A stretch of 34,582 nucleotides of DNA, taken from the NCBI GenBank assembly GCA_937899725.1, contig CALCCA010000172.1, positions 1 to 34,582 of the forward strand. The letters run 5' to 3'. The position numbers were made by a program, and so were the translations under genes. This document shows, piece by piece, positions 1 to 34,582 of this stretch; the stretch's first letter is position 1, and each line of letters starts with the position of its first letter. This DNA comes from an uncultured Halomicronema sp. (GTDB lineage Bacteria; Cyanobacteriota; Cyanobacteriia; Phormidesmidales; Phormidesmidaceae). The notes under the pieces were generated by a model. It saw only the letters and a program-made list of their open reading frames with translations. It did no database searches and was not told the DNA's origin.

Positions 1-1
1 C

Positions 2-1123
2 CATCTGGTATTTCATCCATCACTACAATGCATCATTACTTGTGTAGCACTACCGGGTAGTTTATCTCAAGCAGAGGGAGATTACTATCAGCTTCTTGCC
101 CGTTACAACGAAGCTGAGCAAGAATATCGAGAATCAATCACAGCCTATCAACAGTTCCTACAAGCTGAAGTTAATGAAGATTATTTAGTCAATGCTTTTA
201 ATAACCTAGGCAATTCGCTCCTCAAGCTAGGAAATCTTCAGCAAACACTTGGAGAAAATTCAGATTCCTTAAATAGCTATCAACAAGCGATCTCATCTTA
301 CGATCATGCTTTGAGCCACAATCCAAGTTATCTCTATGCACTCAACGGCAAAGGGCTTGCAGTACAAAATAAAGGGAAGCTGCAAGCAAATATGTCACAG
401 GATAAAGACGCCCTGAATAGCTACGAACAGGCACTTGAAATTTTGAAAGAAACACTAAGTCATGATCCTGGTTATCTTTATGCCCTCAACAACAAGGCTG
501 AAGTTCATCAATATCAAGGGAAACTACAAGCAAACCTAGGCCAGCATGAGAATGCCCTCAATTCATACAAGAAGGCGACTGTGTTATACGATGAGGCTCT
601 CTCCAGAGCTATTGATGACATGGCCAGTTGTGGTGCATTACTGGAAAACAAGGGATCCGTTTTACAAAGCCAGGGAGCGCTACAGTATTGCCTTTCTCGA
701 GACGCTGACGCTCTTACAAGCTATCGACAAGCACTTACTGCATATGAAGAGGCTCTTACCTATGCTCCTCATTCTATTAACGCGCTGAATAACAAAGGAA
801 ACGCATTGCAAAGCTTGGGTGAGCTGCAAGTGAGGCTATCGTATAACACCGATGCCTTGAACAGTTACCAAAAGGCGATCTCTGCCTATGACGAGGCCCT
901 GGATCACGCTCCCAATAACATCTATGCGCTCAACAATAAAGGGCTGCTTTATATCAAGCGATACCAGCTACAAGTTGACTTAAAGCTGGAGATCAAGGCG
1001 CGCCAATCGCTGCAAACTGCATTGCAGTGTTTCTCGCACTCTTTGGAAATGGCTCCCAATGATGCTTTTATTTGCGGTCAGAGAGACCAGGTCCAGGCAC
1101 AACTCAATGGCGAAGGCAATTAA
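2..1123 (+). CDS. TPR-like repeat protein, 5' end outside the window
   Basis: The frame is open from base 2 to the TAA at 1121-1123, giving 373 visible residues. No in-frame ATG or GTG is seen upstream of a TTG at 311, and the repeat pattern continues above that TTG, so the gene most likely begins before the window. The protein is built of helical repeats with a period of about 48 residues (one of 52). The core reads like ALNSYxxAxxxYxEAL, then PxxxxALNNKGxxLQ, then GxLQxxL. The SYxxAL/ALNNKG halves resemble tetratricopeptide repeats, but the unit is longer than the 34-residue TPR, so it may be a TPR plus an extra helix. Such proteins usually serve as protein-interaction scaffolds. No catalytic domain is visible, and the missing N-terminus could carry one. 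It converges with the response regulator gene on the other strand. Confidence 0.7.
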   Translation, partial: HLVFHPSLQCIITCVALPGSLSQAEGDYYQLLARYNEAEQEYRESITAYQQFLQAEVNEDYLVNAFNNLGNSLLKLGNLQQTLGENSDSLNSYQQAISSYDHALSHNPSYLYALNGKGLAVQNKGKLQANMSQDKDALNSYEQALEILKETLSHDPGYLYALNNKAEVHQYQGKLQANLGQHENALNSYKKATVLYDEALSRAIDDMASCGALLENKGSVLQSQGALQYCLSRDADALTSYRQALTAYEEALTYAPHSINALNNKGNALQSLGELQVRLSYNTDALNSYQKAISAYDEALDHAPNNIYALNNKGLLYIKRYQLQVDLKLEIKARQSLQTALQCFSHSLEMAPNDAFICGQRDQVQAQLNGEGN

Positions 1124-1185
1124 GATTAGGCTACTACACAAGTCACCCCAAAGCTGATCGGCAGGGCTCGTTTGCCACACTGCAA

Positions 1186-1863
1186 TCAAACTAAGCCGCT
1201 ACGGAGCGCTGCTACTGCCGTCTGCACTCGATCATCCACCGACAGCTTATTCATAATGCTGCGCAGGTGAGTTTTTACCGTGCTGATGCTGAGAAACAGT
1301 TCCGCCGCGATCGCGGGATTGCTTTTGCCTTCAACAATTAGCCGCAGCACATCGAGTTCGCGATTCGACAAATCAGCGACGGGCGTCGGGGGCGGGGTGT
1401 ATTGCAGGTGCCCCATCACCCGCCGGGCAATTTGTGGGTCAAGGTAGGCCGCCCCGTTATTGGCGCAGTTGATTGCTACCTCTAACTGCTCTAGGCTCGT
1501 TCCTTTAATGCAGTAGGCATCGGCCCCGCTAGCCATGGCGGCAACCATATCAGCATCGGCGGTATGGGAGGTCAGCATCACCACGCTAATTTCTTCGCTA
1601 TTCTGTTTGATCTGCTGGGTCGCAGTAATTCCATCGAGTTGGGGCAGGCCAATATCCATCACCACCAAATCGGGCTTGAGGTTCAGCGCCAGCGCCAGCC
1701 CCGAGTAGCCATCTTCGGCTTGGCCGATTACCTCATAACTTTCATAGCTGTCTAAAAATTGCTCCAGCCCTAAACGCATGACTGGGTCATTTTCCACAAT
1801 CAAGATTCGCAGGGGAGCAAAGGTCTCAGGTTTTAAACTAGAAGGTGCAATGCTGTTGAGCAT
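1186..1863 (-). CDS. NarL/FixJ-family response regulator
   Basis: A 225-residue two-component response regulator with an N-terminal receiver domain (about residues 16-135) and a C-terminal LuxR-type helix-turn-helix (about 161-225). The receiver shows the acidic pair ExD near residues 24-26, the phospho-acceptor Asp70 in LVVMDIGLP, Thr98 and Lys120. The HTH contains LSNRELDVLRLI and STVKTHLRSIMNKL, the usual DNA-recognition signature of the family. The ATG at 1863 is preceded by GAGG at a short spacing. No sensor kinase is adjacent; the kinase at 19088 is far away and may be unrelated. Targets cannot be inferred. The family assignment is firm. Confidence 0.93.
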   Translation of the reverse strand: MLNSIAPSSLKPETFAPLRILIVENDPVMRLGLEQFLDSYESYEVIGQAEDGYSGLALALNLKPDLVVMDIGLPQLDGITATQQIKQNSEEISVVMLTSHTADADMVAAMASGADAYCIKGTSLEQLEVAINCANNGAAYLDPQIARRVMGHLQYTPPPTPVADLSNRELDVLRLIVEGKSNPAIAAELFLSISTVKTHLRSIMNKLSVDDRVQTAVAALRSGLV

Positions 1864-2311
1864 ACCGCCTCTTATCGATCAAAGTTGATTGAAGGCAAAA
1901 ACAAGAAAAATTGAGTTTCTTGATTAGGTGAAAGGGCCATCAAAACATCCTTTAGCTATTTTCTGAATCCTCACACTTGCCCAGCAAAATCATAGGATAG
2001 CTGAGGTTAACTACCATAACATCATGGACGCCAAAAATATTTTTGCGAGCCCAACAGCTGCATAATTAACGGGTTTTCGGTATTAAGTTGCAGGTATTCC
2101 GATGATCCCTGTGCTGTTTTATACGGCTTATGTTCTTCCCAAATCCCTAAGGTGAGATCCTGATTGAGTCTGACTCACTCACGACTTGCAGGCACCGGGA
2201 ATTGATTTTTACTCTTCTGAGGAGCAGTGGCCTGAGAACTTTTGAATTCACCACATCACCCAGTAAATGTGAAAACTATTATCCCCGCGATCGCTCAGTA
2301 TGCGGAAATCT

Positions 2312-2335
2312 ATCGAGTTACTAAAGTGACTCGAT
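2312..2335. other. hairpin, ten-base-pair stem with TAAA loop
   Basis: ATCGAGTTAC and GTGACTCGAT pair over ten positions (one G-T) around a TAAA loop. It lies about 450 bp beyond the stop of the minus-strand acyl-CoA synthetase gene. There is no T-tract on either side, so it is not a canonical intrinsic terminator. Confidence 0.4.
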
Positions 2336-2425
2336 CAAATTGAGTAGGGCCACAGTACGCTCCCAATTAGTAGCCAGAGGCCCGAAAACGCGCATCTTTT
2401 GCTTGACTTTCAAGATGATCGCTAG

Positions 2426-2623
2426 CCTCTCCTTCGCCAGGCTACTACGTACATATAAGTTGTCTGCGATGACTTGCCAGTGGTTTAGCCCCCTAAATCC
2501 CCCAAGTTTGGGGGACTTTGAATTCCGATTTCCCCCCAGAATTGGGGGGGCTAAGGGGGGCAAATGCTGCATTTCGAGGAAGCAACCAAGATGTGCGTAC
2601 TTAGTAGCCTTCGCCAGGAGAGG
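2426..2623. repeat. composite repeat: 27-base inverted arms enclosing a G/C palindrome
   Basis: Arms at 2426-2452 and 2597-2623 are inverted copies at their ends (CCTCTCCT and GGCTACTA-GTAC), but the central block CTTCGCCAGG sits in the same orientation in both arms. Between them lies the palindromic element at 2488-2561. The arrangement suggests nested insertion of short interspersed repeats. Confidence 0.55.
2488..2561 (+). repeat. GC-rich palindromic repeat, copy 1
   Basis: Begins GCCCCCTAAATCCCCCAA, continues with TTGGGGGACTTTGA, and ends with CCCCCCAGAATTGGGGGG followed by CTAAGGGGGGC. It can fold into two short C/G stem-loops. The reverse complement of 12763-12834 is clearly the same element. 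Repeats of this look are common in filamentous cyanobacterial genomes. Confidence 0.75.
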
Positions 2624-2781
2624 AATTGAAGACACTACCAAATGTGGTTCCAAGTGTTTGGCAGCATGTCAATCCACCTCGCCTGGTGGTTGGCGAAGTC
2701 CGTCCGGAGGGCGTAGGAGAGGTGCCGCAGGCGGTGAGGTTTGCCCGCTGTCGTCTAGAATCCTGGCTTCCCCCGTGACCG

Positions 2782-5547
2782 CTAAGGAATCGCCCGAGCG
2801 GCCCTGACCAGACCATCGCCAATCGGCTGCAGATCAAAGCCTACCTTCTGACAGACATGCTGCATGGCGGTGTTTTGCAGCAAGATCTCTGCCGTAATGC
2901 GATCGATGCCCTCTTGTTGAGCGATTTGCACCAGCCGCTGTAGCAGCTCCGTGCCTACCCCCAACCGCTGAGCCGAATCGGCCACCAGCATGGCAAATTC
3001 GGCTTCTTTGGTGCCGTGCAGCTTGGTTAAACGGCCCGCGCCTAAAATCTCATGCTCCCCGGTTTCCGGATTTTCGTAATCGACCACCAGGGCAATTTGG
3101 CGATCGTAGTCGATAAAGCAAATGCGCGTGAGGCGTTCATGGGCCGTGCGCTGGCTGAACTTCATGAGATGGAAGTAGCGCAGAAAAATGCTTTCCTCAG
3201 ATAGGGTTTTGTGAAACTGCACGATCAGCGGCTCATCTTCGGGGCCAATGGGGCGAATCGTCACCGGACGACCATCTTGCAGGTGCCAGTCACTGACGTA
3301 CTGAGTTGGATAAGGGCGAATCGCCGGTTTCGGAATTTGGGTTAAATCGATATCGGCCTCGTGTAGTACCACGCGGGCATCGAGCGCCTGCAGCGTGTGA
3401 GTAGCGGGTGCCGTCGCCGGTGAGGCTAATAGCGGATTAATGTCGATTTCCTTAATTTGGGGATGTTCGACCACCAGCTGACTAAAGCGCACCAAAATCT
3501 GTTCGAGCTGCTCTAAGTCAATGGCATCGCGCCCGCGAATGCCCTGCAGCGCCTTGTAAATCTGGGTGTGCTCAATCAGGCGCCGGGCCAAAGTCGTCGT
3601 CAGCGGCGGCAGAGCGATCGCACTATCGCGCATCACCTCGACCATTTGCCCCCCCGCGCCAAACAGCAACACCGGCCCAAACTGCACATCGAGACTGCTG
3701 CCCAAAATCAGTTCATAGCTGTTGTCGCGATCGATCATCGGCTGCACGGTAACGCCATCAAAGGCAGCCGCCCCCACTTTTGCGGTCACTGCCGTCTCAA
3801 TCGCCTGGTAGGCCTGCCGCACCGCCGCCGCGTTGGCAATATTGAGCTGCACGCCACCGACATCGGTTTTGTGAGTCACCGTTTCTGATAGCAGCTTGAG
3901 CACGACGGGGTAGCCCATCTGCTCTGCATGAGCCACAGCGGCTTCCTCACTGGTAGCCTTCAGGGTTTGCACCGCCGGAATGCCGTAGGCGGCCAGCACC
4001 GCCTTCGACTCTTGCTCGGTTAAGAGGGTGCGACCCTGCGCCTGAATCGTCTGCAGCAGCTCAGTGACCTGAGCGGGATCAAAGCCATTGCCGCCCTGGG
4101 TGGCGAGTGTCGGCGTTTCGTACAGTGCTCTCAGGTTGTAGCTATAGCGCCACATAAAGTTGAACAGGTGCGCCGCCGCATCGGGATAGGGATAGGTGGG
4201 AATGCTGGCCTGGTTGAGGATGGCTTCGCCCGACAGCACGTTGGCACCGCCCATCCAGCTGGCCAACACGGGCTTATCGATCGCCTGCGCGTAAGCTTTC
4301 AACTGCTCCGCCGTGCGGGTGGGATCGGTCATCGCCTGGGGCGTCAAGATCACTAGCAGGCCATCGGCGTTGGGGTCTTGGGCGGCGATATCCAGGGTTT
4401 TGGTATAGCGATCGGAATCGGCATCCCCCAAAATATCGATCGGATTGCCGTGGCTCCAGTGGGTGGGCAGAATTTGATCGAGCTTCTGTTTGGTGTCATC
4501 ACTCAGGGGGGCCAGCTGACCGCCAGAGCTGATCAGGGCATCGGTGGTCAGCACGCCGGGGCCACCGGCGTTGGTGATGATGGTCAGCTTGGGGCCTTGG
4601 GGTAATCGGGCCTGCTTCGCCAGCACTTCGGCCACGTCAAACAGCTCGGCGATCGTATCGACCCGCAACACGCCACAGCGCCGAAACGCCGCATCGAGCA
4701 CCGCATTGCTGCCCGCCAGCGAGCCCGTGTGGGAGGCAGCGGCTTTGGCCGCCGCTTCCGTGCGGCCGGCTTTGATCACAATGATGGGTTTGGTCAGCGC
4801 CACTTCCCGCGCCGCCGAGAGAAACGATCGCGCATCGCCGATCGTCTCCATATAAATCACGATGCTGCGGGTGTGGGGATCATCGCCCAGGTAGTCAATT
4901 AAATCGCCCCAGTCCACATCCAGCATGGAGCCGACAGAAACAAAGGCGCTAAAGCCGACGTTTTCGCGAATGCTCCAGTCCAGCACGGCGGTGCAGATCG
5001 CCCCACTCTGGCTGATAAAAGCCACGTTGCCGGGCTGGGCCACCGTGCCCGCAAAGGTGGCATTGAGCCCCACTCGTGGATTCATCACCCCTAAGCAGTT
5101 CGGCCCGATCAGGCGCAGCGAACTCTGTCGCAGCTGATTAAGAATGTCTTGTTCGAGGGCAATGCCCGGCGCGCCAATTTCCTTAAAGCCCGCCGACACG
5201 ACGATCGCCCCCTTGACCCCGGCCTCAATGCATTCACGAATCAGCGCTGGCACCGTGGGGGCAGGGGTGGCAATAATCACTAGCTCGATCTGGGCGGGCA
5301 CGGCGCTGATCGAAGTATAGGCTTTGATCCCCAGCACGCTGTCCCGCTTGGGATTGACGGGAAACACCGTGCCGCCAAAGGGATGGCTAATGAGATTCCA
5401 CAACAGAGTGCGGCCGACACTGCCGGGGCGATCGCTGGCCCCCACCACCGCCACCGTCGTGGGATTAAAGATCGCCCGCAAGGGCTGATGCTCTGACCGC
5501 AAAATGTCGTAAGCCGGATCAAAGACTGAGGAATTTGACTGAGTCAT
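2782..5547 (-). CDS. ADP-forming acetyl/acyl-CoA synthetase fused to GNAT acetyltransferase
   Basis: A 921-residue fusion. Residues about 22-120 form a CoA-binding Rossmann domain ([18 protein letters not shown]). Residues about 150-470 are the succinyl-CoA-ligase-like part, with the candidate phospho-histidine His273 in [10 protein letters not shown]. Residues about 500-715 are an ATP-grasp domain ([20 protein letters not shown]). Residues about 760-915 are a GNAT domain with the acetyl-CoA loop [10 protein letters not shown]. Known relatives either interconvert acetyl-CoA + ADP + Pi with acetate + ATP, or act as protein lysine acetyltransferases (Pat type) with an inactive synthetase part. 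Here the His and ATP-grasp motifs look intact. Its position divergent from adhE-pflB-pflA fits acetate formation with ATP gain, but a regulatory acetyltransferase role is also possible. The start is ATG 5547. Confidence 0.9.
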
Positions 5548-6240
5548 GATAGAAGCCTGCTATTTCCACTATCGAACTGCCCCTGCGGCGCTGCCCACCG
5601 GCCCCGAGCGGTGCCCGAGCGCCCCTCCCATGGCCCTTGCCTGCTGCCGCCTCGTGGCTCAGCCGCGTTCTGCCGGTTCGCCCCCCATCCTTGAGGTTGA
5701 AACCGGTTTAAGCGGCGACGGCAACGACCGAGACCACCGTAAATTACGTCACTTAATCAAAGTTTTAAAGCCCTTAAAAATGATCTCCAACCCGCTGCTT
5801 GCCCCTGGGTGGAAGATGCAATCGTCCTGCTATAAATTCGGTATCGATCAAAACTAACCAGCTTTAGTCAGTCAGCATCAACTATTGCTATCAAGATCAA
5901 GTACTGCCGTTTCGACATTAGCCTCTCTAGAGAGAATTTATTCAAATCATTCATAAAAATTTCCATTAAAATTTCCGGCAATTTGTCTGTTTATCCTGAC
6001 TTGATCGCGAGTCCAAGCCATTCCATAGATATTTTTCAAACCTCTCCATTGACATCTATAAAGTAACCCCTATGTCCGAACAATTGCCATCTTAGGCAAG
6101 GTCTAGACATCAAGGTAGGCAGCCGATCTGAATAGAGCAATCTGAGAGTTTTTAGCCTCTTTTTAGAAGCTGGAACTATGCTGTATAACGACTGCATTCC
6201 AGTAGTTTCAGCTTTACATCACGGTCGCTCAGTCCAGAAA

Positions 6241-6340
6241 GTAATCAACTTTACTTAATAGAGAAAATTAATGTAATTGATTTTACTCAATCAAGGAAAA
6301 TACCCTCAGTTTAGGCACGGGCTTCTGTTGATAAAATCAA
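6241..6340 (+). promoter_or_regulatory. cluster of dyad operator-like sites upstream of adhE
   Basis: Two exact GTA-N8-TAC sites occur at 6241-6254 (GTAATCAACTTTAC) and 6273-6286 (GTAATTGATTTTAC), 32 bp apart, about three helical turns. They share GTAAT and TTTAC. GTA-N8-TAC is the published NtcA core. TTGATT-N6-AATCAA at 6277-6294 and the perfect 13-bp dyad TTGATAAAATCAA at 6328-6340 add further TTGAT/ATCAA half-sites. These resemble FNR/CRP-family half-sites, but the 3-base centre is one short of the FNR spacing. No well-placed -10 box was found downstream, so the binding protein is inferred only. Confidence 0.45.
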
Positions 6341-6410
6341 GGCGATCGCAGGGATTTCTTAAGGTTTAAATTAAATACGTTTTTCTATGGCGTGATTAGA
6401 ATAGGCTCAA

Positions 6411-6471
6411 AGGTGGTTGAGTACATTTGCTTCAGTATCGCTAGTCCTGTGGATGGACTCTGGAACCACCT
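6411..6471 (+). promoter_or_regulatory. possible structured leader of adhE
   Basis: AGGTGGTT (6411-6418) pairs perfectly with AACCACCT (6464-6471). Inside, AGTCC (6443-6447) pairs with GGACT (6455-6459) around a 7-base loop. It lies about 135 bases before the adhE start. I do not recognise a known riboswitch family. Confidence 0.35.
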
Positions 6472-6605
6472 CAATCTGAATCAAATCCGCTTCACACATG
6501 TTTATCAACTGCTAGGTGAAACTCATTAATGATGGACTGATTGCAGAGCAGTTCACCGATGTCTAGATGAGTCGATAACTTTCAGTTAACTCAAGGAACT
6601 TGACT

Positions 6606-9275
6606 ATGCCGATCACGACCGTTCATGCCCTGGAAGACCTGATTCAACGGGTCAAGGCGGCGCAAGCCGAATACGCTCAATTTACGCAGGGTACTGTCGA
6701 TCAAATTTTCAAGAAAGCCGCGCTAGCCGCCAATGCGGCCCGCATTCCCCTCGCCAAACTGGCCGTCGAAGAAACCGGCATGGGCGTGGTGGAAGACAAG
6801 GTGATCAAGAACCACTTCGCTTCTGAGATCATCTACAACAAGTACAAGCACGAAAAGACCTGTGGCGTCATTGAAGCTGACCAGTCTTTTGGCATTCAGC
6901 GCATTGCGGAACCAGTGGGCATTTTGGCGGGCATTGTGCCGACGACCAATCCCACCTCAACGGCGGTGTTTAAGGCACTGATTGCCCTCAAAACCCGCAA
7001 CGCCATCATCTTCTCCCCCCACCCTCGGGCTAAGCGCTGTACGATTCGGGCAGCGCAAGTCGTATTAGAGGCCGCGATCGCCGCCGGCGCGCCACCCGAC
7101 CTGATCGGTTGGATTGATGAACCCTCCGTTGAGCTGTCGCAGGCGCTGATGCAGCACCCCGATATCAGCCTGATTTTGGCGACGGGTGGCCCCGCCATGG
7201 TGAGAGCCGCCTATTCCTCCGGTCATCCTTCCTTAGGCGTCGGTGCCGGTAACACCCCGGCGCTGATTGATGACACCGCTGATATCAAGGTCGCCGTCTC
7301 GTCCATTTTGCTGAGCAAAACTTTTGACAACGGCATGATTTGCGCCAGCGAGCAGTCAGTGATTGTGTTGGACGAGATCTATGAGGCGGTGCGGCAAGAG
7401 TTTATGGTGCGGGGCGCTCATTTCTTAGACGCGAGCGATCGCGTCGCCCTCGGCAACAACATCATCGTCAACGGTCGCCTGAATGCCGCGATTGTCGGTC
7501 AACCGGTGGCCCGACTGGCCGAGATTGCTGGCATTTCGGTGCCCGCTCAGAAGCGGGTGCTGATTGGCGAAGTGAGCGACATTGGCAGCGAAGAACCTTT
7601 TGCCCACGAAAAGCTGTCGCCGGTGCTAGCCATGTATCGCGCCAGCGACTTTGAGGATGCCGTCAGCAAGGCGAAGCAGCTGGTGCATTTTGGTGGACGC
7701 GGTCATACCGCCGTGCTCTACACCGACCCAGCCAACGCTGAGCATATTCGCAACTTTGAAGACAGTGTGGAAACGGCGCGCGTGTTGATCAACACCCCGT
7801 CTTCCCAAGGGGCGATCGGCGATCTCTACAACTTCCGGTTAGACCCGTCGCTGACCCTCGGCTGTGGCACCTGGGGCGGCAACTCCATCAGTCAAAATGT
7901 GGAGCCCCAACATCTGCTCAACATCAAAACCGTGGCCGAACGCCGGGAAAATATGCTGTGGTTCCGCGTGCCGCCCAAGGTCTATTTCAAATACGGGGCA
8001 CTGCCCGTGGCCATTCAAGATTTGGCCGGTAAGCAGCGGGCTTTTATCGTGACCGACCAGCCGCTCTACGACCTGGGCATGACTGCTGGGTTAGAAGAAG
8101 CGCTGAAGCAGGTGGGGCTGGCCTACGACATCTTTTATGATGTGGAGCCTGATCCCTCACTGGATACGGTGCAGCGGGGCTTGGCGCTGATGAACTCCTT
8201 TCACCCCGACGTGATTATCGCGCTGGGGGGCGGCTCGCCGATGGATGCTGCCAAGGTGATGTGGCTGATGTATGAGCACCCCGAAATCGAGTTTGAGGGG
8301 CTGGCCATGCGCTTTATGGATATCCGCAAGCGGGTCTATGAGCTGCCGCCTCTGGGTGAGAAAGCCGTGATGGTGGCGGTGCCTACCACGTCGGGCACCG
8401 GCTCGGAAGTCACTCCCTTTGCCGTGGTCACCGATCATCGGGTGGGCATCAAGTATCCCCTCGCGGACTATGCCCTGACGCCGACGATGGCGATCGTCGA
8501 TCCGGCCCTGGTGCTGAACTTGCCGCAGCGGCTGACGGCCTATGGCGGCGTCGATGCCCTCACCCATGCACTTGAAGCCTACGTGTCGGTGATGGCCTCT
8601 GATTTTACCAATGGCCTAGCACTAGAGGCGATTCAGCTGCTGTTTGAATACCTGCCGCGCGCCTATCACCAAGGGGCACACGATCCCGAAGCGCGCGAGA
8701 AGGTGCATTACGCTTCCACGATCGCGGGCATGGCCTTTGCCAACAGCTTCCTGGGCATCTGCCACTCGATGGCGCACCAGCTGGGCGGCACTTTCCACAT
8801 TCCCCACGGGCTGGCCAATGCCCTGATGATTTCCCACGTGATTCGCTATAACGCCACCGACGCGCCCTTCAAGCAGGCCACCTTCTCGCAGTACAAGTAT
8901 CCCGAAGCCAAGCATCGCTATGCCCGCATTGCCGAGGGCTTGGGGCTCCCCGGAATCTGTGAGGACGAAAAGGTGGCGGCGCTAATTGCTGCGATCGAAG
9001 ATTTGAAGCGGCAGCTCGAGATTCCTACTTCGATTCGCGAAGCCATGACAGAGCCGGAGGAGACCTTCTTCGCCAAGCTCGATCTGGTAGCCGATCAGGC
9101 GTTTGACGACCAGTGTACGGTGGCGAATCCGCGCTATCCGCTGATTAGTGACCTGAAGCAGCTGCTCGTCGATGCCTATCTCGGGCACTCGCCGCTGCGG
9201 ACCGATATTGACGGGGCGGCTCCCTCTGCTAGCCCGCCCCCCTCTGATCCCGCCGAACTGCAGCCGACAGGCTAA
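6606..9275 (+). CDS. adhE: bifunctional aldehyde-alcohol dehydrogenase AdhE
   Basis: An 889-residue cytoplasmic enzyme that reduces acetyl-CoA to acetaldehyde and then to ethanol using NADH, regenerating NAD+ during fermentation. The N-terminal half (about 1-440) is the CoA-acylating aldehyde dehydrogenase, with the nucleophile Cys246 in [12 protein letters not shown], the same number as in E. coli AdhE. The C-terminal half (about 450-870) is an iron-dependent alcohol dehydrogenase with [21 protein letters not shown] and the metal-binding His stretch [19 protein letters not shown]. Length matches the family. The ATG at 6606 is chosen over the in-frame TTG at 6600 because AAGGA at 6593-6597 gives 8-base spacing. 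A short non-conserved Pro/Ser-rich tail ends the protein. It is followed after 134 bases by pflB, with a hairpin in the gap. Confidence 0.97.
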
Positions 9276-9293
9276 TCCCAGCCCCATCCGTGC

Positions 9294-9358
9294 GGGCGAG
9301 GCCGTCAGACCGATGGTTCTGGAATGACCTCAAAATTTATTCATTGACGGCCTCGCCC
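9294..9358 (+). promoter_or_regulatory. 14-bp-stem hairpin in the adhE-pflB spacer (copy 1)
   Basis: GGGCGAGGCCGTCA (9294-9307) pairs perfectly with TGACGGCCTCGCCC (9345-9358) around a 37-base loop. The loop contains TGGA, then CAAAA and TTCA, as in copy 2 at 11774-11839. The flanks also match (CCGTGC before, C-CGCC after). It ends 38 bases before the pflB Shine-Dalgarno site. It could be a processing or attenuation element, or a mobile palindromic repeat. Confidence 0.65.
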
Positions 9359-9396
9359 CGACGCCTCTTCTACTCGTTACCCTTTCCACCTTTTAC

Positions 9397-9402
9397 AGGA
9401 GG
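9397..9402 (+). promoter_or_regulatory. strong ribosome binding site of pflB
   Basis: A full AGGAGG lies 7 bases before ATG 9410. It decides the start, because the frame is open upstream to 9290 and would otherwise read through the hairpin. Confidence 0.85.
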
Positions 9403-9409
9403 TTATCTC

Positions 9410-11686
9410 ATGGTTTCCACGCCAATTCGCAACACCGCTTCGACTGCCGCTCCGAACCGCCTCGATCCCTGGCAGGGCTTTACGTCCGGCGAGTGGACTA
9501 ACACTATCGACGTCCGTGACTTTATTCAACGCAACTACGCACCGTATGTCGACGACGCGACGTTTTTGGCCCCCGCCACCGATCGCACTCAGGCTCTCTG
9601 GCAGCAGGTCAGCGACCTGATGAAGCAAGAACGGGCCCACGGCATTCTCGCTGTCGATACGAAAGTGCCATCGAGCATTACGGCCCACGCGCCAGGCTAC
9701 GTCGACCAGTCCCTCGAACAAATCGTCGGCCTGCAGACTGATCAGCCGCTGAAGCGAGCGATCATGCCCAATGGCGGCGTGCGGGTGGTGCAAAAGTCGT
9801 TAGAAGCCTACGACTACCAGCTGGATGCAGGGACCCAGGAAATCTTTACCCAATATCGCAAGACCCACAATGACGGCGTGTTTGATGCCTATACCCAAGA
9901 GATGCGCTTGGCGCGGCACTCGGGCATCATCACCGGCTTGCCGGACGCCTACGGTCGTGGTCGGATCATTGGCGATTATCGCCGCGTGGCGCTCTATGGT
10001 TGCGATCGCCTCGTTGCCGACAAGCGCGAGCAGCTCACCTCCCTAGAGGTGGATGCCATTACTGAAACAGTGATTCAGCAGCGTGAAGAAATCAGCGAGC
10101 AGATTCGCGCCTTGGGTGAACTCCAGGCGATGGCAGCGAGCTACGGCTGTGACATTAGCCAGCCGGCGCTGACGGCCCAAGAAGCCGTGCAGTGGACTTA
10201 CTTCGGGTATTTGGGCGCGGTGAAAGAGCAAAACGGCGCGGCCATGTCACTGGGGCGGATTTCCACTTTCCTCGATATTTACATTGAGCGCGATCTGGCG
10301 GCGGGCACTTTGACTGAGGCGACGGCGCAGGAGCTGATCGACCACTTGGTGATCAAGCTGCGGATGGTGCGCTTCCTGCGGCATCCCGACTACAACCAAC
10401 TGTTCTCCGGCGATCCCGTTTGGGTGACGGAATGCATCGGTGGCGTGGGCGAAGATGGTCGACCTCTGGTCACGAAGAACAGCTTCCGCGTGCTGCAAAC
10501 CCTCTACAACCTTGGCCCAGCGCCGGAACCCAACCTCACGGTGCTGTGGTCAGAGCAGTTGCCGCTGCCGTTTAAGCGCTTTTGTGCCAAGACCTCGATC
10601 GATACCAGCGCCATCCAGTACGAAAATGACGACCTGATGCGACCGCTTTACGGTGATGACTACGGCATTGCCTGCTGCGTGTCAGCCATGCGCATTGGCA
10701 AGCAGATGCAGTTTTTTGGGGCGCGGGTCAATTTGGCTAAGGCGCTGCTGTATGCCATCAACGGCGGCAAGGATGAAAAATCGGGTAAGCAGGTCGGCCC
10801 AGCGATCGCCCCCATCACCGGCGACGTCTTGAACTATGACGAAGTCATGGCCAAGTTCAGCGAAATGATGGCCTGGTTAGCCAAAACCTACGTCAACACG
10901 CTGAACGTGATCCACTACATGCATGACAAGTACAGCTATGAGCGGATCGAGATGGCCCTACACGATCGCGACGTGTATCGCACGATGGCCTGCGGTATTG
11001 CCGGGCTGTCGGTAGTGGGCGATGCCCTCTCGGCGATCAAATACGCGCAGGTCAAAGTCTTGCGCAATGAGGACGGCCTCGCGGTGGATTATGACATTGA
11101 GGGCGATTTCCCCGTCTTTGGCAACAACGACGATCGCGTGGATAGCCTCACCGCAGGCGTGATGGAACAGTTTATGAACCTGATTCGCCAGCGCCCCACC
11201 TATCGCCAGGCGGTGCCCACCCAGTCGATTTTGACCATTACCTCTAACGTGGTGTATGGCAAAAAAACCGGCAGCACCCCCGATGGCCGCAAGGCCGGTG
11301 AACCCTTTGCGCCGGGCGCTAACCCGATGCATGGGCGCGACACCCACGGGGCGATCGCGGCCTGTGCTTCCGTCGCTAAGCTGCCCTACGAGCACGCTCA
11401 AGACGGCATTTCCTACACCTTCTCGATTCTGCCGGGCACGTTGGGCAAAACGGCCCCCGCGCAGGTCGATAACCTGGTGGGCGTGCTGGATGCCTACTTC
11501 CACGACACGGGGCATCACATCAATATCAATGCCCTCAACCGCGAGACCCTGCTAGAAGCGATGGAGCATCCAGAAAACTTCCCGCAGTTGACGATTCGCG
11601 TGTCGGGCTATGCGGTGAATTTTATCAAACTGACCCGCGAGCAGCAGCTCGACGTGATTAGCCGCACCTTCCACGAACGGATCTGA
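9410..11686 (+). CDS. pflB: pyruvate formate-lyase (glycyl radical enzyme)
   Basis: A 758-residue formate C-acetyltransferase that converts pyruvate + CoA to acetyl-CoA + formate without oxygen. The catalytic cysteine pair is Cys422-Cys423 in [12 protein letters not shown]. The glycyl radical residue is Gly733 in the C-terminal RVSGYAVNF, close to Cys418/Cys419 and Gly734 of E. coli PflB. Length and overall sequence match true PFL rather than diol dehydratase relatives. The start is fixed by AGGAGG. The activase gene follows after a 142-base gap with a second hairpin. The enzyme is destroyed by oxygen, so in an oxygenic phototroph it should work only in dark anoxia. No separate promoter was identified, so it is probably co-transcribed with adhE. 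Confidence 0.97.
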
Positions 11687-11773
11687 CTCTCTGGTGGCGG
11701 GCGATCGCCCCGTGATCGACAGGACACGGCGATCGCCATCCGACCAGCAGCATGACGCCATCATCGCCCGTAC

Positions 11774-11839
11774 GGGCGAGGCATTGGGGCCTGAACGTAA
11801 TGGATAATTCCAAAACGTTGTTCACCCAATGCCTCGCCC
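11774..11839 (+). promoter_or_regulatory. 15-bp-stem hairpin in the pflB-pflA spacer (copy 2)
   Basis: GGGCGAGGCATTGGG (11774-11788) pairs perfectly with CCCAATGCCTCGCCC (11825-11839) around a 36-base loop. The loop itself can fold: AACGT with ACGTT, and TGGA with TCCA around TAAT. The outer nine base pairs match copy 1; the inner ones differ yet remain paired. The ATG at 11829 lies inside the 3' arm. Confidence 0.7.
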
Positions 11840-12638
11840 CTCCGCCATTACCGCTATGCCTTCACCCTCCCCAGTTCCGCATCATTCGCCGCTGCCTGAC
11901 CTACATTCAACCCACCAAGGCCGCATCCATTCCGTCGAAACCAGCAGCGCCGTCGATGGGCCAGGGCTGCGCTACGTTATCTTCACCCAAGGCTGTCTGC
12001 TGCGCTGTCAGTATTGCCACAACCCTGACACCCGCGACCCGCTGGGCGGCAAAGTCGTCACCGTGGATGAGCTGATTGAGGATATCCAGCACTATCAGTC
12101 GTACCTCACCTACTCTGGCGGCGGTGTCACTGTCACTGGCGGTGAACCCCTGCTGCAGCCCGAGTTTGTGCGCGAGATTTTTCGCCGTTGTCGCTCGCTC
12201 AATATCCACACGGCGTTGGATACGTCCGGCTTCCCTGACTTCGAGGCTTCCAAACCCGTCTTAGACTACGCCGACCTGGTGCTGCTCGACATCAAATCCT
12301 TTGACCCCGAGATTTATCACCGCGTCACCAATGTCGCGATCGCCCCCACCCTGCACTTCGCTCGCCACCTGAGTGCCACCCAACATCCCATGTGGCTGCG
12401 GTTTGTGCTGGTGCCCGGCCTGACCGACGATCGTGCCAATGTAGAGGGCCTAGCGCAGTTTGTCGCCACTCTGCAAGGCGTCAAAAAAGTCGAAGTGCTG
12501 CCCTTCCACAAAATGGGCGAATACAAGTGGAAAGAGCTGGGCTTGCCCTACCTGTTGGAGAATACAGACCCCCCAACCGCCGAGCAGATCGAATCGGTTA
12601 AAACGATTTTTCGCAGCTGTGGGCTGAGTGTTGAGTGA
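11829..12638 (+). CDS. pflA: pyruvate formate-lyase activating enzyme (radical SAM)
   Basis: A radical SAM enzyme that installs the glycyl radical on PflB using S-adenosylmethionine and a [4Fe-4S] cluster. The CxxxCxxC motif is Cys56, Cys60 and Cys63 (GCLLRCQYCHN), preceded by GRIHSVET and VDGPGLRYVIFTQ, as in E. coli PflA. Other family motifs are SGGGVTVTGGEPLLQ and the C-terminal VEVLPFHKMGEYKW. The conserved region starts at residue 31. The first 30 residues are Pro/Ser-rich and not family-like, so the start is uncertain: ATG 11829 lies in the hairpin arm, and ATG 11856 is an alternative that removes nine residues. Neither has a clear ribosome binding site. It is the last gene of the adhE-pflB-pflA cluster. 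Confidence 0.95.
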   Translation: MPRPSAITAMPSPSPVPHHSPLPDLHSTHQGRIHSVETSSAVDGPGLRYVIFTQGCLLRCQYCHNPDTRDPLGGKVVTVDELIEDIQHYQSYLTYSGGGVTVTGGEPLLQPEFVREIFRRCRSLNIHTALDTSGFPDFEASKPVLDYADLVLLDIKSFDPEIYHRVTNVAIAPTLHFARHLSATQHPMWLRFVLVPGLTDDRANVEGLAQFVATLQGVKKVEVLPFHKMGEYKWKELGLPYLLENTDPPTAEQIESVKTIFRSCGLSVE

Positions 12639-13141
12639 CCAGGCAGTCCGTCACCATTGGTAGATATCTGGACTCCCAATGCCATCTTGGCAACGCTGGG
12701 GAGCCAGAGGGGTAGAGAGTCAGGGTTATCGTCTTGTGGCGTTGCTGAATTACGGGATGAATCCGGCCCCCCAGCCCCCAATTCTGGGGAGCCGGATTTC
12801 TCAAAGTCCCCCAGCATTGGGGGATTTAGGGGGCGAGATAACTGACAACTCAAATAGATCCATACTTCGATTCAGCAATGCCCGTCTTGTTTCAAAGAAT
12901 CGGATGAAACCGGATTGATATCTCTTGCCCGGTTCGTGAGGCATCCGCTAGCCCTATCAAAACCACCCACCTGACATAGCGCTGGCCACTGTGCTTAGGA
13001 CACCTAGGAGCACTCTGGTCCTGAGTGCATCAGCAAAGTGGATATCCATCAGCCCAAGCCCCGAGTTGCTCCCTGGCCCCAAGCGCCCCTGCCCCTCGGG
13101 CTCCCCGCCCCGTTGCCTTCCGCCAAATTCTCACCTCTTCC
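12639..13141. other. intergenic region after pflA
   Basis: About 500 bases between the convergent pflA and AAA-like ATPase genes. It contains palindromic repeat copy 2 (12763-12834). No gene and no T-tract terminator was seen. Short open frames here are repeat read-through. Confidence 0.55.
12763..12834 (-). repeat. GC-rich palindromic repeat, copy 2
   Basis: Its reverse complement begins GCCCCCTAAATCCCCCAA, continues with GGGGGACTTTGA, and later contains CCCCAGAATTGGGGGC. This matches 2488-2561 in order, in the opposite orientation. The two copies bracket the fermentation genes. Confidence 0.75.
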
Positions 13142-14581
13142 TTACCGCCGTAGACTCACCAACAGCGCCACCACCGCAATCACCAGGCAGGTGCCCAGGC
13201 TGAGATAGCCCAGCCAGATAATCTGCGTGGCTTTCCGTTGGGCGGCGGCCAGCATTTGATTCGCTTTTTCCTGGGCTTCGAGTTCCAGACGCACCATTTT
13301 GGCGTCCCACTCCTGACTAGCCGAGAGAAAGCGATAATCCAAATCGCTGAGGCTTTTGTCCCCCGCCCACTGCAGGGCTTCGCTCAGGGCTTGCCCCATC
13401 AGCAGGCGCGATTCATCCTGATGGCTAGAGGCCACCCAGGCACCGAGGGCCGCCGCATAGGGGCGCTGATGGGCCAGACAGCGAGCGATCCAATCGTGAT
13501 CAAATACCGCTGGATAAATACGGTTGGTCACCTGCAGGTAGCCCTGCTGCTCGATCGCGATGCCCGAGAGCTTTAGCTCTGACTGGTCCGGGCTGCCGTC
13601 GGCTTTGAGCTGCTCGTGGCTGAGCAGCCGCTGATAAAGGCTGAGCAAGCGTCCCGATCGCTGTGGCACCATCGTCAGGCGATCGCGAATCGTGCGTAAA
13701 TGCTCGGGCTCATCCTGCGCTTCCCAATTGGTCAGCAAGCGCGCTCGCACCAACTCCGCCACGACTGGCGCTTCTTGACCAGCGGGGATGGGGCGATCGC
13801 GCTGGGTGCGCCGCAACAGACAGCAAACCTTTTGGGTGAGAAATGGCTGTCCTCCCGTCCAGTTCAGCACTTCGGCGAGCACCGGTTCGGGTCGCCGGGC
13901 CAGATCGATCAGCCCAGTGGTGAGGGGCGCGGCCTCAGTGAGCGAAAAGCCTGGTAGGTGAATGGCCTGCCCCACGTTGAAGGGCGTCTGCCCCACGTCG
14001 GTCACTAAATCACGCGGCGTCGCCACCCCAAAGAGAGCCCAGGTGAGGCGACGGTAGGCGGCGTTTTCAGCCCGTGCGTTGTAGCAAAACCGCACCAGGC
14101 CAAAAAAATCATCCACCGCAAAATTGAGTCCCCGAACGCTGTCGATTTCATCTAAAAAGATAAACAGCGGTTCGTCAGCAAACGCCGGCAGCAAGACAGT
14201 TTCAATAAACTGGCTGAGCTTTTGTACCGGCGATAGCTCGCCTAACTGCTGCCACCAGTACGGTAAGTCGCGGGGGTGCTGTAGTCTAAACTTGCGCACC
14301 AGGTCATAGGCTAACCCTTGGTACCACTGCGTTGGGGTGACTTGATGACTGCCAATGCGAGCCAGATCGATCGCCGCACAGCGTCCCTCATTGGCGGCTT
14401 CTAGCCGATGGCGGGTGCGCAGTCGTAAACTCGATTTGCCCATTTGCCGCGAGGTGAGTACATAGCAAAACGAGCGATCGCGCAGCGCCTGATAAAGCGT
14501 TGCATCTGCCGCGCGATCAATATAAGTCGGATCGCGAGCCGAGAGGCTGCCCCCCACTTGGTACTCATAGGATTTATCCAT
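13142..14581 (-). CDS. AAA-like ATPase with C-terminal membrane helix
   Basis: A 479-residue protein of the AAA-like (AAA_35-type) family frequent in cyanobacteria. It opens with the family hallmark YEYQVGGSL and a Walker A variant TSRQMGKSSL (residues 43-52). A Walker B LFIFLDEIDS follows at about 139-148. Residues about 150-410 are the rest of the STAND-like ATPase with helical parts. The C-terminal about 25 residues (IIWLGYLSLGTCLVIAVVAL) are a single membrane anchor preceded by a charged helical stretch. Relatives often carry WD40 or TPR repeats at this end; here there are none. It lies 127 bases downstream of a second AAA-like gene on the same strand and is probably co-transcribed. Such ATPases are thought to work as signalling switches; the output is unknown. 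The start is ATG 14581, with AGGGG just upstream. Confidence 0.85.
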   Translation of the reverse strand: MDKSYEYQVGGSLSARDPTYIDRAADATLYQALRDRSFCYVLTSRQMGKSSLRLRTRHRLEAANEGRCAAIDLARIGSHQVTPTQWYQGLAYDLVRKFRLQHPRDLPYWWQQLGELSPVQKLSQFIETVLLPAFADEPLFIFLDEIDSVRGLNFAVDDFFGLVRFCYNARAENAAYRRLTWALFGVATPRDLVTDVGQTPFNVGQAIHLPGFSLTEAAPLTTGLIDLARRPEPVLAEVLNWTGGQPFLTQKVCCLLRRTQRDRPIPAGQEAPVVAELVRARLLTNWEAQDEPEHLRTIRDRLTMVPQRSGRLLSLYQRLLSHEQLKADGSPDQSELKLSGIAIEQQGYLQVTNRIYPAVFDHDWIARCLAHQRPYAAALGAWVASSHQDESRLLMGQALSEALQWAGDKSLSDLDYRFLSASQEWDAKMVRLELEAQEKANQMLAAAQRKATQIIWLGYLSLGTCLVIAVVALLVSLRR

Positions 14582-14708
14582 TGGCCCCTAATGCCCCCCA
14601 GGGTGGCAATGCTGCAGTCTGAGAGGGCAGACACACGATATCAGAGAGGGCTCCGACAACGCTTCTGCCCCCCACAGCGTCAGCCTTATTTCAGCCATTA
14701 GTTGGCGG

Positions 14709-16046
14709 TCATTCGGTCGGCAAAAATTCATGAAAGTATTCGCGATACAGCTCACAGCTTGGGGCTGCCTGGTTTTTGTTGAGCCGGATCAGGCCCAAAC
14801 TCTCTAACCGATAGGCTGTAATCGGCTCCAACGTTACCGGCTCGGGCGTGTCAATCACCTGCCGAAAGGCTTGTTGCAGCTCAGGGTGAGGATAGAGGGC
14901 CGCCAGCAACTCTCGCAGGTGATCGCTGTAGATGCCTGATTGGGTGGGGGCTTCGTCAATCAGCTGTTCTAAAGTAAGGCGATAGCGCGCCAGGGCGTAC
15001 AGCGCCAGTCGCACTAAGCCCGGACGGCAGCTGACTCGCTGCAGCAGCGACAACAGCTGATCAGAGCCCGTGTCACCCGCCGCCCAATCGAGACCATGAC
15101 GACGGGCCAACTCTTGTACCTGACTTAACGAAAAGGAGGGCAGCTTGATCGAAAACCCGACATTAAACGGTGACTGGTGCAGCTGCAGCGGCACGTAGAC
15201 GTCTGTTGCGTGAGCTAGCACCCACCGCACCCGCTGCCAAACCGCCAGCTCGCGGGCATCTTCGTACCAGCTACGCAGCAGCGGCAAAAACTCAGCGGCA
15301 ATTTCGGGATATTGAAACAAGTCATTCAGCTCATCCAGAGCAATTACCAGGTCGCCTTTGATTTGGCCCAGTACGTAGTCTTCGAGATACGCCGTGCAGC
15401 TCACCTTACTGCCGATCGTCGGATTCCAAAAGGCGTCTAAGTCAGTCGCGAGGCCCAACTGGTGGCTAATATTGGCGCAAAACCAGCGCAAAAACGACTC
15501 GATATCTTGATAAATGGCGCGATCGGCCCGGTTAAACCGCAGCGTCACGGTGCGAAATTCGTGCCCTTGAGCGTGGGTGACAATCCGCTTGAGTAAGGAT
15601 GTCTTACCCATTTGCCGGGGGGCTTTGATGCGAATCAGGCTACCGGGCTTAAGCACATCGGCAAAGGCCTGGGATTCGATCGGTGGGCGCTCGATATACA
15701 GTGACGAACTTAGCGGCACCGGCCCGCTTGGAAATTCTAACGCCAGCGACGTCGGCGCCAGGGGCAGCACGGCCGTCTGTGCCTGCTGCTGACGATGGCG
15801 AGCATAGCGCCCCAGCACGGCCTTGATATTGCTTTTAGACACCTTTTGCGCCAGCGCCTCTGACAGGGTTTGCCAGAGCCGAAAGCCCACATCACGAATA
15901 TAGTTGTGTTCGTAATTGCAGGCCTCAGCAATTTCGGCATAGGTCTTGCCTTCCCACACCTGACAGAAGATCGTTTCTTGTAAATTAGTCAGAGGCTGCT
16001 GCGGCAGAAATTCATCCACAATAGCCAGAGCTTCATCAACGTCCAT
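14709..16046 (-). CDS. AAA-like ATPase with N-terminal HTH of the vMAP type
   Basis: A 445-residue protein. Residues 1-85 (MDVDEALAIVDEF, LTNLQETIF, WEGKTYAEIAEACNY, RLWQTLSEAL) look like the winged HTH at the start of many cyanobacterial NB-ARC/WD40 and vWA-MoxR-associated conflict proteins. Residues about 105-400 are an AAA-like ATPase with Walker A APRQMGKTSL (142-151) and Walker B LVIALDELND (233-242). ATG 16046 is preferred over an in-frame GTG at 16061 because family members begin with MDVxEAL. The gene precedes the second AAA-like gene in the same direction. It has no recognisable effector domain of its own. The HTH name is from memory of the family and should be confirmed by profile search. 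Confidence 0.82.
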   Translation of the reverse strand: MDVDEALAIVDEFLPQQPLTNLQETIFCQVWEGKTYAEIAEACNYEHNYIRDVGFRLWQTLSEALAQKVSKSNIKAVLGRYARHRQQQAQTAVLPLAPTSLALEFPSGPVPLSSSLYIERPPIESQAFADVLKPGSLIRIKAPRQMGKTSLLKRIVTHAQGHEFRTVTLRFNRADRAIYQDIESFLRWFCANISHQLGLATDLDAFWNPTIGSKVSCTAYLEDYVLGQIKGDLVIALDELNDLFQYPEIAAEFLPLLRSWYEDARELAVWQRVRWVLAHATDVYVPLQLHQSPFNVGFSIKLPSFSLSQVQELARRHGLDWAAGDTGSDQLLSLLQRVSCRPGLVRLALYALARYRLTLEQLIDEAPTQSGIYSDHLRELLAALYPHPELQQAFRQVIDTPEPVTLEPITAYRLESLGLIRLNKNQAAPSCELYREYFHEFLPTE

Positions 16047-16369
16047 AATCAATTGAAGCACCGCTTAATCGGTGGCGGCAGGGGCTCACAGTTGGGTGGC
16101 TTTCAGTATTGCAGGGATTCTCATAAACTCGACGAAGCCCCGATTTTTTCTGACACCTTAAAACTATAGAGCCGATTTTTCTCGTGGATCAGGACTGTAA
16201 ACCAAATTATTTCAGGCAGACATCCGGTGATCGCCCTGATTAAGGTGCAGTATTGACAATTTCCGTTATTTTCAACGTCGCATCAGCTCCCAGCCCACTA
16301 TTCTGAAAAGGGTGCTGCTACCCGCTGTCCACCCGCCATTTATCCCTCGTCGCCTCTAGGAACTTCTTG
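16047..16369. other. divergent promoter region
   Basis: A 323-base gap between the divergent ATPase and reductase genes. It must hold both promoters. A TTGACA occurs near 16253 on the plus strand, without a well-spaced -10 box. The phrase CCGATTTTT occurs twice (about 16140 and 16170). Nothing stronger was seen. Confidence 0.4.
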
Positions 16370-17695
16370 ATGGCCGATATCCTCGAACGTATTCAGAATC
16401 CGCTCTTGCGCGGCGTGACCGGAGCCGTGATGGGCGCGTCAGCCGCCACGATGATTACCAGTGGCTTACTCGGATTATCCAAACTCGAATCGCCGCGAGT
16501 ACATCAACTGAGCCTTTATGCCGGTGTCGCCGGGGCAGCGATCGCGGCCGTCTGGGGTGGGGTCAGCAAACCACTGCCACCGCGTAAACCTACCGCCACT
16601 GCTCCCGCCAAGCAAGATGGCTGGACGGACTGGCGCAATTTAGTCGTCACGCGCAAAGAGCCCGAAAGCCGAGAAATCACCTCGTTTTACCTGCAGCCCC
16701 AGGATGGTCAAGCCCTATCGGCCTTTCAGCCGGGGCAGTTTCTCACGCTCAAGCTTGACATTCCCGGCCAATCACGGCCCACCATTCGCACCTATTCGCT
16801 ATCAGACTACGCCGCCACGCCCGACACCTATCGCCTGTCGATCAAGCGAGAGGCGGCACCCAAAGATCAGGATGTCCCGCCGGGTCTCGCCTCCAATTTC
16901 ATGCATGACCAGATTGAGGTGGGTACCGTCATTCCCTGCAAGCCGCCTGCCGGTAAGTTCGTGCTAGAAGTTGAGCGCGATCGCCCCGTCGTGTTGATCA
17001 GCAACGGCGTCGGCATTACCCCCATGATCAGCATGGCGAAAGCCGTGGCCGCCCAAAATCCTCAGCGACCCCTGTGGTTTTTGCACGGTGCCCGCGATGG
17101 CAGCTATCACGCCTTTCGCGAAGCGGTACCGGCCATCGTGCCCGAAAATGCTCCGTTTACGGTGCACTATCGCTACAGTCGCCCCCGCCCCGAAGATGCC
17201 GGCCATTACCAAAGCACCGGTTACCTCGATACCGACTTGGTCAAGTCGCTCTTAGCGCCCCAGTTCAGCGCTCAAGATGCCGAATATTTCCTCTGTGGTT
17301 CCCCCAGCTTTATGGACTCGTTGCGGAGTGGCCTCGCCGAGTGGGGTGTCCCCGATCGCCAGGTATACTTCGAGTCATTCTCCAAACCCGTTCCCTCAGC
17401 CACCGGGGCGACAGCGACGGCGACTGACGCGATCGCCACGGCCGAAGTTGTCTTTGCTAAATCCGGCACCACCGCGACGTGGAACGCGGGCGACGGTACC
17501 CTGCTGGAATTTGCCGAAGACCAGGGCCTCAGCCCCGACTTTAGCTGCCGCGCCGGTGTTTGCCTCACCTGCATGTGTGCGATCGAAGCGGGCGAAGTAG
17601 CCTATGACGAGCCCCCATCGGGCACTCCCGACGACGGCAAAGTGCTGATCTGTGTCTCTCAGCCGCGCACCGCCAAAGTGGTATTAGAAATTTGA
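16370..17695 (+). CDS. membrane-anchored flavin reductase with C-terminal 2Fe-2S ferredoxin domain
   Basis: A 441-residue oxidoreductase. Two hydrophobic segments (about 13-36 and 48-64) form an N-terminal membrane anchor. A ferredoxin-NADP-reductase-like module follows, with the FAD-binding RTYSLSD (140-146), the nicotinamide part VLISNGVGITPMISM, and YFLCGSPSFM. The C-terminal plant-type 2Fe-2S ferredoxin has CRAGVCLTC plus a distal Cys in VLICVSQP. The layout matches HCP-reductase/phthalate-dioxygenase-reductase-like proteins that pass electrons from NAD(P)H through FAD to a 2Fe-2S centre. The partner oxygenase or reductase is not encoded nearby. ATG 16370 is chosen over TTG 16367 because TAGGA ends 9 bases upstream. 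A Thr/Ala-rich linker separates the domains. Confidence 0.88.
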   Translation: MADILERIQNPLLRGVTGAVMGASAATMITSGLLGLSKLESPRVHQLSLYAGVAGAAIAAVWGGVSKPLPPRKPTATAPAKQDGWTDWRNLVVTRKEPESREITSFYLQPQDGQALSAFQPGQFLTLKLDIPGQSRPTIRTYSLSDYAATPDTYRLSIKREAAPKDQDVPPGLASNFMHDQIEVGTVIPCKPPAGKFVLEVERDRPVVLISNGVGITPMISMAKAVAAQNPQRPLWFLHGARDGSYHAFREAVPAIVPENAPFTVHYRYSRPRPEDAGHYQSTGYLDTDLVKSLLAPQFSAQDAEYFLCGSPSFMDSLRSGLAEWGVPDRQVYFESFSKPVPSATGATATATDAIATAEVVFAKSGTTATWNAGDGTLLEFAEDQGLSPDFSCRAGVCLTCMCAIEAGEVAYDEPPSGTPDDGKVLICVSQPRTAKVVLEI

Positions 17696-18267
17696 TCGGT
17701 ATCCCTCGCTGTTCTCCAGCATCGTTTGAGTTTCTTTGACCTCTCAATACTCTGGAAACTAAGTTTCTGGCCGTATTGCTGCGATGGTAGCTTGATCCCC
17801 CGCTGTCGCCGCCCCCTTGAAAAAAGGGCTATGCAATACCTGGATTGGGCTGCCCCCTTTTTTAAGGGGGCAGCGGGGGATCAAGCCTCCGTCACTAACG
17901 GTCAAAAACTTAATTTACGCTGTACTCAAAGTAATCCAAACTAAAAAATATCCCGCCTGAAGCACCGGGTTGCAGGGAGTACGAATTACAGGGACTCATA
18001 CAAGTCGGCTTTCTCTCAGTAGGAGACACTGCGTGATCGACGCCGCTCAGCCGACGTTCCTTGAGCGGCGTCGAAAGGAAGATCGGCAGCCCAGTTTCAG
18101 AGAATTGGTATTATTGTTGATCTTGGAAATCCGATTGGCGAGAGCTGTTACCTCCACGCTTTTATCAGAAACTGCAGGTTGGCTAGGACGTTCTAAATCG
18201 CTGCAGTGCTGGTGTCATCGGGTGTTTATTTCTGCCTCTTGCCTTCTTGCCATATTCTCTCCACCCC
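17696..18267. other. intergenic region with palindromic repeat
   Basis: About 570 bases without a credible gene. It contains the palindrome at 17790-17886, just past the reductase stop, and otherwise unremarkable sequence leading to the SnoaL-like gene. Confidence 0.5.
17790..17886. repeat. nested palindromic element
   Basis: A perfect 16-bp inverted repeat GCTTGATCCCCCGCTG (17790-17805) / CAGCGGGGGATCAAGC (17871-17886) encloses further pairing: GCCCCCTT (17811-17818) with AAGGGGGC (17864-17871), and an alternative inner hairpin TGCCCCCTT/AAGGGGGCA. It lies about 95 bases after the reductase gene. It is probably a MITE-like repeat and may also stop transcription. Confidence 0.7.
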
Positions 18268-18678
18268 ATGACTTCACAAGACAGCATTGATCTCGTCAAT
18301 CGCTTTTGGGCTACCGTGTGGAATCCGCCTTACGATCTTGCCGCTGTGGATCAATGGGTAGTGACCGATTTTGTTATCACCAGTGCCGGTCAAGACATCA
18401 CCTCTAGCACCGCCTTTAAAACTTGGATTGCTAACTTTCAAGCCAAGATCGACGACTTGCACCTGACACCGCTAGAAACCTTTGCCAATGTCGATGGCTC
18501 GCGAGTCACATCGCGCTGGCGCATCACCGGTAAAAACAATGGGGTTTTAGGGACTGCCGCTGACGGCCAGCCGATCGCCCTGACCGGCATCGCCATCTGG
18601 GCGATCGCCGATGGCCGATTAGTGCACAACTGGGTTGAGCGCAGCGCCTTTGAGCTGTACACCCAACTTAACAATTAA
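18268..18678 (+). CDS. SnoaL-like / NTF2-fold protein
   Basis: A 136-residue protein of the SnoaL-like ester-cyclase branch of the NTF2 fold. It begins with the typical helix SIDLVNRFWATVWNPP, then VDQWVVTDFVITSAG, and has the later strands RVTSRWRITGKNNG, ITLTGIAIWAIADG-like sequence and LVHNWVERSAFELY. Family members form small cone-shaped barrels that bind hydrophobic ligands; many have no known substrate. The conserved part starts at ATG 18268, so the upstream in-frame TTG at 18247 is not used here. It appears to be a single-gene unit between the reductase and the kinase. The physiological role cannot be inferred. Confidence 0.82.
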   Translation: MTSQDSIDLVNRFWATVWNPPYDLAAVDQWVVTDFVITSAGQDITSSTAFKTWIANFQAKIDDLHLTPLETFANVDGSRVTSRWRITGKNNGVLGTAADGQPIALTGIAIWAIADGRLVHNWVERSAFELYTQLNN

Positions 18679-19087
18679 CCCCGTCATTTCGCCTGTCTAA
18701 GTGTTTTCATCACTGAATGCAACATTCTTCAAACTTAGTCTCGGTGTGCTGTTTGCGTGATTCTGCCGATCGAACTCCAGTCTCACCAGTAGAAGTAAAA
18801 CTTGATGAGGGCCTCATCTGATACGCTTTTTGCCTCATGCCGCTCTTTTTCTGATCCAATGGGTATTGTAGGGAGGTGTTAAGGCAAGCGTCGTCATGGT
18901 AGGAGATCTGACTAAGTAGGAAGGCTCAATCATTTATAAGATAATACGGTTTCTTCATGATCGCCAAAAGCCTTGATTGACAGTAGTTGCGCATGCTTTA
19001 CCCGTATTGCATTTGATTCGTCCCACCTACTTATCTCAGGTATTTCCGCCGTCCCTGACATTCTATTTAACTCTCGCAACTCCTAGA
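18679..19087. other. intergenic region before the sensor kinase
   Basis: About 410 bases. It contains a short perfect dyad at 18804-18818. An in-frame extension of the kinase to a TTG at 18977 is possible but lacks support. No other element was recognised. Confidence 0.4.
18804..18818. promoter_or_regulatory. 15-bp dyad, possible operator
   Basis: GATGAGGGCCTCATC is perfectly symmetric about one base. The centre is too tight for a hairpin, so it resembles a protein-binding site. It lies about 270 bases upstream of the kinase start. Confidence 0.25.
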
Positions 19088-21280
19088 ATGAAAACCCAAC
19101 GATCCAAAGCGTTTTCCCTACAAGCTTTACTGGTTGTTCCCTTTGTGGCTCAGATTTTTGGAACAGTCAGTTTAGTGGGTTATTTATCATTTAGGAACGG
19201 CCAAAGAGCCGTCAATAATCTGGCCGATCAGCTGATGGATCGCACCAGCGATGTGGTGGATGAGCACCTACAATCCTATCTATCGGTACCGCAAAAGCTG
19301 AACCAGATCAACGCCGAGGCCATTCGTCGCGGCATTCTGGATATCGAAGATCAGGAGCTGATGGGCCAGTATTTTTGGGATCAGATGCAGGCCTACGACC
19401 TCACGTTTGTCGGTATGGGACTCGTTAACGGCCAAGGGCTAGGGGCCATTCGCTACGAAGGTCAGGCCACCGTCACCATTGATGATTGGGATTCTAATCA
19501 GCCCATGAGTGCCCGTACCTTTGCCACGAATGACCAGGGCGATCGCACTGAGCTGGTCGGCACCTACGACTATAGTCACTTTGCGGAAAGCTGGTACACG
19601 GCGCCGATGGAGGCTCTACAACCTACCTGGGCTGATATCTATATTTGGGACTCACCCTATGGTCCTTATCTGGCGGCTTCGGCAGGGCGACCGATGTATG
19701 ACGATCAAAATCGCCTGCTGGGGGTCATCGATGCCGATATTCACTTGCTCAAGCTGAGCAGTTTTTTGCAGAATCTGGATGTCACTCAGGCCGGAACCGT
19801 CTTCATTATGGAGCGTGACGGCAGCCTGATTGCCAACTCTGGCGATGCCTCACCCTTTGCCCGCATCGATGACGAGCTTCAGCGCTTACCCGCGATCGCC
19901 AGTCCTGATCCCACGATTCAGAGTTTGGCCCAAGAGCTGCAGGCGACCAATCGCCTGCAAACAATTCGCCGCAATACTGATTTTCAGTTTGAGCTAGAGG
20001 ACGGCTTCCACTATGTCACCGTCATGCCCTGGCAGGATGACTATGGCCTCGACTGGTTGGTGGTGGTGAGTGTGCCTAAAACCGCCTTTATGGCTGAGAT
20101 CAACGCCAACACCCGCACGACGATTGGGCTCTGCGTGGCCGCCTTGATTGTCGCTTCGGGACTCGGTTTCCTCACCGCCGGCTGGATTACTCGTTCCCTA
20201 AAACGCTTGAACCAGGCCAGCGAAGCCATCGCCGCTGGCGATTTAGAGCAAACCGTCAAGACCAGCCCGATTCAAGAGGTGAATACCCTGTCCCATTCCT
20301 TTAATCACATGGCCGGGCAGCTGCGCGACTCGTTTGCCGCCCTTGAGGAGAGCAAACAGGGATTGGAAATCCGGGTGGAAGAAAGAACCGCTGAACTCCA
20401 AAATACCTTAGAAGAATTGAAGCGCTCTCAGGCTCAAATGGTGCAGAGTGAAAAAATGTCGAGCTTGGGGCAGTTGGTCGCCGGTGTTGCCCACGAAATC
20501 AATAATCCCGTGAATTTTATCCACGGCAATCTGCAGCATATCCAAGAGTATACGAAGGACTTATTGAGATTTATGCATCTCTATGAGCAGCAGTATCCCC
20601 AGCCTGCGGCCAAAATTTCTCAAGTGGCGGACGAGATTGAAATCGAGTTTTTGCAGGAAGATCTGCCTAAACTGCTAGCGTCCATGCAGCTAGGCACTGA
20701 TCGCATTCGCCAGATTGTCTTATCACTGCGGAACTTTTCGCGGATGGACGAAGCTGAACTCAAAGCTGTCGATATTCACGAAGGTATCGATAGCACCCTG
20801 ATGATTCTGCAGCACAAGCTCAAAGCCGGTCCCGATCGCCCCGCCATTGAAGTGATCAGACAATATACCGAACTGCCGCCCGTAGAATGCTATGCCGGAC
20901 AGCTCAATCAAGTGTTTATGAACATTCTCAGCAACGCGATTGATGCCCTCGAAGAAGACCAGGCTGGGTGGGTAGCGAATGAGCCTGAGGCCGAACCCCA
21001 GCAAATCACTATCCGCACCTCAATCCTGCCAAACAAGTGGGTCGAGATCGCGATTGCGGACAACGGTATCGGCATTTCTGAAGTGGTCAAACAACGCATC
21101 TTCGACCCATTTTTCACGACCAAACCCTTAGGCAAAGGGAATGGCATGGGCATGTCGATTAGCTACCAAATTATTACCCAAAAGCATGGCGGCAAATTAG
21201 AGTGCTATTCCAAGCGCGGCGAAGGCACCGAATTTCTGATTCAGATTCCGCTGTATCAATTAGCCTATTCAGCCGAGTAG
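19088..21280 (+). CDS. Cache-HAMP sensor histidine kinase
   Basis: A 730-residue membrane kinase. TM1 is about residues 11-35. An extracytoplasmic double-Cache-like sensor spans about 36-340, with the typical SWYTAP, YGPYLAASAGRPMYDD and LLGVIDADIHL phrases. TM2 is about 344-366. HAMP follows at about 366-418, then a coiled coil (about 419-455). The HisKA-type domain has His469 in GVAHEINNPVNFIHGN, and the HATPase has NILSNAIDAL, DNGIGI, FDPFFTTKPLGKG and GMGMSIS. It would sense a small molecule outside the membrane and phosphorylate a response regulator. No regulator is adjacent. ATG 19088 is preferred over TTG 18977 because it leaves a normal short N-terminus before TM1. It converges with the quinoprotein array. 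Confidence 0.92.
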   Translation: MKTQRSKAFSLQALLVVPFVAQIFGTVSLVGYLSFRNGQRAVNNLADQLMDRTSDVVDEHLQSYLSVPQKLNQINAEAIRRGILDIEDQELMGQYFWDQMQAYDLTFVGMGLVNGQGLGAIRYEGQATVTIDDWDSNQPMSARTFATNDQGDRTELVGTYDYSHFAESWYTAPMEALQPTWADIYIWDSPYGPYLAASAGRPMYDDQNRLLGVIDADIHLLKLSSFLQNLDVTQAGTVFIMERDGSLIANSGDASPFARIDDELQRLPAIASPDPTIQSLAQELQATNRLQTIRRNTDFQFELEDGFHYVTVMPWQDDYGLDWLVVVSVPKTAFMAEINANTRTTIGLCVAALIVASGLGFLTAGWITRSLKRLNQASEAIAAGDLEQTVKTSPIQEVNTLSHSFNHMAGQLRDSFAALEESKQGLEIRVEERTAELQNTLEELKRSQAQMVQSEKMSSLGQLVAGVAHEINNPVNFIHGNLQHIQEYTKDLLRFMHLYEQQYPQPAAKISQVADEIEIEFLQEDLPKLLASMQLGTDRIRQIVLSLRNFSRMDEAELKAVDIHEGIDSTLMILQHKLKAGPDRPAIEVIRQYTELPPVECYAGQLNQVFMNILSNAIDALEEDQAGWVANEPEAEPQQITIRTSILPNKWVEIAIADNGIGISEVVKQRIFDPFFTTKPLGKGNGMGMSISYQIITQKHGGKLECYSKRGEGTEFLIQIPLYQLAYSAE

Positions 21281-21312
21281 GGTCGGGTGATCAGTAGAAA
21301 GCCCTTGTTATC

Positions 21313-21392
21313 GTAGGGTGTGTCATCGCCTAGCGTGACGCACCAAAGTCAACCCTAGGGGTGCGTTGGGCTGTCGCCACGACACACTCTAC
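21313..21392. repeat. palindromic repeat between convergent genes
   Basis: GTAGGGTGTGTC (21313-21324) and GACACACTCTAC (21381-21392) form an 11-of-12 inverted repeat. Inside, GACGCACC (21337-21344) pairs with GGTGCGTT (21360-21367). This looks like a common cyanobacterial interspersed palindrome. Sitting between convergent ends, it could act as a two-way terminator. Confidence 0.65.
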
Positions 21393-21446
21393 AGCATCGT
21401 TTAATGAGGACTTGCTAATTATCGAGCGTTGCGCATCGAGCCCAGC

Positions 21447-21623
21447 CTACTTCAAAAGGGGAATCACAAAGACGATACAGGCTCCCAAAAAGAACAAACT
21501 GCCCAACACGCTGTAGATATCACCGCTGCGCAGACTCGATATGGTAAAAAAGCTCGCTGAGGCAATAAATAGCCCCCATCCCCATAGTTGAATTTGTCGT
21601 TCTCGCTCGGGTTTTAGACTCAT
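21447..21623 (-). CDS. 58-residue two-helix membrane protein
   Basis: A small protein with a basic N-terminus (MSLKPERERQ), a first hydrophobic helix (LWGWGLFIASASFFTIS) and a second one (VLGSLFFLGACIVFVIPLL) separated by a short charged loop. Its ATG overlaps the TGA of the upstream flavoprotein gene as ATGA, which implies translational coupling and membership in the same operon. A longer in-frame extension to 21755 lies inside the flavoprotein gene and is unlikely. I recognise no named family. Coupling suggests it may anchor or export something for the quinoprotein array, but this is inference. Confidence 0.7.
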   Translation of the reverse strand: MSLKPERERQIQLWGWGLFIASASFFTISSLRSGDIYSVLGSLFFLGACIVFVIPLLK

Positions 21624-23086
21624 AACAGTTGCGGTTGATTGGGGATAGAAAAACCGGTGGAGGGAGCCGGGACGGCGGCTAAAACGAGAATATCTTGACT
21701 CCAGCACCACTGGAGGATTTGCCAACAAATTGACAAGTCCTGTTGGCGACGCCACCGTTGCACCAGGTCTAAAATCGTCTGCCCCGGCGTCACCAGACTG
21801 AGCAACGCCGCTATCTCGACGTTCCCTAGGTAGGCGACTGGACTCTCTAAGCTGGGGTGAGAGAGGGCGGGAATGAGTTGAATGGAGTTGTTCTGAATCA
21901 CCGGGGTAGTGCTCAGTTGGGCCGAGGGCGACAGGCGAATGCGATCGCTCAATTCAAACAGTCGGGCATTTTGCGGCCAAGAGTCAGGCTGAGCCACTGC
22001 CGGGGGCTGCGATCGCTGCTGCCAAAAAGGACTGCTGGGATAAACATTTTGCGCCGCATAGAAATAGGCGGCGGCAGTTTTTGAACGGGTGACCGTCTCC
22101 TCGATTTTGTGACGATAAAAGGAGTAGACCGCCTCGGCTTTTTCCGGCTGCGTGAGTAAAGTGTGAGTCGCGATGCCGCCCTGAAAGGCGGACAACAGCG
22201 CCATCTGCACCCCTTGAGCGGATAACGGATCAATCGCAAACGCCGCATCGCCGACCCGCAGCCAATCAGGGCCAATGGGGTCGGGGGCAAGATAAAAGGA
22301 AGCATCGCAAACCTGCACCGGCTCGGCTAGATGCCCCTCTAGGCAGTCCTTTAAGAGGGGTGCTTGGGTGAGCAAAGAACGATACCAGGCGGTGCGCTGG
22401 TGAGGGCGAGCCGCCTGATATCGTTTAGCCTCGACAAAAACGGCGGCATTAAAGCTGCCGTCAGGCAAAGCCGCCCCCCAAAACCATTCATTTTCCCCCG
22501 CTTCGACATACGACTCACCCGGCTGAAAGGCGGTTTTCTGCCAGTACCCGTAGAGTGCCAACGTGGTGACCGCATGATGCTTGACCTGGCGGTCAAACCC
22601 ACTGTGTTTGCCGGTGGCATTAATCAAAAATTGCGCGTTGATCGTCGTTTGCCCCGCCGCTGTCCGCACCGGCAGAGTCCACTGGTTTGGCCCGAGAGAC
22701 TGGGGCCGCCCCGCCGCTGCGGGTTGCACAACCGTTACCCCAGCCGCCTGGGCTGCCGCTAGCAAAAGCTGATCGAGTCGCCCCCGATCAACCAGAAACC
22801 CGGCTTCTGGGTCATAGGGCTTCTCAAAGGGCAGATGCGTCGACCAGCGAATGAACGCGGACTCGGGACGGCAAGCCCCAGCGGCTTCCACCAGTTGGCG
22901 CAGATCCAACAGCTCCAGCACGGGCAAAATCGAAGGCGGCAGGGATTCCCCAATGTGGGCGCGGGGGAAAGCGGCCTTTTCGACTAGACAAACTTGATGG
23001 CCGAGTCGCGCCAGTTGGCGGGCGATCGCCGAGCCGGCCGGGCCGCCCCCGACGACACAGATTTCGGTCACTAACTCGGAGGTCAT
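21620..23086 (-). CDS. FAD-dependent monooxygenase, QhpG/LodB-like (halogenase superfamily)
   Basis: A 488-residue flavoprotein. The N-terminal dinucleotide fold has VVGGGPAGSAIARQL (about 11-25), followed by PRAHIGESLPP (about 41-51), a signature of tryptophan-halogenase-like monooxygenases. The second FAD motif is RVGDAAFAIDPLSAQG (about 277-292). The C-terminal about 60 residues (EIAALLSLVTPGQTILDLV, QILQWCWSQDILVL) look like a PqqD-type winged helix, a fold used to bind peptide substrates. Known relatives QhpG and LodB/GoxB hydroxylate a protein tryptophan on the way to cysteine tryptophylquinone. Location directly after a QhpD-like gene, with an ATGA overlap, supports the same role here. 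The PqqD-like reading is tentative. Confidence 0.82.
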   Translation of the reverse strand: MTSELVTEICVVGGGPAGSAIARQLARLGHQVCLVEKAAFPRAHIGESLPPSILPVLELLDLRQLVEAAGACRPESAFIRWSTHLPFEKPYDPEAGFLVDRGRLDQLLLAAAQAAGVTVVQPAAAGRPQSLGPNQWTLPVRTAAGQTTINAQFLINATGKHSGFDRQVKHHAVTTLALYGYWQKTAFQPGESYVEAGENEWFWGAALPDGSFNAAVFVEAKRYQAARPHQRTAWYRSLLTQAPLLKDCLEGHLAEPVQVCDASFYLAPDPIGPDWLRVGDAAFAIDPLSAQGVQMALLSAFQGGIATHTLLTQPEKAEAVYSFYRHKIEETVTRSKTAAAYFYAAQNVYPSSPFWQQRSQPPAVAQPDSWPQNARLFELSDRIRLSPSAQLSTTPVIQNNSIQLIPALSHPSLESPVAYLGNVEIAALLSLVTPGQTILDLVQRWRRQQDLSICWQILQWCWSQDILVLAAVPAPSTGFSIPNQPQLL

Positions 23087-24471
23087 GACGCGAGTGGCGT
23101 GGCCGGAGCACTGGCAAAATACTCAGGCCGCTGCTCTAACAGATGCACGTAGGTCTGCAGGCAAAAGTGCAGCCAGCCGCGAATGTAGTCACAGGCCGGG
23201 CGACCGCGATGAATCACCTCATGGTGACAGCCGCCACCGCAGAGATAACGCGCCCAGCAGCTTTTGCAAGGCTCTTGGCGATCGACTTGCCGGGCCGCTA
23301 GCCACTGGTTTTGGACATCACGGTTAAGCCCATCCTCCAAATTACCCATCAGGCCTGCTGCGTCGTTGACAAATCGGTGACAAGCCCACAAATTGCCATC
23401 AGCCGAAACACCCATATAACCGGCCCCTGCCCCACAGGGATAAGGGCGATGGGTACCTCGATGAATCTGCTGCAGCGCCATCGTCAGGTTAGAAAATGGA
23501 TAACGTCGCCCGGCCAGGGTTTGCCGTTCAAATTCCTGACCACATTCGATCATCTGCTGCAGCATGATGTCTAGATCGGCGGTATCCATCTCGGCTTTGC
23601 CCGTCGGCGAACTCAGCATTGGCGAAAAGCCCACACTGTGAAAGCCCAAGTCGATCAGGTCTTGCAAGGTTTCCCGCAGGTTTAGGTTTTGCGGCGTCAC
23701 CGTCACGCGAGCCGACACCGACATCTGGCGGGCTCGCGACAGCAACGGCTCCAGGTTCGCCAAAATCCGGTCATAGCTGCCCCCGCCCCCTTTGAAGGGC
23801 CGCAGGCGATCATGGGTGGCTCCCACCCCATCCAGGCTGACCGTCACCGCAAAACCATAGCGTTCAAAGAAGTCGGCATCCGCCGCTGTCAGCAAGGTGC
23901 CGTTGGTGGTGATGCCAAATCCCACTTTTACCTGTCGCGCTTGGGCGATCGCCATCGCCAATTCCGTTACCTTATAGATCAGCGGCCGATTGATTAACGG
24001 TTCGCCCCCCATAAAGGAAAGGTTGACGCGATCGCCAGGTTGGGTGTCTTCAAACAGACGCTCGACAGCAGCTTCAGCTACCTCCCAAGACATGCTCTTG
24101 GCGACATCGCCAAAGTCTCCAGCCTGGGCATAACAGTAGGTGCAGCCCAGGTTGCACTTTTGGGCGATCGCCAGAGAGAGCGCCCGCAACGGCGGATTCG
24201 TCAGGGGGTTGAGGTCGGCCATAAAGACAGATGTCTCAGACGCCAACCCAGAGGTCGCTAAGAGCGCATCCACCTGGGCGGCATCGGGGGTCGCTAATCC
24301 TTCCAGGGCGGCGACGAGTTCAGGCGCCACGGCATAGACCTGCGACCCATCCGCCATCAGCGCGTGGGGGCCATACTCAGTTTCAAACAAGTGAATTTGC
24401 GGCTGGCGGGGGGCTGACTGTTCATAGAGTGTTTGCACGTTCGTTGCCGTTGCAGTAGAGGCAGTATTCAT
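23083..24471 (-). CDS. QhpD-like radical SAM/SPASM peptide maturase
   Basis: A 462-residue radical SAM enzyme with a C-terminal SPASM domain. The SAM cluster motif is Cys106, Cys110, Cys113 (AQKCNLGCTYCYA), and GGEP is at 155-158. The SPASM region has cysteines at about 346, 364, 402, 405, 411, 415, 427 and 437, in phrases RPYPCGAGAGYMGVSADG, CKSCWARYLCGGGCHHEV and ACDYIRGWLHFC. These phrases match what I remember of the quinohemoprotein amine dehydrogenase maturase QhpD, which makes Cys-to-Asp/Glu thioether crosslinks in the small subunit. ATG 24471, with GGAGG 9 bases upstream, is preferred over an extension to 24543 that would overlap the ferritin-like gene. It is joined to the flavoprotein gene by ATGA. 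No QhpC-like small subunit is seen nearby, so the substrate is open. Confidence 0.88.
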   Translation of the reverse strand: MNTASTATATNVQTLYEQSAPRQPQIHLFETEYGPHALMADGSQVYAVAPELVAALEGLATPDAAQVDALLATSGLASETSVFMADLNPLTNPPLRALSLAIAQKCNLGCTYCYAQAGDFGDVAKSMSWEVAEAAVERLFEDTQPGDRVNLSFMGGEPLINRPLIYKVTELAMAIAQARQVKVGFGITTNGTLLTAADADFFERYGFAVTVSLDGVGATHDRLRPFKGGGGSYDRILANLEPLLSRARQMSVSARVTVTPQNLNLRETLQDLIDLGFHSVGFSPMLSSPTGKAEMDTADLDIMLQQMIECGQEFERQTLAGRRYPFSNLTMALQQIHRGTHRPYPCGAGAGYMGVSADGNLWACHRFVNDAAGLMGNLEDGLNRDVQNQWLAARQVDRQEPCKSCWARYLCGGGCHHEVIHRGRPACDYIRGWLHFCLQTYVHLLEQRPEYFASAPATPLAS

Positions 24472-24475
24472 CGGT

Positions 24476-25423
24476 TTAGCCCTCCAAGTACTTAAGCAAA
24501 TCGTGGCCCGACCAGGGCTGTTCTCCGGCCACCACCTCAGCAAAGAAGGGCAGGCCGATGCCCTGACGGGCTAGAACTTCCCCTTTTTCTTGCAGGTAGG
24601 TCATCTGGTCTCGAGCGCAGCTCGCGGTCGCCCCCGCCGCCCGAAATTCACCCTGCGGAATCGAGGCATAGGTTTGTTGCACATTCACCAAAATCTCTCG
24701 GTAATGCTCTAAGGCGTCAGCCGTTTCTGCAAAAGTGCCCACTCGCAACGGGCGCAGGTAGGCGTCGGTGGCATCCAACTGCACGTACTTGTCGAGCACC
24801 CGCTGCACCTCCAGCAAGTTTTTGTAGTGCCCCATGCCGTCGCCATCAATTTTGGCTGCTAGCTCATACAAATGCTGCGGATATTTGGGCTGTCGGAGCG
24901 TGCTGACCAACTTGCCATAGGCGCCGTCGATATACCCACTCGGTCGCTCTACGGCAATCAGGTCGGCTAAGAGCTCGGGGGTCAAGGGGCGCAGCGCCGC
25001 GTTTCTAAAGCCGCGATGAGCTGGGCCTAATTCATCAGGACGAGGCACCCTTTGCGCTAGCGGAATACCGGGATCGGCAACGGGCGCCACGAGGCCCTCG
25101 TCCTGCAACAGCCACAGCAATTGGTGAGCCCAGCGATAGTGGGTCATTTCACCCACGCTGATCATGAGCAGGGTGCGGCGAACAAAGCTCAAATCTGTCG
25201 CCAGGGACGGAAATTGAGTTTGCTCTGCCGTGACCTCTTCGGCATGGCGCAGAGAAAAATAGGCGTAAAGATACTCTAAAGAAAGGGTTAATTCCAGTGG
25301 AATTAAATGTTCTCGTAAGATCTGAGCCAAGTCTTCGGGGTGGGTATAAAACTCGTTTGCCGATACCTCAGAAACCGGCTCAAACTGTTTTCCTAAGACG
25401 GAAAGATTTAGATTTTCTAACAC
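24476..25423 (-). CDS. ferritin-like (VioB/CboM-type) helical protein
   Basis: A 315-residue helical protein resembling the ferritin-like domain found in VioB-type proteins. Candidate metal ligands are Glu50 (LTLSLEYLYAYFSL), Glu92 and His95 (GEMTHYRWAHQLL), Glu159 (VERPSGYIDGAYG) and Asp195/His199 (IDGDGMGHYKNL). The pattern fits a carboxylate-bridged metal site, but which metal and which reaction are unknown. The start is a GTG at 25423, supported by GAGG 8 bases upstream. Its stop is 4 bases before the start of the QhpD-like gene. Its position between the oxidase-like subunits and the maturation genes suggests a role in assembly, peroxide handling or substrate oxidation. No signal peptide was seen. 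Confidence 0.8.
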   Translation of the reverse strand: MLENLNLSVLGKQFEPVSEVSANEFYTHPEDLAQILREHLIPLELTLSLEYLYAYFSLRHAEEVTAEQTQFPSLATDLSFVRRTLLMISVGEMTHYRWAHQLLWLLQDEGLVAPVADPGIPLAQRVPRPDELGPAHRGFRNAALRPLTPELLADLIAVERPSGYIDGAYGKLVSTLRQPKYPQHLYELAAKIDGDGMGHYKNLLEVQRVLDKYVQLDATDAYLRPLRVGTFAETADALEHYREILVNVQQTYASIPQGEFRAAGATASCARDQMTYLQEKGEVLARQGIGLPFFAEVVAGEQPWSGHDLLKYLEG

Positions 25424-25664
25424 AAAATTTTCCTCAAAAAAGTAAGCGCTTATAGACTGATGCAGTGGCCGCTCTTGGCCCCTAGCTACACCGTTCAGGA
25501 GACCGGATTAACGGCATCCAAAGCGGTGAATGTGGGGCCAGAGGTCAGCCCTACGGTTGTTCCTGATTGAAGAGTTACTCGCGGAAACTTGAAAAACGAG
25601 CACTTCAACCGTGTCCAAATAGTTGAAACCGGGATGATGAGTCATCCTCCGGCGATCGCAAGAC
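25424..25664. other. 241-base gap inside the quinoprotein array, with small hairpin
   Basis: The only sizeable gap in the array. A hairpin GGATGA-TGAG-TCATCC lies at 25632-25647 just after the stop of the LodA-C-like gene. It has no T-tract, so it may cut expression between the two subunits and the accessory genes or protect mRNA. A 45-codon minus-strand frame (25645-25508) exists but lacks a usable ribosome binding site. Confidence 0.4.
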
Positions 25665-26645
25665 CTAATTCAGATCCTGATCGGTTTCATCAGGGTCTTG
25701 AGCATCCCGCTCAGGCGGCGTATAGGTCTCGCTAATCTCACGACTTTCTAGCGCAAAATTTAACTCAGTCCAGCGCTTGTTGATTTCGTGGTTATCCATT
25801 TGATACTGGCGAAGTTTGCGATAGGAATTGGGCGCAAACACGCGACCCGTGGCTTCGCGATCGCTGCGGAGCCAATCTAATCGCAAGTTGGCATCTTCTG
25901 ACTCCAGCAACTCTTCTTCGGTTTTAGCCGGTACCTCAGCGAACACAATATCAGGCCGATTAGACGCCCAATACATGCAGGCGCAGTCGCGCATATCGTG
26001 TTGCCAAGGGGAGCACAGGCTCTGCACCAGTTCGCCTGGCTGATACACCTCGTTGAGCGTACCGGTTTTGGGATCGACAAACTGCCGCCGCCAGCCGTTG
26101 AGGGTAATGGTGGGATGTTGCCCGTCCGCTTCGGTCAGGTCGCGCCGCATGAGCGTCAGGCCAACGTGACCGGGGCTCAGGCTCCGCACAATCCGCCAAA
26201 CGGCCATCCCATCCATCGGAATCCGCTCTCCCTTCGAGTTGCGGTCGTAGAGGGCGATGGTTTTCCCCGCTTGTTCAAGCGTGTCGATAAACCACTCGCC
26301 TTGGCGCAGTTCGCGGCCCTGAGGGCTATGAAAAACGGCCAGCAGGGCAATCGCCATCGGATTAGACTGATGCAAATCGGCATCGCACTCATCCTCGACG
26401 GATACCAGGCGCGCCCCATACAGATTGGGGATTTCGGGGTCGAGTTCGCGGTGCTCGCGGCCGGCAAAGTTGAAGACCAGGCCAGGAAAAAAGCGCCGAT
26501 CCAGATTACGGATATCGATGCCGAGACCAGGAAAACAGTTGCCCACTTCATCTTCTAACCGGCTCGAGACCGGATTGCCAGCCGCTTGGTAGGCCAAACG
26601 AGCCGTGAGATTGCGAGGAAAGATTTTGGGTTGTTCTGACATCAT
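25665..26645 (-). CDS. LodA/GoxA-like C-terminal subunit with candidate CTQ residues
   Basis: A 326-residue protein resembling the C-terminal part of LodA-family oxidases, which carry a cysteine tryptophylquinone made from their own Cys and Trp. The key stretch is LCSPWQHDMRDCACMYW followed by ASNRPDIV, with Cys211, Trp214, Asp217, Asp220, Cys221, Cys223 and Trp226. Further on Trp292 lies in KRWTELNF. LodA, as I recall, uses Asp512, Cys516 and Trp581; here Asp217, Cys221 and Trp292 reproduce the 4-residue step and a similar long step (71 against 65). The N-terminal part shows NCFPGLGIDIRNLDRRFFPG. The start ATGATG overlaps the stop of the upstream gene. Known family members oxidise amino acids and release H2O2; the substrate here is unknown. 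No signal peptide. Confidence 0.72.
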   Translation of the reverse strand: MMSEQPKIFPRNLTARLAYQAAGNPVSSRLEDEVGNCFPGLGIDIRNLDRRFFPGLVFNFAGREHRELDPEIPNLYGARLVSVEDECDADLHQSNPMAIALLAVFHSPQGRELRQGEWFIDTLEQAGKTIALYDRNSKGERIPMDGMAVWRIVRSLSPGHVGLTLMRRDLTEADGQHPTITLNGWRRQFVDPKTGTLNEVYQPGELVQSLCSPWQHDMRDCACMYWASNRPDIVFAEVPAKTEEELLESEDANLRLDWLRSDREATGRVFAPNSYRKLRQYQMDNHEINKRWTELNFALESREISETYTPPERDAQDPDETDQDLN

Positions 26646-28309
26646 GATGGCATCTCCGAAGCAGGCGTAACGGGGGACTGGGCGGTAGATTCAGCGTTAC
26701 CTTCTTGTTGCTCTAAGAAGGTCAAAAAGGTCATCAAGGTCTGGTACTGTCGGCGGGTGAGTGACAGCGGTTCCCGATCCGAATCGCGCATGTAGGGAGG
26801 CATCCGCATGTCATGCAGGGTGTCTCGGAACACTCGCGGATCCCGAAATTCGGGGTGCGAATCGGCGGCGGGTTCAGCGGGCAACTGCTTGAAGCTGCCA
26901 AAGGGGGGACGGATCATCTGACGGACGCGATCGCCCCGCATTTTGAGAAACGTAATCAGGTAGTCGAGGCTGGTAAAAGAGCCGTGGGCATGGGCGCTCA
27001 TATCGGTATATGGCAACCGACTATGCCCCTGAGACTGGTCGCTCAAGCCATCATTGAGAACGTCGCCCGACAAACGGGATAGGGGCTTGTCGGCTTTGGT
27101 CATGCCCTCACGCCCAATGTGAGGCGGACTTTGCCAGTTGTCCACCGGGGCGCGTTTCAGGTTTTCGCGAATGAGATAATCACGAGAAGCATCGAGATTC
27201 AGCAGATTCGTCGTCTCAAAAATGCGCTTGAACAAATCGTGAACTTCCAGGGCGGTGAGTTCAGCGGTCTCTGCCGTAATTTCTACCGGGGACAGTTCGC
27301 GATCGGCCAGCTCATCGGCCATTGAGAAGAAGGGGCGGCGATCGGGCGCGTAATCGGGGGGCGCGACAAAAGCTCGCGTCGATGCGGTAAAGCGCTGGCC
27401 CTTGACCGTCAACTCAGCATAAAGAACAATTTCGCAGGTATCGTCGACGGTGCCCCAGCAAATGCTCTCGCCCACGTTCGCCCCGTCGTAACTATCTGAC
27501 GGCTGCGGATCATCGGCCATGCCGCTGTCCATGATGTATTCCGACCAGGGCGTATGCGGATTCAAAATCCGGTTGGCTGCCGGCACAATCTCATGCATCC
27601 GCGCCGCGATCGAGGCATAAGGCAGTTGCCGACCGGGCTCCAAGGGCGAAACCGCCCCCATGGTGGCCTCGGTCGAGCCATAAACTTCCCCTTTGGCCGG
27701 GGTAAACCGCACTCGCACACAGCTCAAGTCTTGCTCTAGCGACTGACCGGCAACCGGGCGGATGAGCTGCACATGACCCAAAGAGATCGGGGCATCCTCA
27801 TACACCAGCGGTTCCCGCTCGGGGAACGAGGGACTGACGGCCAAAAGATTATGTTTCAAGTGGTCGTCGCCGCGAATCGTGAGTCTGGCCCCAAAGCTAC
27901 AAGCCGGGTCTTTTACCCGTCGCGACGCCTTGGTGTTAGCAGCATGGGCGCGAATGAGCAGATGCTGCTCCAAAGAGACGCCCAAATCAGCCAGCAACGC
28001 CAATGTCACCGGCACTTGTTGCTGCCCCTCACCGGCCACCACCACATCGGCCCACAATTCGAAAAATGGTGCCACCGGACGAATCTTGCCGTCATCTTTA
28101 AAGCGGATTTCGTGAGGCAAATAAGCCTCTAATGAACCATCCGGTCGCACCCAAAAACTGATCTGGGGACGAATGATCGTTTGACAGGCGCTATGCGCTC
28201 GCAAATCCTCCTCCCAGGAGTAGGCTTCTAGCGGTATCTCTGAATTGCCCAGACGGGCCATCGCCATGGGGGGGAGGAAGTAAACTTCCAACAAGGTGAC
28301 TTTTTTCAT
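26642..28309 (-). CDS. LodA/GoxA-like N-terminal subunit
   Basis: A 555-residue protein whose features follow the order of the N-terminal part of LodA-family quinoprotein oxidases. It opens with VYFLPPMAMARLGNS, comparable to the family's IARxGNS start. Next come IRFKDDGKIRPVAPFFELW and LIRAHAANTKASRR, then VRVRFTPAKGEVYGS, then TASTRAFVAPPDYAPDRR, and near the end LTRRQYQTLMTFLTFLE. In single-chain relatives this last phrase leads straight into the C-terminal part, which here is encoded by the next gene with an ATGA overlap. The two genes thus look like a split LodA. Start ATG 28309 has only a weak ribosome binding site. A good promoter lies upstream. Alternative view: a separate fungal/bacterial structural family with chance similarity; profile searches should settle it. 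Confidence 0.7.
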   Translation of the reverse strand: MKKVTLLEVYFLPPMAMARLGNSEIPLEAYSWEEDLRAHSACQTIIRPQISFWVRPDGSLEAYLPHEIRFKDDGKIRPVAPFFELWADVVVAGEGQQQVPVTLALLADLGVSLEQHLLIRAHAANTKASRRVKDPACSFGARLTIRGDDHLKHNLLAVSPSFPEREPLVYEDAPISLGHVQLIRPVAGQSLEQDLSCVRVRFTPAKGEVYGSTEATMGAVSPLEPGRQLPYASIAARMHEIVPAANRILNPHTPWSEYIMDSGMADDPQPSDSYDGANVGESICWGTVDDTCEIVLYAELTVKGQRFTASTRAFVAPPDYAPDRRPFFSMADELADRELSPVEITAETAELTALEVHDLFKRIFETTNLLNLDASRDYLIRENLKRAPVDNWQSPPHIGREGMTKADKPLSRLSGDVLNDGLSDQSQGHSRLPYTDMSAHAHGSFTSLDYLITFLKMRGDRVRQMIRPPFGSFKQLPAEPAADSHPEFRDPRVFRDTLHDMRMPPYMRDSDREPLSLTRRQYQTLMTFLTFLEQQEGNAESTAQSPVTPASEMPS

Positions 28310-28389
28310 ATGAGTTAAGGCTCAGATTTACCTTGATTGAGTGTTCAGTTTCGGGAGGTTTTATCGAAGCTGCCGACAACAGAATGAAT

Positions 28390-28417
28390 AGTGTAGTTAG
28401 CTATACAACTCTGTCAA
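28390..28417 (-). promoter_or_regulatory. sigma-70-type promoter of the quinoprotein array
   Basis: On the minus strand TTGACA (28417-28412) and TACACT (28395-28390) are separated by 16 bases. The -35 box is perfect and the -10 box has one mismatch to TATACT. The predicted start near 28383 leaves a leader of about 75 bases before ATG 28309. Confidence 0.6.
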
Positions 28418-28660
28418 AGAACGATTTTGCCAGCATTTCAAAGAAAATAGCGTGCGCCTTGAAATTGGTTGTCACGATTCTACACGAAGATATTCGGAAT
28501 CTTAATATTTTATTTCCGTTTAAACTGCATTTAGGTCTCTCTATGGTGGGCAAGATAACCCAACAGCAAGGCTTTTAGAAATCTAAAATTTTTTCGAAAA
28601 AGGAGAAAAAGGAGCCAATCTTTGGTCTTCCACAAAAACTATTCGAAGCAGTTATGCTGA

Positions 28661-28739
28661 GTCAAAAAAGCTACCTGAATCTTGATCAAAAGCCTCTAAC
28701 TTTAGTTCTATTACGATGTCAAAAAAGTTACCTAGATCT
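28661..28739. repeat. 22-base direct repeat pair
   Basis: GTCAAAAAAG-C-TACCT at 28661-28682 and GTCAAAAAAG-T-TACCT at 28718-28739 agree at 19 of 22 positions, 57 bp start to start. They lie about 250-350 bp upstream of the promoter at 28390-28417 and could be activator sites or leftover repeats. Confidence 0.5.
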
Positions 28740-29284
28740 GTAAGTGAAAGATTTGAAGGTTAGCTTTACTCAGATAATTGTGTGAAGGAATAGGGGCATC
28801 AGAAAAGATCTGGCAGACTTTTCATACAATCTTGGCGTCTAAGTATTTTGGCTCGGTTTCTGTTCAGTTTTGACCTTGCTGGATGTTGGCAAACACGGAG
28901 AAGGGACTGACAGCTTAAGGGAGTGAGGATGGGCGGCTCACCAGACGGGTAAACGGACGATTTGTTCTGGTCTCGAACCCAGATTCATATCGCAGATACT
29001 GAGTGCAACCAACGCCGCGCTGTTTCCAGTCAGGCTTCGCAATCTTGTCGTAGGCGACCGTGATGGTTTCACTCACCGCAGAGCCGCTCTACCGGCTTTT
29101 TATGGAGCGTGAGTTCGGTGGGGCGAGAAGAGAGTCGTCGGAAATCGTCAGGGCTCTGATGAGGAGAAGGGTTCTGTTGACAGACATTCTTGAGAGGACG
29201 CTTGAAAGAGGTTATTTTGCGTCCAAGTCCATTGCGCAAGGGCTTGCAACTCAATTTCGCCGTAGCCGCCTTTCGGGAGCTAGG

Positions 29285-29471
29285 TAACGTCAGTTCGGGT
29301 TACAACCGAAGCCGGATATTTCCCCTCCTGGGAAGGGCTGAGGGGTGGGTGGATTGCCAGTTAGCGCGACTGATCGGCACCCACCCCGCCTTTGGCACCC
29401 CGCCCGAGAGGGGATTTGAGGCTCAATCGGCGGGTAAAAGCGTTACGTATTCTTATCCCGAACTCAGGTTA
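29285..29471. repeat. nested palindromic (MITE-like) element
   Basis: Outer arms TAACGTCAGTTCGGG (29285-29299) and CCCGAACTCAGGTTA (29457-29471) match at 13 of 15 positions. Inside are TTTCCCCTC / GAGGGGATT (29319-29327 / 29408-29416) and the perfect stem GGGGTGGGTG / CACCCACCCC (29342-29351 / 29378-29387). It has no reading frame. It may be a non-autonomous transposable element; no clear target duplication was found. Confidence 0.55.
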
Positions 29472-29856
29472 GGTAGTCAAACGGTGGTCAAAGAATGCCA
29501 TAAACTCCTCTGAGCTGGTTACGGCCAGTCGTAATCAGTACTCGTTGGTGCCACAGATAAGGAGGAAGCCGTTTGCCAACGGTCTCAGTTTGCTTCTTCC
29601 CTGATGTTGAGCGCGCCTGAGACAGTACTCTTTGGTGAGATGATCGCTCGATGGTGAACCCGTTGACGCCTGATGATGACTTCTGGCCACAGAGACGACC
29701 TCTATGCCCTTCTACAGCGATAGTGAGCAAAGGGACGATTGCCTATGCCATTTGGAAGCCTTGCCAATGGGGCTAGCCGGGGCAAACCACCGAGAGGTGA
29801 CAGGTATTAGTTGTGAGCGATCGCGCAGAGTGCGTCCAACGCTTCTAACGGCGGCT

Positions 29857-30954
29857 TTACAAAGGATTTGACTTAACCGGAGCGGAGGGTCGAATCCGGG
29901 GCTTCTCAGAGCTGCGGGCTGGTCTCGGCTTATCACTCATGCCTGGCCGACGGTCACGACGGGGGCCAAAGAATTTGCCTTTTTTCTTTTTCTTCGGTGG
30001 CACCATTCTGATGGCATGGCCGTCAAGCATCACCAGCTTTTCACTCTGGCGCTCAACATCCATCTCCCAAAAGTAGCCCACCGTTTTGCCGGTCATTTCA
30101 CCAAAGACGTTCAGCTTAAAAGCCTTTGGCGGTTTGCCTGAGCGCTTAGAACCTTGAACGATTTTGACCAAAATCTTCTGATCATCTTCGTCATAGCTCA
30201 GCACTTCACCACGAATCGAAAAATAGTTTTCCGAGGGTTCGTCTACCGCGACGTTTTCCGAGGCCGTTTCGTCCAAGACACTTGCAGACTCAGTCAGGTC
30301 AGCTGTCACGACTTCAGGTACGGCATTCTCGTCGGCATCATCCGCATCATCCGCATCAGCGGCATCGGTTTTGGCCGCTGCGCTTTTAGTGTTGGGGTTC
30401 TCGCCCGGTAAGCCCAACGTCTCCGGCTCCCAAACACCAACAATCTGCAAGTGCAGGCCGCCCTCTGAGCCCGTTTCGTCAGAGTCTTCCAAGGCTTGCC
30501 GCGTGCGGGGATAAACCACCCACAGGTGTGAACTCTCTAGATCAATATGTTTTTTGATCAGGCTAGTCACGCGCCCCAGCAGCACAGAGTCAATCACGGC
30601 CCCATCATCAGACAAGATATTGCCCCGATTGAGCTGCTCTTCAGACGGTTGATACGTGCCCTTAACCAAGCCGATTGCCCGATACTGCATCGGTTCGCTC
30701 GGCGGAGCAATGGGGTGATTGGGGTTAGTCGCTGGTGTTGGTGCCGGTTCAGCCGCTGGAGGTTGAGGTGCTGCCGGAGCCGCTGTGACCGCTGGTCGCG
30801 CTGGCAGCTCGGGCTTCGTAGGAGTGGGTTGAGCAGGTGCCGGCTCTGGCCGCAGCGGGGGCTGTCGTAACGAGGGCCGCTGGGGGGGGGCGTTCAACGA
30901 TGGGTCGCTCGCTTGCGACGACACGTCTGGGGACTGATGCTCCGCTGCACTCAT
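29857..30954 (-). CDS. proline-rich conserved protein of unknown function
   Basis: A 365-residue protein. Residues about 1-85 are a low-complexity Pro/Ala/Gln-rich segment. A first folded part (about 88-180) contains YRAIGLVKGTYQPSEEQLN and HLWVVYPRTRQ. An acidic Asp/Ala-rich linker (about 195-240) follows. A second folded part (about 245-320) has YFSIRGEVLSYDEDDQK and KAFKLNVFGEMTGKTVGYFW. The C-terminus is very basic (PPKKKKKGKFFGPRRDRR). The alternation of acidic linker, small beta-rich domain and basic tail suggests a nucleic-acid-associated protein; I believe similar proteins occur across cyanobacteria but I cannot name a function. ATG 30954 (GGAG close upstream) is preferred over GTG 30990. 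It diverges from the TPR gene at 31232. Confidence 0.75.
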   Translation of the reverse strand: MSAAEHQSPDVSSQASDPSLNAPPQRPSLRQPPLRPEPAPAQPTPTKPELPARPAVTAAPAAPQPPAAEPAPTPATNPNHPIAPPSEPMQYRAIGLVKGTYQPSEEQLNRGNILSDDGAVIDSVLLGRVTSLIKKHIDLESSHLWVVYPRTRQALEDSDETGSEGGLHLQIVGVWEPETLGLPGENPNTKSAAAKTDAADADDADDADENAVPEVVTADLTESASVLDETASENVAVDEPSENYFSIRGEVLSYDEDDQKILVKIVQGSKRSGKPPKAFKLNVFGEMTGKTVGYFWEMDVERQSEKLVMLDGHAIRMVPPKKKKKGKFFGPRRDRRPGMSDKPRPARSSEKPRIRPSAPVKSNPL

Positions 30955-31231
30955 AGGTCTCCGAATCCTCCTGAACCTGAAACTTCCCACTTCAACAAGA
31001 CAGAACGTGGGGATTCTCTCAAGGTTAGCACCGCAGTTCGTATCCCGCGAGAGGCATCTCGGTTCAATCTGTGGGGGGAAGGGGTGATCTAGTCCTCTTC
31101 TCAGAGACTAACTTCACTGATCCGCACTGTTTTGGTGGGCAAGTGTGAAGTTCTCAAGAATTTCATCTCCTTAAAGAACAGGGATTCTACTGATGGAGGC
31201 GCTAAGATGAGCAGGTTGAATTCGGACCTTT

Positions 31232-32155
31232 GTGGTGGCTGTAAAGCGCAATCGTTGGCTAGTGATTAGCGTGCTGGTAGTGGCGGTAGGAGCCTTTTTG
31301 GCGCTCTCGATTCTGCCGTTTCTGAGCGCTCGGAGCAATCACGCTGGCACCCCGACTCCGACCGGACAACCTGGCCCCAGCGCTGATGTGCAAGCTGAGT
31401 TGGAGGCCCGTGCTCGGGGCTTTGAGCTGGTGCTGGAGCGAGAGCCCAACAACCAAACCGCGATCGAAGGTCTGGTGGAGGCCCGCATTCAACTCAATGA
31501 TTTAGAGGGCGTGGTCGAACCGCTCGAAAAGCTGGCTGAACTGAACCCTGACACCCCAGAATATCGGGTGCTGCTAGGCCAGACCAAACAAAGCATTGGT
31601 GATTTAGAAGGGGCCGCCGAGGCCTACCGCACCGTGTTGACTCAGCGCCCCGGCGATATGAATGCGCTGCAGGGCTTGACGGCGCTACTGGTGCAACAGG
31701 AGCGGCCCCAAGCGGCGATCGGCTTGCTGCAAGACACCCTAGAGTCGGCTCCGCAAAATAATGAAATTGCACCGGGAACGGTGGATGTGGGCTCAGTGCA
31801 GCTGTTGCTGGCTCAGGTCTATGTCGAGGAGGGCTCGCTTGATGAGGCCCTACGTCTTTATGATGAGGCGATCGCCAGTGCCCCCGACGATTTTCGTCCG
31901 GTGCTAGCCAAAGGGCTGGTGTTGCGCGATGCGGGTCGTGCGCCTGATGCCGCCGTCCTGTTTAAGCAAGCGGAAGAACTCGCGCCCGACCAATATAAAG
32001 ATCAGGTGCGTCAGCTAGCCGCTGGGCCAGAAGCGATAGAGGTGCCAGCGACCGAAGAAGACGCCGTGTCTGCACCAGAGGAAGCCCCGGTTCCAGACAC
32101 TACTGACGAAGTCCCGGCCCCTGAAGCGGAAGAAGACGGCGAATTCATCGAATAG
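31232..32155 (+). CDS. membrane-anchored TPR protein
   Basis: A 307-residue protein with a basic start (MVAVKRNRW), one membrane helix at about 9-31 and a Pro/Thr/Gly-rich linker. About five TPR-like units follow (about 55-255), with phrases such as GFELVLEREPNNQTAIEGL, AAEAYRTVLTQRPGDMNAL and ALRLYDEAIASAPDDF. The tail of about 50 residues is strongly acidic (Glu/Asp/Pro). The likely role is a membrane-tethered scaffold. The start is a GTG with no clear ribosome binding site; a second GTG follows immediately. It diverges from the Pro-rich gene over a 277-base gap, where no clear element was seen. Confidence 0.82.
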   Translation: MVAVKRNRWLVISVLVVAVGAFLALSILPFLSARSNHAGTPTPTGQPGPSADVQAELEARARGFELVLEREPNNQTAIEGLVEARIQLNDLEGVVEPLEKLAELNPDTPEYRVLLGQTKQSIGDLEGAAEAYRTVLTQRPGDMNALQGLTALLVQQERPQAAIGLLQDTLESAPQNNEIAPGTVDVGSVQLLLAQVYVEEGSLDEALRLYDEAIASAPDDFRPVLAKGLVLRDAGRAPDAAVLFKQAEELAPDQYKDQVRQLAAGPEAIEVPATEEDAVSAPEEAPVPDTTDEVPAPEAEEDGEFIE

Positions 32156-32337
32156 GCTTTAGCAGGAACTCTCGGCGATCATCCATCTATGACTCCGTCG
32201 CCTTGCGGCTCTGCCAACGGCAGGAGACTGAATCGTAGTTGCCAGTATTTTAAGCGCCGAGACAGGAACCAGAGCCGGCCGCTAAACTTGCGTGTTGCAT
32301 CACCAAAAGAGTGCGGTTTAATAGGGTAGCCCTCAGA

Positions 32338-33681
32338 ATGATCATCATGGCTGCACCTAAAGCCCGCACCCTCAAAGAAGCCTATCGCTTTTGTGATGTC
32401 AAACCCCTGACGCCTGACCAACAAGACTACTATGTGCCGTTTGCGGCCCGACAAGATGCCATCGGTCAGGTGAACTCATTGCTGACGTTACAAGAACCGG
32501 GTGAGTACACCAGCATTTTGTTTACGGGGCATGTTGGCTGTGGCAAAACGTCTGAACTGAATCGCATTGCTGAGGCCTGGAAAGATAAATATCTAGTGAT
32601 TTCGCTACAGGTAGAAGAAGAGACAGATGCCAACGATCTGGACTATACCGACCTGTATCTCGTGATCATCAAACAGGTGGAACTGGCCATGCGCCGCGCG
32701 GGGCTGCGGTTTGACCCCGGTTTGCTGACCAGTTTTGAAACCTGGTTTAAAGAGGTGACTAAGGAGACTGAGGAGACTGTCGAGCGATCGGTAAATGTGA
32801 ATGCCGAAGCCTCGCTGGGGGCCGAAGCGCCCTTTTTAGCCAAGTTTTTGGTCAAAACGATGGCGCAGATCAAGGGCGGCTCTAAAGATAAAGTCACCAT
32901 TCGCCAAACCCTAGCCCGCGAGGTGTCGCGGCTCAAAACGGACATTAATCTGCTGCTGCGGGATGGGGCGCAAAAGGTGCAGCAGGCCTTTCCAGGCAAG
33001 AAGGGATTTTTGTTGATTTTGGATGGCATTGATAAGTGCCCGCCCGATGTCGCGACCCGCCTGTTTGTCGATTACGCCGCCCAAATGCGAGAGCTGAGCT
33101 GCACCATCATTTATACGGTGCCAATCGCCATCTTGTATTCAACCCGGAAACTGGGCAGCATTTTTGAGAATCCGCACATTGTGCCGATGATTAACATCTA
33201 CCAGTTTGACCGCGACCAAACTGAACTGACTCACGATCAAGCAGGGCTGCAACAAATGGTGCAGCTGATTGTCAACCGCGTCGAGGTCGATGCCGTGGTG
33301 AGTGACCCTGCTTTGCTTCTTGACCTCGCCCAGGCAAGTGGCGGACATATTCGCCAGATGATGCGGATGACGCGACAGGCGATGTTAACCGCCATGGGAC
33401 GCAATCATCGCCAATTGCAGGCAGACGATGTTACTTACGCAATCAAACAGGAGCAGGCCAGCTTTGAGCGCATTATTCCGGCCGATGCCTACGGTGAGCT
33501 GGCGCAGGCCGCCCTCAAAAAAGAAGTGACCGACGACGTGATGGGTCAATCATTATTATTCAATACCGCTATTCTGGAGTACAACGGGGGTACCCGCTGG
33601 GTGTACCCAAATCCGGTGGTGCGACATAGTGAACCCTTCAAACGTGCCCTTACCCAACTCCGAGATGACTCCGGCGAATGA
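32338..33681 (+). CDS. P-loop (STAND/AAA-like) ATPase
   Basis: A 447-residue ATPase. The N-terminus has TLKEAYRFCDVKPLTPDQQ and YYVPFAARQDAI. Walker A is FTGHVGCGKTSEL (about 62-74) and Walker B is LLILDGIDKC (about 225-234). A predicted helical, charged insert (about 135-200) separates them. The second half has IIYTVPIAILYS, ASGGHIRQMMRMTRQAM and a C-terminal winged-helix-like VRHSEPFKRAL. Start candidates are ATG 32338 and ATG 32347; the first fits AGGG 11 bases upstream. The downstream TPR gene overlaps its end by 17 bases, so the two are surely co-expressed. This matches two-part ATPase plus sensor arrangements seen in regulated signalling or conflict systems, but no effector is visible. 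Confidence 0.85.
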   Translation: MIIMAAPKARTLKEAYRFCDVKPLTPDQQDYYVPFAARQDAIGQVNSLLTLQEPGEYTSILFTGHVGCGKTSELNRIAEAWKDKYLVISLQVEEETDANDLDYTDLYLVIIKQVELAMRRAGLRFDPGLLTSFETWFKEVTKETEETVERSVNVNAEASLGAEAPFLAKFLVKTMAQIKGGSKDKVTIRQTLAREVSRLKTDINLLLRDGAQKVQQAFPGKKGFLLILDGIDKCPPDVATRLFVDYAAQMRELSCTIIYTVPIAILYSTRKLGSIFENPHIVPMINIYQFDRDQTELTHDQAGLQQMVQLIVNRVEVDAVVSDPALLLDLAQASGGHIRQMMRMTRQAMLTAMGRNHRQLQADDVTYAIKQEQASFERIIPADAYGELAQAALKKEVTDDVMGQSLLFNTAILEYNGGTRWVYPNPVVRHSEPFKRALTQLRDDSGE

Positions 33682-34582
33682 CCCCGACCTGCGCCTGAGC
33701 GAGTTTTTGGGGCAAAATTTAGACGCCTTTCGAGAGTTAGTGACCTTTGCTGAGGTGGCTGAGGGCTTTACCTTGGCCATTGTCGAAATCAACTTTGTGG
33801 CTGATGGTGACTTGCTGATGCAGGCGCTGCACCAGCACGCGGTCGCTGAGACTGTGCAGTTCATCGAGCTAGATTTTAGCGAGCGCGTCTCCTTTTCGCT
33901 GCTGGCGGCACTGAATGAGCGCCTGACTACCGTTGAACGAGACCCGCAGCGCCAGCCAGTGTTACTCGTGCGCGGGCTGGCGACGGCGATCGGGGTGAAA
34001 GGCGACTACCCCAACTTTTTGAATGAGCTGAACTACAGCCGCGATCAGCTGGCCCAGCAAGTTACCTATCCACTGGTGCTGTTTTTGCCAGACTATGCCA
34101 TCACACGGCTCGGGCAATATGCTAAAGACCTGTGGACTTGGCAGTCTGGGCTGTTTGCCTTTCGCACTACGTCGCAGACTGTAGACGGGGTGCAAACCCA
34201 ACTGCGCCACCCCCACCCCACCCTGCCCGCTGACAGCAAACCGGTCAAGCAAGACCGCATTGACCAGCTAGAGCGGCTACTGAGCGAACAGCTCAACCAC
34301 GGCGACCCCTCCACCGACTCCGCACAAGACTGCATTAACCTGGCGCTAGAGCTGGGGAATGCCTATCGGGGGCTGTCGGACTATGCCCAAGCGCAACGCT
34401 ATTACCACAAGGCCTTGAACTGGGCTGAGACTGTCTACTCTCAAGGCCAACAAGCCGATGCACTTTACGGCTTGGCTCAAGTAGATTTTTTTGAGGGGGC
34501 CAATACTAAAAGCATGGCTCGGCATGACCAAGCCCTCGACCTCTACCGCGCCGTGGAGGATCACCTCGGCGAAGCCAACACG
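33665..34582 (+). CDS. TPR protein with N-terminal NTPase-like domain, runs off the right edge
   Basis: The frame is open from ATG 33665 to the last base, 306 visible residues. It overlaps the ATPase gene by 17 bases. The N-terminal about 175 residues (LSEFLGQNLDAFRELVTFAE, FTLAIVEINF, PVLLVRGLATAIG, LNELNYSRDQLAQQ, PLVLFLPDYAI, DLWTWQSGLFAFRT) resemble the degenerate NTPase-like domain that precedes TPR arrays in many bacterial proteins. No Walker A lysine motif is visible. A spacer follows, and then TPRs from about residue 225 (ALELGNAYRGLSDYAQAQRYY, LYGLAQVDFFEGANTKS). The C-terminus, which may carry an effector such as a CHAT peptidase, lies outside the window. Pairing with the ATPase suggests a shared complex. 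Confidence 0.75.
   Translation, partial: MTPANDPDLRLSEFLGQNLDAFRELVTFAEVAEGFTLAIVEINFVADGDLLMQALHQHAVAETVQFIELDFSERVSFSLLAALNERLTTVERDPQRQPVLLVRGLATAIGVKGDYPNFLNELNYSRDQLAQQVTYPLVLFLPDYAITRLGQYAKDLWTWQSGLFAFRTTSQTVDGVQTQLRHPHPTLPADSKPVKQDRIDQLERLLSEQLNHGDPSTDSAQDCINLALELGNAYRGLSDYAQAQRYYHKALNWAETVYSQGQQADALYGLAQVDFFEGANTKSMARHDQALDLYRAVEDHLGEANT

Follow-up and report, generated by a model that had tools for sequence, protein, structure and literature searches.

The window analyzed here, a 34,582-nucleotide stretch of DNA from an uncultured cyanobacterium (Halomicronema sp.), carries six genes that run in one direction. A frame check of the window found all six reading frames, each on the minus strand and in the order that had been claimed for them: LodN, the 555-aa N-terminal half of a diverged LodA/GoxA-like oxidase (26642..28309); LodC, its 326-aa C-terminal half with a predicted cysteine tryptophylquinone (CTQ) site (25665..26645); a ferritin-like (PF12902) protein with candidate di-iron ligands (24476..25423); a QhpD-like radical SAM/SPASM protein, predicted to be a thioether maturase (23083..24471); a 488-aa QhpG-like FAD monooxygenase, predicted to be a tryptophan hydroxylase (21620..23086); and a small membrane-type open reading frame (ORF) that overlaps the flavoprotein stop (21447..21623). 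Three ATGA overlaps, also part of the earlier description, lie at LodN/LodC (26645-26642), radical SAM/flavoprotein (23086-23083), and flavoprotein/small protein (21623-21620). For the radical SAM gene, the ATG at 24471, directly behind the ferritin stop and giving 462 aa, is a more likely start than the TTG at 24543, and for the small protein the overlapping ATG at 21623 (58 aa) is preferable to the GTG at 21755. LodC and the ferritin-like gene lie 241 bases apart (25424-25664); an RNA element in this gap found no support (z -1.8; 13 of 200 shuffles were equally stable).

The original prediction treated the six genes as one set. Its core is indeed conserved across loci, but the small membrane ORF is not part of it. 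We rejected this ORF as a member of the set, since among the loci searched (frames of at least 60 codons, E ≤ 1e-4) a relative was present only in L005.

LodN and LodC as halves of a LodA/GoxA-type fold

LodN and LodC each correspond to one half of a diverged LodA/GoxA-type fold. The kinship is weak when the window proteins are taken by themselves and firm for their family. Window LodC matches the Pfam model LodA_C at E 0.0026 (17.9 bits, under the curated cut-off of 25 bits), while a Pfam search with window LodN returned no match and its only NCBIfam match was GoxA (E 0.076). Searched against the PDB as single proteins, LodN found only GoxA (E 0.66) and LodC found no match. For the family, LodA_C matched all 31 members of alignment A2, the window included, and LodA_N matched 10 of the 28 members of A3, the window not among them (both at E ≤ 0.1; A2 excludes L001, L004, L011, and L018, A3 excludes L001-L004, L008, L016, and L018, and a further alignment, A4, excludes L001, L004, and L018). 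The LodN family profile matches GoxA/LodA chains at E 6.2e-5 to 2.5e-4, and hhalign joins the LodN family to LodA/GoxA at E 1.4e-13 over 270 columns and LodC to LodA at E 2.7e-8.

Structural comparison points the same way. The fold model is that of a relative of the window proteins, the natural LodN-LodC-ferritin fusion L006, and it matches GoxA with a Z of 20.7 (rmsd 4.1, 396 residues) and LodA with a Z of 19.7. Residues 741-838 of this model, the CTQ loop, have a pLDDT below 50, and cross-link geometry is therefore not readable from it. At the level of the family, profiles and structure together link 25665-28309 with LodA, as had been supposed. The pair shares with the LodA/GoxA family of lysine-epsilon and glycine oxidases the overall fold, the catalytic Asp, the positions of the CTQ Cys and Trp, and a flavoprotein partner gene; it differs in being encoded by two genes wherever both halves were seen, except in L006, and in having a radical SAM partner and usually a fused ferritin-like domain.

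The ferritin-like protein of the window matches PF12902 at E 9.4e-8 (32.6 bits; cut-off 22.3), and the candidate di-iron ligands E44, E92, H95, E159, and H199 are present in 33 of 33 rows. A PF12902 gene also stands in some LodA neighborhoods, as described in the available part of PMC4417212 and as seen at L072. The ferritin-like part of the L006 model matches 3hl1 (Z 18.7), so that fold and candidate ligands are common to the LodC-set domain and PF12902 proteins such as CC_0557 (3hl1); 3hl1 is a stand-alone protein, whereas 28 of 31 genome loci encode the LodC-set domain as a fusion with LodC. That the two usually form one protein had been overlooked earlier. A literature search for a link between the ferritin domain and VioB led nowhere.

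A QhpC-type cross-link motif in LodC

LodC contains the signature Cys-x5-Asp-x3-Cys-x-Cys-x2-Trp-x5-Asp (25950..26015), which is the cross-link signature of QhpC, the gamma subunit of QHNDH. Each of the 37 examined LodC rows has its six residues (C211, D217, C221, C223, W226, and D232), which line up with QhpC Cys27, Asp33, Cys37, Cys41, Trp43, and Asp49. In QhpC the cross-links are Cys7-Glu16, Cys27-Asp33, and Cys41-Asp49, and the CTQ is Cys37-Trp43 (available part of PMC8172795). From the aligned residues we predict a CTQ formed by Cys221 and Trp226 in LodC, with thioethers Cys211-Asp217 and Cys223-Asp232. The original prediction had missed the motif.

Part of this site is common to LodA and GoxA. 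LodA D512/C516 align with LodC D217/C221 (E 0.2 on its own), and LodC C221, W226, and D217 together align with LodA C516, W581, and D512, that is, with the CTQ Cys and Trp and the catalytic Asp. By numbering, W581 falls on the second Trp of WWPPQSP and therefore matches W226, not the downstream W292; we rejected Trp292 as the CTQ Trp, as it aligns with a later LodA Trp (in 611-634). The remainder of the loop is different, LodC having two additional Cys and one additional Asp. While all 12 parsed LodA/GoxA rows retain the CTQ-site Asp, Cys, and Trp, none of the 12 has a Cys at the C211 place or just ahead of the Trp, and one has the last Asp. These 12 rows come from 13 (three from L059, L060, and L062, and ten chosen for spread among 36 plasmid records); the remaining row (Parab, L070) did not fit the expression. 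A looser motif pattern matches 60 of 80 loci, each with LodC or QhpC, and none of 13 LodA loci; two QhpC rows with AD in place of PD miss the strict expression and fit the looser one. Because the six-residue motif is present in LodC and its extra Cys are absent from LodA/GoxA, the motif tracks the radical SAM partner. One locus scan used the peptide patterns WQHD[FM]RD and KIFPRNLT, which pre-selected a portion of the motif, though not its Cys, in some loci; rows with WQYD or WTYD and the plasmid loci are free of this selection.

The QhpC residue pattern in LodC thus comprises the CTQ pair and two of the three Cys-Asp/Glu pairs, the third being uncertain. A Cys37-x-PGL-x-x-Asp44 element at the LodC N-terminus (26514..26537) is a possible equivalent of the QhpC Cys7-Glu16 link. 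Glu42 of this putative third link is Gly in window LodC, and the evidence for the link is weak because a similar Cys/Glu pair is also found in LodA. The conserved LodC N-terminus as a whole bears only a vague likeness to a QhpC-like leader. Overall similarity is slight: LodC scores 14.3 bits with the QhpC family model NF037958 (cut-off 50), and hhalign of LodC with QhpC gave weak E-values of 0.0062 and 0.0041 (probability 6 and 8%), with 1 of 100 column shuffles as high. The two nonetheless share the cross-link/CTQ motif, the radical SAM and flavoprotein families, and gene adjacency. QhpC is a 9-kDa subunit, whereas the LodC target lies inside a LodA-fold oxidase, in a chain of about 260-330 aa or, in the ferritin fusions, about 560-710 aa.

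Predicted maturation partners and the search for QHNDH subunits

The earlier QhpD-like call holds insofar as TIGR03906 (QhpD) is the best NCBIfam model for the radical SAM protein of the window; its score of 319.7 bits falls short of the equivalog cut-off of 453. All 32 family members match TIGR03906 at E ≤ 1e-20, and C106, C110, and C113 are invariant, as are the SPASM cysteines C346, C364, C402, C405, C411, C415, and C427. In an unrooted tree, from which L001, L004, and L018 are excluded, LodC-linked radical SAMs split from QhpD at 100/100. Percent identities of the two groups overlap (35.6-58.5% and up to 38.1%, respectively), but bit scores do not (268-559 and up to 246).

The flavoprotein, called QhpG/LodB-like in the original prediction, proved nearer to QhpG. 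It scores 322.4 bits with the QhpG model NF049967, above the cut-off of 240, but only 145 bits with LodB and 129 bits with GoxB, both under their cut-offs. Elsewhere the QhpG match is lower and under the cut-off, at 45-102 bits for L019-L034 and at 56, 98, and 131 bits for L037, L038, and L039.

These partners bear on two other accounts of LodC. In one, LodC would be cross-linked only, as a thioether-caged, ranthipeptide-like domain served by a PapB-type enzyme, with no quinone and with the flavoprotein doing something else. The radical SAM protein does score 270 bits with the PapB ranthipeptide model, and PapB, likewise a radical SAM/SPASM enzyme, makes Cys-Asp thioethers (available part of PMC8172795); its substrate, however, is a short peptide, and the QhpD model fits the window enzyme better. 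The 37-of-37 conservation of D217, C221, and W226, aligned with the LodA site, argues against this account, as does a QhpG-type flavoprotein near 28 of 31 LodC loci, the characterized QhpG being one that hydroxylates the CTQ Trp (available part of PMC7876137). We consider a quinone-free LodC unlikely. Slightly less probable still is a quinone made the LodA way, by auto-hydroxylation and the flavoprotein, with the radical SAM enzyme serving a separate putative substrate such as a small peptide. The available part of PMC7876137 describes LodA/GoxA as flavoprotein-made and mentions no radical SAM enzyme there, and QhpD-like enzymes resemble many peptide maturases. Yet LodC has, and LodA rows lack, two Cys-Asp pairs of the radical-SAM-matured QhpC, the window flavoprotein is QhpG-like rather than LodB-like, and the small ORF in the window is not conserved.

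A remnant or variant of an operon for QHNDH, the heme-linked amine dehydrogenase, might also bring together a radical SAM protein and a flavoprotein closest to QhpD and QhpG. The original claim of no QHNDH heme subunits held up: the alpha, beta, and gamma models, including TIGR03908 and TIGR03907 for the heme alpha and beta subunits, found no match in the window's genome. In the same searches alpha passed its cut-off in three genomes (G402, G016, and G053) and beta passed its own in G402; a first gamma search gave no match in its own controls, and the same gamma model matches in G402. No protease matched among the 10 flanking frames scanned, so a QhpE counterpart was not seen next door. Given also the modeled LodA fold of the target family and the split of its radical SAMs from QhpD, we rejected the remnant reading as highly improbable.

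Distribution and proposed cofactor assembly

Among 31 loci found with LodC, the radical SAM gene is adjacent in all 31 and LodN is present in 29. As these loci were gathered via LodC, the 31 of 31 tests only the direction from LodC to the radical SAM gene; plasmid records and 386 genomes served to test the reverse. Of 56 plasmid records ranked by their radical SAM score, the top 19 (268-559 bits) coincide with the 19 in which LodC stands beside that gene. In the 386 genomes, the three best matches (>600 bits) are the three genomes with LodC, and the other two (about 355 bits) stand beside a true QhpC; in the two genomes where LodA_C exceeds its cut-off, the radical SAM search gave nothing at E ≤ 1e-60. 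The LodC-linked radical SAM subfamily was therefore never met without LodC in these records and genomes, of which a part was checked for LodN. Although the set is present in a cyanobacterium, it is not specific to cyanobacteria, as LodC loci span six phyla. Annotated plasmid copies are named 'hypothetical' or 'ferritin-like'.

The set is rare in its phylum (3 of 386 genomes), and in relative L018 the radical SAM and LodC frames are cut short, as might be expected if it were decaying or non-functional in the window's genome. Against this stand the open frames and ATGA overlaps of the window, the six key LodC residues, and two close relatives that keep LodC at 94 and 98% identity; we give decay very little credence.

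Sequence comparison thus supports the core of the original prediction, a LodA-like pair served by QhpD-type and QhpG-type maturases without QHNDH; neither of the outcomes it had named as contrary, profiles failing to connect the pair with LodA or related maturase genes occurring without it, appeared in our searches. We propose that LodN and LodC together would form a LodA/GoxA-fold CTQ oxidase of amines or amino acids, whose catalytic quinone would derive from residues of the protein itself. The QhpD-like enzyme would act first on LodC, forming the Cys211-Asp217 and Cys223-Asp232 sulfur-to-methylene thioethers and possibly also linking Cys37 to a nearby acidic residue. The QhpG-like flavoprotein would next hydroxylate Trp226, which would then be linked to Cys221 and oxidized to CTQ, with Asp217 as the catalytic base. 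For the ferritin-like domain, which most often shares a chain with LodC, the probable role is that of a di-iron partner dealing with peroxide or the imine product. We put the probability of this explanation as a whole at roughly three in four.

To our knowledge, the two routes of quinone construction have so far been known only from separate enzyme families. Tryptophylquinone routes have been described, in the available part of PMC7876137, as divergent strategies whose outcome, the cofactor, is convergent. The family is best read as adding a third class to the CTQ enzymes, one in which a LodA scaffold would be matured in the QHNDH style. We lean, with more reserve, toward a broader view: a previously unrecognized class in at least six phyla, with a LodA fold, a QhpD-type thioether cage, QhpG-type hydroxylation, and a di-iron domain that in most cases belongs to the same chain. 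Because LodC has its loop in common with QhpC as well as with LodA (QhpC-LodA hhalign E 2.5e-7), all known CTQ sites may share one ancestral cofactor module, the cage having been gained or lost. A LodA scaffold that combines with QHNDH-type target residues and maturases would link the two routes and suggests that the CTQ site has a single origin. The family may serve as a natural experiment on the purpose of the thioether cage and would offer a thioether-forming radical SAM enzyme a large protein to act on; its members, from Streptomyces, Bradyrhizobium, Nostoc, and others, form a new group of candidate oxidases.

A divided LodA-like protein and its gene array

All six frames of the array (21447-28309, minus strand) are present as originally described: LodN (26642-28309), LodC (25665-26645), a ferritin-like gene (24476-25423), a QhpD-like radical SAM gene (23083-24471), a QhpG-like flavoprotein gene (21620-23086) and a small membrane-type frame (21447-21623). 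The three ATGA overlaps lie at 26645-26642, 23086-23083 and 21623-21620; probable start positions are 24471 for the radical SAM gene and 21623 for the small frame, and 241 bases separate LodC from the ferritin-like gene. Elsewhere in the window, Pfam matches identify adjoining frames for an AdhE-type fused aldehyde/alcohol dehydrogenase, pyruvate formate-lyase and its possible activase, a radical SAM protein (6600-12638), a fermentation set in a cyanobacterial host, as well as a pair of adjacent AAA_35 (AAA-like) genes (13145-16061, minus strand).

Taken singly, the window proteins give the following profile matches. LodC matches LodA_C in Pfam under the cut-off (E 0.0026), and its sole NCBIfam match is the quinohemoprotein amine dehydrogenase (QHNDH) gamma model, far under cut-off (E 0.029). 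LodN has no Pfam match at E<=1 and a sole NCBIfam match to GoxA (E 0.076). The radical SAM protein fails the cut-off of its top NCBIfam model, QhpD (320 bits, cut-off 453), with PapB second at 270 bits, and the flavoprotein exceeds the QhpG cut-off (322 vs 240 bits) and falls under those of LodB and GoxB. The ferritin-like product matches PF12902 (E 9.4e-8), a family found in VioB/RebD as well.

The predicted link of LodN and LodC to LodA becomes firm once relatives are included. LodA_C matches 31/31 members of the LodC family alignment and LodA_N 10/28 of the LodN alignment at E<=0.1, the LodN profile matches GoxA/LodA chains (E 6.2e-5 to 2.5e-4), and hhalign against a seven-row LodA/GoxA alignment gives E 1.4e-13 over 270 columns for LodN and E 2.7e-8 for LodC, tying 25665-28309 to LodA as predicted. 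One relative (L006) encodes LodN, LodC and the ferritin domain in a single 1110-residue frame. Its AlphaFold2 model (mean pLDDT 77.8; no confident prediction for the cysteine tryptophylquinone [CTQ] loop) superimposes on GoxA (Z 20.7, rmsd 4.1, 396 residues), LodA (Z 19.7) and ferritin-like 3hl1 (Z 18.7), and the top 13 Foldseek rows are all LodA and GoxA chains. At L038 (6352-7986) of Nostoc sp. UHCC 0302, a ferritin-like domain apparently replaces the usual N-terminal part of the LodN gene.

Distribution of the set and its radical SAM partner

A scan of 84,980 species yielded 31 LodC loci, in Cyanobacteriota, Pseudomonadota, Myxococcota, Actinomycetota, Planctomycetota and Binatota. The system was first noted in a cyanobacterium; it also occurs in five other phyla. 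A radical SAM gene adjoins LodC in all 31 loci (shortened in L018), and a ferritin-like domain is present in all 31, sharing a single frame with LodC in 28 and separate in L004, L005 and L018. LodN is found in 29, the exceptions being L016, where the contig ends, and L018, which looks decayed. In the latter (Amazonocrinis nigriterrae, 9317-11350), shortened radical SAM and LodC frames abut one another, which would fit decay of the set by a deletion.

QhpG-type flavoproteins lie near 28 loci, 12 identified with the window protein as BLAST query (L005-L015, L017) and 16 by QhpG as best NCBIfam model (L019-L034); these 16 and those of L037-L039, for which QhpG likewise ranks first, score under the QhpG cut-off. 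The L019 gene is divergent, beside LodN. No such flavoprotein was found in L018 or on the short contigs of L004 and L016.

Among 72,556 plasmid records, 19 carry LodC, and the same 19 give the top radical SAM matches (268-559 bits, 35.6-58.5% identity), the two adjoining by coordinates. Ranking lower are 26 QHNDH-type records (24 annotated peaB, 2 unannotated; up to 246 bits) and 11 other radical SAM records. Annotated copies are labelled hypothetical, ferritin-like domain-containing or radical SAM protein. LodC lacks the ferritin fusion in seven plasmid loci (L035, L036, L073-L077); the annotation of L035, L036, L073, L075 and L077 shows a stand-alone ferritin-like gene nearby. On Bradyrhizobium plasmid pBb323S2c (L035/L062, 122937-137354), a classical LodA/GoxA oxidase and flavoprotein gene lie ~6 kb from the LodC set; Microvirga and Mycetohabitans plasmids also carry both.

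Across 386 genomes of the window's phylum, three have full LodC matches, and in four more the match covers only the ferritin region or a short segment of LodA. At E<=1e-60 the radical SAM profile finds five genomes: the three with LodC (>600 bits) and two at ~355 bits, in which the gene adjoins a true QhpC (QHNDH gamma) gene and a QHNDH alpha match is present. LodA_C exceeds its cut-off in two other genomes, and the radical SAM profile matches neither of them at E<=1e-60. As originally proposed, the window set stands without QHNDH, the gamma, alpha and beta models all lacking a match in the window's own genome. Gamma occurs in 1/28 relatives' genomes, a Mameliella holding both sets, and genome G167 has a single weak beta match under cut-off (E 4.2e-4). 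A tree of 41 radical SAM rows, unrooted and with a long-branch warning, separates 36 LodC-linked sequences from five QhpD at 100/100. On the LodC side the taxa intermingle, suggesting that the set has moved horizontally.

Predicted modification sites in LodC

According to passages in PMC8172795 and PMC7876137, QhpC contains Cys7-Glu16, Cys27-Asp33 and Cys41-Asp49 cross-links and a Cys37-Trp43 CTQ. Read by eye, LodC C211-x5-D217-x3-C221-x-C223-x2-W226-x5-D232 aligns with the QhpC sites, apart from a two-residue gap and a one-residue insertion. D217 and C221 align with LodA D512 and C516; residue numbering places LodA W581 at the second Trp in WWPPQSP, and W226 is therefore its LodC counterpart. 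All six residues are kept in 37/37 LodC rows. The 12 of 13 LodA rows that could be parsed all keep the D, C and W, one has the final Asp, and none has the first Cys or the Cys before Trp; both are also absent from L060, a LodA with the LodC Cys-Trp spacing. A looser pattern matches once each in 60/80 loci, all with LodC or QhpC (several being repeats of one place), and in 0/13 LodA loci.

The counterpart of the third QhpC link may be Cys37 with Glu42 or Asp44. Glu42 is replaced by Gly in the window and L005, and Cys37 by Ser in L031; LodA, too, has a Cys and a Glu in this region. Direct comparison of LodC and QhpC profiles is weak (E 0.0062, probability 6%; core only, E 0.0041, probability 8%, equalled by 1/100 column shuffles), and each compares well with LodA. 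Independently of LodC, QhpC (L040, L041, L056-L058) and LodA (L059, L060, L062-L072) share a CTQ-loop profile match (E 2.5e-7, 26 columns), which suggests a common origin of their CTQ sites.

The ferritin-like domain and the wider set

E44, E92, H95, E159 and H199 are invariant in 33/33 ferritin-like rows, and position 195 is Asp or Glu in the 14 rows shown, making a di-iron site plausible. We would guess that the domain removes peroxide or acts on an imine. A ferritin-like gene lies in the LodA neighbourhood of Azospirillum brasilense (L072), and a passage in PMC4417212 allows for such genes near LodA in fungal cases.

Among the matches listed from the open PMC library, no title or abstract opening concerns a LodA-like protein partnered by a radical SAM enzyme. 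The proposed pairing of a LodA-like target with QhpD- and QhpG-type enzymes as its putative maturases emerges stronger than first noted. The gene set is conserved, widely spread and probably mobile, and combines a LodA-fold enzyme bearing QhpC-type predicted modification sites with accompanying QhpD- and QhpG-type enzymes.
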